DNA of 64,000 nucleotides from Dehalococcoidia bacterium (GTDB lineage Bacteria; Chloroflexota; Dehalococcoidia; GIF9; AB-539-J10): the NCBI GenBank assembly GCA_030610855.1, contig JAUWQY010000003.1, positions 1 through 64,000 on the forward strand. Direction: 5' to 3'. The position numbers and the translations under genes are program-made. Numbering within the stretch: the stretch's first letter is position 1; each line of letters opens with the position of its first letter. This document shows, in pieces, positions 1 through 64,000 of this stretch. Below the pieces are notes generated by a model. It was not told the origin of the DNA, made no database searches, and saw nothing but the letters and a program-made list of their open reading frames with translations.

Positions 1-215
1 GGAGGAAAACAGAATCGCTGAATGTAGCGGCTTGCGGCGCAATCTGCATGTATCTCAGCCATCATAAATATTGAACCTATCACCGAGTGGCCAGTCTTCG
101 TCGTTTCAACCAACCACGTATTATTTTTTGATGAAAACTTAAGACAGTTATCAGATTACACAGCAGGTCACACTCTGGCTGATTGTTGGGCTAAAGCTAG
201 AGGATACGCAACTGG
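1..215. other. No gene recognised
   Basis: I see no convincing reading frame, RNA gene or promoter here. It lies downstream of the PIN-domain gene, which ends at 216 on the minus strand. It could hold the end of a gene that starts outside the window, but nothing in the sequence shows this. Confidence 0.4.
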
Positions 216-791
216 TTATGCCACAAGATGAAGAATGACGAGCTCTCCAACGGGTGGGTTTTTCTGTACTGCCTCAAAGTCTGAATCGGCTGTGATGAAT
301 GTTCGAGCATGTGTTTCAGCAAGTGCCAGGTGCATGGCATCTGCTGGGCTCAGTTTGAATTGTCGCATATAGTGGGGAGTTAGGTCAACAACATGTTCCC
401 ACAGTGCGTCTCTCTTCGGGATTACCTCAATTGGTACTCCAGCACTTGACCAGCTTTTCATCATTGAACCTACAGCAGTAATCCAGCCTTCATAGGATGC
501 GAAGATTCTCTCACACCAACGTAGATAACATGTCTTGCTCCAGTGAGCATTTGGGGGTTGCTTTGCCAGTTGACAGTAAGCCAACTTGGCCGTTGCCCAA
601 AGACATTCATTTACCGACATCGCAGATAACAATATGTCAGACTTACCTGTCAGTAAGGTCGCCATCAATCTAACACACGTGGGGTACAGCCTATGAGTCC
701 TAACGATAGTTCCAACTAGAATATTCGCATCAAGGTAGACGGGAGGGTCAATTGCCATTTGTGGTGTCCAGTCAGAATACTGCATACTCAC
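216..791 (-). CDS. PIN-domain ribonuclease (VapC-like toxin candidate)
   Basis: This 191-residue protein has the PIN-domain layout of Mg2+-dependent ribonucleases. An Asp sits in the first strand (D21, YLDANILVG), a Glu at E62 (SVNECLW), and a C-terminal acidic pair at D151 and D169/D171 (SPADAMHLAL, ITADSDF). PIN proteins of this size are often toxins of toxin-antitoxin pairs that cleave tRNA or rRNA. It is the last gene of a three-gene operon: one base separates it from the preceding gene. The first possible start is GTG at 791; ATG at 785 is also possible and only shortens it by two residues. It is longer than typical VapC (about 130-140 residues) because of extra helices between E62 and D151. 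The family call is firm, but toxin function is inferred. Confidence 0.8.
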   Translation of the reverse strand: MSMQYSDWTPQMAIDPPVYLDANILVGTIVRTHRLYPTCVRLMATLLTGKSDILLSAMSVNECLWATAKLAYCQLAKQPPNAHWSKTCYLRWCERIFASYEGWITAVGSMMKSWSSAGVPIEVIPKRDALWEHVVDLTPHYMRQFKLSPADAMHLALAETHARTFITADSDFEAVQKNPPVGELVILHLVA

Positions 792-792
792 A

Positions 793-1182
793 CTACTCAG
801 GAGTGGTTACAATGTCACTTAGGTCAAGGTCAGGCATCCCATGAATGCACCCTATGTGGCGCACAAACGCTTTGAATAACTCGGGAGACATTTGCTGCCT
901 ATACTGTTCTAGGTCAATACCACCATATCGTTGTTGGTATTCCTCACCTCTTACCACTATACCTGGCGCAACCACAATCTCAGCGGGTAATTCTAGAGGT
1001 TCTGCGACGGTTTGAACTGGTTGTGGGAAATCAGATTCCCTAAGAGAAAATATGTCTTTGATTTGCCTCCAAGCAAGCGAGCCAGTATCTTCAATCCCAA
1101 GCTCAAATGGGTCTGAGATTTCTTCGACGTCACGCGGTTTTGGTAGTTGTATGCGCTCAATGGTGGCGGTATCAGTTGACAT
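793..1182 (-). CDS. Unknown 129-residue protein, antitoxin candidate
   Basis: I do not recognise this acidic 129-residue protein. The N-terminal half is rich in Pro, Glu and Asp (low-complexity linker style). The C-terminal half is more structured and ends in an acidic tail. It sits between the PIN gene and a 222-residue unknown gene with gaps of only one or two bases, so the three are co-transcribed. An acidic small protein directly upstream of a PIN gene is the usual place for an antitoxin, but no DNA-binding fold (AbrB, RHH, Phd) is visible, so this remains a guess. A G-rich stretch lies upstream of the ATG and could serve as ribosome binding site. Confidence 0.6.
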   Translation of the reverse strand: MSTDTATIERIQLPKPRDVEEISDPFELGIEDTGSLAWRQIKDIFSLRESDFPQPVQTVAEPLELPAEIVVAPGIVVRGEEYQQRYGGIDLEQYRQQMSPELFKAFVRHIGCIHGMPDLDLSDIVTTPE

Positions 1183-1184
1183 CG

Positions 1185-1853
1185 TTAATTCCCCCCCCTC
1201 TTCAAGTAACTAGAGACTGACTTGGCTTGACCCGTTTGCCACTGCCCAGCAGCCTCAAGAAATCTTCGCACGTAGTCGGTATCAAACGCAACCTCTTTGT
1301 TCTGCTGATATCGTAAGCTCAAGAAGATAAAGGTATCTGGAACTTGGCCTCTTCCATAGTGCAGGTACGTTCTGAGCAATTGCTCTTTTCCCATAGGCCC
1401 AGTTTGAGAATGTTTCAATATATCGCCTTCTGTCTGGTCAAATATCAATCCAATGTCGGTGGTAGGGTCTACCAGGTCGCTTGGCTGAAGAAAACGATTC
1501 TTCATAACAAGAAGAAGTTCGTGAAACGGTAAGGCATATGGCTCTATGAAAACGGATTCATACCAGATTTGGCCAATTCTAGGCAGTTTTGATGCACTAT
1601 TTGATTTCACCAGCTTGTCTGCAGCTATATTAATGCTATCCTCCATGGATTCCATTCCTTCTTGTATGAACTCAAAAGCCTTGATTTGGAGTACCACCTG
1701 CTGCTTCTTATCCTCTAGATTTAGAATCAGAGGCGACCCCCCAATTTCTGCTGACGGGTTCTCTCCTACGCTACGGATTATGTTGCGCATCTCAAGCCAC
1801 GGGTTGGATGCTTCAGAGAATCGCAATCCTAAGGCTGTCTTGACTAATTCCAT
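1185..1853 (-). CDS. Unknown 222-residue protein, first gene of PIN operon
   Basis: I do not recognise this soluble 222-residue protein. It is mixed helix/strand in appearance with no signal peptide, membrane segment or metal motif. It begins the three-gene minus-strand operon, and the next gene starts two bases after its stop. A promoter-like pair lies about 37 bases upstream of the ATG at 1853. Its conserved-looking features are a YLHYGRGQVPDTFIFLSLRY stretch and a basic C-terminus. It could be a sensor or a second antitoxin-like partner of the PIN protein, but nothing in the sequence proves that. Confidence 0.6.
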   Translation of the reverse strand: MELVKTALGLRFSEASNPWLEMRNIIRSVGENPSAEIGGSPLILNLEDKKQQVVLQIKAFEFIQEGMESMEDSINIAADKLVKSNSASKLPRIGQIWYESVFIEPYALPFHELLLVMKNRFLQPSDLVDPTTDIGLIFDQTEGDILKHSQTGPMGKEQLLRTYLHYGRGQVPDTFIFLSLRYQQNKEVAFDTDYVRRFLEAAGQWQTGQAKSVSSYLKRGGN

Positions 1854-1889
1854 GACTTTACACCACCTGCCTCCCCAAAGTGTCTGAAA

Positions 1890-1918
1890 GGATAAAACAC
1901 AATGGTATTGCTTGTCAA
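1890..1918 (-). promoter_or_regulatory. Promoter candidate for the PIN operon
   Basis: On the minus strand a perfect TTGACA (1913-1918) is followed after 17 bases by TTATCC (1890-1895). The -35 is ideal and the -10 is weak. It lies just upstream of the start codon at 1853. Confidence 0.45.
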
Positions 1919-1948
1919 CTGATTACCCCGCTAAAAGCAACACAGTTA

Positions 1949-1961
1949 TATAATCATTATA
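1949..1961. repeat. 13-bp palindrome upstream of the PIN operon
   Basis: TATAATCATTATA is a perfect palindrome around one central base. It lies about 30 bases upstream of the -35 of the PIN operon. It could be an autoregulatory operator, as expected for toxin-antitoxin operons, or a chance AT-rich match. Confidence 0.3.
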
Positions 1962-2026
1962 CCATTGCCGGCCAGAGGAATTCGCCTTGTCAATCCAAAC
2001 ACTCAGGCTGAGCAGTTCCGGGTTGA

Positions 2027-2070
2027 ACAAAGTGACGAATTGTGTGTCAGGTCACAATCCGTCACTTTGT
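2027..2070. terminator. Long hairpin downstream of arsG
   Basis: The arms 2027-2037 and 2060-2070 pair perfectly over 11 bp. After one mismatch the pairing continues for 6 bp (ATTGTG at 2039-2044 with CACAAT at 2053-2058). The hairpin lies past the stop of the minus-strand permease gene and could end its transcript, although no T-run follows. Its left arm resembles a sequence at 9190-9208, so it may be a dispersed repeat. Confidence 0.45.
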
Positions 2071-2143
2071 GCAGCCATTAATTAACTCTCCACGCTTGCA
2101 CTGAGGGTAGCTCCTTCTTTCAACTTCCCCAATGAACTAACGC

Positions 2144-2848
2144 TCAGCTCTGTATCCAGAGCACGACAAGGTATATTCCCACACCTATGAAGATAATGGA
2201 AACTGCCACACGAATGATTTTCTCAGCGCGGGTGAGCGCGTTAAGCCAGGTAGAAACCCTGGCTACACCAGCGGATATAAGCACGCCGAATACTAAAACA
2301 GGTAGCCCAGTGCCAATGGCATATACCGCAGGCAGTGTCACACCGCCAGCGGATTTAAGGGACAGAGGTATCAATACTCCAAAGAATAGGACAGCGCTAT
2401 AAGGGCAAAAGGCAAGGGCAAACAGAGCACCCAACAGGAATCCACCTATCATCCCCCAGTCGGCGACCTTTCCTCCTATTGAAGACAGCTTTCCTCCTCC
2501 CGAACTAAAAGGCATCCTGTTTATACTCAACATTATCACCCCTACCACTATCAGAAGTGGCCCTAGGACTTGTTCACCGAAATCCTGAAGAAATGAGGCT
2601 ACTCCAGGCACCTCAAGTCCAGCCACAATTATCAGGGTGCCAATGATGGAATAAGAAAACATGCGCCCCAGTGTATAGAGCGTTCCAGTTATAACAGCGT
2701 ATCTGCGCTCTTTCACTCTACGGCTAACATATGCTATGGCAGCAATGTTGGTAGCCATAGGACAGGGACTAATAGCAGTTATCAACCCCAGAAGCAGTGC
2801 TGAGAGGGCGGGGATATTGATGTTTCCCGTAATACCACCCAAATCCAT
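2144..2848 (-). CDS. arsG: ArsG-like aromatic arsenical efflux permease (DsbD/CcdA-type fold)
   Basis: This 234-residue membrane protein has about six hydrophobic segments. Cys-containing motifs lie in TM1 (SPCPMATNIAAI, C29) and in the middle TM (LAFCPYSAVLFFG, C148), a pattern of the CcdA/DsbD-like permeases. The SPCPxATNIAAI signature is typical of the ArsG family, which exports trivalent aromatic aminoarsenicals in arsEFG-type operons. The ATG at 2848 overlaps the stop of the upstream ArsF-like gene in a TGATG arrangement, indicating translational coupling. A GTG at 2851 is an alternative start. A GGAGAGG site precedes it. A generic thiol-reducing electron-transfer role is the main alternative. 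Debris of a second copy of its C-terminus lies upstream at 3603-3695. Confidence 0.75.
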   Translation of the reverse strand: MDLGGITGNINIPALSALLLGLITAISPCPMATNIAAIAYVSRRVKERRYAVITGTLYTLGRMFSYSIIGTLIIVAGLEVPGVASFLQDFGEQVLGPLLIVVGVIMLSINRMPFSSGGGKLSSIGGKVADWGMIGGFLLGALFALAFCPYSAVLFFGVLIPLSLKSAGGVTLPAVYAIGTGLPVLVFGVLISAGVARVSTWLNALTRAEKIIRVAVSIIFIGVGIYLVVLWIQS

Positions 2849-3573
2849 CACGCCTCTCCGCTGAGGCTTTTCTCAACCTCGCTCTTCACTACTTCGACAA
2901 ACGCCTCGTCATCACCAATGACAAACCAGATGTCTGTTACCTGTTCAATATGGTCACTGCCGTCTTTTATGGTATTAATAAACAAGGATGACGTATAGGC
3001 GCCATATTTGTTAACAATGTCAGTCTTTGCCTCGTCCTGTACATTGATGGATTGGAAAATCACCTTGCCACTAGCCAGCTCATCTTTAAAGTAGGTTTCT
3101 AGGGTATAGCGTGTCTCTTCCTCGGCGTATCTACATCTATAGCATTGCTGTGTACGGTGAAAGTAAACAACATCAACCCTGTCAGCCGGGCCTGAAGAAT
3201 TGTTTGAATTTGGCTGCTCTTGGTAGCTCACTGTGATGGTTACTTGATTCATGACTTCGCCACCGCGGCCATCAGTCACCGTGACTGTAACATTGTAGGA
3301 GCCTTCAGAGTTAGGAGCAGTCCAGGTAACCGTAGCTCCTTCCCCATTTATTCCGCCTCCGCTAGCCGACCACTTATAGCTTAGCTCGTCGCCGTCGCGG
3401 TCTGAAGCAGTACACACAATCTGGCAGCTTCCCGAAGGGAGAACTCTCTCCGGCTCAGCTTCCAGACTGGTGATAGCTGGCCGATGGTTGGCTAGCATCG
3501 TGTAAAATAGGATTGAAAGTAGCACTGCTGCCGCCACAATTCCCATAATTAATAGATATCTTTTTTTGTTCAT
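2848..3573 (-). CDS. arsF: ArsF-like protein with membrane anchor and PKD-like domain
   Basis: This 241-residue protein has an N-terminal membrane anchor (about residues 5-27). A PKD/Ig-like beta domain follows (about 31-117) and ends in a strand-rich TVTVTDGRGG motif. After a Ser/Asn linker comes an ArsF-like domain (about 132-241) with a YFHRTQQCYRC motif whose Cys pair (C144, C147) resembles a thioredoxin site. The C-terminal part matches the style of the nitrophenyl-compound nitroreductase subunit ArsF family (IWFVIGDDEAF, terminal helix). The ATG at 3573 is chosen because AGGAGAG lies 7 bases upstream; a longer frame would run into the preceding gene. The anchor and PKD domain place it outside the membrane. 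The PKD insertion is unusual for the family as I know it. Confidence 0.7.
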   Translation of the reverse strand: MNKKRYLLIMGIVAAAVLLSILFYTMLANHRPAITSLEAEPERVLPSGSCQIVCTASDRDGDELSYKWSASGGGINGEGATVTWTAPNSEGSYNVTVTVTDGRGGEVMNQVTITVSYQEQPNSNNSSGPADRVDVVYFHRTQQCYRCRYAEEETRYTLETYFKDELASGKVIFQSINVQDEAKTDIVNKYGAYTSSLFINTIKDGSDHIEQVTDIWFVIGDDEAFVEVVKSEVEKSLSGEA

Positions 3574-3602
3574 TAGTTTCTCTCCTCTGAAGTCTCTTTC
3601 GT

Positions 3603-3695
3603 TCAAGCCTGTATCCAAGGCATCACATAATATATTACCACTCTTATAAGGGTGATGGAGACTACCGTTTGAATGACTTTCTCGTGGGTCTCCGT
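3603..3695 (-). pseudogene. Remnant of a second ArsG C-terminus
   Basis: Read on the minus strand in the frame ending at TGA 3605-3603, this stretch gives a peptide beginning EKVIQTVVSITLIRVVIYY and ending MPWIQA. It parallels the end of the intact ArsG (EKIIRVAVSIIFIGVGIYL, ending LWIQS). Nothing upstream continues the frame as a permease. It is therefore the tail of a deleted paralogue left between the small Cys-protein gene and the ArsF-like gene. The preceding gene reads into this remnant out of frame. Confidence 0.75.
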
Positions 3696-3979
3696 CCCCT
3701 CTTCCCAGTGTTTCTCTTTGGATTTCCGTATTGTTGTTTATACTCCTTGAGCAGCGCCTTCGAGTAATCAGCTTCTGCACCTGGCGCAACATAACTGTAA
3801 ATTTTGACCCTTTGGAGCAGGTCTTTTTTGATAGCCTCGTCATCGGCTAGCCGGAGGTCGGCAACCTCCTTGAGAATGTTCTCCAGGTTCGCAATGTCCA
3901 CCTGGAAGCCGCCCGGCAAGACCAGTTTCTTTACCATCCTTGCCGCAGCTGCGGCACAGCATGGTTTCTCACCTGTCAT
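3662..3979 (-). CDS. Small Cys-pair protein of the arsenical cluster, with out-of-frame tail
   Basis: This 105-residue protein begins with a Cys pair (GEKPCCAAAAARM), followed by a helical region with many Leu, Asp and Lys residues. I do not recognise the family. Its place beside thioredoxin-, ArsF- and ArsG-like genes suggests the position of ArsE, but I cannot confirm this. The ATG at 3979 has an AAGGAGGTAAGA site directly upstream, so it is preferred over the upstream in-frame ATG at 4003. The last 10-14 residues (GRRPTRKSFKR) are translated from the ArsG remnant in another frame. The native C-terminus has probably been replaced by a deletion junction. Confidence 0.65.
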   Translation of the reverse strand: MTGEKPCCAAAAARMVKKLVLPGGFQVDIANLENILKEVADLRLADDEAIKKDLLQRVKIYSYVAPGAEADYSKALLKEYKQQYGNPKRNTGKRGRRPTRKSFKR

Positions 3980-4027
3980 TCTTACCTCCTTGTGTACTTG
4001 CATGACTTCTGTACCAAGGTTAATCTT

Positions 4028-4291
4028 CTACCTTTTGGTTTTATCTTCTTTAGTTAAGGCGTCAGCGATAAGGAGAGCAAGCTCGGCCTTGGTGGGCACC
4101 CGCCCAGCACAGACCAACTCTTCGTTGATTACCAATCCGGGAGTAGTCAGAATGGGATACTGCACTATTTTCATCATATCCTTGACCTCCTCTATGCTGG
4201 CATCAACGCCAAGTTCTTTCACCACCTCTCTGGTAGTCTTTTTCAACTGGTGACATCTAGCGCATCCGGGTCCTAGAATCTTTATGTTCAT
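4028..4291 (-). CDS. Thioredoxin/glutaredoxin-like small redox protein (TM0996/MTH895 type)
   Basis: This 87-residue protein has a thioredoxin-like fold with a CARC active site (C10, C13: GPGCARCHQL), a cis-Pro motif (TTPGLVINEELVCAG) and a C-terminal helix. This is the pattern of the small redox-active disulfide proteins common beside arsenic and permease genes. GATAAGGAGG precedes the ATG at 4291. It is the first gene of the minus-strand cluster (this gene, Cys-pair protein, ArsF-like, ArsG-like). It probably hands electrons to the ArsF-like or permease component, which is an inference from context. Confidence 0.8.
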   Translation of the reverse strand: MNIKILGPGCARCHQLKKTTREVVKELGVDASIEEVKDMMKIVQYPILTTPGLVINEELVCAGRVPTKAELALLIADALTKEDKTKR

Positions 4292-4976
4292 CCTTTTACC
4301 TCCTTATCAATTTCTCAAAAACTAACACGCTTTTCTCTAGGCGTCCAAGCTCTATAAGCTGGTGACAAAACCATATAACAATCCCGCCGCAGTGCAGCAT
4401 GCGATTAAGATGACATGAGCAACGCAACACCTATACCTTTTAGCTTCAAGTTGTCCACAGGTGTGGTGTAGAAACACAAGTTAACGCTATACTGCTACGC
4501 CAGAGATAACAAAACAGGTCATTGTGCAGCAATCCAGGTGGTTGTGGGCTTTCATCCTCATGAGGCGCACTCCGGACCTCTGCTTGATCCGGTGATCCTT
4601 CATACGCGCAGCGCCAAATGCTACACTATCGCTAATCTATATGTAGCACAGTTGCAGTGACGGGCAGATACGCACGGTTACGGCAACCACCTTGAGCATA
4701 GCTCCTGGTGTTTCCTACTAGGACCCGGATCAATGCAGCCGGTGCCGCGCATGAGAGCGCCACTGATAACTCAGACTCAAGAGGGCCTGGATGCCCAATC
4801 CAGTTCCTCATCTCGAAGCTGCATCTGCGTCACCGGGATCTCTAGGTCAGTGCGATGCTTCACCCTTGATACGGTTCGCGCGGAGCTCAGTAGTGGTTTG
4901 CGAGCGCCCGCCAGCCCCAGATCGCTCGGGACCGTTCCCTGAGTTCAGGACTCGCTCGATCATGGGTTGTCTGTGA
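4292..4976. other. Gene-poor intergenic region of 685 bases
   Basis: I find no coding region with a plausible ribosome binding site or natural composition. Short frames on both strands look like chance. The part next to 4291 must hold the promoter of the arsenical cluster, but I see no clear -35/-10 pair and no arsR-type regulator gene. Confidence 0.5.
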
Positions 4977-7900
4977 TCACGGCTCGTCCAGGAGGAACAG
5001 CCATCTGTCCAATGGGTCGGGGTAAGCATAGAACCTCTTCAGGTGGATAACCTTCTCGGTGGGGAAGGCCCTCTGCAGATAGAAGGGTCCGCTGCAGACC
5101 CAGAAGTGACCCTTCTCCGGGGCGGTGTACCAAGCATGAAGGTTATCGTAGCGCTCGGTCGCCTCGTTGGCATCGACGTAGTCACCCATCGTCGGCGGGT
5201 AGGGGATGTTGTCTGGGTAAATCCCTGCCCTGAAGGTATCCAGCTGGTCCTTCAGGATGGGCAGGCTCGGACCGGCGATGAAGTCCGTCCACTCGACTTC
5301 GTTAGCCGTGGCCTTGGTCTTGCCGAAGGCAAGCAGACCATCCGCCTCGGCTCCGATACCGAGGGCAAGAACGTGCCAGAAGCCGTTGCCGCCATCGTAA
5401 TCGGGCCACATGGTCGTGACCGTAAGCTCAGCATCCACATACCATTGATCGGAGTAGTACTCGACGACCAGCCCGTAGCTTGGATTATCGGTGATGAACT
5501 TCACACCCTTGAACTGGCTCATCAAATCGTCGAAGTAGTACACCGCGTCTGCATCGTAGATGGAGCTCTCCGGCTTGGCGCGATCGAACAGAAGGATCGT
5601 GTAGAGGATGAAATCGCCCATGGACAGCGTGCTGCCATCATGCAGCGGGGTCTCGAAGATGTCCAGCGGGTAGTAGCTCACCGACTTCGTCAGCGCGACC
5701 CTATCGCTGGGGTCAGGGAACCGCTCCGCCACGGTGATGAACTCCTGTGTCGTGGCATCCCAGTCGGCCCAGGCGTCGTCGGGAACGGTGATCTCAGTCG
5801 CGAAGTCAAGTGAGCACCACTCGGTGTTGATCACGCAGACTGGCAGGCCGGTCTGACACGTAACCTCGGCACTGTCGATGCGTCCCGCCCAGCGCAGCCC
5901 AGTGCGCGTGTCGGGGTGGTGACCCATGTCGCCGGTGCCGCGGATGGGGAGCGTGTCGTAGAACCGGCTGCTGCCCCCAATCGGGTTCCAGGGGCGGGCT
6001 AGTATCCCGGGCATGGCTACCCTTAGCGTGCCACCGTACGGGGAGCCGCCTTCGTCCGTGAAGTGTACCGTAAGTGCCCACATCCAGGACCGGTACACAC
6101 CGCCCGCGAGGTCAGCTGCCACGTCCACGTTGGCCTGCATCGGGGTGAACCACTCATTCGTTACAATGAAGACCCTCACAGAGTCCTCCATCGTGCCCCA
6201 CATGCATGTCTCGAACAGGTCAGCCCGCTCTTCCATGGTGGTGAAGTCGTTGCTCCACAGCTTCTCAGCCTCGGTGAAGTAGGGCTGGTCGTGGCCGTAG
6301 GCCTCCCATAGAGGGCTCAGGGGCAACACGTCGGTGTACATGAAGCCGAGCATCGGTCCTTCGTTACGGGAGATGACGGTGCTCACCCAGCCGCCGGTGT
6401 AGATGTGCCAGAGGCCGAGGTCAGGGTCGCTGTTCAACCAGATATCTGACAGCTCGGGAAGGGTGCCGTACTGTTCCGCCACGGACAGGCCCCAGTCTTC
6501 CAGCAGATCGGCGAGGTAGTCACCCATCTCGGTCCTCTCATCCTCCGTCCTGATGAGGAAGATGACCTCGACCTGCTCATCACCACCACCGTAGTCGTAC
6601 CACCAGTAATCGCCGTGATACGTGCAGCCGAGCGAGAGCATCCCCGCCTCGAACTGCAGCCAGGCGGCATCGAGCTTCTCACTCGTGTGCGCGTAATACG
6701 CCTCAACATCAGCCATGAGGGTTGGGTACCTCTCAGCCGCCTCGAAGGCGTGGTTCAAACACGTGTATCTTGGCACTCCGAGGCCACCCATCATGCTCCC
6801 GACAATGTAGTCGCGGTCGATCAGCCAGTTGATGGTCTCGCGAATCTCGGGCAGGCAGAACGGATTCAGCTTCCCGGTTGCGGTAAACAGCGGGCCTACA
6901 GGGTTGAACGTGTACTCGTACCAGTTCCCGAGGTTCTTCTTAGCCACCAGATCGGGATCAGCTAGCACCTCGGCGTAGAGTGTAGCATCCGTCACGCTGT
7001 ACGCGAAGATGTCCAGCTCATCGGCCTGCAGCAGCGCGATGGCCTCTGTGGCATCCGTCTCTTGTGTTATCACGATCTCCTCTGGGACGGGGAGACACTG
7101 TTGAGTCTGCAATTTGTAGTGCGAACGCACTTCACTGATATCAAGACAAGAAAGATATATAAAAGGTCTAAGATACAAATCGTCATAACGCATTATTACT
7201 CGATTATCAGTGTCGCACGTAGGGTTACATGCTGTATGATGCGTACATCCTGTATTCTTCTTGTCTTCAAGATCATCCAGCCCAAGAGTATGACCAATCT
7301 CGTGTAACGCCACTCTCAGGAAAGGGATTCCACTATAATCAAAATCACAGTAATCATCTGCTATCCACTTTGTCGACGCGCCTCCGGGGTGGGTATTGAA
7401 ATATATGGTGAATTGTCCTGCAGGACTATAGCCCCATAAGTACCATGTAGTTCTAGCATAAACATCACAAGGTAGTAAATCATACCACTGGCAAAAATTC
7501 GTTTCACGAAAGACTATATCAGCCTCGTCTTCATCTCCAGTTATGTCAAAAGTGATAGTATCATCCAATGCAGTTTGCCACATCAGGAAAGCATCAGCTA
7601 TTTCCTGATGAAATAAGGATTCATCGTCCTCATCACCCGGAACCGAAGCTATGTAATAACTGACAGTAACACCTGGATTCCAACGTTGTCCCCAGAAATT
7701 CCATCTAGAAAAGTGATTGGTAGAGACATGAATAACATTAGCGTTTGTGTCAACTACATAATCATTAGCTAGATGTGCTTCTTCAGAGCCGCTCAATGCG
7801 AAATAGACAGAAAGAAATCTCTCGGAGAAATCTGTTCCATCAATAAACCCATCGTCGTCCAAATCGCTATACGGCAAAGTGATTGTGCAGTTCTTGCTTA

Positions 7901-8204
7901 GAAGAATGTTATCAGGTTCTATTAGGATTGCAGGTGTAAACGATGCAAATTCGCACTTATCTGAAACAGACAAATCAAATGTGGTTTCGCTTACACTAAT
8001 AGTTATTTCATCCGTAAGAGCATCTGGCGGTATTTCGATACGCGTTCCGTATATGGAACTCTCTGGATCAGTAACCTCGAGCACTCCACCATCAGGTCCA
8101 ATCACAGCTTCAGCCTCTGGTTCCTGCGCTGTGTCACAAGATACGGGGATTGCCAGAGCCAGCAATGAAAACACTACGGCTGCTATGACTATGCCTCTTC
8201 GCAT
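4977..8204 (-). CDS. Chimeric secreted protein: ZU5 + matrixin-like metalloprotease + family 5 solute-binding protein
   Basis: This 1075-residue protein starts with a signal peptide (residues about 5-23, ending IPVSCD; a poor lipobox). A ZU5-like domain follows (about 34-130). Next is a zincin domain with HEIGHTLGLDD at about residue 302, the HExxHxxGxxD zinc site of matrixins. From about residue 385 the rest is a family 5 peptide-type ABC solute-binding protein (ITQETDA, GKLNPF, GTGDMGHHPD), with the two-lobed long form I associate with Dehalococcoidia. No permease or ATPase genes are adjacent. Base composition changes near 7,080: the protease part is clearly AT-richer (one 60-base line is about 28% GC) than the binding-protein part (about 58%). 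It ends at DEP* soon after a PDPLDRW motif, so the C-terminus may also be truncated. A fusion by recombination is likely. Confidence 0.7.
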   Translation of the reverse strand: MRRGIVIAAVVFSLLALAIPVSCDTAQEPEAEAVIGPDGGVLEVTDPESSIYGTRIEIPPDALTDEITISVSETTFDLSVSDKCEFASFTPAILIEPDNILLSKNCTITLPYSDLDDDGFIDGTDFSERFLSVYFALSGSEEAHLANDYVVDTNANVIHVSTNHFSRWNFWGQRWNPGVTVSYYIASVPGDEDDESLFHQEIADAFLMWQTALDDTITFDITGDEDEADIVFRETNFCQWYDLLPCDVYARTTWYLWGYSPAGQFTIYFNTHPGGASTKWIADDYCDFDYSGIPFLRVALHEIGHTLGLDDLEDKKNTGCTHHTACNPTCDTDNRVIMRYDDLYLRPFIYLSCLDISEVRSHYKLQTQQCLPVPEEIVITQETDATEAIALLQADELDIFAYSVTDATLYAEVLADPDLVAKKNLGNWYEYTFNPVGPLFTATGKLNPFCLPEIRETINWLIDRDYIVGSMMGGLGVPRYTCLNHAFEAAERYPTLMADVEAYYAHTSEKLDAAWLQFEAGMLSLGCTYHGDYWWYDYGGGDEQVEVIFLIRTEDERTEMGDYLADLLEDWGLSVAEQYGTLPELSDIWLNSDPDLGLWHIYTGGWVSTVISRNEGPMLGFMYTDVLPLSPLWEAYGHDQPYFTEAEKLWSNDFTTMEERADLFETCMWGTMEDSVRVFIVTNEWFTPMQANVDVAADLAGGVYRSWMWALTVHFTDEGGSPYGGTLRVAMPGILARPWNPIGGSSRFYDTLPIRGTGDMGHHPDTRTGLRWAGRIDSAEVTCQTGLPVCVINTEWCSLDFATEITVPDDAWADWDATTQEFITVAERFPDPSDRVALTKSVSYYPLDIFETPLHDGSTLSMGDFILYTILLFDRAKPESSIYDADAVYYFDDLMSQFKGVKFITDNPSYGLVVEYYSDQWYVDAELTVTTMWPDYDGGNGFWHVLALGIGAEADGLLAFGKTKATANEVEWTDFIAGPSLPILKDQLDTFRAGIYPDNIPYPPTMGDYVDANEATERYDNLHAWYTAPEKGHFWVCSGPFYLQRAFPTEKVIHLKRFYAYPDPLDRWLFLLDEP

Positions 8205-8387
8205 GATATTCCTCCTTTGCCACTCTCAGGCACTGTGTGGATAGAATAACTACATAGTCTCCAATCTGTCAAGAGGTGTTTCTAGATCCGATGCAGCGTT
8301 TACGGGTTGTTGCAGACGATGCTCATATGCCTAACAGAAACTCCCCCCTTGTACAATGAAAGTAGATCTAATACAAGGAGGTGAGAT
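8205..8387. other. Intergenic region upstream of the chimeric secreted gene
   Basis: This stretch should contain the promoter of the minus-strand gene starting at 8204, which has an AGGAGGAAT site before its ATG. I see no strong -35/-10 pair. Together with the decayed frame at 8388-8543 it makes up the gap up to 8580. Confidence 0.35.
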
Positions 8388-8543
8388 ATGCCAGACCTGA
8401 AGGCAGGCGGGCAGATCAGGGGAATACTGCACTGATCGTGAGTCTTCAAGGGCAACTACGCGGTATCGGAAGTGGCGAGGAAAAATGAAAGCAGCTATAG
8501 GTTGAACAATGTGGCTTTCTGTTACCTGTGCTGGTTGCTATGA
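8388..8543 (+). pseudogene. Decayed short frame, possible transposase N-terminus
   Basis: An AAGGAGGTGAG site precedes ATG at 8388. The frame is interrupted by two in-frame TGA codons after 15 residues, then continues (VFKGNYAVSEVARKNESSYR) to a stop at 8543. The second part resembles the helix-turn-helix start of insertion-sequence transposases (AVSEVARK). It may be the dead remnant of such a gene, but the match is short and I cannot assign a family. Confidence 0.3.
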
Positions 8544-8580
8544 GAATACATTCATCCGGCCTGACAGATTCGCAACTAGT

Positions 8581-9051
8581 CTAGCGATTCCCCTTACTGG
8601 AGCTCACGGATGCCGATGCGCTTAGCCCTATTCCAACTCTGGTTTCTGCTTCCCTTGCAAGGTTGAATCTTATCTCCCCGTGATATATTCGATGGCCATG
8701 CCATCCGATGTTAGCTTCAAAGACCCTTGGGCCGGATTGTAACTTGTCGGCGTGATGTCCATAATAATTACTAGTTCCCTTCCTGAACTTACTTTTCTCA
8801 GCTTCTGACACATCTACTGGGTCCACATCTAGGTGGTTGTCTTTCTCGTCCCAGCGCAGTACAAACTCTGGTAATGTCCCCATCGCGGCATTCTTCGGCT
8901 TCAATCTTACGATGACCAGAAGCCCCGTGGGTCCAATTTGCCGACCGTCTAGGACTATGTCATATCCTGGGTGGATAAATGTGTGCCGTTCATTTACGTT
9001 AAACGCACTACGCGCCTTGCCATCACGTTTTGTTACCTTGTTTACGTTCAT
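8581..9051 (-). CDS. Unknown 156-residue protein
   Basis: I do not recognise this basic, soluble 156-residue protein. It is rich in charged residues, shows several short beta-like stretches (GLLVIVRLKP, FEANIGWHGHRIYHGEIRFNL), and ends in a Ser-rich tail. There is no signal peptide or Cys motif. No good ribosome binding site precedes the ATG at 9051, so the start is uncertain. It stands alone downstream of a restriction-modification pair on the same strand. Confidence 0.5.
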   Translation of the reverse strand: MNVNKVTKRDGKARSAFNVNERHTFIHPGYDIVLDGRQIGPTGLLVIVRLKPKNAAMGTLPEFVLRWDEKDNHLDVDPVDVSEAEKSKFRKGTSNYYGHHADKLQSGPRVFEANIGWHGHRIYHGEIRFNLAREAETRVGIGLSASASVSSSKGNR

Positions 9052-9210
9052 GTTTTATCTAGTCTTCGTAACCACCATTATAACATGGGTGACTAGGCTG
9101 ACCGTTGCCAGAAGAATGAAAAATAGTCCCAATGGACTATTTCAGAACTGCCTCGTGATCTATGAGATTTGGCTGATCCTAAGAGTGCACAAAATGACGA
9201 AATGTGTGAC

Positions 9211-9236
9211 GGAAGTTCGAGCCTGCTCGAACTTCC
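9211..9236. terminator. Perfect 12-bp hairpin after the restriction endonuclease gene
   Basis: Arms 9211-9222 and 9225-9236 (GGAAGTTCGAGC and its complement) pair perfectly with two central bases. The hairpin lies just past the stop codon at 9254 of the minus-strand endonuclease gene and is a likely transcript end, though the T-run after it is weak. Confidence 0.5.
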
Positions 9237-9253
9237 CCTGAAACGCAACCGAA

Positions 9254-10993
9254 CTATACTACTACTAGTTTCTTCACGTCATTAAAGCCCGGTGCAGCAG
9301 TCATACGTCCTCTCAAGTCGTTCTTGGCCGTAGGGTCTACTAACGCTTTTTGCAGTGCGCTGCGTAGAACTATAATTACATCCGGACATTTCGTCTTGAG
9401 TAAATCCTCTATTCCTTTGAAATGCTTGGTTTCAATTTCTCCTTCATATGATATCACCGCACGACATCTCACCTTGGGTCCTGTTTTCTTGGCGAGTGCT
9501 GATACAAATTGCCCGTACATCATTAGTTCGGCAACGATAGACTTGTTTGGCACTAATTTGGAGCCCCATTCCTTAACGCTTTTGCATTCAACCAAAGACA
9601 GGAAGCCATTCGTAACTAATAAGTCCGGATTGGTTCTGGCCATTCTATTCCAGTGGGGGTCGTCCGCGAAATACTCGACCAGTTGACCTTGGTACTTAGC
9701 AACATAGAAATGGTCCTTTTGCAGTTGTTGTAGAAAGACATAAGTGGCTGCTTCATAATCAGATTGGAACTGATATTGTATTGAGTATGTGGGAAGGATG
9801 GCTTTGATATTTAATCTGCTTGAGAGAGCTTGGGAGCTCTCGTTGGCTTCCTCCTTAAATTTGGCGAGCCACGTATTTATCGATGCCCACTCAACATCGT
9901 GAATAATCCTAGAGGGATTTGACTTCATTCCAATGTGTGAGAGGAGATCATCAAGCTGATGCTGTACGAGTTCGTACCGTTCCGGCGGTACGTCGTAAGA
10001 CATGGAGAAATCAAACCAAGAACCATGGTCACAGATCTGCTTGATGGTTAGCCCTGTTACTTCATGAATTAAAGAGCCAATAGTGCCAGTTTCGAATAGG
10101 CCGTTTCTCGCTTCAACCGTGGCCAATTTTTTTATTAATTGCGCTTTGTGGCGTAGCTGGAGATGGTTTATTAATATGACCGCCGCTGCGGCCAGGTCGC
10201 CCCAACCACCTAGGTCAGCCCACCAAATTGGAACGCTGGCACGATAGTAGTCTAGAACAGTTTTGCCACGTGGTGTAACTACAAAAGTCCGGGTTTCCTT
10301 ATTTTCTTTGATAAGGCCTATTTGCTTGCACCAATCCATGAAAGGCATAGTATCCCTGGCGACATTCCTCTTGTGGCTAGGTGTCAGTTTTTCGAAGTAT
10401 GTCTTTGCCCATTTCGCCGAAGCGACTTTCTTCACCGTTTGAGGGAACTTTGTTTGAGGTTCAGTCAAGTCGGCCGATAAATCGGAGAGAATGGCAGCAA
10501 TTTGAAACAGGTTCAATTCTTTGGATTGGTCAAGACTGGCTAGAATAGCCAGACATAACCGAGTTCTAAGATTCGCGTACGTTCCGCCTGCTTCCTGCAG
10601 GTAAGAAGTGTTAGCAATCTTGAAACGGCAGATTCTGTCAACAAGAATCGCTTCTTCTAGTATATCGTTAGGGCACTCCTGGCTGATTTTGTATTTTGAA
10701 AGTGCTCTGCCCCATTCGGTTGGAAAATGAGCAAACTTGGAGCCGGTTCTTTTCCGATAGACTAGACCTAAGTAACGAGCGGTTTCGAGATGGTCTCTTG
10801 CACGACGCCCAATTTGGTCTCTCACCTTAGCGATACTTGCTTTGCTCAGATGTGTTTCGATCAAGTGGTCTGCTATTGCCATGTCATCGACTGCAATGCC
10901 TTTATCAACCAGGTATGCTACACGATTAACCACAGTCCTGATTCTGTGCAGAGTGTGTACCCTTGTGACGCTGGGGGCAGATTTCTCTTCCAT
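9254..10993 (-). CDS. Restriction endonuclease candidate (PD-(D/E)XK)
   Basis: This is a 579-residue protein with helical and winged-helix-like N-terminal parts. Near the C-terminus (about residues 450-470) it has a PD...ECK motif (TNPDLLV, then LSLVECKS), the catalytic signature of PD-(D/E)XK nucleases. Its start codon follows the methyltransferase stop with no gap, so the pair is co-translated in the order methylase then nuclease. The residues 235-260 region (TFVVTPRGKTVLDYY) looks like a winged-helix DNA-binding module. The recognition site cannot be read from the sequence. A type II nuclease is the best reading; a type IV or abortive nuclease is less likely given the adjacent methylase. 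Confidence 0.75.
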   Translation of the reverse strand: MEEKSAPSVTRVHTLHRIRTVVNRVAYLVDKGIAVDDMAIADHLIETHLSKASIAKVRDQIGRRARDHLETARYLGLVYRKRTGSKFAHFPTEWGRALSKYKISQECPNDILEEAILVDRICRFKIANTSYLQEAGGTYANLRTRLCLAILASLDQSKELNLFQIAAILSDLSADLTEPQTKFPQTVKKVASAKWAKTYFEKLTPSHKRNVARDTMPFMDWCKQIGLIKENKETRTFVVTPRGKTVLDYYRASVPIWWADLGGWGDLAAAAVILINHLQLRHKAQLIKKLATVEARNGLFETGTIGSLIHEVTGLTIKQICDHGSWFDFSMSYDVPPERYELVQHQLDDLLSHIGMKSNPSRIIHDVEWASINTWLAKFKEEANESSQALSSRLNIKAILPTYSIQYQFQSDYEAATYVFLQQLQKDHFYVAKYQGQLVEYFADDPHWNRMARTNPDLLVTNGFLSLVECKSVKEWGSKLVPNKSIVAELMMYGQFVSALAKKTGPKVRCRAVISYEGEIETKHFKGIEDLLKTKCPDVIIVLRSALQKALVDPTAKNDLRGRMTAAPGFNDVKKLVVV

Positions 10994-12247
10994 TTATTTG
11001 CTCACAATGACAATACTTTCTTCACTCATCGTATCTCCGGTAGGACCTGTCCATGCGATCATTTTCTTGGGAATATTTCTATAGTGCGTAGTCTCGTGTC
11101 TCATACCTGCCGCCTCAGCTAATTCTGTTGTGACTTTGCCCATGTCTATTAGTATCCTACTCATAGAACGATGACCAATCACTATACAAGCCTTGCTGTT
11201 AGGTCGCAATACTCTTTGCATCTCCTTCAAAGTGACGAAATAATCAGCCATGAAAGGGAGGGCCTCTGCCAGCCTTCTTTCAGAGACTTTATTCGCAGCT
11301 TCCCAAAAGGTGTTTGACGGGATTTTAGTGCTAGTAATGTTCTTTACGCTCATACCACCCAGAGACTTGATTTCGAGGGCTTTCACTTCATCTTGTGTGA
11401 AGCCTAGCCACAGCAGGAAGAGTTTACTCCAACGAATGTAAGGGATCGTGTTTCGCTCCTCCCCGTATGGAGGAGATGTGACAATCAGGTCGATTTCGCT
11501 GTCGCCAATTGGAAGCGACCGGGCGTCACCGTTCTTTACTTCAACCTTAGCTCGCTTCTTTTTTGTGTACGCTGTCAGTCTTTTTTCAATATCACCTATG
11601 TTACCCCAAAATATTGTGAAGGCATCAGGATTGTGGTCTTGTAGTTTGTATTCAGTCATTACTCTAATATACCTACTGGATTTCCAGTCAACATTCGATG
11701 ATTTCATGACGGCGTGCGCGAAAGCTATCTTGAAAATACCCTTCAACTCTTCATCGGTAACAGTCTCGACTGCTTTTCGAAGGTGAGATAGTTGAGCGAT
11801 GACGCCCGGTTTGAACCAGTGATTTAAGTTAGTGAACGCCGGAACGTACTCTTCCAATGCATTCCCATCGAAGGTCTGAAGAGAGCTTCGTAAATCTGCT
11901 TTGATGGCGTCAAAGGACGTTACATCAATAACGGCAGTCTTCGCCTTAGCCAGAAGTACCGCAAATGGATTTATATCTACGCCTATGCTGGGAATTCCTT
12001 GAAGAGATGACTCGACTAGGACGGTTCCGCTGCCGCAAAAGACATCACATATCTTGCCGGATTCGCTATCGGTCCAGTACATTGCTATGAGCCTGTGGAC
12101 TATTTGCGGTATTAATCTAGCTGGATATGGGAACAGCCCATGCGTCAAGTACTGAGTATCGGCGGTCGCAAATTCCCAGCCTACTTCGGAGTCTGGTCTT
12201 AGCAGAGCAAAACCCGGGAGCATTTGGTTGGTGCGCTCGTATTGCAA
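10994..12247 (-). CDS. Site-specific DNA amino-methyltransferase
   Basis: This is a 417-residue DNA methyltransferase. The SAM-binding motif I (DVFCGSGTVLVES) is near residue 70 and the catalytic motif IV TSPPYGE near residue 257, typical of N4-cytosine or N6-adenine methylases. LFPYPARLIPQI just before motif I is a motif X-like stretch. I chose the TTG at 12247 because GGAGGT lies five bases upstream; a TTG at 12283 and an ATG at 12223 are alternatives without such a site. It protects host DNA from the nuclease encoded immediately downstream. Its base composition is slightly AT-rich compared with the core genome, consistent with acquisition. Confidence 0.85.
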   Translation of the reverse strand: MQYERTNQMLPGFALLRPDSEVGWEFATADTQYLTHGLFPYPARLIPQIVHRLIAMYWTDSESGKICDVFCGSGTVLVESSLQGIPSIGVDINPFAVLLAKAKTAVIDVTSFDAIKADLRSSLQTFDGNALEEYVPAFTNLNHWFKPGVIAQLSHLRKAVETVTDEELKGIFKIAFAHAVMKSSNVDWKSSRYIRVMTEYKLQDHNPDAFTIFWGNIGDIEKRLTAYTKKKRAKVEVKNGDARSLPIGDSEIDLIVTSPPYGEERNTIPYIRWSKLFLLWLGFTQDEVKALEIKSLGGMSVKNITSTKIPSNTFWEAANKVSERRLAEALPFMADYFVTLKEMQRVLRPNSKACIVIGHRSMSRILIDMGKVTTELAEAAGMRHETTHYRNIPKKMIAWTGPTGDTMSEESIVIVSK

Positions 12248-12452
12248 ATTCTTACCTCCACCAACGACTTGGGGCGCAGACAACGCCTATTGTGCGACGG
12301 GCACGCTAGTCCTATGGTAACTTGCCATAATCAAAAAGGAGTCTCTATGGTTATAGTTATGGTAATTATACATCCGATGTAAGTCATCAACAACAAATAG
12401 TCCCATTGAAGCGCGTGCTCATACAACAACATAATGGTCCGTATGATGTGCT

Positions 12453-12489
12453 GAATTACCACTGCACAAAACTGACTTTTGTGTAATTC
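12453..12489. repeat. Interrupted palindrome, operator or terminator candidate
   Basis: GAATTAC (12453-12459) and CACAAAA (12465-12471) pair with TTTTGTG (12477-12483) and TAATTC (12484-12489) around a five-base loop. It lies in the 406-base gap between the divergent methyltransferase genes. Several further GAATT words lie just downstream. It might be a controller-type operator for the restriction-modification pair, or a hairpin of unknown role. Confidence 0.35.
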
Positions 12490-12653
12490 ACCGAATTGCC
12501 CGATAATTCAGTTTGTTGCCCCAGGGTTCGTGGATTTGTGAATAAACCAGTGAATTGGTCAATCGCAAAACTCGTGTGCTAATATCATTCTACCTGGGTC
12601 ATGAAACCAGCAACAGGAGAGAAAGATGGCATGGATTGGAGGATATTAGATTG

Positions 12654-13454
12654 ATGGAGGAGTATTTGAAAGCTAACCGGGAGTTATGGGACGAATTGAC
12701 GCCGATTCACGCCCGCTCAGAATTCTATGATGTAGAGGGATTCATGAGCGGCAGATGTGCACTGTCATCAATTGAGCTTGAAGAAGTTGGTGACGTGTCT
12801 GGCAAATCATTACTTCATCTGCAGTGCCACTTTGGGATGGGCACTCTTTCCTGGGCCAGACTGGGCGCAAAAGCTGTCGGGGTCGACTTCTCAGACAAAG
12901 CCATTGCCCTGGCCCGCTCATTGAGTCGGGAAACGGGAATAAGAGCCGAGTTCGTCTGCTCTGATGTATATGAACTACGTGATGTCCTGGATGAGAAATT
13001 CGATATTGTTTTCACTTCCGCCGGTGTCCTGTGCTGGCTTCCCGATCTGAAATGTTGGGCGGAGATAGTAAGTCATTTCCTTAGACCGGGTGGCTTCTTC
13101 TATATCTTTGATAGCCATCCCTTCGGTTTTATCTTCAATGATTCAGCTGGTGTCACCGAATTGGAGATTACACAGTCATACTTCTCGGGGCCGGAACCTA
13201 AGCACTGGGAGCCGGAAGGTGATTATGCCGACCCCAATGCTGAGGTTACTCACGGATCTTACGAATGGACTCACAGTCTGGGCAGCATTGTCAACGCACT
13301 GACTGAAGCCGGGCTCAGGATTGATTTTCTCCATGAGTTCCCGGTGCTGTTCTTCTGCGGCTATCCTTTTATGGAACAGGATAAAGATGGGTGGTGGCGG
13401 TTGAGAGGCGACAAGGTGCCCCTTACCTTTTCCGTCAAAGCTTCCAGATTGTAA
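12654..13454 (+). CDS. Class I SAM-dependent methyltransferase
   Basis: This 266-residue protein has a Rossmann-type methyltransferase core. Motif I lies near residue 50 (LLHLQCHFGMGTLSWA), followed by an acidic motif (VGVDFSDKAI), a Cys-Ser-Asp loop (FVCSDVYEL) and the LRPGGFFYIFD strand common to Methyltransf_11/UbiE-type enzymes. The substrate is probably a small molecule or lipid; it cannot be told from the sequence. The ATG at 12654 is chosen because GGAGGATATT precedes it and conservation begins there (EEYLKANRELWDELTPIH); an upstream in-frame start at 12555 looks non-coding. It stands alone, divergent from the DNA methyltransferase. Confidence 0.85.
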   Translation: MEEYLKANRELWDELTPIHARSEFYDVEGFMSGRCALSSIELEEVGDVSGKSLLHLQCHFGMGTLSWARLGAKAVGVDFSDKAIALARSLSRETGIRAEFVCSDVYELRDVLDEKFDIVFTSAGVLCWLPDLKCWAEIVSHFLRPGGFFYIFDSHPFGFIFNDSAGVTELEITQSYFSGPEPKHWEPEGDYADPNAEVTHGSYEWTHSLGSIVNALTEAGLRIDFLHEFPVLFFCGYPFMEQDKDGWWRLRGDKVPLTFSVKASRL

Positions 13455-13518
13455 GAGACCTACCTGCGTAGGGCATTGCCAAAAGGGGTCATCGTTAAGC
13501 CAGCCTTATTGCACCTTT

Positions 13519-13533
13519 TAGCGTTTTGTGACT
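13519..13533 (+). promoter_or_regulatory. 15-bp upstream element, copy 1
   Basis: TAGCGTTTTGTGACT occurs here and again at 18898-18912. Each copy lies about 50-60 bases upstream of a promoter for a large surface-protein gene. It may be a shared activator site. Confidence 0.4.
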
Positions 13534-13577
13534 CATTTAGTCTTCAAATATGGGGACATCACATGAAAAGTCGTCCG

Positions 13578-13605
13578 TTGACAATAGCCTCAATAATGAT
13601 ATAAT
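13578..13605 (+). promoter_or_regulatory. Strong promoter candidate for the CFI-box surface protein
   Basis: TTGACA (13578-13583), a 16-base spacer and TATAAT (13600-13605) form a consensus housekeeping promoter. Transcription would start near 13612, giving a leader of about 120 bases before the ATG at 13732. Confidence 0.7.
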
Positions 13606-13731
13606 AGCAGAGGGATATTGTGGAGTTGATGGTCGGATGTTGGCGTTAGGTGACTGTTCTAATCTCTCTCAAGCTCATTTCATATTACACTTTTGGAAGA
13701 ACCGAACTACCATAGAATGAGGAGGAAAGAT

Positions 13732-16700
13732 ATGGGAAATCGCGCGACCCACGGAATTGTTGCAGCTATTATTACTTTGAGCATACTTGTATCGATGATT
13801 GCGGTGCCATCGGGTATCGCACAAGCCGCCAGTCCCAATATATCATACGGTGACCGTGTGGCTGTTACCTGGTACGGGGATGGAGTTGCAGTCCGAGACT
13901 GCGCATCAACATCTTGTGACCCACCGGTCTGGGAGATGCCTGCAGGTTTCGAGGGTGAGGTAAAAGGTGGCCCGCAGTACAACGGAGGTTATAAATGGTG
14001 GTATATAGAATGGGTTAATAACAAGGTAGGGTGGACAGCCGAAGCCTCGTTAGGCGGTATTGCCTACCTTCAGCCTTTGCCCGGAGGTGGTAAATATCCG
14101 AATGTAACAAACAATGGTCTAAGTTATCGCGTACGTGTTTACGATGATATTGGCACAACCGGTCTTTGTGTTCGAACGGGGGCTGGTCTGGGGTACTACT
14201 GCGATCCTGCGAAGAAGAAGTATCCTGGTAGCAAAGGATGGACGACAGCCGGACCAGTCGTTTCACAATCGGAGGAGTTGGTTTGGTGGTACATCGAGTG
14301 GGACAACAGCGATAAGGGCTGGAGTGCCGACTCACGTGCTTATATAGAAGCAGGGGTGTACCTTGTGAAGGAAGGTTCAACTCCTCTTCCTTCCGCTGGA
14401 GATGTTTCCGTCACAACCTATTCAGCAACTAGTATCGGTCAGACTCAAGCTACTCTGCGCGGCGCGATCACCGACTTCAACAACAACTCCGCAGGCTATA
14501 TCAGATTTGGATATAGACCTAGTGGCGGTTCATGGTCCTATACTTCGTGGGTGTACCGAACTACCACTACTGCTTACTCGCAAACAGTCTACGGTCTTAG
14601 CCCTAACACCAATTACGAGTTCTACGCTCAGGCATACGGAGCCGAGGACACCACGATAGATACAGGTGATACCCTCACCTTCCATACGGCCTCAACTCCT
14701 AGCGAATTACTCCCACCGACCAATCCTCGCCCTGGCGAAACTACTAGTCCTGGGCCGGTTCTCGATAGCAGTACGGTCACCTTGCAGTGGGATGCCTCTG
14801 TCGGAGCTACTCGTTACGCGCTTGGGGTGGTTAACTGCAATACGGGCATATTGGAGGTTGACACATGGGTCGACGGTATCTCTTATCCTGTTACCCTCCA
14901 ACCAAATACACCCTACCGATGGAACGTGGCAGCCTGGAATGATGCCGGTTATTCCTCGTTCACTGCTCTCCGGTATTTTCAGACACCGTCGGGCGGAGTC
15001 GATCTAGTTCAACTGATACAAGAGCTAACAATTGACAGTATTAGCGTAATCGTTGATGAACAGTCTTTTCGCATTCTCACTTTAGAGCATAAAATTGACG
15101 TAAGTACTAAGGAAGTTATACCAGGTTCCGGATTGACCAAAGTGTACGTGGATGCAAATGGGGAACTTGTATCTAATGTAGAAATCGCTAGAAAAATTGG
15201 GCAAATAGATCTTGCCCGCGAGGAAAGTCCAAGTCTCATGGAAACCCTGGAAACACTAGAAGCCCTGAAGCTACACAAAGCAAACCTAGAAAGCCTCGAC
15301 AATCGACTAAACAATGCCTTTACAACGATTAAGGTTGTGAAAAGTGTGGACGACGCATTGAATGCAGCCCTGCAGATCATTGATATACAAATGGAGATAG
15401 TATCGGTGCAGATAGATGTTTTTGTACTAACAGGGGAAAGTTCGGAGGCGATCAGTATCTTGGGTGATGTGAAACTCGAACTAGCGTCATATCGAGAAAC
15501 CATAATTGGCCTGGATAAAGCTACACTTACAGTAAAAGCAGTTCAAGCTTTTGTGCCGAAGGCCATTGCGTTTATATTCCGTCTCGTCTTCCACCCAATG
15601 GAGAATGTTAAGAACGATTTGAGTAATGAACTGAACAGTGCCATTGATTCCTATAAGGAAGCTCGAGATGTATTGGCGATGAGCGAAGGAGAGATAGCAA
15701 CTTATGCAGATGCTCATTCGTTTCGTCACGGCTACTTGTATGGGAAGCCCCATGCAGATAATGCGTTGTTCCTCGCTCGTATGATTTTTGGAAACTATGA
15801 TAAGGCACTGATCGGACTCGGAGTGGATTTGCTCTTATCGGCGGTAACTGGGGGAGCGTGGGCGTTGAAGGAAATAACTGTCCCTGTACAGGAAGCAGCT
15901 AATGACTTGAAGTGGACAATGAACATTTGTTACGAGGCAGTGCTGGGACGGGGACTCGCCGCATGCAAATTGGCATACGAGCTATCCGCTAGTGCTCTGT
16001 ATACTATGAGGTTAGGTGGTAACGGGGCCCAAACTAATGATCTTATAAAAAAGGCATCCGCATGTGAAACAGAGGCGCGCAATTCGGCACAAACGGTATA
16101 TGACGCTGTAGTGGATTACTTCGGGCCAATCAACACAATCCTTGATTTTTGGGATTGGCTGGTTTCTGGCATCGAGGAATTCTGGAGTTATGTGATACAC
16201 AGTCCTGGAGAACTGCAGATCTATAATGATGAGGGTCTAGTAACTGGTCTAGTGAATGGGGAGGTCAGGCAGGAGATTCCAAATGCCTTGTACGATGCTG
16301 TGAGCAACGGTATTGTACTTTTCTCTCATTCTGAACCCGATTCATATCGATGCTGTGTAGTAGGAACCGCAGAAGGCAGGTATGGGTTGGGGATTGAATG
16401 GGATGATCTAGGAGAGGTGTCGGGTTTCGCAGTAGTTGACGTCGAAACATGGCCAACTGCGGTGCACAATTATACCATTGACTGGGATACACTAGCTAAA
16501 GGTGAGTCTGGGATTACGATTGAGAAGGATTACGACGGCGATGGGGAAGTGGATGAGATCATTATCACGGGCATTCCGGAAACACCAACCTACCCTTCAC
16601 CGCTACCAAATTCTGCAAATGTCCCTCCAGACAAAGTATTGAGCTGGACCGGGGACGACTCTGACTCTGTTACTTACAACATCTACTTGGGCAACAATGC

Positions 16701-17208
16701 TACTAGTTTACAGTTGGTCTCCGAGAGGCAGGTAGAAAAGGCTTATGTTCCTATGTTGGAGCCCAATACTACATATTACTGGCGTGTGGCAGCAATCAAT
16801 GAACATAACATATGTAGCACAGGCTCGGTCTGGGTGTTTGCTACAGGTGAATCAGGACTTCCTTTTCCATGTTTCATCGCCACGGCAGCCTATGGGACAC
16901 CCATGGAAGAGGAGGTACAGGTTCTCCGCGAGTTTAGGGACACGTACCTAGCGGTCAATCCAATAGGACGGGCTCTAACAGACATTTACTACAGGGTTAG
17001 CCCGCCAATGGCCAAGTTCATTATTGAGCATCCCAGCCTGAAACCGATAGTGCGAACCGGCCTGCTGCCCGCTGTGGCTATGAGCACTGTGATTGTGAAT
17101 ACTACCGTGGCTGAGAAGATTGCCATATTGGGATTGTTTACATTGGCCGCAGTGGCGGTGGCTATATTGGTAACAAGACGACGACATAGAGGCTCGCAGT
17201 GTAGCTGA
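13732..17208 (+). CDS. Large secreted SH3/FN3 protein with CFI-box C-terminus
   Basis: This 1158-residue protein has a signal peptide (about 1-33). Two SH3-like domains follow (about 40-100 and 115-215, each with WWYIEW), then two fibronectin III-like domains (about 222-420). A long helical, partly coiled-coil region spans about 425-750. A further FN3-like domain lies near 945-1035 (NTTYYWRVAAINEHNICS). At about 1046 comes CFIATAAYGTPMEEEVQVLR, the CFI-box motif, followed by a helical segment, a final membrane span and a basic tail. CFI-box C-termini are found on surface proteins of several phyla and may act in anchoring, but their role is not established. GAGGAGGAAAGAT precedes the ATG. It is followed 41 bases later by another surface gene and is probably co-transcribed with it. 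Confidence 0.75.
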   Translation: MGNRATHGIVAAIITLSILVSMIAVPSGIAQAASPNISYGDRVAVTWYGDGVAVRDCASTSCDPPVWEMPAGFEGEVKGGPQYNGGYKWWYIEWVNNKVGWTAEASLGGIAYLQPLPGGGKYPNVTNNGLSYRVRVYDDIGTTGLCVRTGAGLGYYCDPAKKKYPGSKGWTTAGPVVSQSEELVWWYIEWDNSDKGWSADSRAYIEAGVYLVKEGSTPLPSAGDVSVTTYSATSIGQTQATLRGAITDFNNNSAGYIRFGYRPSGGSWSYTSWVYRTTTTAYSQTVYGLSPNTNYEFYAQAYGAEDTTIDTGDTLTFHTASTPSELLPPTNPRPGETTSPGPVLDSSTVTLQWDASVGATRYALGVVNCNTGILEVDTWVDGISYPVTLQPNTPYRWNVAAWNDAGYSSFTALRYFQTPSGGVDLVQLIQELTIDSISVIVDEQSFRILTLEHKIDVSTKEVIPGSGLTKVYVDANGELVSNVEIARKIGQIDLAREESPSLMETLETLEALKLHKANLESLDNRLNNAFTTIKVVKSVDDALNAALQIIDIQMEIVSVQIDVFVLTGESSEAISILGDVKLELASYRETIIGLDKATLTVKAVQAFVPKAIAFIFRLVFHPMENVKNDLSNELNSAIDSYKEARDVLAMSEGEIATYADAHSFRHGYLYGKPHADNALFLARMIFGNYDKALIGLGVDLLLSAVTGGAWALKEITVPVQEAANDLKWTMNICYEAVLGRGLAACKLAYELSASALYTMRLGGNGAQTNDLIKKASACETEARNSAQTVYDAVVDYFGPINTILDFWDWLVSGIEEFWSYVIHSPGELQIYNDEGLVTGLVNGEVRQEIPNALYDAVSNGIVLFSHSEPDSYRCCVVGTAEGRYGLGIEWDDLGEVSGFAVVDVETWPTAVHNYTIDWDTLAKGESGITIEKDYDGDGEVDEIIITGIPETPTYPSPLPNSANVPPDKVLSWTGDDSDSVTYNIYLGNNATSLQLVSERQVEKAYVPMLEPNTTYYWRVAAINEHNICSTGSVWVFATGESGLPFPCFIATAAYGTPMEEEVQVLREFRDTYLAVNPIGRALTDIYYRVSPPMAKFIIEHPSLKPIVRTGLLPAVAMSTVIVNTTVAEKIAILGLFTLAAVAVAILVTRRRHRGSQCS

Positions 17209-17249
17209 TTATTGATTGGTGACTAGCCACCTGTTAAAGGAGGTACAGC

Positions 17250-18737
17250 ATGAAGCCAATGCTTAAATTGAGGAAGCGTCGGTATTTGGCACCAGTTAGT
17301 ATCTTTCTTATTGTCACAGCCTTAGTTGCCGGGTTTGCAGGATGTGGAGACCGTGGTATCGTCGAGTATACACTGACTATCGCCAGTACTTCTGGAGGGT
17401 CAGTGACTTTACCTGGAGAAGGGATTTTTGTCTGTGATGAGGGAACAATAGCCAGTCTGGTGGCCGAGGCTGAGGCAGGCTACCACTTCGTCAATTGGAC
17501 TGGGGATGTGGACACCATCGCCAATGTCAACTCCGCGGCAACCACAATCATCATAAATGACAACTGTTCTATCACGGCTAATTTCGCGGGCTCAGCATCG
17601 GTTCAATATGACCTCACGGTTACCAGTACTTCTGGAGGATCCGTAGTCTTCCCTGGGGAAGGGACTTTCCCCTGTGACGAGGGAGAGGTGGTCCCTTTGT
17701 TTGCTGAGGCCGCGGAAGGCTTCTACTTTGTCAACTGGACTGGCGATGTGAGTGCCATTACCGATATCAATTCCGCCACAACCACGATCACCATGTATGA
17801 AGACTATTCCATCATGGCCAATTTTGCGGGGGCACCGTTGGTTCAGTATGAACTCACCATCTCCAGTACCTCCGGTGGGTCGGTTGTTGCACCTGGAGAA
17901 GGAACCTATATCCGCGACGAGGGAACAGCGGTCAGTCTATTGGCGGAGGCCGAGGAAGACTACCGCTTTGTGAGTTGGACGGGCGATGTGGCTACCGTTG
18001 GCGACGTCAATACAGCTTCAACAAGCATCACTATGAACGACCATTACTCGATAAGTGCGAACTTTGAGGAAGATGAAGTACACTTCCCCGATCCCAACCT
18101 TGAGGCAGTGATCAGGAATGCGATCAGCAAGCCCACAGATCCCATCTATCCCTCAGACCTTGAGGGGCTCGCTTCGCTCGATGCTCAAGGTAGGGATATA
18201 GTTGACCTCAACGGACTCGAGCACTGCATCAATCTGGTATGGGTGGCCTTATCGAACAATCAAATAACCGACCTATCGCCACTTGCCAACCTTCCCCACG
18301 TGTATTTTCTTGCGCTTACGCAGAACCAGATAAGCAATATGGCACCACTGACCAACCTAATCAGCCTAACAACATTGTGGATTGGTTGGAATCTGATATC
18401 GGTCATCCCACCCCTAGACGACCTCACCAACCTGACAGATCTGCACCTTTACGGGAACCAGATCGACGATATCTTGCCCCTGGCGAGCCTCACCAAGCTA
18501 GAAGACCTCGCGCTTGACTATAACCAGATAAGCAATATCTTACCCCTGGCGAGCCTCACCGGCCTAGAACACCTCTCGCTTGACTCTAACCAAATAAGCG
18601 ATATCTCGCCGCTGGTGGATAACACCGGACTGGGAGAAGGAGATTACCTTTTTTTGCAGTCGAATCCTTTGACTTCAGATTCCATCAACGTTTACATACC
18701 GGAACTTGAGGCGAGAGGCGTGACTGTCTATTACTAG
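17250..18737 (+). CDS. Lipoprotein with three InlB-type repeats and leucine-rich repeats
   Basis: This 495-residue protein has a lipoprotein signal (lipobox FAGC, residues about 15-32). Three tandem repeats of about 80 residues follow (about 39-270). Each contains TSGGSV, PGEG, CDEG and F(V)NWTGDV, as in divergent InlB B-repeat or bacterial repeat domains. From about 278 to the end lie leucine-rich repeats of internalin type (NQITDLSPLANL, NQISNILPLASL). Such proteins bind proteins or glycans at the cell surface. AAAGGAGGTACAGC gives an excellent ribosome binding site for ATG 17250. Its first domains are related to those of the gene at 18999, suggesting local duplication and domain shuffling. 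Confidence 0.85.
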   Translation: MKPMLKLRKRRYLAPVSIFLIVTALVAGFAGCGDRGIVEYTLTIASTSGGSVTLPGEGIFVCDEGTIASLVAEAEAGYHFVNWTGDVDTIANVNSAATTIIINDNCSITANFAGSASVQYDLTVTSTSGGSVVFPGEGTFPCDEGEVVPLFAEAAEGFYFVNWTGDVSAITDINSATTTITMYEDYSIMANFAGAPLVQYELTISSTSGGSVVAPGEGTYIRDEGTAVSLLAEAEEDYRFVSWTGDVATVGDVNTASTSITMNDHYSISANFEEDEVHFPDPNLEAVIRNAISKPTDPIYPSDLEGLASLDAQGRDIVDLNGLEHCINLVWVALSNNQITDLSPLANLPHVYFLALTQNQISNMAPLTNLISLTTLWIGWNLISVIPPLDDLTNLTDLHLYGNQIDDILPLASLTKLEDLALDYNQISNILPLASLTGLEHLSLDSNQISDISPLVDNTGLGEGDYLFLQSNPLTSDSINVYIPELEARGVTVYY

Positions 18738-18897
18738 GATCGGGGCGTTACGAGCCGGGCCGGCGAGTGCGTAGCCGGACGGCACGGAGAACGTAACCTG
18801 CCTGATGGAAAATACCGCACGACGATGCTGTGCCTGAGAAGGGAGTGGGATCTCTCAGGGGGGGCGGTTATTTCCGGGATAATTCCCTGCAGCAAAA
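18738..18897. other. Intergenic hairpin-rich stretch
   Basis: I see no gene. A short hairpin (CCGGC/GCCGG) and a GTTAC/GTAAC pair around it follow the stop of the leucine-rich-repeat gene and may end its transcript. No T-run is present. Confidence 0.3.
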
Positions 18898-18912
18898 TAG
18901 CGTTTTGTGACT
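18898..18912 (+). promoter_or_regulatory. 15-bp upstream element, copy 2
   Basis: TAGCGTTTTGTGACT is identical to the copy at 13519-13533. It lies about 38 bases before the -35 of the promoter at 18950. Confidence 0.4.
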
Positions 18913-18949
18913 TCTTAACCCTATGGTATGCCTTGGACACCGCACCATA

Positions 18950-18977
18950 TTGATAATTCCTCCACCACTGATATAAT
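18950..18977 (+). promoter_or_regulatory. Promoter candidate for the RCC1-like lipoprotein
   Basis: TTGATA (18950-18955), a 16-base spacer and TATAAT (18972-18977) match the promoter at 13578-13605 in design. Transcription would start near 18984, leaving a leader of only about 15 bases before ATG 18999. Confidence 0.65.
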
Positions 18978-18998
18978 CATTCTACAAGGCTCACACAG

Positions 18999-21116
18999 AT
19001 GAAAAGAGTAAGTATGATTCTGATTGTGGCAGTCTTGATTGCAGGGATAGTGGGCTGTGTTGATACTTATTATGACCTCACCATCTCGAGCACCGAGGGT
19101 GGCTCTGTAACCACGCCTGGTGAGGATACTTTCACCTATGATGAAGGAACAGTGGTTGACTTGGTGGCAACTCCGGCTGCAGGCTATCGGTTTGACGAGT
19201 GGACCGGCGACGTGGACACTATTGATAATGTCCATGCTGCTTTAACCAATATCGCCATGAATGGCGACTACTCTATCACCGCCGAGTTTGTCAAGCAGTA
19301 TAACCTCTCCATCAACAGCACAGCGGGAGGTAATGTAACCACACCCGGAGAGGGAGTGCTTACCTATGACGAGGGAACGGTGGTCGACCTGGTGGCTGAG
19401 GCTGAGGAAGGTTATTATTTCGTCGAGTGGACTGGCGATGTGGACACCTTCGGCAATATCACTGCCACTATAACCACCATCACTATGGACGGCGACCATA
19501 CTATCACCGCAAACTTTGAAGAATATACACCCATGGTCACTGTAGGCGGTTGGCACATAGTAGGGCTCAAGACTAACGGCACTGTGGTCGCCGTGGGAGA
19601 AAACTACTATGGTCAGTGCAATGTCGGTGACTGGACGAACATCGTCCAGGTCTCCACAGGCTGGCTGCACACGGTGGGGGTTAGGTCCGACGGCACCGCG
19701 GTGGCCACGGGAGACAATGGATACGGGAAGTGTGATGTTGACGGCTGGACGGACATCATCCAGGTTGCCGGAGGCCGGCATTACACGGTGGGACTTAAGT
19801 GCGACGGCACCGTAGTCGCCGTGGGACGGAACATCTTCGGGCAATGTGATGTTGGCAACTGGACGGATATCATCCAGGTCTCCGCAGGCTTGGGGCACAC
19901 GGTGGGACTTAAGTCCGATGGTACTGTGGTCGCCGTGGGAGACAACGAGTACGGCCAGTGTGATGTCGGTGGCTGGACAGATGTCGTCCAGGTCTCAGCA
20001 GGCAGGCTGCATACGGTCGGGCTTAAGGAGAACGGCACCGTGGTCGCCGTGGGACGCAACGGCTACGGGCAATGTGATGTCAGTGGCTGGACGGACATCA
20101 TCCAGGTTTCCGCAGGTGAGTGGCATACTGTGGGACTCAAATCTGATGGCATCGTTCTCGCCTTGGGTTACAACCCTGAGGGCGAGCTCGAAGTTGAAAA
20201 CTGGACGGACATCGTCCAAGTCGCGGCAGGCAGCTATCTCACGGTTGGCCTTAAGTCTGACGGTACTGTGGTTGCTACGGGGCAGTACTTCCGCGGGCAG
20301 TGTGATGTCAGCGGCTGGGCAGATATCTCCCAGGTGGATGCGAACGGCAGGCACACTGTTGGGCTTAAGTCCGATGGAACAGTGGTAGCCGTGGGAAGTA
20401 ACGATCTGGGGCAGTGTGATGTGGGCAACTGGACGGATATCATCCAGGTCGTCGCAGGTAGCCATCACACGGTGGGGCTTAGGTCCGATGGCACCGTAGT
20501 TGCTATGGGGAACAACCAAAATGGTCAATGCAATGTTGGTAACTGGACAGAGACCGTTCAGGTCGCTGGAGGAGGCTGTTACACGGTGGGTCTCAAGTCT
20601 GACGGCACTGTGGTCGGCGTGGGTGCCAGCGGGGATGGCCAGCTCGAAGTTCAAGACTGGACAGACGTTATCCAGGTCGCCGCAGGCGACATGCACACTA
20701 TGGGGCTTAAATCCGATGGCAGAGTGGTCGCTGTAGGACGGAATGAGTACGGCCAGTGTGATGTCGGTGGCTGGACAGATGTCGTCCAGGTCACCGCAGG
20801 CATCTATCACACCCTGGGGCTTAGGTCTGATGGCACAGTGGTCACCGCGGGAGACAACGAGTACGGCCAGTGTGATGTCGGTGGCTGGACAGATGTCGTC
20901 CAGGTCTCCACAGGCTACTATCACACGGTGGGGCTTAAGAACGACGGCACCACGGTGGCCGTGGGATGGAACGACTGGGGCCAGTGCAATGTCGACGGTT
21001 GGACTAACATCGTCCAGGTCGCGGCAAACTGGCAACACACGGTGGGCCGTAAGTCCGATGGGACCATGGTGGCCGCGGGCCCAGAGGTTCAGCTTGCCAA
21101 ATGGGATTTGTTCTAG
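18999..21116 (+). CDS. Lipoprotein with two InlB-type repeats and 14 RCC1-like propeller repeats
   Basis: This 705-residue protein has a lipoprotein signal (lipobox IVGC, cysteine at about residue 20). Two InlB-type repeats follow (about 24-175, each with FxEWTGDVDT). After them come 14 tandem repeats of about 38 residues (about 180-705) with the consensus HTVGLKSDGTVVAVG-N-YGQCDVGGWT. These are RCC1/BLIP-II-type blades. Fourteen blades would make two seven-bladed propellers. The last repeat degenerates into a different tail (EVQLAKWDLF). Such propellers bind proteins, so an exported binding or adhesion role is likely. The spacing of promoter to ATG is very short, and only a weak AAGG precedes the start. 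The repeats are highly alike at DNA level, which keeps other frames open by chance. Confidence 0.85.
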   Translation: MKRVSMILIVAVLIAGIVGCVDTYYDLTISSTEGGSVTTPGEDTFTYDEGTVVDLVATPAAGYRFDEWTGDVDTIDNVHAALTNIAMNGDYSITAEFVKQYNLSINSTAGGNVTTPGEGVLTYDEGTVVDLVAEAEEGYYFVEWTGDVDTFGNITATITTITMDGDHTITANFEEYTPMVTVGGWHIVGLKTNGTVVAVGENYYGQCNVGDWTNIVQVSTGWLHTVGVRSDGTAVATGDNGYGKCDVDGWTDIIQVAGGRHYTVGLKCDGTVVAVGRNIFGQCDVGNWTDIIQVSAGLGHTVGLKSDGTVVAVGDNEYGQCDVGGWTDVVQVSAGRLHTVGLKENGTVVAVGRNGYGQCDVSGWTDIIQVSAGEWHTVGLKSDGIVLALGYNPEGELEVENWTDIVQVAAGSYLTVGLKSDGTVVATGQYFRGQCDVSGWADISQVDANGRHTVGLKSDGTVVAVGSNDLGQCDVGNWTDIIQVVAGSHHTVGLRSDGTVVAMGNNQNGQCNVGNWTETVQVAGGGCYTVGLKSDGTVVGVGASGDGQLEVQDWTDVIQVAAGDMHTMGLKSDGRVVAVGRNEYGQCDVGGWTDVVQVTAGIYHTLGLRSDGTVVTAGDNEYGQCDVGGWTDVVQVSTGYYHTVGLKNDGTTVAVGWNDWGQCNVDGWTNIVQVAANWQHTVGRKSDGTMVAAGPEVQLAKWDLF

Positions 21117-21288
21117 CAATGCCATAGTGATCAACAATGTTGCGGCCAAGAATACGGCTATAGTAAGCTTCTGGGCGCTGGTTTCAATGGTAGCGGCTTT
21201 ATAGGTGATAAGGTGATGCTATAGAAATCCATAGCATACCTTAGGATTAGACTACACAATTACTTGTTAAGTGTGGTTCGCAAAACAA

Positions 21289-21327
21289 AAGGGCTGGATA
21301 TCCCAAAACCAGGAGTGTCCAGCCCTT
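21289..21327 (-). terminator. Rho-independent terminator of the DUF5679 gene
   Basis: The arms AAGGGCTGGA (21289-21298) and TCCAGCCCTT (21318-21327) are perfectly complementary. On the minus strand the hairpin is followed by TTTTGTTTTG. It lies 32 bases past the stop codon of the small gene at 21359. Confidence 0.75.
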
Positions 21328-21358
21328 CTGGATACCGGTGCGCCTTGTAGCAGCAGTC

Positions 21359-21496
21359 CTACTTGCCGATTCTGAATACCTTCGTGCCACAGGTTAGGCA
21401 GACGCCCCGGGTTGCCGGTCTACCGTTCTTCATTGTGATTCTTCGGGGATCCTTGATCTCCTTCTTGGCACGGCACTTCATACAGTATGCTTGCAT
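21359..21496 (-). CDS. DUF5679-type 45-residue zinc-ribbon protein
   Basis: This 45-residue basic protein has two CxxC knuckles (AYCMKCRAK near the start and GVCLTCGTKVFR near the end), separated by a basic KDPRRITMKNGRPATR segment. The layout is that of DUF5679 proteins, short zinc-binding proteins common in Chloroflexota. The ATG at 21496 is preceded by GATAGGAGGGTC, and a strong terminator follows. Its function is unknown; the shape suggests nucleic-acid or ribosome association. It stands alone between the surface-protein block and the mobile element. Confidence 0.8.
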   Translation of the reverse strand: MQAYCMKCRAKKEIKDPRRITMKNGRPATRGVCLTCGTKVFRIGK

Positions 21497-21670
21497 TTGA
21501 CCCTCCTATCTCTTAGTGTGGATAGTAGGCCATTTGCGTCCGCAGTGTCAATAGCCATGATCACCGGGACTGTCAACATACGCTCACCCCTTGCTCTAAG
21601 AATGATGTAGGGTGAAGCATTCACCCAAGTTGTCGATCAATATTCCTGTGGCAGTGGACGGCCTGCAGCA

Positions 21671-21898
21671 TCATGGTGTTAGACTCGTCCATTTGCTCTT
21701 TTCATACACTCCTCCCAGCACAACTCCTATCCTGAACATCTCCATCTTGGACTTCTCTTCAGCATACCGCTTGGCAAAGGTGTCCAAGGCAGTGAAGAAG
21801 TCCGGATCGACTTCTGCTATCCACTTTGCCTGCTCGTCATCATTGAGTATCACGTCGTCCAAGTATTCACGTATTTTGTCCCTAAGTTCGTCATTCAT
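21671..21898 (-). CDS. Small acidic helical protein
   Basis: This 75-residue protein is mostly helical and acidic at its N-terminus (MNDELRDKIREYLDDVILND). I do not recognise it. The ATG at 21898 follows CCAGAAAGGAAATT. A longer in-frame extension reaches back into the upstream gene through a low-complexity Pro/Trp stretch and is rejected. It is the last gene of the left arm of the mobile element. Confidence 0.6.
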   Translation of the reverse strand: MNDELRDKIREYLDDVILNDDEQAKWIAEVDPDFFTALDTFAKRYAEEKSKMEMFRIGVVLGGVYEKSKWTSLTP

Positions 21899-21915
21899 AA
21901 TTTCCTTTCTGGAGA

Positions 21916-21977
21916 CCCTGCACACCGGGGGAAACCAGGGGAATCGGGGGAAACCCCCAAAACCCCAGCGTGCAGGG
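21916..21977. repeat. Hairpin with G-run loop
   Basis: CCCTGCAC (21916-21923) and GTGCAGGG (21970-21977) can pair. The 46-base loop contains three runs of four to five G and C-runs. It lies between two small minus-strand genes and could be a terminator or attenuator. Confidence 0.3.
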
Positions 21978-21998
21978 CCACGTATTATGGTGAGGTTG

Positions 21999-22970
21999 TT
22001 ATCGTTTAGCGTGGCATACCGGGCATATGCTGGCATGGTCTTGCTCAGAGGCAAAGGTGGCGCAGGCGTTGAGTGCCCGTGGTATGCGCTCGGGCTTCCT
22101 AATGACATGACTTGACGCCCAGGTAATCAAGTTCAGCAGGTCATATGTGTTGCGTGGCGGGTTCTGAATAGCCTGGGCTCTTACAGCCTCAGCATCCGAT
22201 CCCGTTATCCCCGCCTGCCGCAGCAGTGCTTCCAGCATATGAGCTCGCTGCTCGGGCGACACTCGCTCCTGTATCATCTCACGGTAGCGATCGACAATCT
22301 CTCCTAGCGATTGGTAAGCTGCCCTCACGGATTGCCTGAACCACTGCCATATGCCATCACCTTCACCGCCCCCGGTAAACTGGGTCAGCACGGTTTTGCT
22401 TGTCGCACCGTTGGTGCAGACCAACCGCAGCACGTAGCTTTGCACTACTGGCTGTATCGTGTTGATAGGGCTGAAACTGACCAGTGCTCCGGCTCTTACC
22501 ATATCGCCACGGCGGACAGGCTGCTGCTGCGTACCCACCAGCTCCAACATGGCGGAGCGGTTGGGCAGAATACTGACTCTGTGGAAGTCAATGCCCGGGA
22601 CAGCCTTCTCAATCGTGAACACTACGCGGTCCACCGGCAGATTACGCACCCCACGATACTCGCCGAAGGCTTGTACCTGCCCTTCCTCGAGGAGTAGGTT
22701 ATATCTTTCCTTTCGTGACAGGAGTTCGGTAGCAACTCTGCCAAACAGGTCGGGGCTGAGGTTCTGGCATACCCCCCTGTGCAGACCGACAAAGCTCGTC
22801 ATTGCCTTCACCCCGTTCTCGCTCAGCGGGACAAGCTGCCCGCCGCTGCCAGGCCTGATCATCACCTGCTCAGGCTCGACAATCACCCGTGTCCTGGGTG
22901 AGTGCTCCACCTGCCTTACCGTAGTTTGACAGATGGGCTGGAGTTTTTCCAATGCTTCTATTCTGTTCAT
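21999..22970 (-). CDS. DUF932-like phage/plasmid protein
   Basis: This 323-residue protein resembles the DUF932 group of phage and plasmid proteins in layout. It has an N-terminal domain with SFVGLHRG, a middle beta-rich domain, a RLVCTNGATS motif near residue 180, then helices. It ends in a lone CPVC knuckle (ICPVCHAKR). DUF932 proteins have no proven function and are often near replication genes. AAGGGGGATAC precedes the ATG at 22970. It sits downstream of the clamp/ATPase gene string of the element. Family assignment rests on the CTNG motif and size. Confidence 0.55.
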   Translation of the reverse strand: MNRIEALEKLQPICQTTVRQVEHSPRTRVIVEPEQVMIRPGSGGQLVPLSENGVKAMTSFVGLHRGVCQNLSPDLFGRVATELLSRKERYNLLLEEGQVQAFGEYRGVRNLPVDRVVFTIEKAVPGIDFHRVSILPNRSAMLELVGTQQQPVRRGDMVRAGALVSFSPINTIQPVVQSYVLRLVCTNGATSKTVLTQFTGGGEGDGIWQWFRQSVRAAYQSLGEIVDRYREMIQERVSPEQRAHMLEALLRQAGITGSDAEAVRAQAIQNPPRNTYDLLNLITWASSHVIRKPERIPRALNACATFASEQDHASICPVCHAKR

Positions 22971-23038
22971 GTATCCCCCTTGCTTATTCTTCTCGTCCGT
23001 TCTTGTTCTTAATACCCTTTCATAGTCGCCTCCTCACT

Positions 23039-23050
23039 AAAGCTAATCCG
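23039..23050 (+). repeat. AAAGCTAATCCG element, copy 1
   Basis: This word occurs three times in the element: here, at 27601-27612 and inverted at 28317-28328. The similarity to the second copy continues for about 25 further bases with gaps (GGTTTCTGTGACAT versus GGTTTTTGTTACAT). It lies upstream of the DUF932-like gene. Confidence 0.45.
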
Positions 23051-23195
23051 ATGACCGGGGGGTTTCTGTGACATAAGGAAAGACGGGAGAATGAATCTCC
23101 CGTCCTCTGTTTTCGGCGTTAAATCGTTTATGGCCCGAGGCAGGTTCTATCTTCAGTGGGCTTCAACCGTACCAGGTGAAGGATGTCGGCCGGCA

Positions 23196-23396
23196 CTACT
23201 CAGACTTCGCTTGCTTTTCTCTCTGTTCCTGCTCCCATTCTGCTTTCGCCTTCTCCCAATCCTTGCCGAACCATTCTTGCCAGAGCGCGTCCTGTGGGCA
23301 ATCCTCGGGTGGGTGCCTCGGATTGAAGTGGGGATCATTCGGGTCATATTTCTTGCCTGACCCTGGCCGCCATCCGGCTTTCTGTTCTTCAGCCAT
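23196..23396 (-). CDS. Small charged protein
   Basis: This 66-residue protein is hydrophilic, with a Pro/Asp/His-rich N-terminal half (YDPNDPHFNPRHPPED) and a charged C-terminal helix. I do not recognise it. AAAGGAGGTGCCTCA precedes the ATG at 23396. A longer in-frame start overlaps the ATPase gene and is rejected. Confidence 0.6.
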   Translation of the reverse strand: MAEEQKAGWRPGSGKKYDPNDPHFNPRHPPEDCPQDALWQEWFGKDWEKAKAEWEQEQREKQAKSE

Positions 23397-23449
23397 TGAG
23401 GCACCTCCTTTCATTGTAAGTATTGCATGTATAACCGTCAACCTGCCTT

Positions 23450-24196
23450 TCAGCCTTTCCCCTGGACCTGGATTTCCTTGAAGATCCGGGATAACCGGTC
23501 CGTCCACCAGGGCGGCAGCTTGTTGTTGCACTGGTAGAAGCCGAAGTTCTCCATGTCCAGCACCAGGCACGCTTTCTTCTGTGCCACCTTGCCCTTTATG
23601 CCCTTGAAGAAGTCATAGGCCTTACAGGTGAAGTCGGCCATTTCATCCCTCTCCCAAAGCTGGTGGGCGTAGGTAGGTCGCTTCCAGATGATGCGGTGGA
23701 CAGAAGTGCAGACATTGAGGTCCAGTTTTCGCGAGTAGTGACTTATGAAGAGTATGAGCTGCTCCCGCTGTCCGGCGATGGCCAGCAGTTCGTCCAGTTC
23801 CACAGCATCACCGCTCTGGCTTCTCCGGGCGTGTGCTGACTGTGCCGCCTCGTCATAGATCACCACCGCCTTGTCCTTCCATTGGCTCCTCTTAATAGTC
23901 ACCTGCATCCAGGACGGCGTGATGCGCTGGAAAGATGCCCTCTGCTTTTCGTCCATCCGGGGCATGTGGAGTATGGCCGGTAGTTTACGCCGGCTGTGCA
24001 CCCCGTTGGCGATCTCATGGGCCAGCGCCGTCTTGCCGGTCCTGATGTCGCCCATGATCATCACCACACCCGGATAGGGTATTGCAGAGTAGAGCGCGGT
24101 CTTCCGCGGCACTGAGAGGATGATTCGGGCATACTCCTCGCTTTTCCGCTTCCGGTAGTTGCGGAGCGTGTCAGTTTGGCTCTGCTTCGGTGTCAT
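23450..24196 (-). CDS. P-loop ATPase of the Zot / FtsK-HerA type
   Basis: This 248-residue protein has a Walker A (MIMGDIRTGKTALAHE, residues about 46-61), a Walker B (KAVVIYDEAAQS, about 108-119) and a sensor-like strand (LILFISHYSRKLDLNV). The strand is followed by a basic IIWKRP segment and a C-terminal NKLPPWWTDRLSR helix. This order matches the Zot/pI and HerA-FtsK ATPases that move DNA through membranes or into capsids. No membrane segment is visible, unlike inovirus Zot proteins. AAAGGGGGTGTAG precedes ATG 24196. The gene overlaps the upstream small gene by 26 bases. In this element it could pump or package DNA; that is inference. Confidence 0.65.
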   Translation of the reverse strand: MTPKQSQTDTLRNYRKRKSEEYARIILSVPRKTALYSAIPYPGVVMIMGDIRTGKTALAHEIANGVHSRRKLPAILHMPRMDEKQRASFQRITPSWMQVTIKRSQWKDKAVVIYDEAAQSAHARRSQSGDAVELDELLAIAGQREQLILFISHYSRKLDLNVCTSVHRIIWKRPTYAHQLWERDEMADFTCKAYDFFKGIKGKVAQKKACLVLDMENFGFYQCNNKLPPWWTDRLSRIFKEIQVQGKG

Positions 24197-24449
24197 CTAC
24201 ACCCCCTTTCTTCCTTGCTAGCTTCACATAGTCGGAGAACGGATTGGGCCTGCGGAACTGCCCAACCCTGTTGAGATGCACCCAGACCACCGCCCAGTAC
24301 CCGAAGTTGTTGAACTTGTACCGGGCCAGGTTGCGATGGGCTTTCCCCTCGGCCTCATTGAGATCTTGTTCTAGCCGGGCCTTGATAGCAGTAGCCGCAT
24401 CTACTGCGTCCCCCGATGGTAGCTTTAGTTCGCATTGCTTGTGTGTCAT
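24171..24449 (-). CDS. Unknown 92-residue element protein
   Basis: I do not recognise this 92-residue protein. It has an N-terminal Ala/Lys/Glu-rich helix and a middle stretch with aromatic residues (YKFNNFGYWAVVWVHLNRVG). The C-terminus is acidic. It overlaps the ATPase start by 26 bases, so the two are probably translated together. GAAAGAGGGGTGAACT precedes its ATG at 24449. Confidence 0.6.
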   Translation of the reverse strand: MTHKQCELKLPSGDAVDAATAIKARLEQDLNEAEGKAHRNLARYKFNNFGYWAVVWVHLNRVGQFRRPNPFSDYVKLARKKGGVDDTEAEPN

Positions 24450-24464
24450 AGTTCACCCCTCTTT

Positions 24465-24710
24465 CTAGTGGATGTTTATTTCCCCATCGTAATCGCCATG
24501 GCGACCTGTAACAGACTCTGCAATCCGTATGGCCTCAACTCTCTTATCCTGCCAGGATTGCCCAAGTTTGGCATCACAATAAATATCTAGCCATCCCCAG
24601 GCTGTGCCAGTGCCATGCTTAACTCTGACATTGGTGAATCCTGCTTCTATTAAGGCATCCTTAACAGCTTTGGTTTCCTCTCGATGTGTTTTATGGTTTC
24701 TCCAGGTCAT
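24465..24710 (-). CDS. Unknown 81-residue element protein
   Basis: This 81-residue protein starts with a basic segment (MTWRNHKTHREETKAVKDAL), followed by alternating strands (FTNVRVKHGTGTAWGWLDIY). It may be a small alpha/beta protein. I do not recognise it. AAAGGGGGTAAAA precedes ATG 24710; the longer upstream frame lacks such a site. Confidence 0.6.
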   Translation of the reverse strand: MTWRNHKTHREETKAVKDALIEAGFTNVRVKHGTGTAWGWLDIYCDAKLGQSWQDKRVEAIRIAESVTGRHGDYDGEINIH

Positions 24711-24849
24711 TTTTACCCCCTTTCTAAGGCTATTCCAGCGAGTTGGAGTTCTTGTTGCATAGCTTTTCTTGAGCTTAACTGCCCAGGGGAGGGCCGGACA
24801 GGTTATCCGGCTTGTCCGGATAGTCCGGCCCTTAGTCTGGTAAGTCAAA

Positions 24850-25899
24850 CTACCATTCCACGTTCACTGGCATAATGACGTGAATGGTCCCGTTTTGCTT
24901 GACGACTCCTGGAGATTGGGCGTTCTTTGTCCGCAGTGTTACCGGTCCGCTTGTCCTGGCCAGCACGTCTTTGATGTAGTTGCCATCGAAGGCCATCTTG
25001 GCCTTGCCCATGGCCGGCACCGGCACCGTGATTTCGCTCTTCTCATCGGCTTTGGCAGAGACGATGAGATTCGCCTGTTTGGTCTGGAACCGCACGATGT
25101 TTCTGCTGGGCTTGGTGGCCATGACCACCTTCAAGGCGTCCTTTAAGGCCGCGCTGTCCACAGTGAGGGGCTTTCCGTTCTTGGGGATCACGTGCTTGTA
25201 GTTCGGATAGGTCCCCTCAATTAGCCGTGCCGTGAGCACCAGCCCTTCACCGACAAAGCTGATATGATGCTCGCCTTTATGAAGTGATACTTTGCCGGGC
25301 ATGAGCCTCTCGATGAGCTTTATCGCCTTGCCAGGAACGATAGTCTGCTCCGACTGCCCCTTTGCCTTGACTGTCGTTTCCGCCAGTCGGAAGCCGTCGG
25401 CGGCAGCCAGCGCTATTCTGCCCTTGTCAGGAGTGAAGCAGACGCCAGTCAGGACAGGTCTGCACTCCTCTTTCGCCATAGCATAACTAATTTGCTTCAT
25501 GGCGCTTGCCAGACCTGTGATCTCGACCGCTTTCCCCTTCACCCCCGGCACCACCGGGAAGTCCTGGGATTCCTGGCATTCAATTGTGATCGCGGCTCCA
25601 GCTTCCACCTTCAGTGAGTTTGCGCCCACCAAAGATAGGCTGACTGTTTCCGTCTTCACTGCCCGGAGTAAGATTTCCAGGTCCCGAGGCGGGACGCAGA
25701 CCGCTCCCTGCCGTGTGATATTGGCCTTGCAGCTCCCTGTTACCGCGACTTCCAGGTCAGTGCCAGTGAGCGTGACTTGCCCACCGGCCGCCCGGATGAG
25801 GACAGACGTGCACACCGGCAGAAGATGCTTCCCCGGCACTGCGGACTTGACCTTGCCCAAGGTCTCCAGGAGTGCCATACGCTGTGTCGTCGCTCGCAT
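24850..25899 (-). CDS. dnaN: DNA polymerase III beta sliding clamp homologue
   Basis: This 349-residue protein has the three-domain beta-clamp pattern. Visible marks are VTLTGTDLEVAV in domain 1, EECRPVLTGVCFTP and LAAADGFRLAET in domain 2, IEGTYPNYKHVIP at the start of domain 3, and a C-terminal VIMPVNVEW close to the usual VMPMRL end. It is slightly shorter than chromosomal clamps (about 370). It lies among small genes of the mobile element, far from dnaA, and has the element's GGGGG-type ribosome binding site (AAAGGGGGTGCTCT), so it is an element-borne clamp. It could recruit the host polymerase or a mismatch/repair factor to element DNA. Confidence 0.85.
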   Translation of the reverse strand: MRATTQRMALLETLGKVKSAVPGKHLLPVCTSVLIRAAGGQVTLTGTDLEVAVTGSCKANITRQGAVCVPPRDLEILLRAVKTETVSLSLVGANSLKVEAGAAITIECQESQDFPVVPGVKGKAVEITGLASAMKQISYAMAKEECRPVLTGVCFTPDKGRIALAAADGFRLAETTVKAKGQSEQTIVPGKAIKLIERLMPGKVSLHKGEHHISFVGEGLVLTARLIEGTYPNYKHVIPKNGKPLTVDSAALKDALKVVMATKPSRNIVRFQTKQANLIVSAKADEKSEITVPVPAMGKAKMAFDGNYIKDVLARTSGPVTLRTKNAQSPGVVKQNGTIHVIMPVNVEW

Positions 25900-26000
25900 A
25901 GAGCACCCCCTTTAGTAAGTTATTGTCCCCGTTAGCGCCACCCGGGCCGCACCACTTGGCGGTGGGGACTTTGCGGCCCTGGGGAGCTCAGCTCCCCCCT

Positions 26001-26201
26001 CTATGATTTCAGTCGAAAGTCCAGCACGGCGGACAGTACCCCTTTGGCCTCGTTAAGCTCCTGGACGATAATCTCGGAGTCGGTCATCTCCTGCACATCG
26101 GACAGTATGGCCATGACAAACAGGATGCTGCCATCCACCTGCCCTAACAGGTACCGGTAAAGCCCTAACTCCATTCTGTGCCTCTCAGATACTGACTGCA
26201 T
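26001..26201 (-). CDS. Small helical element protein
   Basis: This 66-residue protein is predicted to be helical, with a hydrophobic middle (GSILFVMAILSD) and amphipathic ends. I do not recognise it. CAAGGGGGTGACAA precedes ATG 26201. It is followed by the clamp gene on the same strand. Confidence 0.6.
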   Translation of the reverse strand: MQSVSERHRMELGLYRYLLGQVDGSILFVMAILSDVQEMTDSEIIVQELNEAKGVLSAVLDFRLKS

Positions 26202-26284
26202 TTGTCACCCCCTTGCATTAGACCTGAGGCTGAACGCCCCACCGCCGGGGGCAAAGTCGCCCTTGCCCCCGGGTGGTCGAGCGT

Positions 26285-26452
26285 TTAGCTCCGCGGCTTG
26301 ATGGCATTGAGGTTCACCTTAATATCACTGCCAGGGACTTCAACGAAGCCATTGGTAGTGGCTACCACCAGCGTCTTGCCTGTCTTGGACGGAACACCGC
26401 CGTTGATGGGACAGGTGATGACCAGGTTCCCATTCTTGATCTCGAACTTCAT
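26285..26452 (-). CDS. Tiny beta-rich element protein
   Basis: This 55-residue protein (KFEIKNGNLVITCPINGG, then VEVPGSDIKVNLNAIKPRS) looks like a small beta-barrel or sheet protein with a single Cys. The ATG at 26452 has the element-type site AAGGGGGTGCTAC. I do not recognise the family. It sits between two other very small genes and is probably in the same transcript as the sliding clamp. Confidence 0.65.
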   Translation of the reverse strand: MKFEIKNGNLVITCPINGGVPSKTGKTLVVATTNGFVEVPGSDIKVNLNAIKPRS

Positions 26453-26468
26453 GTAGCACCCCCTTATC

Positions 26469-26783
26469 TTATTTTGCCAATTCGCGCACGCAGGCCTTCA
26501 TCTTCTTGACCTGCTGCCGCGTGTATCCAGGACAAAACTTGTCCAGGTTGATCGTAGTCCTGACCGGCAATTTGTCAGGACTACGACCCGATAGCTCCGG
26601 TTTGAGCGTGCCGCCGCCGTTCTTGTGGAAGGCCACCACTGCCCCCTGGTATGTAACATACCGAAAGGGCCGTGGCTTTTGCTTGCGGCGTCTTGCAGCC
26701 TCGAGCTGGGCGTTACAATTACCGCAATAGCCCTTCTCCCTCGCGGGACGACGCTCGCAAATGAGGCATTTCCTCGTCTGCAT
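26469..26783 (-). CDS. Small zinc-finger protein of the element
   Basis: This 104-residue basic protein begins with a four-Cys zinc knuckle (CLICERRPAREKGYCGNC). A basic segment and a domain with TTINLDKFCPGYTRQQVKKM follow. It probably binds nucleic acid. AACAAGGGGGTGATGT precedes ATG 26783. It is the first gene after the structured non-coding stretch (26784-27600) on the minus strand. Confidence 0.65.
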   Translation of the reverse strand: MQTRKCLICERRPAREKGYCGNCNAQLEAARRRKQKPRPFRYVTYQGAVVAFHKNGGGTLKPELSGRSPDKLPVRTTINLDKFCPGYTRQQVKKMKACVRELAK

Positions 26784-26827
26784 ACATCACCCCCTTGTTC
26801 AGTTCCTTGGGGCTTTTGGCCCCATCG

Positions 26828-26863
26828 CTGGCCGCTAACAAGCCAAAGCCGGCTAGCGGCCAG
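26828..26863. repeat. 10-bp perfect inverted repeat
   Basis: CTGGCCGCTA (26828-26837) and TAGCGGCCAG (26854-26863) pair perfectly around 16 bases. It lies directly upstream of the small zinc-finger gene on the minus strand. Confidence 0.6.
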
Positions 26864-27557
26864 TACATGGAATCAAAAACATAACTCCCCCGACCACGAA
26901 AGCCGGGGGGCTGAGCCTCGCGCCATTCTCCCTGTGACAGTCCACCCGTCCACCACGTCACGGTAGTTCCACCTGGGACTTTTGCAGGCGGATAGACTCT
27001 CATGGCCGGTAAGGGCCTTGGGGGCTTGCTATACTGCCCCTGCTGACGGCCGAACACACGCCCCGCTTACCCCACGGAGCCTCTACCAAGTAAGGACGTG
27101 GGAAAGGCGTATGCCGGCTGATGCCAGCCGCGCCCTGTGCTCTTGGAGCTAGGGGGAGATACCCCACAGCCGTACCATGAGCTGCAACCACCGTGCCAGC
27201 AGTCCACCTTTGACGTAGGCGCACTATGGCAATTGCACCCCGGTCCTTTTACGTCAGGCGGGACGGCAACCGATTCGCTCGTCGCACGCTAGGCTGATTT
27301 AGGCCAGCCGGTCCCCGTAGCTTAACCTCGCACCACGGCTAGGGCCAGGACTCGACCTTATCCCGGGAGCTGCGTTTGGAATACCCTATGCCTGGCGGTC
27401 AGACCGCAGGCATCCCGGTGTGCTCTATGTTAAGCTATTGGCTCAGGTGCCCGCGTCCCCCACCTCTAACTTAGAGGTCAGCCCCGAAAGCCCCGAGTGT
27501 GGGCACGGGTTAGGATTCCTCGGCCGCTCATAGAGTATGGGCCGTTGCAATAGCAAA

Positions 27558-27583
27558 GGCGACGGGCCCGAAGGCCCGCCGCC
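27558..27583 (-). terminator. 11-bp UUCG hairpin after the sigma-like gene
   Basis: On the minus strand GGCGGCGGGCC and GGCCCGTCGCC pair over 11 bp (one G-U) around a TTCG tetraloop, followed by TTTGCTATT. It comes about 80 bases after the stop of the sigma-like gene. It may end that transcript or be the first helix of the candidate RNA. Confidence 0.5.
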
Positions 27584-27600
27584 CCCACAGATCGCTCAAT

Positions 27601-27640
27601 AAAGCTAATCCGACATGTAGCGGTTTTTGTTACATTAGCT
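27601..27640 (+). repeat. AAAGCTAATCCG element, copy 2, with inverted arms
   Basis: AAAGCTAATCCG is followed by ACATGTAGCGG and TTTTTGTTACATTAGCT. The end TACATTAGCT is complementary to AGCTAAT plus ATGTA, interrupted by CCGAC, so the site can fold or be bound as an interrupted palindrome. It lies just past the sigma-like gene. Confidence 0.5.
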
Positions 27641-27661
27641 ATGCTTTGGCTTTGAGCGGTG

Positions 27662-28282
27662 TTAGTTGATCAGTAGCTTATATCCCTCAGCTTTGACCCA
27701 GCGGCTAAGCCGCTGCCGCTCTGTGTTGCCCAGGCTTTGCGTTTGCTTAGGCCTGCCGCCTTTGGCGTTGCGCGGCGCTCCGAGCGGTTTGCCTTGCAGG
27801 CGCTTCAATACCAGGCCCTGAATATCCTTCGGGATTTGCTGCCATAGCCGCCGCGCATCGAGTCTGTCAATCATTTTAGCTTCAAACTCTACTTCGCCAA
27901 CTAGCAATTCAGCCAGTTCTACCTCTTCTCCGTCGCTGTTTGTTATAACTTCGGATAGATAACCCTGGTGGAATTGACTGTGCAGCTTGTACTTCGCCCA
28001 CCAGTTCTGCCAGTCACGCCGCGCTATGGTGTAGGCGAAGGCCGGATCTTCAGTACCGGCGGCCAGGATTGCTGTCATGAGTTCCTGGAACATATCCTGG
28101 CGCTCATTAGCCGGCACTTTGCGGCTGAAGATATATGCCGCTTCGACTGCCAGCCTGGCATTCAGTCCCAGGCCCTCGAGTGATTGCCGCGTTTGCTTCA
28201 CAAGCTCAATATAATCATCATCAACGGCAAAATTAGGCCCCAGGAATGCTTTGCTCACTCTGTGGTATGTAGTATTTAACAT
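27662..28282 (-). CDS. Sigma-factor-like regulatory protein of the element
   Basis: This 206-residue helical protein has a middle part (ERQDMFQELMTAILAAG, then AYTIARRDWQNWWAKYKL) that resembles region 2 of sigma-70-type factors found in prophages. A C-terminal basic segment (RLQGKPLGAPRNAKGGRPKQ, then RQRLSRWVKAEGY) could contact DNA. The sigma call is tentative; a replication or regulatory DNA-binding protein is possible. CGGGGGGATCGAAC precedes ATG 28282. An AAAGCTAATCCG element lies 35 bases upstream and another just downstream, so the gene is bracketed by the repeat. Confidence 0.5.
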   Translation of the reverse strand: MLNTTYHRVSKAFLGPNFAVDDDYIELVKQTRQSLEGLGLNARLAVEAAYIFSRKVPANERQDMFQELMTAILAAGTEDPAFAYTIARRDWQNWWAKYKLHSQFHQGYLSEVITNSDGEEVELAELLVGEVEFEAKMIDRLDARRLWQQIPKDIQGLVLKRLQGKPLGAPRNAKGGRPKQTQSLGNTERQRLSRWVKAEGYKLLIN

Positions 28283-28316
28283 GTTCGATCCCCCCGTTTT
28301 GTTATTTACTACATGC

Positions 28317-28328
28317 CGGATTAGCTTT
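28317..28328 (-). repeat. AAAGCTAATCCG element, copy 3 (inverted)
   Basis: On the minus strand AAAGCTAATCCG is followed by GCATGTAG, matching copy 2 (ACATGTAG). It lies 35 bases upstream of the start of the sigma-like gene, where a promoter or operator is expected. Confidence 0.5.
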
Positions 28329-28358
28329 GGCTGTATTCAGTTGTTAATGTTCAAATTC

Positions 28359-28373
28359 GATGATTCCATCATC
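28359..28373. promoter_or_regulatory. GATGAT-TCC-ATCATC palindrome
   Basis: A perfect 6-bp inverted repeat around three bases lies about 80 bases upstream of the sigma-like gene. It is a candidate operator. Confidence 0.35.
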
Positions 28374-28590
28374 ACACAAAAGGACAGAAAGTGATATTTC
28401 AAAATGAACCTATATTCCCGTGATATTGGCTGGGCAGCTTCATTTTGTCTGGATGATTGGAATTAGCTCAAATGGCGAACGCCAGTCCACCCCTAGGTAA
28501 TAGAGGGACTGCTCAGGCAGAGCCGCAGGGGGCAGCGTGCTATATTAAGGGCAAGACCAAGAGGGCTGACCTCACTAGCAAGCTGGCGAT

Positions 28591-29223
28591 TTACTCGACT
28601 TCTATGACTTTGACTCTGTGTTGTGGTTTGTTCAATTCTGTAATCTCCAGCAGCTTCTCCTTGGACACAGGTAAACGCAGCTTTCCTGCACGAACGTCAC
28701 CGACTAGCCCGTCAATCAAGAGAGAGAATGCGTCTTCACTGAAAAGGAGATAGTCATTTTCCCGTAGTTTGCTCATAATCTCGGACTGTGGTCGACGTGA
28801 TTCACGGGCTAACTGAGATACAGAGATGCCCCTGACATCGTCAGGCAGCCCCCTGGGGCCGATACATACCATGACCAGCCCTAAAGGTTGTTGTTTATCA
28901 GTGGGACCCTGGAGTAGACAATCTGTGATAGCTGACAGCCTGCCTTTGGAAACTATCGCTGTCACAGCCAATTCAACCAGGGACAACATCAGCTTCGCCT
29001 CCCCGTGACCACGACTGGCTGAAGCCTCAATCTCTCTCAACTGCTGCAACTGCTCCACAATAGTACGGTATACTGCTCTCAGACTTGACGCTTCATCCTC
29101 TCGCTTCAGCCGGGTCTCTTCTCGGGCAAATAGTGCGTCCAGAGCGAGACCCGTTTCGGTCAGGTTGTTCGCCTTGGACGGCAAATCCTCCAGGCGGCTA
29201 TGAAATGGTTTCAGATCTCCCAT
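28591..29223 (-). CDS. Unknown 210-residue partner of the HTH/coiled-coil protein
   Basis: This 210-residue protein has an N-terminal helical half with charged heptad-like stretches (about 40-75). Its C-terminal part (GISVSQLARESRRPQSEIMS, about 133-152) looks like a winged helix-turn-helix. Its ATG at 29223 lies inside the end of the upstream gene (13-base overlap), so translation is coupled. It probably works with the HTH/coiled-coil protein, perhaps in partition or regulation. I do not recognise the family. Confidence 0.6.
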   Translation of the reverse strand: MGDLKPFHSRLEDLPSKANNLTETGLALDALFAREETRLKREDEASSLRAVYRTIVEQLQQLREIEASASRGHGEAKLMLSLVELAVTAIVSKGRLSAITDCLLQGPTDKQQPLGLVMVCIGPRGLPDDVRGISVSQLARESRRPQSEIMSKLRENDYLLFSEDAFSLLIDGLVGDVRAGKLRLPVSKEKLLEITELNKPQHRVKVIEVE

Positions 29224-30578
29224 GCTTCTAAATCGTTGATCAGCCTCTCAGCGGTAAGCGACAGTCCTGTGTATTGCAGAGAGTAGCTATGTTGGCGTTT
29301 CAGCCAGATGCCGAGGCCTCGAACAACTGGTAAGACGAGGGTCTTGACCCGGTTGCCTGCGATATCTTCCTCGCCTCTTATTAAAGCTGGCAAGTCGTTG
29401 AGCCATTCGCTAACCTGAAGAATCCCCTGGCATCGCCCGACCTCACTGCCCACTTCAAGGGCTTGGTCCCTGAGCCGCCTTATCTCCGCCAGAGCCTCCT
29501 CGTTTCCGCGTCGCAGTTCCTCGCCGAAGTTATCGATTGCCTCCTGAGCGATAGGGATGATCATGGCGATCTCTTGGCTCACGTTCTCCCTAGTTTCCTT
29601 AATGCTGGCCTCCAGATTCATCTTCTCCTGTTTGAGGCTGTCAATAACTGCCCCGGTGGCCTCTATCTCACTCTTGCTCCTGGCAATAGCTTGCTTCATC
29701 CTATCCATCTCCTGCTGTCGGCTCTGGATTAGCGTTTCGAAGGTCAGCCCTTTCTCGAGACTCCCAAGCTCGTGCAGTAACCGGCTCCTGAGTTCGGAGG
29801 ACTTGATAGCGTGATGCTGGGCAATCGCTTGTAGCTTTTCCTGAAACTCACTCAATTCCTTGAGGGTGAACCCTATATCCTCAAGCTTCTGCGTCTCGCG
29901 CTTCAGAGCGGAGAGGGTTGTTTCCGCCTTCTGGGCCTTGGGCTCCATGTTAGCAATCCGGCGTGACAGTGTGCGTTCACGTCTCTCCAGGTCCTTGACC
30001 CGAGGGGTTAGCAGTTTGCTCTTCTGTTCGAGCATGGCTACTGAGCTGGCCAGTTCCTCTCTCTGCCTGGTTAGGTCGGCGAGCTGCTTTTGGCAGTGCT
30101 TCACTTTGTTTGACATAGGTTCCAGGTCGGTGGCTTTCTTCTCCAGTTCGCGAACTTTGTTATCGAGAGCCTCGAGGCTCAAGCCGCTCCTCTGCTGGAC
30201 CTGCTGAATACTGTAGACCAGTTGGACGAACTCCCTGGCATCGTCCTCGTCTGGCACCGACTTAAGAATCATCGGCCAGCGGTCGATGTCGGCCGGCTCG
30301 AGCCCGAGTTCGTTGATTCGATTCAGAAGGATGAGCCCCGTAGCGCACTGCCCGGGAGTTAGTTTTGACCGTTTCAGGTCGAAGGACAACTCCCGAAGCG
30401 TTTCGATGTGTTCACCGATATCGGCCGCCTCGGGAAAGCTTCCTGCCTTCAACTCAGCGACGACGTTGGCCACTGTCCCTTTACTGATACTGCCTCTGGC
30501 GGCAATATCATCATAGGACAGGCCGGACAGGTAAAGCCTGACAATGGTGAGTTTCTTTTTCGCTGTTAACTTCTCCAT
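29211..30578 (-). CDS. HTH + long coiled-coil protein, partition-like
   Basis: This 455-residue protein starts with a helix-turn-helix (KKKLTIVRLYLSGLSYDDIA, residues about 5-45). A helical domain with LKRSKLTPGQCATGLILLNR follows, then a long coiled coil (about 145-360) rich in Glu, Lys, Leu and Gln, and a globular tail. The plan resembles KfrA/SMC-like DNA-binding coiled-coil proteins of plasmids, but I cannot assign a family. The ATG at 30578 follows AAAGGAGAGTGAGA; an upstream in-frame start at 30614 is weaker. It overlaps its downstream partner by 13 bases. DNA organisation or segregation of the element is a reasonable guess. Confidence 0.65.
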   Translation of the reverse strand: MEKLTAKKKLTIVRLYLSGLSYDDIAARGSISKGTVANVVAELKAGSFPEAADIGEHIETLRELSFDLKRSKLTPGQCATGLILLNRINELGLEPADIDRWPMILKSVPDEDDAREFVQLVYSIQQVQQRSGLSLEALDNKVRELEKKATDLEPMSNKVKHCQKQLADLTRQREELASSVAMLEQKSKLLTPRVKDLERRERTLSRRIANMEPKAQKAETTLSALKRETQKLEDIGFTLKELSEFQEKLQAIAQHHAIKSSELRSRLLHELGSLEKGLTFETLIQSRQQEMDRMKQAIARSKSEIEATGAVIDSLKQEKMNLEASIKETRENVSQEIAMIIPIAQEAIDNFGEELRRGNEEALAEIRRLRDQALEVGSEVGRCQGILQVSEWLNDLPALIRGEEDIAGNRVKTLVLPVVRGLGIWLKRQHSYSLQYTGLSLTAERLINDLEAWEI

Positions 30579-30775
30579 TCTCACTCTCCTTTTATAGGTG
30601 ATTCTTGCACCCACAAATCCTGGATATTTGAACTTGATTTGAACGACGCGAACAGCACTTGAACGGAGTCCTGAACATTATTTGAACGCAAACTGAACAC
30701 GAGATCCTCCTCTGATTCTCCTTGTATTTCATCAGTCAGAAACTGTTTCCGGCTCCGCGTCCCGTCGACCGGATT

Positions 30776-31282
30776 TCAGCCGTAACAAGCGCGATGGGGG
30801 TTTCGCCAGGCAATCTCGCCCGCCTCTCTACCTGCCTTTGTGAGGCGGAAATTCCGGCGCGGCGGACCGGGCGGATAATGGTCCTGAAAAGTGGATGGCT
30901 CTTCGTGTCCGGCAGGTTGGACCCAGCCTAGCCGCCGAATCGTCGAGAAGTAAACAATGAAAGAATGGTATCTGCAGCCTCGCGATTTGTAAGGCATTCG
31001 TGACAGATATTGCTCAGCCAGCTTCTCGATGTTATCGGGCTCTATGGAACGTTGCCCTCGCCGGGCTTGCCTTTCCTCCGCTCTCGTCGCCTCGTCCACT
31101 GCTGTAGCACGCATCAACGCCCGCTTATAGTAGAAGAATATATCGCTTTGACAAGCTCCGAGCTCAGGGTCAATTGACGGCGAGCCAAGTGGGCCGTGCC
31201 CCAAAAGAAACCTCAAGACAAACGTGCCGCAGCCGATAGCTCTCAGGAATCCGCCTCGGGCTGGTTTCAGCAGTTCAGACAC
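30776..31282 (-). CDS. Unknown 168-residue element protein
   Basis: This basic 168-residue protein contains a hydrophobic stretch near its start (GCGTFVLRFLLGHGPLG) and a C-terminal part that looks like a winged helix (YHSFIVYFSTIRRLGWV, then NFRLTKAGREAGEIAW). It could be a DNA-binding regulator. It lies between the recombinase and the HTH/coiled-coil gene on the same strand. I do not recognise it. About 200 bases separate it from the gene at 30578. Confidence 0.55.
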   Translation of the reverse strand: MSELLKPARGGFLRAIGCGTFVLRFLLGHGPLGSPSIDPELGACQSDIFFYYKRALMRATAVDEATRAEERQARRGQRSIEPDNIEKLAEQYLSRMPYKSRGCRYHSFIVYFSTIRRLGWVQPAGHEEPSTFQDHYPPGPPRRNFRLTKAGREAGEIAWRNPHRACYG

Positions 31283-31315
31283 TTCGCTTCACCTCAGAGA
31301 TGCTGGATGTGCCGA

Positions 31316-32002
31316 TCAATCTTCCTTGCTCCAGAGTTTCTGATACCATTCTTGATGTTCTGTGCCTGATATCTTTCGATACCGGGCTGTAGTGTTGAAG
31401 CTTTGGTGGCCTAAATGCTCCTGAAGAAGCCGCAGCCCGTCGCCTGAATCATCAAGTTTTACTGCATGGACTGCGAAGGCATCGCGCAATCGGTGCGGGC
31501 TGACGTTATGAACTCTTCCGGTCTCAGGATTCACAAGCTTTGGTAGACCTGCTCTTTCAGCACAGGTACGGACTATCTGCCAACCTCGATGCCGGTTTAT
31601 TCCGAAGATAAACAACTTACCGTCTCTGGATACCGGGCCGTCGCGTCCGATGTACTCCTTCAGCATGCCCAAAGTACCACTGTCTACCGGCAGCACCCTC
31701 TGCCGACGACGTTCCTGTTCCTCAGCCTGAGCCTTGTCAATCATGCTCCCGCACTTGGGGCAAAATGCGTGGCTTCTGCCCAGTCTCTGTCCACACTCGC
31801 TACACGATAGTTTTAGGCGAGCTTTGAGGTGTTTGATTGTGACTATGTCATGTTCAAAGTCCACATCTTCAACAGTCAAAGCTAGAGCCTCACTGATTCG
31901 GCAACCAAGATGGAATAACACGCGGATCAACAGCCTATCCCTCACAGTGGTGGCTGCCCTCTCCATCAGAGTTACCTCGTGTGGTTCAACGTAGGCTTTC
32001 AT
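31316..32002 (-). CDS. Tyrosine recombinase catalytic domain with inserted zinc ribbon
   Basis: This 228-residue protein is a tyrosine recombinase core. It has the first Arg in LGCRISEAL, the H-x-x-R box in SPHRLRDAFAVH, a HLGHQSFNTTARY box with the nucleophile Tyr, and a KHLKA stretch for the catalytic Lys. Between them lies CSECGQRLGRSHAFCPKCG, a four-Cys zinc ribbon (about residues 69-87) that is not part of the normal fold. The N-terminal core-binding domain is absent. It may act on element DNA (resolution, inversion or integration) together with the HTH_17 protein encoded just upstream. It is distinct from the 383-residue integrase at 33545. Confidence 0.85.
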   Translation of the reverse strand: MKAYVEPHEVTLMERAATTVRDRLLIRVLFHLGCRISEALALTVEDVDFEHDIVTIKHLKARLKLSCSECGQRLGRSHAFCPKCGSMIDKAQAEEQERRRQRVLPVDSGTLGMLKEYIGRDGPVSRDGKLFIFGINRHRGWQIVRTCAERAGLPKLVNPETGRVHNVSPHRLRDAFAVHAVKLDDSGDGLRLLQEHLGHQSFNTTARYRKISGTEHQEWYQKLWSKED

Positions 32003-32015
32003 TCTTTCTTGTCTG

Positions 32016-32210
32016 TTACCTCTCTCCTAGGCTTGCCGGACATTTAGCAGCTTGAGCATCTATCGCCTCACTGATTGCCTCCTGTAACCAATAGGCATCT
32101 GCCCGCCGATAATTGCCTCCAATGGCCAGTGCCAGACACATGGCAGGCCACAGCGCCGAACCTACGGGCGCTAGCAATCGCACCCCAGCTGGCGGGTGGA
32201 TTTGATGCAA
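32016..32210 (-). CDS. Possible small protein between excisionase and recombinase
   Basis: This is a 64-residue frame starting with TTG, with a natural-looking C-terminal part (IGGNYRRADAYWLQEAISEA). It could encode a small helical protein in the excisionase-recombinase operon. The start lacks a good ribosome binding site. A second overlapping frame from ATG 32271 exists. Low confidence. Confidence 0.3.
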   Translation of the reverse strand: MHQIHPPAGVRLLAPVGSALWPAMCLALAIGGNYRRADAYWLQEAISEAIDAQAAKCPASLGER

Positions 32211-32257
32211 CAGCCGATCTCTGCGAGAAACTAGTCACATAGGGTAGCCCTTTCAGG

Positions 32258-32497
32258 CTAATGTGGTTCATCCTGTCCCTCCCTCGTCACTTGGTTTTCG
32301 TTCGCCTTGCCTGCTGAAGACAAGAATTCCTCCAGCGCCTTCCGGGGGACAACGAGGCGCCGTTGTCCAATGCGAATCGCTGGAATGCCTCCGCTGTTGG
32401 CTAAGAGATACGCTGTACCACGGCTAATGCCCAGTATTTTTGCAGTTTCCTCGACAGTGAAAACTAATCGGTCAATCTTCCCGCGGTCAGTCTCCAT
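32258..32497 (-). CDS. Excisionase-type helix-turn-helix protein (HTH_17/MerR-like)
   Basis: This 79-residue protein has the FTVEETAKILGISRGTAYLL helix-turn-helix of excisionases (HTH_17), followed by a wing with IPAIRIGQRRLVVPRKALEEF. Such proteins bend attachment-site DNA or regulate the integrase. AGGAGG lies six bases before the ATG at 32497; an ATG at 32503 is too close to it. The gene diverges from the integrase operon across a shared control region. Confidence 0.85.
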   Translation of the reverse strand: METDRGKIDRLVFTVEETAKILGISRGTAYLLANSGGIPAIRIGQRRLVVPRKALEEFLSSAGKANENQVTREGQDEPH

Positions 32498-32514
32498 TTT
32501 CATCCTCCTGGTAG

Positions 32515-32544
32515 TTGACTAGAGCCATCACTATGTATTATAAT
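32515..32544 (+). promoter_or_regulatory. Integrase-operon promoter with shared palindromic -10
   Basis: TTGACT (32515-32520), an 18-base spacer and TATAAT (32539-32544) point toward the gene at 32617. The -10 is part of the palindrome ATTATAAT, so it also reads TATAAT toward the excisionase gene (32537-32542). Two TTACCA repeats lie about 15-30 bases downstream, at 32559-32564 and 32569-32574, and could be operators. Confidence 0.55.
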
Positions 32545-32616
32545 TGAGACTAATAGGACTTACCAGGTTTACCATTAGGAACAACAATCACGCATTTTAG
32601 GAATTAGAGGAATAGC

Positions 32617-33573
32617 ATGCCAACTAAGGGTCTACGGGCTTGGATTGGGGATGATGAGGAACTTCAAATTTGTCGTTACACACTTGAGTTTCGTGATATG
32701 CGGCGCACCAAGCTAGCAGAGAAGATACGGGCCGAAGTGCATTGGCCGGGCAAGCGTCCCGAAATCGAGGTGTTGGAGCGCAAAATTTCACATTACCGGA
32801 AACACGCTGTTGATCATCCTGAAGACAAGCCCTGGAGCATGGCTAGTCTAGACAGATACCCAATCTCTCCGCAGGCAATCCCGCCTGTGCTTGCGTGTTG
32901 GAAGAACGCTGTCCAAAGCGGTACCATCCTAACCATACGGGAAGCCAAATGGGCGTCGAGGCTCTACGCGCTCATGGCGGACGAAGTACACCAGAGCTTT
33001 ATCTGGCATCATGGTGCCAAGTGGCTGGAGCTAGACACGTCGTGTAACAATGCAATCGTGAAGAAATCCTCTGCTCGGCAATCATCTAGGCGTAATAAAG
33101 AGACGGCCAGCGAGTTTTCACTACGGGCCGAAGAAGGTGATCATGGAGCAATAGAATGCCCGAAATGTCGGACACCAATAGGAATAGGCCCCACAACTCG
33201 AACGGCCATATGTCTCGGCTGTGAAGGTCAGTTCGACATCGTTAGGATTCCAGCAGGGACCGAAGACCCAGGCACTCTTCGTAAAGAAACCTCCGTAGTG
33301 AAGACTATCCCGCCAATTATTGAAGGTGTTAGCTCCCTGACTTACTGCGCGAAAGGCTATGCGAACCTGGAGTTGATATATGACCTGATAGGTCAGCCTT
33401 TTGATTCAACATGTATGGATAGGCGAATTATGGGATTGGGCAGGTTGATACCTGACCTCAATGACGAGGCTTCGCTTTTGCCATATCTGGCAATGGCCAT
33501 TCAAGACTTCAAAGACTTTAGAGACAAAGTGAGGAGGCTAACCAATGAGAGGTCACATAAAAAAAAGAGGTAA
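32617..33573 (+). CDS. Unknown zinc-ribbon protein encoded upstream of the integrase
   Basis: This 318-residue protein has an N-terminal charged helical part and a Trp-rich middle (ISPQAIPPVLACWKNAVQSG). A zinc ribbon follows near residues 180-210 (CPKCRTPIG then CLGCEGQF), then a helical C-terminus. I do not recognise it. AGAGGAATAGC precedes ATG 32617. Its last 29 bases overlap the integrase start, so the two are co-translated. It may be an accessory factor of integration. Confidence 0.6.
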   Translation: MPTKGLRAWIGDDEELQICRYTLEFRDMRRTKLAEKIRAEVHWPGKRPEIEVLERKISHYRKHAVDHPEDKPWSMASLDRYPISPQAIPPVLACWKNAVQSGTILTIREAKWASRLYALMADEVHQSFIWHHGAKWLELDTSCNNAIVKKSSARQSSRRNKETASEFSLRAEEGDHGAIECPKCRTPIGIGPTTRTAICLGCEGQFDIVRIPAGTEDPGTLRKETSVVKTIPPIIEGVSSLTYCAKGYANLELIYDLIGQPFDSTCMDRRIMGLGRLIPDLNDEASLLPYLAMAIQDFKDFRDKVRRLTNERSHKKKR

Positions 33574-34696
33574 GAACAGCTATTCCATCGTGGTCAGCTT
33601 GGGTAAGGATGCTACTACCGGCAAATACAAATACCAGTGGGTAAGCGTCAAGGGAACTAAAAAGGACGCCGAAAAGCGGCTTAGCGAGTTGCTGCACCAG
33701 CTCGATCACGGGGCTTTTATTAGGCCCGGTAGAACAACACTGAGGGAATACCTAGAGAAATGGCTCTCAGAGTACGTGAAACCCAACCTGTCACCGCGAG
33801 GCTTTGAAAGGTATCAAGGCATTGTCATACATTATTTTATCCCTGAAATGGGGAATATTATCCTGACGCAGCTAAAACCGGAGCACATTCAGAAGCACTA
33901 TATCTCCATGTTCAATAAGGGCCTCACCGCCGGAACGGTTCGCTATCACCATGCTGTGATTCACAAGGCATTACAGACGGCTATCAAGTGGGGACTGTTA
34001 AACCATAACGCAGTTGAGGGTGCGGACGTACCCCACTCCCGTCAAAATGAGATGCAGACATGGGATGAATATGAAGTCAACCGCTTCTTGGAGACTACCA
34101 GGGGTAGTCATTACTATGCTCTATTCCACACGGCACTATTCACCGGGATGCGACGGTCTGAATTGCTAGCATTGCAGTGGCGAGACATAGACCTCCATCA
34201 AATTCACGTTAACCGCTCACTTCACCAGCTAAGGGATGGTAGCTACGTGTTTACACCGCCGAAATCAGCCAAAAGTAGACGTACCGTAGCCCTCTCCCCT
34301 TCATCCGTTCTTACGCTAACAGAGCATAAAGAAAAGCAACAGGGAATGCGAGGCATGTTAGGGACACGGCTAAAGAACGATGACTTGGTCTTCAGCACAC
34401 CGGATGGCAAGCCATTACGTCCTAACACGGTCACCCGTGCGTGGGCTACGTTGGCAGCTAAAGCAGGTGTCAAACCTATTCGCTTGCATGATGCACGCCA
34501 CAGCCACGCCTCTTTGATGCTCAAGCAGGGGGTACACCCCAAGATAGTCCAAGAGAGGCTAGGCCATTCCAGTATTCAGATCACCCTTGATACTTACAGT
34601 CACGTAGCCCCTGGACTTCAGCAGGCAGCAGCGGAGAGCTTTGATAGACTGCTTAACAGCAAGAGTGAAGACCTGACTGTTGAAAATCATTATTAG
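33545..34696 (+). CDS. int: Tyrosine-type phage integrase
   Basis: This 383-residue integrase has an AP2-like arm-binding start (IKKRGKNSYSIVVSLGKD) and a SAM-like core-binding domain (about 65-150). Its catalytic domain has Arg in TGMRRSELLAL, H-x-x-R in LHDARHSHASLML, and LGHSSIQITLDTYSH with the nucleophile Tyr. The length is normal for the family. It ends about 80 bases from the 3' end of tRNA-Glu, the classic arrangement for integration into a tRNA gene. The start overlaps the upstream zinc-ribbon gene by 29 bases. Confidence 0.92.
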   Translation: MRGHIKKRGKNSYSIVVSLGKDATTGKYKYQWVSVKGTKKDAEKRLSELLHQLDHGAFIRPGRTTLREYLEKWLSEYVKPNLSPRGFERYQGIVIHYFIPEMGNIILTQLKPEHIQKHYISMFNKGLTAGTVRYHHAVIHKALQTAIKWGLLNHNAVEGADVPHSRQNEMQTWDEYEVNRFLETTRGSHYYALFHTALFTGMRRSELLALQWRDIDLHQIHVNRSLHQLRDGSYVFTPPKSAKSRRTVALSPSSVLTLTEHKEKQQGMRGMLGTRLKNDDLVFSTPDGKPLRPNTVTRAWATLAAKAGVKPIRLHDARHSHASLMLKQGVHPKIVQERLGHSSIQITLDTYSHVAPGLQQAAAESFDRLLNSKSEDLTVENHY

Positions 34697-34726
34697 CATA
34701 TTATTAGCAAAACGACAAGAATAAGC

Positions 34727-34761
34727 CCCCTGTTCACAGAATTTAGCTTCAAAACAGGGGG
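34727..34761. terminator. Bidirectional terminator between integrase and tRNA-Glu
   Basis: CCCCCTGTT (34727-34735) and AACAGGGGG (34753-34761) form a perfect 9-bp stem with a 17-base loop. It can end both the integrase transcript (plus) and the tRNA transcript (minus, followed by CTTATTCTT). Confidence 0.65.
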
Positions 34762-34773
34762 TGGCCTTATCAT

Positions 34774-34850
34774 TGGTAGCGCATACCGGATTCGAACCGG
34801 TGATCTCCTCCTTGAGAGGGAGGTGTCCTAGGCCTCTAGACGAATGCGCC
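34774..34850 (-). tRNA. tRNA-Glu (CTC)
   Basis: A full cloverleaf is visible on the minus strand. The acceptor is GGCGCAT/ATGCGCT, and the anticodon arm CCTCC-CTCTCAA-GGAGG carries anticodon CTC. The T arm contains GGTTCGAATCC. The discriminator A is followed by an encoded CCA (34774-34776). Its 3' end faces the integrase and is the probable attachment site of the mobile element. Confidence 0.95.
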
Positions 34851-34857
34851 GCACTAG

Positions 34858-34928
34858 CTGGGGATCCAGGATTCGAACCTGGCCTAACTGATCCAGAGTC
34901 AGTCGTCCTACCGCTAGACTAATCCCCA
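34858..34928 (-). tRNA. tRNA-Gln (CTG)
   Basis: On the minus strand the acceptor is TGGGGAT/ATCCCCA, and the anticodon arm ACTGA-CTCTGGA-TCAGT carries anticodon CTG. The T arm contains GGTTCGAATCC. The discriminator is G and CCA is not encoded. It is seven bases upstream of tRNA-Glu and shares its promoter. Confidence 0.95.
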
Positions 34929-34938
34929 ACAGACCAGT

Positions 34939-34967
34939 ATTATAGCTATTTTTGCTGTCTGGAGCAA
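34939..34967 (-). promoter_or_regulatory. Promoter of the tRNA-Gln/tRNA-Glu unit
   Basis: On the minus strand TTGCTC (34962-34967), a 17-base spacer and TATAAT (34939-34944) lie just upstream of tRNA-Gln at 34928. It would start transcription near 34932. Confidence 0.65.
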
Positions 34968-35021
34968 CGAGAGAGAATCCGAAAGCAGCTCTACGTTGGC
35001 AGTTGATAACCTGGAGCGCAG

Positions 35022-35417
35022 CTAGCGCTTCGTGTATTGTGGTGCCTTGCGAGCTCGCTTGAGTCCGTATTTCTTGCGTTCTTTGACTCTGGCATCTCGA
35101 GTAAGCAAGCCTTCTTTGCGCAGAATGGGCTTAAAGAGCTCATTCTCTTTCACGAGGGCTCGAGCAATGCCGTGACGGATGGCTTCAGCCTGGCTACTGA
35201 GACCGCCGCCATTCACTTTTGCTGTGACGCGAAATCTGCCCGTAGTATCCGTGGATAGAAAGGGATGCTCGATCTTGCGGCGATGCTCAAGGCGAGAGAA
35301 AGCCTCTTGATAGGGCTTATCATTGACTACGATCTCCCCCTTGCCGGAGAAAAGCCTAACCTGTGCTATGGCACATTTGCGTCTACCTGTTCCCCAAATG
35401 TAAGTTTCCTCGCTCAT
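35022..35417 (-). CDS. rpsI: Ribosomal protein S9
   Basis: This 131-residue small-subunit protein has the YIWGTGRRKCAIAQVRL start, the GGGLSSQAEAIRHGIARAL helix and the terminal KAPQYTKR that reaches the P-site tRNA. It follows rplM by six bases. It is the last gene of the ribosomal superoperon, and no convincing T-run terminator follows. Confidence 0.97.
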   Translation of the reverse strand: MSEETYIWGTGRRKCAIAQVRLFSGKGEIVVNDKPYQEAFSRLEHRRKIEHPFLSTDTTGRFRVTAKVNGGGLSSQAEAIRHGIARALVKENELFKPILRKEGLLTRDARVKERKKYGLKRARKAPQYTKR

Positions 35418-35423
35418 AAGTTA

Positions 35424-35960
35424 TCACCTTGCCTTTGGTAATATTTCGCTTTCATCGCGTTTATCCTCAGCGTCACAACGTTCCTTCCCTTCCCTTCGTC
35501 CAAGGTCAGAATGACAGGGGGCGAAAAGTTCAGCGCCAGGGCGGCAGAGGGAAGCCTGAGCCTGGTGGGGATGCTCGTTTCCAGCGTAAACCTTCAGTTT
35601 CTTAAACATAGCTCTGCCTAGACTATTGTGAGGCAACATGCCCTTAACCGCAAGTTCAACGACGCGGACGGGGTTTTGACTGAAAAGCTCCTTAAAGCTC
35701 GGGCTCTTCAAGCCACCGGGATATCCAGAGTGTCTATAGTAAATCTTCTGTTCCGCTTTCCTGCCAGTCACCCTCACTTGGGCGGCATTGACCATTACAA
35801 CGTAGTCACCGGTATCAATATGAGGGGCATACATTGGCTTATGTTTTCCCATGAGTAAATGAGCTACCCGTGCCGCCATTCTTCCCAAGGTCTTGTCCGC
35901 GGCATCAATCACCCACCACTCTCGCTTGATATCTTTAGCTCTAGGGCTATAAGTCTTCAT
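35424..35960 (-). CDS. rplM: Ribosomal protein L13 with abnormal C-terminal extension
   Basis: The core ([20 protein letters not shown] to [11 protein letters not shown]) is a normal L13 of about 140 residues. The usual end shortly after HPHQAQ is replaced by about 36 extra residues ([20 protein letters not shown] and a charged tail) to residue 178. The DNA of this tail includes a TGTCATTCTGAC stretch like the dispersed intergenic repeats of related genomes. This suggests an insertion or frameshift that removed the stop. The ATG at 35960 follows the truA stop by two bases; earlier in-frame starts lie within truA. Confidence 0.92.
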
Positions 35961-35962
35961 CT

Positions 35963-36748
35963 CTAGCTTCCCAAAGGTGCAGGATAGTTGACATTCATAA
36001 GGTATAAGCCACACGGAGGAGACAGAGGACCGGCCAGACCCAGACTCCTCGCCTCCATTATATCACGAAAGTCCGGAACGCCTATCTTCCCTCGGCCCAA
36101 TTTGGTGAGAAGACCTACGGTGCTACGTACCTGGTGAGGCAAAAAGGAACTAGCCACGATGCGAAAAACGGTGAAGTCGCCCGTTCTTTCGACTCCCGCT
36201 TCATGAACGTTGCGAAACGTGCTCCTGCTATCATCCAGAGCACTGGCAAAGGAGGCAAAATCATGCTCACCTTGGATAAGCTGGCAGGCCTCATTCATCG
36301 TCTCTATGTCCAGCATTCTAGGCATGAACAGAGCAAATCTCTGGCTAAACGGCGATCGCGTATTGCTATTAAGAATACGATAATGGTACTCCCGGCTCAG
36401 AGCATGACGTCGGACGTTGAAATCATCCCTAGCCCTGTAGGCTGCTTTCACCGCGATATCTCCAGGTAAATAATGGTTCAGTGCTCTAACTAGCGTCATG
36501 GTATCCAATGCAGATTTCGCCCAGAAGCTCGCCACTTGCCCTTTGGCGTGTACGCCGGTATCAGTTCTACTAGCTGCCATAACTCGGCTGCTTCGCCCAC
36601 AGAATTGCCTTAGAGCTTGCTCAAGCTCACCTTGAACAGTAGGCAAGCCGACCTGCCATTGAAAGCCGTGATACTGCGTGCCGTCATATTCTACGAGCAA
36701 AATGTACTTACTTAACCAGCTCAATTTGAACCATAGGCGCACTATCAC
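35963..36748 (-). CDS. truA: tRNA pseudouridine synthase A
   Basis: This 261-residue enzyme makes pseudouridine 38-40 in tRNA anticodon stems. The catalytic Asp is in [17 protein letters not shown], and the [13 protein letters not shown] motif near the end is typical. The GTG at 36748 overlaps rplQ by 41 bases; a TTG at 36724, nearer the conserved [15 protein letters not shown], is an equally likely start. It is placed between rplQ and rplM, a common order. Confidence 0.93.
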
Positions 36749-37061
36749 CAGGGCGAGGTCCTAGCTTTAGCAGTCTTGTATAACCTCCGTTACGATTGGC
36801 ATAGCTCGGAGCAATCTCCGCAAATAGCTTGTCAACCACCCTCTTACCGGTAACAAAGGATAAGGCCTCCCGCCTGGAGGCAAGGCTCCCGTCCTTACCT
36901 AAAGTAATCATCTTCTCCGCCAAACTGCGGACCTCTTTGGCTTTGGCTTCAGTGGTGACGATTCTTTCGTGAGTCAGAAGCGCCGTAACCTGATTTCGGT
37001 ATAGCGCCCACCTGTGCCCTGTGGACCTATTCAGTTTCCGTCCTGCTAACTTGTGTCTCAT
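36708..37061 (-). CDS. rplQ: Ribosomal protein L17
   Basis: This 117-residue protein has the [20 protein letters not shown] start and terminal [13 protein letters not shown] typical of L17, which lines the exit-tunnel region of the large subunit. It overlaps the rpoA stop by four bases (ATGA) and is coupled to it. Confidence 0.97.
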
Positions 37062-37978
37062 TCCTCCTTCTTCTTAAGAGCAGGAGAGCCTGGCTTTGCC
37101 AGCAGCTCCTCCACTTCTGCTCGAGACTTCTCCCCCAGACCGGGCAAAGGCGGCAAACCATCCCTGCCTTTCTCTATCAATTGTCCCAAAGTGAGAATGC
37201 CCGCCCTCTTCAAGCTATTATAGGAACGAGTCGATAGATTCAGTTCTTCCAGAGGAGTATCATATTGCTCGGGCAAAACGCCCAGATCTTCTGCCATGGG
37301 AACTTCAAGTTCCCTGATGGAGGAGAATTGGTTGATCAAGATGGTAGCACTCTGAGTGAGCGCCTCCCAGGGGGGAATCGTGGCGTCGGTCCAGATTTCC
37401 AGGGTGAGCCTTTCCTGGCTCGCTTCTTGGCCGGGCCTGATGGATTCTACAGAGAAATTGACTTTCCGCACCGGGGTGAAGATGGCGTCTATTGCCAGAG
37501 CTCCAGCCGGCAGACCATCGGTCGACTTAGCGGGCACATAGCCTTTTCCTAACTCCACGTTAAGCTCGACGTAAAGTCTAGCCTTAGGGGAGTCAAGAGC
37601 AGCTAGATAAAGCTCAGGATTGGCAATGCGAAAGTCAGTCGACGGCTTAATATCGCCGGCACAGACCTTGCCTTCCCCCTCTACCTCCAGGGTCAACTGT
37701 CCGGGTTGATGGGAGAGAGCGTAGAGTCTGAGCTGCCTGATATTCATCAAGAACTCCATAGCATCCTCTTTCACATAGGGAATGGGACAGAACTCATGCT
37801 GAATTCCTTCGATCTTGACCCATGTTACCGCAGCACCATAGAGAGAACTGAGAAGCATACGTCGCAGGGCATTGCCCAAAGTGGTACCGAAACCTGGCTC
37901 CAGAGGTTCAGCAAGAAAACGACCATGATTGCTGGTACCTTCAACACAACTTACAGTGGGGATAGACAATCCGGACAT
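37058..37978 (-). CDS. rpoA: RNA polymerase alpha subunit
   Basis: This 306-residue subunit has an N-terminal dimerisation domain ([20 protein letters not shown]) and a C-terminal helix-hairpin-helix domain ([20 protein letters not shown]). It assembles polymerase and contacts activators and UP elements. It is a little shorter than the 329 residues of E. coli. It lies between rpsD and rplQ in the usual alpha order. Confidence 0.97.
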
Positions 37979-37981
37979 AGC

Positions 37982-38614
37982 TCACCTCGAGTAGTATTCA
38001 ACGACAGCTTTCTCGTTGAATCCAGCTTCAATGTCTTCCTTGGCCGGCAGATTCACTACTCTGCCTGTCATGCTTTCTTTGTCCAGGCTTAGCCAATTAG
38101 GGATGAGTTTTCCCTCAACCTCCTCAGCTACCCTCTTATAGTACTCGGTCTTTGTACTGGCATCCCGCCACTTTATGATGTCTCCCGCTTTCACTAGAAA
38201 GGAAGGGATATCTGTTTTCTGTCCATTGACAGTTAGGTGGCCATGCCCGGCTATCTGTCTGGCTTGGGCCCGAGAATCAGCAAAGCCCAGGCGATAAACC
38301 ACGTTATCCAATCTTCTTTCCAGCAAAATGAGAAGGTTTTCTCCGGTGGTACTTGGTCCCTTCTTCGCCTCAACAAAAAACCTGCGAAATTGTCGCTCCA
38401 GAACACCATAGCTAAAGCGAACCTTCTGCTTTTCCCGCAGTTGGAGTCCGCGATCGGAAATAACGGTGCGCCCTCGGCGCCGAGAACGCCCGCCAGGAGG
38501 AACACTTCTCTTCTCTAAAGGGCATTTAGGTGTAGCGCACCTCTCGCCCTTGAGCATCAACTTGTCTCCAAAGCGCCGACATAGGCGACAGACCGGACCT
38601 GTGTAACGCGCCAT
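37982..38614 (-). CDS. rpsD: Ribosomal protein S4 (zinc-binding form)
   Basis: This 210-residue protein starts [19 protein letters not shown]. Four Cys (CRLC then CATPKC) form the zinc site of C+ S4. The S4 RNA-binding domain is visible ([20 protein letters not shown]). The ATG at 38614 follows GGGAGGAGAAGAG; an upstream extension would enter rpsK. S4 initiates 30S assembly and may repress the alpha operon. Confidence 0.97.
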
Positions 38615-38615
38615 T

Positions 38616-38999
38616 TTATACTCTTCTCCTCCCTCGCGGTCGGCAGCCATTATGGGGAATGGGTGTCACGTCTCTGATGGCAGTGACAATAATCCCGGAA
38701 GCCTGCAAAGCACGAATCGCTGCTTCGCGTCCGCTACCCGGGCCTTTAACGTATACTTCGACTCGGCGCATGCCATCACCCGTTGCCCGGTGTGCCGCGT
38801 CTCTGGCGGCTAACTGGGCAGCGTAAGCGGTGCCTTTCCTGGAACCCTTGAATCCGGCACTACCGGAACTCCCCCAGGCGATAACATTGCCCTGCATGTC
38901 AGTAATGGTAATGCTTGTGTTATTGAAAGTGGACTGGATATAAGCCTTGCCTTCACTAACCTTTCTATGGGCCTTGCGAATCTTCTTCTTCTTTGGCAT
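38616..38999 (-). CDS. rpsK: Ribosomal protein S11
   Basis: This 127-residue protein has [20 protein letters not shown] and the C-terminal [11 protein letters not shown], both typical of S11 in the 30S platform. It lies between rpsM and rpsD, one base from the latter. Confidence 0.97.
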
Positions 39000-39017
39000 T
39001 TTATGAAAACGCGCCCC

Positions 39018-39407
39018 TTACTTCTTAGCTATGCCACGTCGCTGCCCTCGACCGGCCACTGTCTTCCTGGGCCCTCTTTTTGTCCGGGCGTTTGTACGTG
39101 TTCTCTGCCCGTGAACTGGCAACCTCATGCGGTGTCTTGTGCCCCGATAGCAGCCAATCTCAATGAGGCGCTTTATGTCAGATTGAACATCTCTCCTGAG
39201 ATCGCCCTCCACCCTATGCTCTTTATCAATGACGTCTCGGATTCGGGCAACTTGTTCTTCACTGAGGTCCTTAACTCTAATGCCAGGATCGGTGCCGGTG
39301 GCAGCCAGAATGCGCTGACTTGATGTAATACCGATGCCGTAGATGCGCTGAAGGGCTACCCCAACGGGCTTATCCTTAGGAAGGTCTATACTAGCAATGC
39401 GTGCCAT
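39018..39407 (-). CDS. rpsM: Ribosomal protein S13
   Basis: This 129-residue protein has [20 protein letters not shown] at the start and the basic [18 protein letters not shown] tail that contacts tRNA. It lies in the 30S head and follows rpmJ in the operon. Confidence 0.97.
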
Positions 39408-39516
39408 TATCTATCCCTCAATCCTCAATGCCTGAGCCCTAATCTCCGAATGCGAAACCCCTCCGATCATACAACAGCAGTCAGGATTTCGATTCTTATG
39501 TCTAGGGTCACTCATT

Positions 39517-39630
39517 CTATCCCTGCCTCTGTTTGTGTTTTGGATTCTCACAAATAACCCTGACCACACCTTCTCGCCTGACAACTTTGCATTTCCTGCA
39601 TATGGGTTTAACCGAAGCTCTTACTTTCAT
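39517..39630 (-). CDS. rpmJ: Ribosomal protein L36
   Basis: This 37-residue protein ([20 protein letters not shown]) has the CxxC...C...H zinc ligands of the zinc-type L36 (C11, C14, C27, H32). It lies between infA and rpsM, its usual position. The stop is TAG at 39517. Confidence 0.95.
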
Positions 39631-39689
39631 CTTCCGTTACGATAGAGACAAACCCTGTTATGATAAACCTTATTGCTCAGCCTGTCAAA

Positions 39690-39908
39690 CTACTTGAGTC
39701 GATAAGTCACCCTGCCCCGGCTCAGATCATAGGGGGAGAGTTCCACCAGAACTCTATCTCCGGGCAAGATCTTGATATAGTGCTTTCTCATCTTGCCGGA
39801 AATATGGGCCAGTACTTTATGTCCATTTGCCAATTCGACACGAAACATGGTGTTAGGCAAAACCGTCATCACTTTGCCTTCGACTTCTATTCTTTCCTTC
39901 TTAGCCAT
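39690..39908 (-). CDS. infA: Translation initiation factor IF-1
   Basis: This 72-residue OB-fold protein has [20 protein letters not shown] and the terminal [12 protein letters not shown]. It binds the A site of the 30S subunit during initiation. It lies between map and rpmJ. Confidence 0.97.
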
Positions 39909-39922
39909 TCTCTAGCTCATAC

Positions 39923-40660
39923 TCAAACAAGTATCTCAGCTTCATTGTCGCTTATGGCAACCGTGTGTTCAAAATGCGCCGAAAGACTACCGTCGGCAGT
40001 CAGTACTGTCCAGTGGTTGGGTGCCAGTTTCGTGTGCCAGTCTCCGGCATTAACCATAGGCTCTATAGCAAGAGTCATGCCTCTGCGGAGCAAGGGACCC
40101 TCTCCCACCACGAAATTGGGTATTTGCGGCTCTTCATGAAGATCCCGACCAACTCCGTGCCCTGTGTATTCTCTAACTACAGAGAATCCTCTCGATTCAA
40201 CGTAATGTTGAATCGCAGATGCGATATCATCTACCGATGCCTCGCTTATAGCTCGAGCGATGCCTGACCTCAGACTACCTTCTGTAGCCGAGATGAGTTC
40301 CTCGGCCTTACTGTTTATCCGTCCCAGGCCTATAGTTATGGCGGCATCGGTATGAAGGCCATTAAGCCTTGCTCCTACATCGAGAGAGACGATGTCTCCT
40401 TCTTCCAGTATTCGCTCACCGGGGATACCGTGAACTATCTCATCATTTACAGAAACACATAAACTGGCAGGGAAGCCGCGATAATTCTTGAAAGAAGGTA
40501 CGACACCCCGCTTTGCGGATTCTTCGGCCATGATTTCATCTAACCGGCTAGTCCTAATCCCGGGCCTCACTTCTGTTCTTAGTTTGTCTAAGATACCGGC
40601 GAGGATTTTGCCACACTTTCGCATGATAATTACTTCCTCATCAGATTTTATGATTATCAT
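39923..40660 (-). CDS. map: Methionine aminopeptidase, type I
   Basis: This 245-residue metalloprotease removes the initiator Met. The metal ligands appear in LDVGARLNGLHTDAAITIG (two Asp), GHGVGRDLHEEP (His), LAIEPMVN (Glu) and a C-terminal HFEHTVAI (Glu). It lies between adk and infA, as in many spc operons. Confidence 0.96.
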   Translation of the reverse strand: MIIIKSDEEVIIMRKCGKILAGILDKLRTEVRPGIRTSRLDEIMAEESAKRGVVPSFKNYRGFPASLCVSVNDEIVHGIPGERILEEGDIVSLDVGARLNGLHTDAAITIGLGRINSKAEELISATEGSLRSGIARAISEASVDDIASAIQHYVESRGFSVVREYTGHGVGRDLHEEPQIPNFVVGEGPLLRRGMTLAIEPMVNAGDWHTKLAPNHWTVLTADGSLSAHFEHTVAISDNEAEILV

Positions 40661-40715
40661 CTATTCTATCCTTGCTTACCTCTGATGTCATTCCGGTGAA
40701 GCACCTCGGCTTCGC

Positions 40716-41372
40716 TCAGGCCGGCAAGGACGCTTTGAGTGCAGAGATTATCTCGCTAGCTACCGCCTGTATTCCCAGGTTCCCGTTGACCCTGCTCAGC
40801 TTGTTCTGTTCCTCATAATAATCAAGGATGGGAGCAGTCTCAGTAAAGAAAACAGTCAGTCGGTCCCTTACTGTTTCCTGCCTGTCATCAGAGCGCTGAT
40901 ACAGTTCACCGCCGCATTTATCGCATCTGCCCGGCGTCTCAGGCGGCGAGTTTATCGCGTGATACGGCGTCTGACAGACCCGGCAAAGCCATCTGCCACT
41001 GAGGCGTTTGATCAGCTCCTCATCGGGGACTTCGATGTATATTGCTTTATCGACACGTTTTCCTTGCTCCTCGAGGGCCCTGTCCAGAACTTCAGCCTGA
41101 TGCAGGGTCCGTGGAAAGCCGTCCAAAATGCAGCCAGAGGCGCAGTCAGGCCGACCGAGTCTTTGCAGAATCATCTCTATGGTTATGTCATCGGGAGCTA
41201 GCAACCCCTTATCCATGTAGCTCTTAGCCGCGAGGCCAGGCCTGGTACCTTCCTCTAATGCCTGACGAAGCAGATCGCCCGAAGCTATGCGAGGCGAACC
41301 TATCTCCCGAGAGAGAATGTCTGCTTGAGTTCCCTTTCCTGCCCCCGGAGCGCCTAGCATGATGATGTACAT
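40716..41372 (-). CDS. adk: Adenylate kinase (zinc LID form)
   Basis: This 218-residue enzyme interconverts ATP + AMP and 2 ADP. It has a P-loop GAPGAGKGTQAD, an AMP site (SGDLLRQAL) and a LID with four Cys (CRVC...CDKC) that bind zinc. Its ATG overlaps the secY stop by one base (TAATG). Confidence 0.97.
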   Translation of the reverse strand: MYIIMLGAPGAGKGTQADILSREIGSPRIASGDLLRQALEEGTRPGLAAKSYMDKGLLAPDDITIEMILQRLGRPDCASGCILDGFPRTLHQAEVLDRALEEQGKRVDKAIYIEVPDEELIKRLSGRWLCRVCQTPYHAINSPPETPGRCDKCGGELYQRSDDRQETVRDRLTVFFTETAPILDYYEEQNKLSRVNGNLGIQAVASEIISALKASLPA

Positions 41373-42670
41373 TACTTCAGGAACCCCTCGTAGCGGCGCA
41401 TGGTTAGCTGAGCCTCCAGTTGCTTCATGGTATCGAGAGCCACACCAACGGCAATAAGCAGGGCGGTACTCTGGAGCACTAGCACCTCGACGCGGGTGAT
41501 TTGTGCCACAACGAAGGGCATAATTGCTACCATAGCGAGGAACAGGGCGCCACCAAAGGTAATGCGTTTTATGACCCTGTTCAGGTAATCGGCCGTTGTC
41601 TTGCCGGGCCGAACACCGGGGATGAAGCCGCTTTGCTGTTGCAGGGTCTGAGCCAGGTGCATCTGCTCAAATATGGTCAGGGTGTAGAAGAAAGCGAAAC
41701 CAATCACCAGGGCGAAGTACAATCCCTGGTAGACCAGTGTATCGGCCTGGAATATCTGAGACATTCTATTCCAGAAATTCGGATCCTGCTCTGGGCCCAT
41801 GAGGAAGCTAGCGATAGTGCCGGGAAATTGCATTATGGCCAGGGCGAAGATAATAGGTATCATACCGGCGGTATTTACTCGCAGCGGTATGTAAGTTGAC
41901 CCCGACTGGCGATACATGCGACCGCCGCGATAAGTGCTCCGGGCATACTGCACAGGAATGCGGCGATGGGCCTCAATGAATATGACTATAAGCACCAAGG
42001 TGGCTAAGCTGAGTATAATGAAGGCGGTGAGGCCCTCTGGGTCTCGGGCGGCTATGAAGCCGCGGCCAATCATCTCGGGCAGGCCGGCAAGGATGCCACC
42101 GAAGATTATTATCGATATTCCGTTCCCTATACCGCGCTCGGTGATCAACTCGCCTAGCCAGACAAGGAACATTGTGCCGGCGACCATTGTTATCACTATG
42201 CTGGCTGTGGTCAACGGAGCGAGCTCGATAGTAACGCCCTGGACGCGTAGTATCGTGAGTATGCCGTAGCCTTGGAGGGCGGCCAAAGGCGCGGTCAGCA
42301 GGTGGGTGATCCGATTGATCTTCTGGCGACCAAGCTCCCCCTCTTGAGACATGGCTTGAAGCCTGGGGATTACCGGGACCAGCAATTGCATGATAATGGA
42401 AGAAGTGATATAGGGATAGATGCCCGTAGCAATGATACTGAAACTCGACATAGCCCCGCCGCTAAAGAGGTCAATCATGCCGAAGAGGAGATTCTGCCCG
42501 AAGAATGCCTGCAATTTATCCAGATCCACTCCGGGCAAGGGAACGTGGGCCAAGAAGCGAAAGACGACCAACATTCCGAGCGTAAAGAGGATCTTTCGCC
42601 TCAGATCAGGCAGTGTCCATATGTCCATCATTGCCTGGACGAGGCGGGGTTGGGTTCTTTTGCGCTGCAT
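41372..42670 (-). CDS. secY: Protein translocase subunit SecY
   Basis: This 432-residue membrane protein has about ten transmembrane segments and forms the Sec channel. Marks include DLFSGGAMSSFSIIATGIYPYI (split here into DLFSGGAMSS and TGIYPYI), the ERGIGNGISIIIFGG loop and GFIPGVRPGKTT. It is encoded between rplO and adk. Confidence 0.97.
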   Translation of the reverse strand: MQRKRTQPRLVQAMMDIWTLPDLRRKILFTLGMLVVFRFLAHVPLPGVDLDKLQAFFGQNLLFGMIDLFSGGAMSSFSIIATGIYPYITSSIIMQLLVPVIPRLQAMSQEGELGRQKINRITHLLTAPLAALQGYGILTILRVQGVTIELAPLTTASIVITMVAGTMFLVWLGELITERGIGNGISIIIFGGILAGLPEMIGRGFIAARDPEGLTAFIILSLATLVLIVIFIEAHRRIPVQYARSTYRGGRMYRQSGSTYIPLRVNTAGMIPIIFALAIMQFPGTIASFLMGPEQDPNFWNRMSQIFQADTLVYQGLYFALVIGFAFFYTLTIFEQMHLAQTLQQQSGFIPGVRPGKTTADYLNRVIKRITFGGALFLAMVAIMPFVVAQITRVEVLVLQSTALLIAVGVALDTMKQLEAQLTMRRYEGFLK

Positions 42671-42671
42671 T

Positions 42672-43115
42672 CTAAGCCTGTTCTATCTTCCCTCCGGCAG
42701 CAAGGATTTTTTTCTCCGCCGATGAGGAGAACTTGTCAGCCGTAACGACTAACGGATGCTTGATTTCGCCCTGGCCGAGGATTTTGGTCGGGCGGTCGAG
42801 AGTGCCGATCAATCCTGCCCGGAGCAATTCCTTGGGGGCTACCTCAGTTCCCGGTGGGAAAATGGTTAACTTTCCCACGTTGACAAGGCTATATTCAATC
42901 TTGAATATGTTAGTGAATCCTCTCTTTCGCGGGAGCCGCTGTATCAAAGGCAACTGGCCCCCTTCAAAGCCAAGGCGCACGCCACCGCCAGAGCGGGCTT
43001 TTTGTCCTTTGCAGCCTCGCCCTGAATAGGTGCCGTGCCCGCTGCCATCTCCTCGCCCTACGCGTTTTCTCTTATGCTTAGCGCCTGTAGGGGGCCTCAG
43101 TTCATTCTGTTTCAT
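42672..43115 (-). CDS. rplO: Ribosomal protein L15
   Basis: This 147-residue protein has [20 protein letters not shown], the glycine-rich start of L15, and the C-terminal [19 protein letters not shown]. The ATG at 43115 lies 14 bases inside the end of rpsE. No rpmD (L30) gene fits between them, unlike the usual order. Confidence 0.96.
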
Positions 43116-43641
43116 CTGTCTTTTCTTCCTGAGCTTCAGCATTCATCTGAATCGGTTCTTCGCTTTGCCTCAAGTTAGCCAGGGCAAGCATCGTTGCTTT
43201 CGCTACGTTGATCTTGCTCCGTCCACCCATTGATTTGCCAAGGATATCTTTTATGCCTGCCAGTTCAAGCAGGGCTCGAGAAGTCCTGTTGACAATTAAC
43301 CCTGTGCCGGGCGCCGCTGGCTTGAAGAAGACCCTGGACGCGCCAAACTTGGCCACGATTTCATGAGGGATAGTACCGTCCCTGACCGGCACCTTGATCA
43401 TCTCTTTCCTCGCCATAGCACCTGCCTTGCGAATTGCCTCAGGAACCGCAGCTGCCTTAGCTGAGCCAAATCCGACATTCCCCTGGCCATCGCCAACTAC
43501 CACTGAGGCCCTGAATCGAAGGTGTCTACCACCCTTAACCACTTTAGTTACACGGTCGATGCCCAGCAGTTTGTCCTGGAGAGTCATGTCTGAGGCGTCG
43601 ACTCTGGTCTTCTTCGTTCTTACTTTAGTAACTGCTTTCAT
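43102..43641 (-). CDS. rpsE: Ribosomal protein S5
   Basis: This 179-residue protein has the [20 protein letters not shown] motif and the [20 protein letters not shown] fold of S5, a decoding-accuracy protein. The C-terminal tail is Glu/Asp-rich ([11 protein letters not shown]) and overlaps rplO. Confidence 0.97.
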
Positions 43642-43651
43642 TAGCTCGCTC

Positions 43652-44017
43652 TCAAAACTCCAATCCGGCTTTCCTAGCAGCCTCGGCTAAAGCCTTAACT
43701 CTGCCGTGGTATTTGTGGCCGCCACGGTCAAAAACCACCTCTTTGATTCCTCTATTCAGCGCTTCCTCCGCAAGCAGGGTTCCCACTATTTCCGCCTTTC
43801 TGCTTTTTCCCGCTGTATCGGTCTGGCCTCTCACTTGAGAGTCAAGAGTGCTCATTGAGACCAGAGTCCGGGCCGCAGAATCATCAATGAGTTGGGCGTA
43901 GATGTGATTCAAGCTGCGGAAGACACATAATCGAGGTCGCGACGCTGCGCCCATCACCTTTCGCCTCACCCGTCTGTGGCGGATCATTCTGATTGTCTTT
44001 GAATCTTTTCTGCTCAT
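43652..44017 (-). CDS. rplR: Ribosomal protein L18
   Basis: This 121-residue protein contacts 5S rRNA. It has [20 protein letters not shown] and the terminal [21 protein letters not shown] place the start at ATG 44017; a GTG at 44026 would overlap the rplF stop region. Confidence 0.95.
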
Positions 44018-44025
44018 TACGATCA

Positions 44026-44574
44026 CTACTTCTTGGTTCTCTTGCCCGCCTTGCCGGGCTTAAGATGTAGCTCCTCTTCAGAGTATTTGATGCCCTTTCC
44101 TTTGTAAGAATCGGCAGGGCGTATCGCTCGAATTCTAGCGGCTACTTCCCCGACTGCTTCTTTGTCAATACCGGCGACGCGAATCCGATTTGTCCCTTCA
44201 ATGCTTATGTTAATGCCGGAAGGAGGCGAAAACTCTACGGTATTGGCGTATCCTACCTGAAGCAGAAGCTTATCGCCACTCTTCTGTGCCCTGTAGCCTA
44301 CGCCATTCACCTCCAGGATCTTCTCAAAACCTTCGTTCACCCCTCTAACCATGTTCGCCAGGAGGCTACGAGTCAGCCCATGTAAAGAACGATGAATCTT
44401 GCTGTCGGTTGGTCGAGTTACAATCAAGTGCCCGTTCTTTAAAGCGATAGAAATGTCGGGGTGAAACCGACGGTGGAGTTCTCCCTTACTACCTTTGACC
44501 GCAACTTCGCTCCCGTTAATCCTCACCTCGGTACCTTGAGGCACAGCAATGGGAAGTAAGCCAATACGAGACAT
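44026..44574 (-). CDS. rplF: Ribosomal protein L6
   Basis: This 182-residue protein has two L6 repeats and the [20 protein letters not shown] signature near the end. It lies at the base of the L7/L12 stalk. The C-terminal tail is basic. Confidence 0.97.
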
Positions 44575-44596
44575 AATCTATAGCTCCTCAGTCAAC

Positions 44597-44992
44597 TCAC
44601 CACACATAACACAGAATCTCACCGCCGAGATGTTGCCGCCACGCCTCCTGGCCGGTCATGATGCCTTTAGGTGTAGATAGAATTGCAGTGCCTAAGCCAC
44701 CATAGACGCGAGGAATCCTGCGCCTTTCCACATACACGCGTAGTCCCGGCTTACTCACCCTTTCCAAACCCAAGATTGCAGGCTGGTTATCCGTGTATTT
44801 GAGGTGGATCTTTATCATCGACTCCGGTTTTCCTTTCAGTACTTCATAACGGTCGACAAAACCCTCTTCCTTAAGTATTTTTGCGAGAGAGAGCTTCATC
44901 TGAGAAGAAGGTACAAGCACACCGTCATGACCTGCCATGAGGGCATTCCGTATCCGGGTCAACATATCAGCAATCGGATCGGTAACTGTCAT
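44597..44992 (-). CDS. rpsH: Ribosomal protein S8
   Basis: This 131-residue protein has [20 protein letters not shown] and the C-terminal [20 protein letters not shown] signature. S8 binds central 16S rRNA and in many bacteria regulates the spc operon by binding its mRNA. Confidence 0.97.
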
Positions 44993-44997
44993 TTATC

Positions 44998-45183
44998 TCA
45001 CCAACTTGACTTTCTTACCCCGGGGATTACGCCCGTTACAGCGAGTTCCCGGAAGCAGATGCGGCACATGCCGAATCTACGCATATAGGCACGCGGTCTA
45101 CCGCATAACTGGCAACGATTACGTTGCTGTACCTTGTACTTCGGCGGTCGTCTTGACTTAACAATCCTGGATAACTTCGCCAT
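44998..45183 (-). CDS. rpsN: Ribosomal protein S14 (zinc form)
   Basis: This 61-residue protein has [20 protein letters not shown], the four-Cys zinc site of the short S14 type, and ends GVRKSSW. It is typical of Gram-positive-like and Chloroflexota ribosomes. It lies between rplE and rpsH. Confidence 0.97.
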
Positions 45184-45184
45184 A

Positions 45185-45730
45185 TCAAGTTCTCCTGAAA
45201 GGCATACCCATTAGTTCCAACATGGTCATCGCTTCATTATCGTTCTTGGCCGTAGTAACAATGGTTACCTCGAGTCCGCGAACCTTATCTATTTTGTCGT
45301 AGTCGATCTCAGTGAAGACAGCCTGTTCTTTGATACCCAGACTGTAATTTCCTCGACCATCGAAAGAATCCCGTGATACTCCGCGGAAATCTCGAAACCT
45401 GGGTAGAACGACACTAACGAGTTTGTCAAAGAAATCGTACATCCGTCTACCTCGCAATGTAACCATCATCCCGATAGGCATGCCAGCCCTCAGCTTAAAA
45501 GAGGCGATAGGCTTTTTCGCCTTTGTCGTCACCGGATGTTGCCCCGAGATTGCAGCCAAATCCCTCTCGGCTGCTTCAAGAGCCTTGGCATCCTGTATGG
45601 CTTCGCCCAGGCCAATGCTAAGCACGATTTTTCTCAACTTGGGCAGCTGCATTATGTTGTCATAGCCCAGTCTAGCTTTGAGCTGGGGAGCTACCTCGGT
45701 CGAGTATTTCTCTGCCAAACGAGATTTCAT
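45185..45730 (-). CDS. rplE: Ribosomal protein L5
   Basis: This 181-residue 5S rRNA-binding protein has [20 protein letters not shown] and the [19 protein letters not shown] stretch. ATG 45730 is preferred over an in-frame TTG at 45736. Confidence 0.97.
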
Positions 45731-45741
45731 AATCAAAACTC

Positions 45742-46053
45742 TTAGTCAATCACTTCTTGACATGAATTGCAAATCCGCACCTTTTTGCCATCGGCCAGAA
45801 AACGGTAACCGACTCGAGTACGTTTGCTGCATTTGTTGCATAACAGCATTACGTTGGACAGCTGGATTGGAGCTTCAAGCTCAATTATACCCGCCTGGCG
45901 GGCAGCTCTGCGGGCTCGAGAATGTCGCTTAATCATATTGAGCCCTTCCACTATCACCTTGTCGTCCCTGGGGAAGGCACGGCGCACCTTTCCGCTCTTT
46001 CCCCTGTCCTTGCCGGCGATTATGATCACAGTATCATTTCTTCTGATTTTCAT
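45742..46053 (-). CDS. rplX: Ribosomal protein L24
   Basis: This 103-residue protein has a KOW motif ([20 protein letters not shown]) and a C-terminal CNKC...CNSC zinc-like pair. It starts 50S assembly. It lies one base downstream of rplN. Confidence 0.96.
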
Positions 46054-46054
46054 C

Positions 46055-46420
46055 TTAAAGAACCTCCGGGGCCAGGGATATTATCTTGGTGAAGTTCTTG
46101 TCTCTAAGTTCTCGGGCCACAGGACCAAAGATGCGACTGCCTTTGGGGTTATTCTTGTCGCCGAGAAGGACCGCGGCATTCTCATCGAATCTGATATAGG
46201 AACCATCAGGACGGCGATAGGGCTTAGCCACACGTACAATCACAGCCCGCACTACCTCTCCCTTCTTTACCATTCCATTGGGCATGGCCCGCTTCACCGT
46301 AGCCACAATAATGTCGCCTATGCGGGCATATTTCCTTGCCCCAACAAGCACATTAATGCACATAACCTGCTTGGCCCCGGTGTTATCGGCTATCTTGAGT
46401 CTGGTTTGAGCCTGAATCAT
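46055..46420 (-). CDS. rplN: Ribosomal protein L14
   Basis: This 121-residue protein has [20 protein letters not shown] and [20 protein letters not shown], both L14 signatures. It lies at the subunit interface. The ATG overlaps the rpsQ stop by four bases. Confidence 0.98.
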
Positions 46421-46704
46421 TCCTTCTGCTCTGGTCCGGTTTCAACCATTTCCTTCTTAGGCACTATCTCTGTTACTCGCCATCTCTTATCCCTGGACAA
46501 GGGACGAGTTTCGACAATCTTAACTTTATCTCCCATCTTGCAGGCATTCTTAGCGTCATGGACCTTATACTTCTTAGTAACTCTGATGGCTTTCTTGTAG
46601 AGCGGGTGGACTTTCCTGGTTTCTACAGTCACCACCACGGTCTTGTCCATCTTGTCACTGACCACTAGACCTTCTCTAACCTTTCTCTTCCCGGGATAAC
46701 TCAT
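46417..46704 (-). CDS. rpsQ: Ribosomal protein S17
   Basis: This 95-residue OB-fold protein has [20 protein letters not shown] and the [20 protein letters not shown] signature. It overlaps rpmC by four bases. Confidence 0.97.
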
Positions 46705-46901
46705 CTTATTATGTCAAGCTCTCTTTCTCTTAAAATAGTCTCTATTCTGGCAATCCTTCTCTTCACTCTCGGAATCTCCCGATGATTCTCCAATTGCCTG
46801 GTGGCCAGGCGAAAACGGAGGTTAAAGAGCTCCTCATGAGCCTCTTCGAGCTTCGTTACTAGCTCTTCGTTGGTCAAAACGCGAATCTCGCTAGCCTTCA
46901 A
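46701..46901 (-). CDS. rpmC: Ribosomal protein L29
   Basis: This short helical protein sits near the exit tunnel ([37 protein letters not shown]). I place the start at TTG 46901 because the family begins MKASEIR and GGGAAAGGCAGAAAG lies upstream. This gives 66 residues, and a longer frame to 46925 gives 74. Either way it overlaps the end of rplP. Confidence 0.93.
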
Positions 46902-47316
46902 CTTTCTGCCTTTCCCTCGTGACAAAACTGATGGCTATAGGAAGCTTGTAGGAGGCGGAATGAGCCGCCTCTGAAGCCGCGTCTTCTTTTACGCCAGCCA
47001 ATTCAAACAAGATTCTGCCGCGCTTAACTACGGATACCCAGTGATCCGGAGCGCCTTTCCCGCCGCCCATCCTCGTTTCCGCAGGCTTCCTGGTCACTAC
47101 TTTGTCCGGGAAGACTCTTATCCACAGCTTACCACCGCGATGCAGATGGCGCACAAGCACGCGGCGGGTTGCTTCAATCTGTCGCGCTGTTACCCAAGCG
47201 GATTCCTCAGCCCTCAGTCCGAAGTCACCAAAGGCAATTGTATCCCCACTTTGGGCACTGCCTTTCAGTCTTCCTTTATGCACTTTGCGATACTTCGTTC
47301 GTTTCGGCTGTAGCAC
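46891..47316 (-). CDS. rplP: Ribosomal protein L16
   Basis: This 141-residue protein has [20 protein letters not shown] and [20 protein letters not shown]. It organises the A-site region of the 50S subunit. It overlaps the end of rpsC by 41 bases, more than usual. Confidence 0.97.
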
Positions 47317-47956
47317 TTGTCTCCTTCACTTCAGGCACAATATCTCCCTTATAGATCCACACCTTGACTCCGATACGTCCCATCAATGTATGGGCCTCAG
47401 CAAAGCCGTAGTCGATATTGGCACGCAGCTTATGCAGCGGCATCTGGCCTTGCCGGACGGTCTCAGTTCTGGCGATTTCGAGCCCGCCAAGTCTTCCTTT
47501 GCACCTTATCTTTATTCCCTTAGCACCGACTTGCATAGTTCGGAAAGCTGCTTGCCTCATCGCCCGCCGGAACGGAATTCTCTCTTCAAGACGGCCGGCT
47601 ATGTTGCGAGCCACCAGAAGAGCTTCGAGCTCGGGGCGCTCGACCTCCCTGATGGTCAACCTAATCTTATCTCCACTGGCTTTCTCCAGATCCGATTTGA
47701 GTGCCTCCACATTCTGCCCTCCCCTGCCAATCAAGATGCCGGGGCGAGCCGAGTAAAGAGTTAAATATACCTCGTCTCCCGAGCGTTCGATTATTACTTT
47801 AGCAACTGCTCCTCCAACACACTCTTGTTCCACGACCCTGCGTAGCGTCAAATCATCTAACAGAAACTGAGTATAGTGCTTCCCGGCATACCACTTAGCT
47901 CGCCAATCCTGGTTGACACCCAGCCTGAAACCGTACGGATGAACTTTGTGTCCCAA
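47276..47956 (-). CDS. rpsC: Ribosomal protein S3
   Basis: This 226-residue protein has a KH domain ([20 protein letters not shown]) and a start [17 protein letters not shown]. The TTG at 47956 is chosen because it gives the usual [13 protein letters not shown] start and AAAGGGAGGAGTAG precedes it. It directly follows rplV, with one base between stop and start. Confidence 0.96.
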
Positions 47957-47957
47957 A

Positions 47958-48296
47958 CTACTCCTCCCTTTCAGCAACGAAAACTGTAATTCTACTAGAT
48001 CGCTTCAAGATAGGGCTTATTCTCCCCCTTGACTGAGGGCGGAATCTCTTCAGGGTATGCCCTTGATCAGCGAATATCTCAGTGATTCTAAGCTCGGCGG
48101 GCGGCATTTGGAAGTTATTCTCAGCATTCGCTGCTGCCGATCTGATCACTTTTGCTACGGCCTTGGCTGTCGGGGTAGGCAGAAACCTCAGGATCCTCAG
48201 TGCCTCGTCAACTTTCTTGCCTCTGACCATGTTTATCGTCAAACGAACCTTCTGAGGCGAAATGCCCACGTCCTTAGCCATAGCTCTTACCTTCAT
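47958..48296 (-). CDS. rplV: Ribosomal protein L22
   Basis: This 112-residue protein has VGISPQKVRLTINMVRGKKV and a C-terminal loop (KRFRPQSRGRISPILKRSSR) that reaches the exit tunnel. It follows rpsS. Confidence 0.97.
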   Translation of the reverse strand: MKVRAMAKDVGISPQKVRLTINMVRGKKVDEALRILRFLPTPTAKAVAKVIRSAAANAENNFQMPPAELRITEIFADQGHTLKRFRPQSRGRISPILKRSSRITVFVAEREE

Positions 48297-48302
48297 CGTT
48301 CT

Positions 48303-48590
48303 CTATTTCCTTGCCTGTACGGGCGCTTTAGCTTTGGCGGTGTGACCTCTGTATGTCCTGGTAGCAGCAAATTCTGCCAGTTTGTGCCCCACCATGTTCT
48401 CAGTCATGAAAATGGGTACGTGCCTCCTGCCGTTATGCACCGCAATAGTATGACCTATCATCTGCGGCAAAATGGTAGAGCAGCGAGACCACGTCTTTAT
48501 CACTGTCTTCTCGCCGGAATCATTGAGCGTTTCTATCTTCCTGAGCAATTTAGCATCGCAAAAGGGCCCTTTCTTAAGCGATCGTGACAT
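48303..48590 (-). CDS. rpsS: Ribosomal protein S19
   Basis: This 95-residue protein has [20 protein letters not shown] and [20 protein letters not shown]. It lies in the 30S head with S13. It overlaps the end of rplB by 17 bases. Confidence 0.97.
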
Positions 48591-49413
48591 CCTGCTTCCT
48601 CCCTCTAAGTATCACTTTGTCGGACGTCTTGCGCCGACGCGTCTTAGCTCCCAAAGCTGGCTTTCCCCACGGAGTTTTCGGGTGCATCCCTCTCGGGGCT
48701 CTGCCCTCCCCACCCCCATGCGGATGGTCGCGGGGAGTCATAGCGGCGCCTCTGACGGAAGGTCGTTTACCTAACCATCTGTTACTCCCGGCTTTGCCTA
48801 GCTTGATATTGCCGTGATCAACATTGCCTATCTGACCAACAGTAGCCCAGCACCTGTGGTGAAACTTGCGCAGTTCGCCAGAGGGCAGTTTGAGCACGAC
48901 ATATTTGCCCTCCTTGCTCACGATTCGAGCAGAGCTTCCTGCGCTGTGAACCAGCTTTCCTCCCTTGCCGGGCTCAAACTCGACATTGTGTACCAAAGCC
49001 CCCACAGGAATGGAAGCCAACGGCAGGGCGTTGCCGAGTCTTACGTCCACATCGTCGCCTGCCTGTATAGTATCACCCAGCTTTATGCCCAAAGGAGCGA
49101 GTATGTAGCGCTTTTCTCCGTCAGCATAATGAATGAGGGTGATACGAGCCGACCGGTTAGGGTCATATTCAATGGAAGCTACTTTTCCGGGGACGGCGAT
49201 CTTGTCCCTCTTGAAGTCCAGGAGGCGAAGCTTGCGCTTGCTTCCGCCACCTCTGTGACGCACTGTCAAAACGCCCCGGCTATTACGTCCTCCCTTCTTC
49301 TTTAGTGGCGCCAGCAAAGACTTCTCAGGAGCAACCTTGGTTAGCTCTTCAAAAGTAGCGCCAGACATGAATCTCCTGCCTGGAGAAGTCGGATTATATG
49401 TCTTCAATCCCAC
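48574..49413 (-). CDS. rplB: Ribosomal protein L2
   Basis: This 279-residue protein has [20 protein letters not shown] and the [20 protein letters not shown] loop near the peptidyl-transferase centre. It starts with GTG at 49413, and AATAGGGAGCGATTT lies upstream, overlapping the stop region of the tiny gene before it. Confidence 0.97.
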
Positions 49414-49423
49414 AAATCGCTCC

Positions 49424-49519
49424 CTATTTATGTGTCCTTTGCCAGCGCGTCTTCTTCAGCAGCTTCTTGTGCTGGTGCTTGGACATCTTCTTTCTTCTCC
49501 ACTTAGTGACTGAACCCAT
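49424..49519 (-). CDS. bS22/mS38-like tiny basic ribosomal protein (AURKAIP1/COX24 type)
   Basis: This 31-residue protein starts [20 protein letters not shown] and ends [11 protein letters not shown]. About half of its residues are Lys, Arg or His. This is very close to the MGSVIKKRRKRMxKKKHRKLLKKTRxQRR pattern (spelled here as a pattern) of the AURKAIP1/COX24 domain, represented by mycobacterial bS22 and mitochondrial mS38, which sit near the decoding centre of the small subunit. Its ATG overlaps the rplW stop by one base (TAATG), so it is translationally coupled within the operon, and rplB starts ten bases after its stop. The position between rplW and rplB is one where I know no standard gene. 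Confidence 0.8.
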
Positions 49520-49827
49520 TAGACACCCTCAAAGAAAGTAATTTTGTCTCCCGGCGCCAGGCTGACTATTGCCTTCTTCCAGGAGGAGCCAGTTACCTGT
49601 CTCCTGCCTACCCTTCTTGTCTTTCCGGGCACCGTTATGACGTTGACCTTGTTCACCCTTACCTTGAAAGCTCGTTCCACTGCCTGTTTGATCTGACACT
49701 TGTTCGCTTTGCTCGCTACCTCAAAGGCGTACTTATCTCCCTGCTTGAGCAAGGTAGCCTTCTCTGTAATCAGAGGACGCCGCAGGACTTCGTAAAGATG
49801 CAATTCATTCACCCCAAATCTGCTCAA
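49519..49827 (-). CDS. rplW: Ribosomal protein L23
   Basis: This 102-residue protein has YEVLRRPLITEKATLLKQGD and KVRVNKVNVITVPGKTRRVG. It forms the docking site for trigger factor and SRP at the tunnel exit. It overlaps the rplD end by 23 bases and the next tiny gene by one. Confidence 0.97.
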   Translation of the reverse strand: MSRFGVNELHLYEVLRRPLITEKATLLKQGDKYAFEVASKANKCQIKQAVERAFKVRVNKVNVITVPGKTRRVGRRQVTGSSWKKAIVSLAPGDKITFFEGV

Positions 49828-50428
49828 TGTTGCGTATCGCCGGTACAGTGGCTATCAGCATTTTGTAGGAAAGCAGGTCCAGCACATTGATAAGAGCCGA
49901 AGGCAGGACTTTGACTTCAGGCAAGTTAGCCGCTGATTTGACAACCCCGGGAGTCGACTGAGCAGTAAGAATCAATGTAGAAGAATCGCTCCCGAGCGAA
50001 GACAGAACCCTCATCATGTCTCTTGTCCTTGGTTCATCGAAATCGAGTTCCTGTACCAGTCTCATATTTCCCTCTCTGACTTTGGCAGAGAGGAGGCATT
50101 TCAACGCCAATCTTCTCATCTTCTTGGGCATCGATTGGCGATACGTGCGTGGCTTAGGGCCGAAAACAACTCCACCTCCCCTTAGCAGGGGTGATTTTAC
50201 GCTTCCCCTTCGCGCCCTACCAGTGTGCTTTTGGGCATAGAGTTTCCTTGTGCTCCCTGTGACTTCGCTCCTCGTCTTGGCAGATGCAGTACCTTGGCGT
50301 CTATTGGCCAATTGCCTGGTCATTGCCTGGTGAACTACTGCCTCATTGAAGGGAAGACCAAAAACGCCCTGGCTCAGGTGTATTTGGTCGACAACCTCAC
50401 CATTTAGACTATAAACTGGCACTTCCAC
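49805..50428 (-). CDS. rplD: Ribosomal protein L4
   Basis: This 207-residue protein has the tunnel loop (KHTGRARRGSVKSPLLRGGG then VFGPKPRTYRQSMPKK) typical of L4. In many bacteria L4 represses its own operon; no leader structure for that is evident here. Confidence 0.97.
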   Translation of the reverse strand: MEVPVYSLNGEVVDQIHLSQGVFGLPFNEAVVHQAMTRQLANRRQGTASAKTRSEVTGSTRKLYAQKHTGRARRGSVKSPLLRGGGVVFGPKPRTYRQSMPKKMRRLALKCLLSAKVREGNMRLVQELDFDEPRTRDMMRVLSSLGSDSSTLILTAQSTPGVVKSAANLPEVKVLPSALINVLDLLSYKMLIATVPAIRNIEQIWGE

Positions 50429-50434
50429 GTCCTG

Positions 50435-51061
50435 TTACCTTACCTTCTCAACTATCAATAGGCCGCCGTTGGCTCCGGGTACTGCACCCTTCACCAGAAG
50501 CAGACTACGCTCCGGATCAGTTTGGACCACCTCGAGACTAAGGGCTTTGACTCTCCTATTTCCCATATGTCCTGCCATGCGTTTTCCTTTCAATACCCGA
50601 CCTGGAGACGTGGTGGCACCAATCGAACCAGGGGCGCGATGCCGGTCGCTCTGGCCGTGGGTCTTTGGTCCACCCGAAAAACCGTGTCGCTTCACCACGC
50701 CGGCAAAGCCCTTGCCCTTAGAAAAGCCTGTTATGTTCACGGAGTCGCCGGCCTTCAGGAAGCCAATATCCACCTTGTCACCCCGCTTGACTGTGCTGAT
50801 ATCATCAGTTCTCAGTTCGCGAAGATGGCAGACCGGTTCTATCCCTCGAAGATGCCCCTTCTGCGGGGAGTTCAGCCGAGACTGTTTCACTCCACCTACC
50901 ATAAGGCCTAACTGGATAGCATTGTAGCCATCCTTGCCCTGGCTCTTCACCTGAGTTACCACCGAAGGCCCAGCCCGGATAACCGTCACTGCTATCGCCT
51001 CTCCGTTTTCCTGAAAGAGCTGCGTCATGCCTATTTTCTTACCAATAATGCCTGGAAACAT
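50435..51061 (-). CDS. rplC: Ribosomal protein L3
   Basis: This 208-residue protein begins with GIIGKKIGMTQLFQENGEAI and contains KGKGFAGVVKRHGFSGGPKT with the Gln loop (GQSDRHRAPGSIGATTSPGR) near the peptidyl-transferase centre. It follows rpsJ. Confidence 0.97.
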   Translation of the reverse strand: MFPGIIGKKIGMTQLFQENGEAIAVTVIRAGPSVVTQVKSQGKDGYNAIQLGLMVGGVKQSRLNSPQKGHLRGIEPVCHLRELRTDDISTVKRGDKVDIGFLKAGDSVNITGFSKGKGFAGVVKRHGFSGGPKTHGQSDRHRAPGSIGATTSPGRVLKGKRMAGHMGNRRVKALSLEVVQTDPERSLLLVKGAVPGANGGLLIVEKVR

Positions 51062-51069
51062 AGTCCTAA

Positions 51070-51378
51070 CTATAACCTAATGTCAATCTCGACTCCGGAT
51101 GCCAGATTAAGCTGACTCAGGGCATCTATAGTCTTGGAACTCGGCTGCAAGATATCAATCAACCTCTTATGAGTCCTGATCTCGAACTGCTCCCTGGAAT
51201 CTTTGTCGATGTTGGACGAACGAATAACGCAGAACTTCTCAATATGTGTGGGCAAAGGTACCGGGCCAACTACTATAGCCCCGGTACGTGCAACTGTTTC
51301 CACTATTTGTCTTACCGCTTGATCAGCCAACCTGTGATCGAAGCTCTTTATTTTGATACGAACTTTCTGCTCAGTCAT
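51070..51378 (-). CDS. rpsJ: Ribosomal protein S10
   Basis: This 102-residue protein has [20 protein letters not shown] and [20 protein letters not shown]. It overlaps the fusA stop by four bases, so no tuf gene fits between them. S10 also serves as the NusE antitermination factor. Confidence 0.97.
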
Positions 51379-53444
51379 CTGCTTCTTCCCGCTTTGGCAA
51401 CGATCTGCTCAGCCAAGCCTTGAGGCAATTCCTCATGGTGATGAAACTGCATGGTATGACTTGCTCTCCCTTGACTGAGCGACCTCAAATCGCCGGCGAA
51501 ACCGAATGTCTCCGCCAGAGGAACAAGGCAACGGATGGTGGAAGACTCATCACGACTCTCAATGCCTTCTATATGAGCTCTTCGAGAGTGCAAATCGCCG
51601 ATAGCGTCTCCCAGGAACTGATCCGGAGTTGTTATTTCCACCTCCATGATTGGCTCGAGGATAATAGGCTTAGCTTTGTTTATCCCATCGCGCATAGCCA
51701 TGAAAGCTGCCATCCTGAAAGCCACGTCCGAAGAATCGACCTCGTGAAAACTGCCGTCATACAAAGTTACCTTCACATCCACTACGGGATAACCGGATAA
51801 TCCCCCGCTCTGCAAGACTCCTTTAACACCGGCTTCTACTGATGAAATGAATTCCTTGGGTATAGCTCCACTTCGAATCTGGTCGCGAAACTCAAATCCA
51901 CTGCCACGGTCGCCCGGTTCAATTCTAAGCCAAACATGCCCGAATTGCCCTCTGCCGCCGGATTGACGTACAAATCTTCCTTCCGACTCCACAGGAACGG
52001 TGATTGTTCCCTTATAAGCGACTTGAGGCTTGCCGGCGTTGACCCTTATGCCATATTCGCGAAATACGCGCTCCATTAATACCTCGAGATGGAGTTCACC
52101 CATACCCGAGATCAGGGTTTGGCCTGTCTCCTGGTCATGATTAATCTTGAAGGTAGGATCCTCGATAGCGAGTTTCGCCAGGGTATCGTCCAACTTGTCC
52201 TGGTCAGCCCTACTCTTGGGCTCAACAGCCATGGAGAGTACAGGCTCAGCAAACCGTATAGCCTCAAAAAGCACCGGTCGCGTGGGCTCACAAAGAGTCT
52301 CACCTGTCGAGGTCATCTTGAGCCCCAGCGTAGCTACAATGGTCCCGGCCTCAGCATGGTCGACTTCCTCGCGGTGATCGGCATGCATGACATACAGTTT
52401 CCCCAACCTCTCCTTCTTATCTATGCTGGAGTTCAGGACTTGCGCCCCAGCTTTTGTGCTTCCTGAGTATACGCGCATGTAGACCAATCTGCCCATAAAC
52501 GGGTCGGAGACGGTTTTGAACGCCAATGCGGAAAAAGGCTCATCATCACTCGTCAGACGAAGGATTTCCTCTCCAGTTCTGGGGTTAGTAGCCAGAACGG
52601 GAGGGATGTCCAGCGGCGAGGGGAGATAATCAACAATAGCATCGAGCAATGACTGGATGCCTTTGTCTCTCAAGGCGCTGCCACAAAGGACAGGCACTAT
52701 GCGGTTAGAAATGGTCAACCTTCTTATGGCTGCCTTGATCTCAGAGGCAGCGATGTCTTGCCCGTCCAGATAGGGCAGCATAATCTGTTCATCGAGCTCA
52801 GCCAGGCTCTCTATCAGTGCTTGACGGTGCTTGGCCTGCAAAGCCTCAATGCCTTCCGTGATCGAATCTGAATTGGAATCGACGGCAAAAGGAATGACCT
52901 TGTTCTCCACAAGGTCGATGACGCCACGAAAGAGCTTTTCACTGCCTACGGGGAGTTGTACGGGTAACGCCTTGCTGCGCAACCTTTCGTTAATCATGAC
53001 CACTGTGTGATTGAAATCAGCGCCCAGCCTGTCCATCTTGTTGATAAAACAGATCCTTGCCACGCCGTATTTATTGGCCTGGCGCCAGACAGCCTCTGAC
53101 TGAGCTTCCACTCCGGCCACACCATCGAAAATCACAACACCACCATCTAATACGCGGAGGCTACGCTCTACTTCGGCCGTGAAATCTACGTGCCCGGGTG
53201 TATCGATGATGTTTATCCAGTGTTCGTGCCAGTGACATGTAGTAGCTGCTGCAGAGATGGTAATACCTCGTTCTCTTTCCTGCTCCATCCAGTCCATCAC
53301 TGCAGTGCCTGCATCCACGCTTCCAACCTTGTAAGTGCGCCCGGCATGGTGCAGGATCATCTCAGTAGCTGTGGTCTTGCCAGCATCTATGTGAGCAATG
53401 ATTCCTATATTCCGTATTTTTTCCAAAGGGAAAGTCCGCGACAT
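51375..53444 (-). CDS. fusA: Elongation factor G
   Basis: This 689-residue GTPase drives ribosomal translocation. All G motifs are intact: [23 protein letters not shown] (switch I/II area), DTPGHVDF and NKMDRLGAD. The five EF-G domains follow in normal length. ATG 53444 follows GAGGTAAAGGACAAACTC; an upstream extension to 53480 looks spurious. It lies between rpsG and rpsJ. Confidence 0.97.
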
Positions 53445-53486
53445 GAGTTTGTCCTTTACCTCAAGTACTGCTTTCAACACTGCTCT

Positions 53487-53960
53487 TCACCAGCGGTAGT
53501 GAGCATAGGCTTTGTTCGCCTCTGCCATCCTGTGAATATCCTCCCGTTTCTTGATTGTGACCCCACGACCTTGGATCGCGTCAATTAGCTCTGAGGCCAA
53601 CTTGGCTTCCATTGATTTGCCACTACGAGCCCGCGCCGAAGCTATGAGCCACCTCATGGCAAGAGCACGCCCTCGATCCTCCTGGATCTCCATGGGCACC
53701 TGATAGGTGGCCCCGCCGACACGGCGCGACTTGACCATGACAAGCGGCGCCGCATTTCGTATCGCTCGCTCTAAGGCTTCGTCGGGATTGCTATTCACCT
53801 GCTCGGCAGCGAACTGCAAGGCATTGTAGACAATGCGCTCGGCTGTGTTCTTCTGCCCTCGAATCATGAGCCTATTGATAAACTTGGCCACGGTGACGCT
53901 GTTGTATTTAGCATCGGGTGGCGGCGTTCTCTTCACTACTCTTCTAGGGTCTCTTGGCAT
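53487..53960 (-). CDS. rpsG: Ribosomal protein S7
   Basis: This 157-residue protein has MIRGQKNTAERIVYNALQFA and GGATYQVPMEIQEDRGRALA. It nucleates the 30S head. The gene follows rpsL by 12 bases. Confidence 0.97.
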   Translation of the reverse strand: MPRDPRRVVKRTPPPDAKYNSVTVAKFINRLMIRGQKNTAERIVYNALQFAAEQVNSNPDEALERAIRNAAPLVMVKSRRVGGATYQVPMEIQEDRGRALAMRWLIASARARSGKSMEAKLASELIDAIQGRGVTIKKREDIHRMAEANKAYAHYRW

Positions 53961-53972
53961 TTGACATCCCTG

Positions 53973-54386
53973 CTATTTCGGGGCCTTGGCCCCATACCTG
54001 CTGCGACTTCGTTTGCGATTGGCTACTCCTTCAGTGTCCAGAGTGCCACGGATAATGTGATAGCGGATACCGGGCACATCCTTGACCCTGCCGCCACGAA
54101 GCAAGACTACCGAGTGCTCTTGCAGATTATGTCCTTCACCGGGAATATAGGCAGTCACTTCCATGCCGTTGGTCAGCCGGACACGGGCAACTTTACGCAG
54201 AGCCGAGTTAGGTTTCTTGGGTGTAACCGTCTTGACCAGGATACATACTCCTCTTTTTTGAGGCGCCCCTTGACCCCAGGTAACTCTTGCTTTCATCGTA
54301 TTTCGGACGTAATGCAATGCTGGGACATCGCTTTTCTTTCTCAGCTTCTGTCTGCCTTTCCGAACAAGTTGATTCACTGTTGGCAT
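53973..54386 (-). CDS. rpsL: Ribosomal protein S12
   Basis: This 137-residue decoding-centre protein has [20 protein letters not shown] and [20 protein letters not shown]. Both contain the lysines where streptomycin-resistance changes occur (here wild type). It is the first gene of the ribosomal superoperon. Confidence 0.98.
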
Positions 54387-54525
54387 TCTTATTCTCCCCT
54401 ATTTCGGGCAACTGAAAAGCCGCCTGGTTATATGCCGGTCTACTCCAAGAAAAACCTGCTCGGCTTTAGCCAGCCGGCTTTTGCAGTTCTCTAAGCCCTT
54501 ACCTTCTAGTAGACGCCAATTCCCC

Positions 54526-54554
54526 AATTTAACACAAGATAATTGGCATGTCAA
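54526..54554 (-). promoter_or_regulatory. rpsLp: Promoter of the ribosomal superoperon
   Basis: On the minus strand TTGACA (54549-54554), a 17-base spacer and TAAATT (54526-54531) lie about 140 bases upstream of rpsL. Transcription would start near 54519, leaving a leader of about 130 bases. The rest of the 327-base gap up to 54713 shows no gene. Confidence 0.65.
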
Positions 54555-54713
54555 CTACAGTGTCTCAAATCCTGCCAATTATTGAGAACTGGGCGATTGA
54601 TGCTTCAGAACTGGAGTGGGGTATTGCCTCATTCTGAGGGAAAATGTGTTAATCTATGTGCCATACTGCGCACCAGACCTCCGTCTTTGCCCCACGGGGA
54701 TCGAGTTGAGAGT

Positions 54714-55364
54714 ATGAAGACCTTAGTTCAATGTGATTTCGACGGTACAATCACCGAGGAAGATGCCAGTTTCTTTATTCTGGATGCCTACGCCGAGGGA
54801 GATTGGCGACGATTGCTGCAAGAGTACAGGGAGCGCAGGATATCGGTATGTGGGTTCAATACCGTGGCCTTCTCCATGGTTAAGGCCGACAAACCTGCGC
54901 TGCTTCAGACGCTGAAAGGCAAGGTCAAGGTGCGGGCCGGGTTTCATGAACTGGTGGACTACTGCCTGAGAAAGGGCTTCAAATTCGTGATCGTGAGCAA
55001 TGGCCTGGATTTCTACATAGAGGCCGTTCTGAAAGACCTGAGCCTGGAAAACCTCGAAGTCTACTCAGCACAGACTTCGTTTCACCCTGAAGGGATGAGA
55101 GTTCAGTATGTGGGGCCCGACGGCAGGCGATTAAGGGATGGCTTCAAAGAGGCGTACATCCGGTCATTTCTGAAGCTGGGGTACAGGGTAATATATATGG
55201 GAAACGGCGACTCCGATTTTGCCCCGGCAAGACACGCCCATCACGTCTTTGCCACGGGCGAACTGCAAAAACGTTGCAGGGAGAACGGCCTGAATTGCAG
55301 ACCTCTTGAGAGTTTTATTGATGCCGTCAGAGATATGGAAGCGATATCACAGGTCCAGCTCTGA
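54714..55364 (+). CDS. HAD-family phosphatase, MtnX-like
   Basis: This 216-residue protein has the HAD nucleophile motif DFDGTITEED near its start (D8, D10). Motif II Ser/Thr lies in FVIVSNGLDFYIEAV, and motif IV is MGNGDSDFAPARHA. The fold and motifs resemble MtnX/phosphoserine-phosphatase-like enzymes (2-hydroxy-3-keto-5-methylthiopentenyl-1-phosphate phosphatase). The true substrate is unknown, and no methionine-salvage genes are nearby. The ATG at 54714 starts the conserved part. It converges with the HD-domain gene, overlapping it by 18 bases. Confidence 0.8.
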   Translation: MKTLVQCDFDGTITEEDASFFILDAYAEGDWRRLLQEYRERRISVCGFNTVAFSMVKADKPALLQTLKGKVKVRAGFHELVDYCLRKGFKFVIVSNGLDFYIEAVLKDLSLENLEVYSAQTSFHPEGMRVQYVGPDGRRLRDGFKEAYIRSFLKLGYRVIYMGNGDSDFAPARHAHHVFATGELQKRCRENGLNCRPLESFIDAVRDMEAISQVQL

Positions 55365-55907
55365 AGCAATTCCCTGCATCGCTTCGATTCCCAGGCTTAT
55401 GAACTCTTCCAGCTCCAGTCCGATTTCCCGGCACTCCGCCACTTGTTCTCGGCTAACTCCGGCAGCAAAGCTCTTTTCTCGAAAGCGCTTCATCACCGAT
55501 TTGCTCGCCAGTCCGCTCAGTTTGTCGGGGCGAACCAATGCGGCAGCAGTAATGAGTCCGCTGAGTGGGTCAGCGCAAAAGAGGGCCTTATCCAACTCGG
55601 TTTCCCGAGAAACATCGTGAGCTTCGTTATGGCACAGAACTGCATGGGTCATAGTCTCATTGGCCCCCAGTTCCCGTGCTATGTCAGCACCCAATATGCT
55701 ATGGCTGCTCATATCATGCTTAACCAATTCTACGTCTATGTCGTGAACGAGACCGGTAAGCCCCCACTCTTCTTCGTCCTTCCCGAGCTTTCTGGCCAGG
55801 ATGCGCATGATCGCCTCGGTGGCCAGCATATGCTTTATCATATTCCTATCATGGACATTCTCGTAGATGGAATCAAGAATCCTTTCCCTGTCGAGTTCAG
55901 AGCTCAT
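55347..55907 (-). CDS. HD-domain phosphohydrolase-like protein
   Basis: This 186-residue protein has HD-domain metal ligands: a His in [13 protein letters not shown], the HD pair in [14 protein letters not shown] and a distal His in [10 protein letters not shown] proteins hydrolyse phosphates of nucleotides. Its ATG overlaps the uvrA stop by four bases (ATGA), so it is coupled to uvrA. The substrate is unknown. Confidence 0.85.
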
Positions 55908-58759
55908 ACCAATGCCTTCTCCCGCTGCCTCAATAATATACCACGTAGATACCGCCCTGTGGAAGAGGCGTCGTTTTCTGCCAATTGCTCAGGCGTCCCG
56001 GCAGCCACAAGATCGCCACCTTCATCGCCGGCACCAGGACCAAGGTCGATAACCCAGTCGGCGTTCTTTATCACATCGAGATGGTGCTCAATGACAACTA
56101 CCGTGTTCCCATGGTCCACGAGGCGCTGCAGCACTGTCAGCAGGCAAGCAATATCTGAGAAAGACAGACCGGTAGTTGGTTCATCCAGTATGTAAAGCGT
56201 CTTACCTGTGGAGCGACGTGACAGCTCAGCCGCCAGTTTTATTCGCTGGGCTTCTCCCCCGGAAAGGGTCGGCGCTGGCTGCCCCAGGCGAATATACCCC
56301 AGGCCTACGTCTCGCAGGGTCTCGAGCTTGTTCCTCACTTTGGGGAAATGGTCAAAGAAGAGCAAAGCTTCGTCCACCGTCATATCGAGGATTTCGGCGA
56401 TGTTCTCTCCCTTGAAGTGGATCTCCAGCGCTTCGCGGTTGTACCTTTTCCCTTTGCATACCTCGCAAGGAACGGTGACATTGGCCAGGAACTGCATCTC
56501 TATCTGCACGTAGCCCGCTCCCTGACAGGCTTCGCACCTTCCCCCTCTCACGTTGAAGGAGAAGCGTCCCTGGAGATAACCGCGCATTCTGGCTTCGGGA
56601 ACAGCGGCGAAAAGCTCACGAATAGGAGTAAATGTTCCCGTATAAGTAGCTGCATTACTCCGCGGTGTGCGACCAATCGGTGACTGGTCAATGTTGACCA
56701 CCTTATCAATGTGCTCGACGCCCACGATATCGTCGCATTCGCCGGGCCTTTCCTTGGCTCGATATAGGAGGCGTGCCAGCCTCCTATACAGGACCTCGTT
56801 GATGAGAGAGCTTTTGCCGCTTCCAGAGACGCCGGTAATGCACACGAACTTGCCGAGCGGGATGTGGCCGTCGATGTTCTTCAGGTTATTTTCCCTGGCA
56901 CCTTTGATTACCAGTTCTCTTCCTGAACCCGGGCGACGCTCGTGCGGCAGGGGGATTTGCTTGATCCCGCTGAGGTACTGGCCCGTTACTGAGTGAGGAC
57001 AGCTCATCACATCTTGCAGTGTCCCTGTGGCGACAACTTGTCCCCCGTGTCTACCGGCCCCGGGCCCCATATCGATAACGTGGTCAGCGGCTCTCATTAC
57101 AGCTTCATCGTGCTCGACGATGATTATGGTGTTGTCCAGGTCTCTCAGGTGCTTCAGCGTTGTTATGAGCCGGGAGCCGTCGGCAGGGTGCAAGCCCACC
57201 GTGGGCTCGTCACAAATGTAAAGAACGCCGGTCAGCCCACTGCCAATCTGGGTAGCCAGGCGGATTCTCTGAGCCTCACCACCGCTCAATGTTGCCGAAG
57301 GGCGGTCCAGAGTTAGATAGCCCAGACCTATATCTTTCAGAAAGCCCAACCGCGCATGAATCTCTCTGATGATCTGCTTAGCTATTGTGAGTTCGCGAGG
57401 ACTGATCTCATCGCCCAGTTGTGCCGCCCAGTTCAGAGCCCTCGTAACGGGTAGCGTGGTAACATCCATTATACTCTTGCCCGTAATAGTGACGGCCAGG
57501 GATTCCGGTTTCAGCCTCTTACTCCGGCAGACAGAGCAAGGATTGGATCCCATATAGCGCTCAATATCGGTCCTGATGCTATCGGACTCCGTCTCCCGGT
57601 AGCGGCGTTCCAGGCGTGGTATGACACCTTCGAAATTGGCGTAGTACTGCCGCAGTCTGCCATGGCGGTCCTCATATGTGACGGGAAATGGTTCACCCCC
57701 ATCCCCATATAGAATAATATGCAGGAATTCCTCGCTCAGTTCCGTGATCGGCGTGGTTAGAGAAAAACCGTGGCGGCCACTCAGCGACCGCAGCATGCTA
57801 TCGTACCAGGGTTTGAGTTGCCCGTTTGTGGTCCAGGGTTGGATAGCTCCTTCAGCGAGGCTCAGTCTCCTGTCAGGGACGACCAGGTTAGGGTCGATTT
57901 CCAGGTTGTATCCCAGTCCCGTGCAGGCAGGGCAAGCTCCGTAAGGGCTGTTAAAACTGAAGGTTCTGGGAGCTATTTCTCCCAGGCTTATACCGCAGTA
58001 GACGCAGGCAAAATGCTCCGAGAACAGCGATTCCTCGCCATCAAGGACTTTGATGAGCACTACGCCCGACCCCAGTTTCAGTGCTGTCTCAACAGAGTCG
58101 GCAAGCCGGGCGGCGCTCTCACCTTTCTCCATCTGTAGTCTATCGACCACCACTTCCACGGTGTGCTTCTTGTTCTTATCTAACTGCAACTCCTCAGACA
58201 GGTCATAGATTTGTCCGTCGACTCGAGCCCTGACGAACCCTGCCTTCTGCAAATCCTTGAATATTGTCTGATGTTCGCCTTTGCGGTCTCTGACCAGAGG
58301 CGCCAAGATCATGATGCGACTGCCTTCGGGAATCTCCTGAACGGAGTCGACGATCTGCTGCACTGTCTGCTGTGAGATCGCCCTTCCGCATTCAGGGCAA
58401 TGCGGGTGTCCGGTGCGGGCGAAGAGAAGCCGCAAATAGTCGTATATCTCGGTCAGGGTGCCTACAGTAGACCTCGGGTTATGAGACGGTCCTTTCTGGT
58501 CAATGGATATGGCCGGACTGAGCCCTTCAATGTAATCGACGTCCGGCTTCTCCATCTGCCCGAGGAACTGGCGGGCATAGGCAGAAAGGGACTCCATGTA
58601 ACGGCGCTGCCCCTCGGCATATATGGTATCGAAAGCCAGAGAACTCTTTCCTGAGCCGGAAACGCCGGTGATAACCACCAGTTTGTTCCGGGGGATGACG
58701 ACGTCTATATTCTTAAGGTTGTGTTCTCTGGCGCCCTTAACAGATATGACATCCGGCAT
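55904..58759 (-). CDS. uvrA: Excinuclease ABC subunit A
   Basis: This 951-residue DNA-damage sensor has two ABC ATPase halves. Walker A1 is [19 protein letters not shown], and the second ATPase ([14 protein letters not shown]) carries the second site. Zinc modules CVYC...CPAC and [16 protein letters not shown]...CEVC are intact. ABC signatures [12 protein letters not shown] and [12 protein letters not shown] occur. ATG 58759 follows AATAGGAACC; the longer frame to 58795 lacks a site. It is coupled to the HD protein downstream. Confidence 0.97.
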
Positions 58760-58833
58760 GGTTCCTATTGTAACACTGGCACGCGTGCTTCTCAAAGGGG
58801 AATCGACGAGATTGTCCGGCCACGCGAATCGCT

Positions 58834-58966
58834 ATTGTGAGCCCCGACCTGGCGGGGCATGGCAATCCAATACAACGTCCCGAGACTGCCTCGGCTGGCT
58901 AGGCCAGCCTCGCAATGACAGGGTGAGAGTGTCATTGCGAGCACCTGAAAGGTGCGCGGCAATCTC
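58834..58966. repeat. Three hairpin repeats with GTCATTGCGAG/GGCAATCTC ends
   Basis: Unit 1 (58834-58868) runs ATTGTGAG - CCCCG/CGGGG hairpin - GGCAATCC. Unit 2 (58884-58919, inverted) runs GTCATTGCGAG - GGCTGGC/GCCAGCC hairpin - GGCAGTC. Unit 3 (58931-58966) runs GTCATTGCGAG - GCACCT/AGGTGC hairpin - CGGCAATCTC. The ends are conserved while the hairpin stems differ but stay paired. This is a dispersed, palindromic intergenic repeat, located between the hppA stop and the uvrA start. Confidence 0.7.
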
Positions 58967-58971
58967 TTCGG

Positions 58972-61077
58972 CTAAATCAGGCCTTCAAAATGCGTCAGTA
59001 CCGGGGCCAGCATGAGCGCGATCACGGACATCAGCTTGAGCATTATGTTCAACGACGGTCCGGCAGTATCCTTCATGGGATCGCCCACTGTATCCCCACA
59101 GACACTGGCTTTATGAGCCGCTGAGCCCTTGCCGCCGAATTTCCCCGCCTCAATCCATTTCTTGGCATTGTCCCACGCGCCACCGGCGTTGTTCAGTGTG
59201 ACGGCAAGTATAAAACCGGTAACCAGCGCGCCGATAAGAAAGCCGGCGAGGGCGTATTTGCCCAGAACTATTCCTACAATCACGGGCGCGATTATCGCCA
59301 TTAGAGAAGGAAGCAGCATTTGCCTCAATGCTATTCTGGTGGCAATATCCACGCACTTGCCGTATTCGGGCCTGACCGTCCCCTCCATCAAGCCCTTTAT
59401 CTCGCGCCACTGCCGGCGGACTTCATCTATGATTGCCGCCGTGGTTACACCCACTGCCTTCATGGTCATGGCACAGAAGACGGGAGGCATAAGGGCGCCT
59501 AGAAACAAGCCGACGATAACAGGCACACTTAACAGGCTCAGTGCCGGAGGCAGTATCAACTCGCCCGCGGATGAGACTGTCACTATGCCGACAGCCATAG
59601 AGAAGGCCAGAATCAAGCCCAGTGAGTTCATGGCAGCAGCACCGATGGCGAATCCCTTACCTGTGGCTGCCGTCGTATTGCCCAGAGAATCTAAAGCATC
59701 GGTCCGCTCGCGCACCTCGTCCGGCAATCCCGCCTGGGTCGCTATACCTCCGGCGTTGTCAGCTATAGGTCCGTAAGCGTCGGTAGCCAGCGTCACGCCC
59801 AGGGTAGACAACATGCCGACACAGGCCAGGGCCACACCGTAAAAACTGCCGAACTGGAAGGCTACGGCAATCGCTGTGGCTATCAAGAGCACCGGTGGCC
59901 ATGTGCTCATCAGGCCGGTGGCAAAGCCTCGAATTACGGTAGCACCGGCACCGGTAGTGGAGGCTTCGGAGATTTCTTGCGTTGGCTTGAAGGCGTAAGA
60001 GGTGAAGTAGTTCGTGCTTTCCCCTATCAAGGCACCGGCTACAAGGCCGGCGAGCATGGCCCAGAAGAGACCCAGACTGGCATCCATGAAATGAATCACG
60101 AGAAAGCCAAAGACTGCTGCCAGTATCGTGGCGCCAAGAGTGCCACGGCGCAAAGCGCCCAGGAGGGCCGCCATTTCCACTTTCTCTCCTATTCTGACCA
60201 GGAAACAGCCGATCACGGAGGCCAGAATCCCCCCCGCCATGATTAGAAGAGGCAGCCACCAGGCACGTTGCAGGGCAACCTGCTCTGACACTGCCGGACT
60301 GGGAAACAGTATTCCCTTAACCCACGGCGCTACCATAACGCCAACGGTGGTGAGCGCCATGGTGGCAATAATGGTTTGCACATAGGATTCAAAGAGGTCG
60401 CCGCCCATGCCGCACACATCGCCGACGTTATCGCCCACATTGTCAGCTATGACGGCCGCATTCCTGGGGTCGTCCTCCGGTATCCCGGCCTCCACCTTGC
60501 CCACCAGATCGGAACCGGCATCCGCCCCTTTAGTGAAGATCCCGCCGCCGACCCTGGCAAAAAGAGCTACCAGTGAAGCACCGGTGCCGTAGGCGGGAAT
60601 GATAAACAGGAATTGGAAGTCAGGGAGATCATGCCACACGAAGTAGAGTATGGATAACCCTATGAGACCCACGCTCACCACTGTCAGTCCCATAACTGCC
60701 CCGCCCCTGAACGAAACCCTCAGTCCCTGGTTGAGGCTCTTCTGTGCTGCGGCGCAAGTCCGGCCATTGGTCCTGAGCGCCATATTCATGCCGGCATATC
60801 CGGCACCCATAGAGCATATGGCGCCAAAGATGAACGCTACCGATACTCTCCAGCCCAAAGCCGGGACAACTGCCAGAACAACGGCTATTACGGCCACCAC
60901 AATGCCTAATGTGCGATACTCCCTGTGGATAAAGGCAAGCCCCCCCTCTTTGATGGCACCAGAGATCTCCTTAATCCTCTCCGACCCCGGGTCCTGGCGC
61001 AGAACGTAGCGTGCGAAGTATGCGACCACACCTGCACTCACAAGCCCCGCGATTATACAGATCCAGACTAAGTCCAT
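58972..61077 (-). CDS. hppA: Membrane-bound pyrophosphatase, K+-dependent type
   Basis: This 701-residue membrane protein with about 16 transmembrane segments couples pyrophosphate hydrolysis to H+ or Na+ pumping. The active-site motif DDPRNAAVIADNVGDNVGD is intact, and a second acidic motif (DAGSDLVGKVEAGIPED) precedes it. GNTTAATGKGFAIGAAA has Ala where K+-independent enzymes have Lys, so it is of the K+-dependent class. The pumped ion cannot be told. AGGAAGGAGAGCT precedes ATG 61077. It diverges from the acyl-CoA dehydrogenase. Confidence 0.96.
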   Translation of the reverse strand: MDLVWICIIAGLVSAGVVAYFARYVLRQDPGSERIKEISGAIKEGGLAFIHREYRTLGIVVAVIAVVLAVVPALGWRVSVAFIFGAICSMGAGYAGMNMALRTNGRTCAAAQKSLNQGLRVSFRGGAVMGLTVVSVGLIGLSILYFVWHDLPDFQFLFIIPAYGTGASLVALFARVGGGIFTKGADAGSDLVGKVEAGIPEDDPRNAAVIADNVGDNVGDVCGMGGDLFESYVQTIIATMALTTVGVMVAPWVKGILFPSPAVSEQVALQRAWWLPLLIMAGGILASVIGCFLVRIGEKVEMAALLGALRRGTLGATILAAVFGFLVIHFMDASLGLFWAMLAGLVAGALIGESTNYFTSYAFKPTQEISEASTTGAGATVIRGFATGLMSTWPPVLLIATAIAVAFQFGSFYGVALACVGMLSTLGVTLATDAYGPIADNAGGIATQAGLPDEVRERTDALDSLGNTTAATGKGFAIGAAAMNSLGLILAFSMAVGIVTVSSAGELILPPALSLLSVPVIVGLFLGALMPPVFCAMTMKAVGVTTAAIIDEVRRQWREIKGLMEGTVRPEYGKCVDIATRIALRQMLLPSLMAIIAPVIVGIVLGKYALAGFLIGALVTGFILAVTLNNAGGAWDNAKKWIEAGKFGGKGSAAHKASVCGDTVGDPMKDTAGPSLNIMLKLMSVIALMLAPVLTHFEGLI

Positions 61078-61172
61078 AGCTCTCCTTCCTATGCGGGCAT
61101 AGAATTAGGGCACTCAAGTAGAGTCCGGGTGCCCCTGTTTCGGTCTGCCGCAATATGCATGCTGGAGGTCTA

Positions 61173-61201
61173 AGTGTAATACAGAAGGCTCTACCCGTCA
61201 A
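61173..61201 (-). promoter_or_regulatory. Promoter candidate for hppA
   Basis: On the minus strand TTGACG (61196-61201), a 17-base spacer and TACACT (61173-61178) lie about 95 bases upstream of hppA. It is back to back with the promoter of the acyl-CoA dehydrogenase. Confidence 0.45.
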
Positions 61202-61212
61202 CGAAAGCGTTA

Positions 61213-61242
61213 TTGACCCCTGGTCGGGGTGCGATGTAAAAT
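61213..61242 (+). promoter_or_regulatory. Promoter candidate for the acyl-CoA dehydrogenase
   Basis: TTGACC (61213-61218), an 18-base spacer and TAAAAT (61237-61242) point to the gene at 61385, giving a leader of about 135 bases. The rest of the 307-base gap shows no gene. Confidence 0.5.
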
Positions 61243-61384
61243 CAGGCGTGAAAGTGAAGAGAGACAGCCCGAAGCTCGCGGTAGACTTCAGGAAGCAACG
61301 GTCGGAAGATGCCGGAGATAATCAATGGTGGTTGGTTGTCCTCCTGCGAGTGTCGGTTCCTAGATAGCTGATAAAGGAGGCGAA

Positions 61385-62527
61385 ATGGATTTTGGATTCA
61401 CCGAGGAACAGAAGATGTTCCAGACGATGGTGCGGGATTTCTGTGCCCGCGAAATCGAACCCTACGCTGCCAAATGGGATGAGACCGACAAGTTCCCACA
61501 CGAGACTTACAGGAGAATGGCCGAGGCAGGGCTATGCGGTGTTCACTTCCCTGAGAAATATGGAGGAAGCGGCGATGAGGTAACCTTCACTATAGCCAGC
61601 GAGGAGATTTCGCGCGCCTCTGCCGGGTTGGGTGTGGCATATCTTGTCAGCCTCGGCCTGGGCATGTATCCCGTGGTCATGCACGGAAGTGAGCAGCACA
61701 AGAGTCACTACATTCCCCGTGTAATCAACGGGTCGGTAGTGGCTTTCGGCTTGACAGAGGCCATGGCCGGCAGTGATGTTGCTGCTCTGGAGACCAAATA
61801 TGGCCGGCAGGGAGATTACTATGTGCTTAACGGCACCAAGATTTTCATAAGCAATGCTGCTGAAGCCGATTTCGTAACTACCTTTGCTACCAAAGACAAA
61901 TCCCTGGGCTACCGCGGCATCAGTGCCTTCGTCGTAGATAAAGGTGCTAAAGGCTTCTCCGTAGGCAAGATAGAGAAGAAGATGGGACTGCACCCCGCTT
62001 CGGTAGCTGAGCTTATCTTCGACGATTGTAAGATACCCGTCGCCAACATGCTGGGCGAGGAGGGGAGAGGCTTCAAGATAGCTCTGGAAGGCATAGACGC
62101 CAGCAGGGTCAGCATAGCCTCTCAGGCGCTGGGGATTGCTCAAGCTGCCTATGATGCGGCCGTGGCCTATGCTAAGGAAAGGAAGCAGTTCGGTGCCGAA
62201 CTCGCGCGCCTGCAAGCAATCCAGTGGATGATTGCCGATATGGCTACGGAGATAGACGCGGCGCGGTTGCTGACCTACAGGGCTGCCTGGCTAACCAAGA
62301 AAGAAGGGCACGCTCCTCCCAAGGAAGCAGCAATGGCCAAGCTTTTTGCCTCTGAGGCGGCTCACAGGGTCTGCCACAAAGCTGTTCAGATATTCGGCGG
62401 CTATGGCTATACCAGGGACTTTCCCGTCGAGCGCTACTACCGTGACCAGAGAATAACCGAGATTTACGAAGGGACATCGGAGATGCAGAGGTGGACGATT
62501 GCCCGCCAGGTGTTGGGCACAAAGTAG
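61385..62527 (+). CDS. Acyl-CoA dehydrogenase
   Basis: This 380-residue flavoprotein oxidises acyl-CoA to enoyl-CoA, passing electrons to ETF. It has the FAD/substrate motif [20 protein letters not shown] and the C-terminal [20 protein letters not shown] with [15 protein letters not shown], where the catalytic Glu is expected. Length is normal for short- and branched-chain enzymes. AAAGGAGGCGAA precedes the ATG. It is followed 14 bases later by the acyl-CoA mutase gene, so the pair probably serves short or branched acyl-CoA metabolism. Confidence 0.95.
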
Positions 62528-62541
62528 AGGAGTTGACGACC

Positions 62542-64000
62542 ATGTTTACGGAGAAAACTCTGCAAGAGGTGCGGGAGGGTAAGAAGCGGTGGGAGAAAGA
62601 AGTAGAGAAGGCTAGACGGCAGAAGCCTGAGAGGAAACAACGGTTCTCCACCGGTTCCGATTCTGAGATAAAGGGGATTTACACCCCGGACGATATCAAG
62701 GAGCTTGATTTTGCCAGAGATATTGGCTATCCCGGTATCTTCCCGTTTACCAGGGGATGCCAGCCCACAATGTACCGGGGACGAGAGTGGACTTTCCGCA
62801 TGTTTTCCGGAATGGGCAGTGCCGAGGATACTAACAGAAGATGGCATCACCTGCTTAAGGAAGGCGAGACGGGGCTGAGCACTGCCTTCGACTTCCCGAC
62901 GCTGATGGGGTACGATACCGATTCGCCTCGAGCCCGCGGTGAATGTGGGAGATGCGGCGTGGCGATCGACACTCTCAGGGATTTCGAGATTCTGACTCAC
63001 GGCATTCCCCTGGACGGTGTCACTACCTCTATGACCATTAATCCCCCTGCCCTCGTACTATGGGCAATGTACCTGGGTGTTGCCGACAAATCGGGCATAA
63101 ACTGGGATAGAATCGGGGGCACGATTCAGAACGATATGCTAAAGGAATTCATCGCCCAGAAGACGTTCATGCTCCCGCCTGAGCCGTCGATCAGACTGAT
63201 AAGCGACGCCGTCGAGTTCGGCACCGAGCATGTTCCCCTGTGGAATACCATAAGCATCAGCGGCTACCACATTCGGGAGGCAGGCTCCACCGCTATCCAG
63301 GAGTTGGCTTTTACCCTGGCCGACGGGATAGCCTATGTCCAGGACGTCATCGAAAGAAAGAAGCTGGATGTTGACTCTTTTGCCCCTCGTCTTTCCTTCT
63401 TCTTCAACTCTCATCTCGATTTCTTTGAGGAGATTGCCAAGTTCAGAGCAGCGAGAAGGATGTGGGCCAGGATCATGAGAGACAGGTTCAAGGCCAAGAA
63501 TCCTCGGTCCTGGTGGATGAGGTTCCATACTCAGACGGCAGGTTGTTCTCTAACCGCCCAGCAGCCCTACAATAATATTATAAGGACTACCACTGAAGCC
63601 CTGGCCGCGGTCCTGGGCGGAACGCAGTCTCTCCACACCAACGCTCTCGATGAGACGCTGGCTCTGCCCTCTGAATTCGCCGCCACCATTGCGCTGCGCA
63701 CCCAGCAAGTTATCGCCGATGAAATAGGCGTCACCAACGCCATCGACCCCCTGGCGGGCTCCTATTTTGTGGAGTCGTTGACGAGTCAGCTAGAGGAGAA
63801 GGCCTGGGAGTACATCAACAAGATAGATGACATGGGCGGCATGCTTGCTGCCATTGACAGAGGTTTCCCCCAAATGGAGATTGCCGATGCGGCCTATCAT
63901 TATCAGAAGCAGATAGATGACGCAGAGAAGGTCGTGGTCGGGGTGAACAAATATGTTACTAAGAAAGAGGCTCCTGCCGAGATACTGAAGGTTGATGAAG
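62542..64000 (+). CDS. B12-dependent acyl-CoA mutase large subunit, N-terminal part (runs off the window)
   Basis: The visible 486 residues form the substrate-binding TIM-barrel of the methylmalonyl-CoA mutase family ([79 protein letters not shown]). Two substrate-determining positions carry Phe (F88, in RMFSG) and Gln (Q206, in IAQKTF). In methylmalonyl-CoA mutase these are Tyr and Arg; in isobutyryl-CoA mutase they are Phe and Gln. So isobutyryl/n-butyryl-CoA rearrangement is predicted rather than methylmalonyl-CoA. The B12-binding part lies outside the window or in another gene. AGAGGAGTTGACGACC precedes the ATG. Confidence 0.9.

Follow-up and report, generated by a model that had tools for sequence, protein, structure and literature searches.

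In Shewanella, ArsE and ArsF reportedly reduce nitroaromatic arsenicals while ArsG exports the trivalent aminoaryl product, a scheme said to go back to Chen, Zhang and Rosen in 2019. Where ars genes are listed in PMC9144182, ArsG stands among the efflux transporters, and ArsE and ArsF are assigned to organoarsenical resistance. In a search of the literature on ArsG together with CcdA or SAO, the sole relevant match was the study of Castillo and Saier (2010), who described eight ars operons containing CcdA, a thioredoxin and redox-active disulphide protein 2, envisaged ArsC as acceptor, and considered a transmembrane flow of electrons, which they judged less likely (PMC2963123). The idea of a relay had in this sense been half-voiced already in 2010.

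The window analyzed here is a stretch of 64,000 nucleotides from an uncultured Chloroflexota (Dehalococcoidia) organism, represented by a metagenome-assembled genome (MAG) of 76 contigs that is 95% complete. Like the Shewanella ArsEFG system, it encodes three proteins that pass the models so named, with arsF and arsG coupled; it differs by a PKD domain between the membrane anchor and the ArsF domain, an extra CC-motif gene and the lack of a local arsR, and it is known here from sequence alone. Its likeness to the CcdA/DsbD relay lies in ArsG, which exceeds the DsbD_2 and DsbD_TM cut-offs and whose cysteine in the first transmembrane segment (TM1) aligns, and in the thioredoxin partners on either side; ArsG differs in that its second cysteine precedes a proline and in its linkage to ars genes. 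Single-chain ArsF-ArsG proteins of other genomes recall DsbD, although in these the thioredoxin domain comes before the membrane part. The three gene types of the 2010 study are the same by description, whereas the evidence from ArsF secretion and from fusions is absent there (PMC2963123).

Layout and family assignment of the cassette

Four genes occupy positions 2144-4291 of the window, all on the minus strand and transcribed in the order arsE, CC-motif gene, PKD-arsF fusion and arsG, so that the coupled arsF-arsG pair accompanied by a CxxC thioredoxin and a CC-motif protein, as the initial annotation had described it, is upheld. The first gene (4028-4291) encodes a small thioredoxin-like protein with a CxxC motif (CARC), matching the NCBIfam model TIGR00412, 'MTH895/ArsE family' (98.7 bits, cut-off 62), and Thioredoxin_3 of Pfam (90.3 bits). 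Because this thioredoxin belongs to the ArsE family, arsE, arsF and arsG are all three present. The third gene, arsF (2848-3573), encodes 241 amino acids, of which residues 133-235 (2869-3177), a thioredoxin-like domain with its CxxC cysteines C144 and C147 at 3133-3144, match the ArsF model NF040494 (91.7 bits, cut-off 60). The last, arsG (2144-2851), encodes a CcdA-like membrane protein that matches the equivalog ArsG model NF040495 (271.9 bits, cut-off 200) as well as DsbD_2 (69.6 bits, cut-off 24.9) and DsbD_TM (40.8 bits, cut-off 27.1) of Pfam. With each of the three proteins above its curated NCBIfam cut-off, including the ArsF domain and the permease for which such a profile comparison had been proposed, the cassette is assigned by sequence to the ArsEFG type, as had been supposed. 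The product of the second gene (MTGEKPCCAAAAARM..., 3662-3979) matched no curated NCBIfam or Pfam family above cut-off; in congeners its homologues likewise sit between arsE and arsF, and a homologue is also encoded in a euryarchaeotal ars locus (L081:3098-3358).

The arsF stop codon overlaps the ATG of arsG (TGATG), and this ATG at 2848 is more likely to be the start of arsG than the GTG at 2851. For arsF, the ATG at 3573, which provides residue 1 of the anchor, is the likely start, matching the aligned relatives; the open reading frame 2848-3843 over-reads the gene. The CC-motif gene most likely begins with the ATG at 3979 behind AAGGAGG, although its open reading frame extends to 4003. A promoter scan gave no excess over shuffled sequences, and a terminator scan gave six candidates, mostly intragenic, where 2.2 were expected.

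The genes flanking the cassette (1185-1853 and 4977-8204) are non-ars; the latter encodes a 1075-aa secreted protein with a match to a matrixin-like metallopeptidase and one to a family-5 solute-binding domain. Further along the window, another secreted protein (18999-21116) carries many RCC1-type repeats behind InlB-like B repeats, the former with a 114-nt unit reported in 12 overlapping copies. A gene for the DNA polymerase III beta-clamp and two phage-type integrases (24850-25899 and 31316-34928), one integrase having its end at 34696 beside tRNA-Glu and tRNA-Gln (34774-34928), may represent an integrated element. A search of 8000-35200 for attachment-type repeats of 24 bases or longer found none.

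The PKD segment of ArsF

The hydrophobic N-terminal anchor of ArsF (residues 6-28, 3490-3558), recognized from the sequence and from its sharing with a PKD protein and with the ArsF of a congener, G012, is followed by a PKD/Ig-like domain (residues about 30-116, 3226-3486, or about 43-116 when delimited more narrowly) above the Pfam cut-offs for PKD (32.3 against 23.5 bits), Big_9 (37.7 against 23.6) and PKD_4 (29.9 against 27). Full-length ArsF gave only PKD/Ig matches among the best 60 against the PDB. The initial annotation had singled out an ArsF tethered outside the membrane behind such a domain, of which the PKD/Ig insert proved real and unusual, whereas tethering is the family norm: by a simple hydropathy test, 101 of 102 ArsF homologues carry an N-terminal hydrophobic signal or anchor, and about half of the 102 have a lipobox-like motif.

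In relatives, a separate anchored protein, mostly of about three PKD repeats, is encoded beside arsG. These stand-alone proteins have no ArsF domain, but their anchor and first PKD repeat are 64-77% identical to the N-terminal part of the window ArsF. A PKD protein of this genome itself, on contig C11 (C11:14551-15465), is 76% identical to residues 1-115, which comprise anchor and PKD. ArsF thus gained a neighboring gene's anchor together with its first PKD repeat, through gene fusion or recombination, and the acquired segment may act as a spacer holding ArsF.

As the MAG consists of 76 contigs and contains this 76% identical segment elsewhere, the fusion might be suspected to be an assembly chimera. 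This is extremely unlikely, since the fusion recurs in two further MAGs, with an anchor and PKD segment 97.6% identical over 126 residues in G005 and 72% identical in G019, arsF and arsG remaining adjacent in both. In G012, ArsF is carried on the same type of anchor without PKD. In the ArsG tree the window protein and those of G005, G019 and G012 group with their congeners, with an unresolved branching order. The PKD-ArsF protein is a lineage-specific variant, and the fusion by itself is a modest domain-shuffling event.

Arsenic gene neighborhoods

An ArsF match was present in 50 of 149 related genomes. To describe the surroundings of arsG, 80 named loci were considered from Chloroflexota, Bacteroidota, Omnitrophota, Patescibacteria, archaea and others, many of which end at contig edges. 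Most contained arsF (76/80) and arsE (68/80), an ArsP permease was encoded in 64 and an ACR3 transporter in 28, and ArsP, ACR3 or ArsM lay within about 6 kb in 71 of the 80, a count from which ArsR matches were left out. The arsenical link claimed for the cassette is therefore backed by conserved ars neighborhoods as well as by the curated profiles. Among plasmids, the search returned three matches, one of them a Prevotella ars cluster whose annotation lists arsF, arsG, a thioredoxin, a permease, arsC and ACR3 consecutively; no ArsG was found on the Shewanella ANA-3 plasmid.

In congeners a single large cluster holds arsR, arsP, arsE, the CC-motif gene, a gene for an Fe-S protein of 180 aa, one for an ACR3 transporter (361.9 bits in G010, equivalog cut-off 282.8), arsF and arsG, with somewhat varying order and content; genes for the anchored PKD protein and for a thioredoxin-like protein of the membrane also belong to it. 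In the genome studied here this type of cluster appears to be split over contigs C11, C32 and C37, one piece being the present arsE-CC-arsF-arsG cassette. Contig C11 carries arsR, arsP and arsE2 along with the PKD protein, and contig C32 an arsenite methyltransferase (344.2 against 263 bits) and a second ArsP; no ACR3 was found in this 95% complete MAG by a search run without a positive control. The ars context of the cassette thus comes from congeners and from C11 and C32, not from its immediate neighbors. The initial annotation had noted that arsR was missing, which is correct for positions 1-10000 and does not extend to the genome: the absence is local because the cluster appears to be split, and a regulator gene lies with arsP on C11. 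A local ArsR is usual in ArsG loci (59/80, with a broad ArsR profile) and is no requirement for ArsEFG membership.

Tandem arsF paralogues, up to four, were observed in L050 (G072:C31) and also in G079 and G082; some of them are without the second CxxC cysteine, and those of L050 lie near a CcdA/TlpA pair.

Cysteines, predicted folds and a putative transmembrane thiol relay

The window ArsG has only two cysteines, C30 (2762-2764) in TM1 within the motif SPC and C149 (2405-2407) in TM4 within FCP. Neither varies in any of 98 true ArsG proteins, the search patterns for related loci having contained the cysteine motifs, and both are present in all 28 ArsG proteins found through ArsF only, without ArsG motifs. 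The set of 98 was obtained after dropping three apparent ArsG proteins without C149, which were CcdA proteins drawn in by the iterated profile. The resulting ArsG signature, PC...CP, is distinct from the PC...PC of CcdA. The CxxC motif of ArsE was found in 88 of 93 homologues and that of ArsF in 91 of 102; among aligned ArsF domains C144 is conserved in 103/103 and C147 in 92/103. ArsE lacks a signal sequence and is expected in the cytosol. ArsE inside, ArsF outside and the cysteine motifs together correspond to the layout of a DsbD/CcdA relay.

Compared with CcdA, ArsG aligned over 203 columns with an hhalign E-value of 5.6e-9; the ArsG profile gave chance matches only against PDB sequences. 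A structural model of the window ArsG, built from 13 close homologues, reached a mean pLDDT of 49 and was set aside as poor. An AlphaFold2 model of an ArsF-ArsG fusion protein, based on 144 sequences, had a mean pLDDT of 86.5 and a pTM of 0.73, and Foldseek placed thioredoxins and the CcdA structure 5vkv among its closest solved folds, the latter over 224 columns with a probability of 1.00, a weak E-value of 0.021 and a TMt of 0.45. Such folds, and the DsbD_2 and DsbD_TM scores of ArsG, would also fit a general envelope disulphide-reductase module of the CcdA kind, unrelated to arsenic and merely located near ars genes. That is improbable given that linkage to arsR, arsP, ACR3 and arsM is conserved across phyla, that a separate CcdA/TlpA pair is encoded on C32 of this genome, and that the ArsG signature differs from that of CcdA.

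Seven genomes from a single actinomycetotal class (L083:5482-6666, L094:5512-6678, L141, L142, L143, L145 and L147) encode single-chain proteins consisting of a signal, an ArsF domain and an ArsG domain; the fusion protein modeled above exceeds both the ArsF and the ArsG NCBIfam cut-off. In two genomes of the same class ArsF and ArsG are separate proteins, and the seven fusions probably stem from one event.

The scheme adopted by the initial annotation, reduction followed by export with ArsG as the pump, is not the best fit to this anatomy, as ArsG is of the CcdA type and occurs in one chain with ArsF. Under that scheme ArsE and ArsF would serve as a nitroreductase for aromatic arsenicals and ArsG as the exporter of the trivalent aminoaryl product, with the CcdA ancestry of ArsG being mere history and its cysteine pair a binding site for As(III). 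In its favor are the equivalog ArsG model, the names of the families and the published placement of the three proteins cited above; in addition, the pair of thiols that R-As(III) binds could come from C30 and C149. We nevertheless regard it as rather unlikely: ArsF is secreted or anchored in nearly all homologues, across the membrane from ArsE, which would be odd for a two-subunit cytosolic nitroreductase; most ArsG loci already encode a separate ArsP permease; the ArsF-ArsG fusions mimic DsbD; and the range includes sediment archaea and Patescibacteria, where synthetic nitroarsenicals are presumably unlikely.

We consider that the cluster probably works as a dedicated DsbD/CcdA-like transmembrane thiol-electron relay rather than as a reductase plus pump. 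Cytosolic ArsE would give reducing equivalents through its CxxC motif to ArsG, which would hand electrons by way of its TM1 and TM4 cysteines to ArsF on the outer face, where the thioredoxin-fold CxxC domain would reduce an arsenical or a thiol-bound adduct; export would be left to partner ArsP and ACR3-type permeases. Here we infer the outward direction of electron flow, the role of ArsG as a conduit instead of a pump, and the substrate. The relay finds support in the assignment of ArsE, ArsF and ArsG at curated cut-offs, the alignment of ArsG with CcdA, the invariant ArsG cysteines, the anchoring of ArsF, the single-chain ArsF-ArsG fusions, an ArsP-ArsF fusion described below, the predicted folds and the ars neighborhoods. 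Several observations speak against it: the two ArsG cysteines might just as well serve a pump by binding a trivalent organoarsenical, the Foldseek E-values are weak (about 0.02), some ArsF paralogues are without the second cysteine, and ArsG has been named an efflux permease in print. Moreover, the second ArsG cysteine stands before the proline (FCP) and that of CcdA after it (TPC), a shift of two residues, so ArsG may not retain CcdA chemistry and the redox geometry may differ.

For the family as a whole the data favor the relay, which is unproven. A broader proposal, which we advance tentatively and hold to be possible rather than probable, is that ArsEFG throughout its range is a DsbD-like relay powering extracellular reduction of arsenicals or metalloid-thiols, in which ArsG is no pump, resistance to roxarsone is a side effect, the natural role is ancient and anaerobic in bacteria and archaea, and the PKD-tethered ArsF is a spacer variant. 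Across many phyla ArsG carries the annotation of arsenical efflux permease; if it is a conduit, many of these annotations mislead, and organoarsenical detoxification would then include a reduction step outside the cell.

A different fusion was observed in a Shapirobacteria MAG (L106:2506-3858), where an ArsP-like permease carries a C-terminal ArsF domain, an arrangement suggesting that ArsF acts alongside export. The ArsF-ArsG and ArsP-ArsF proteins are compact, testable constructs.
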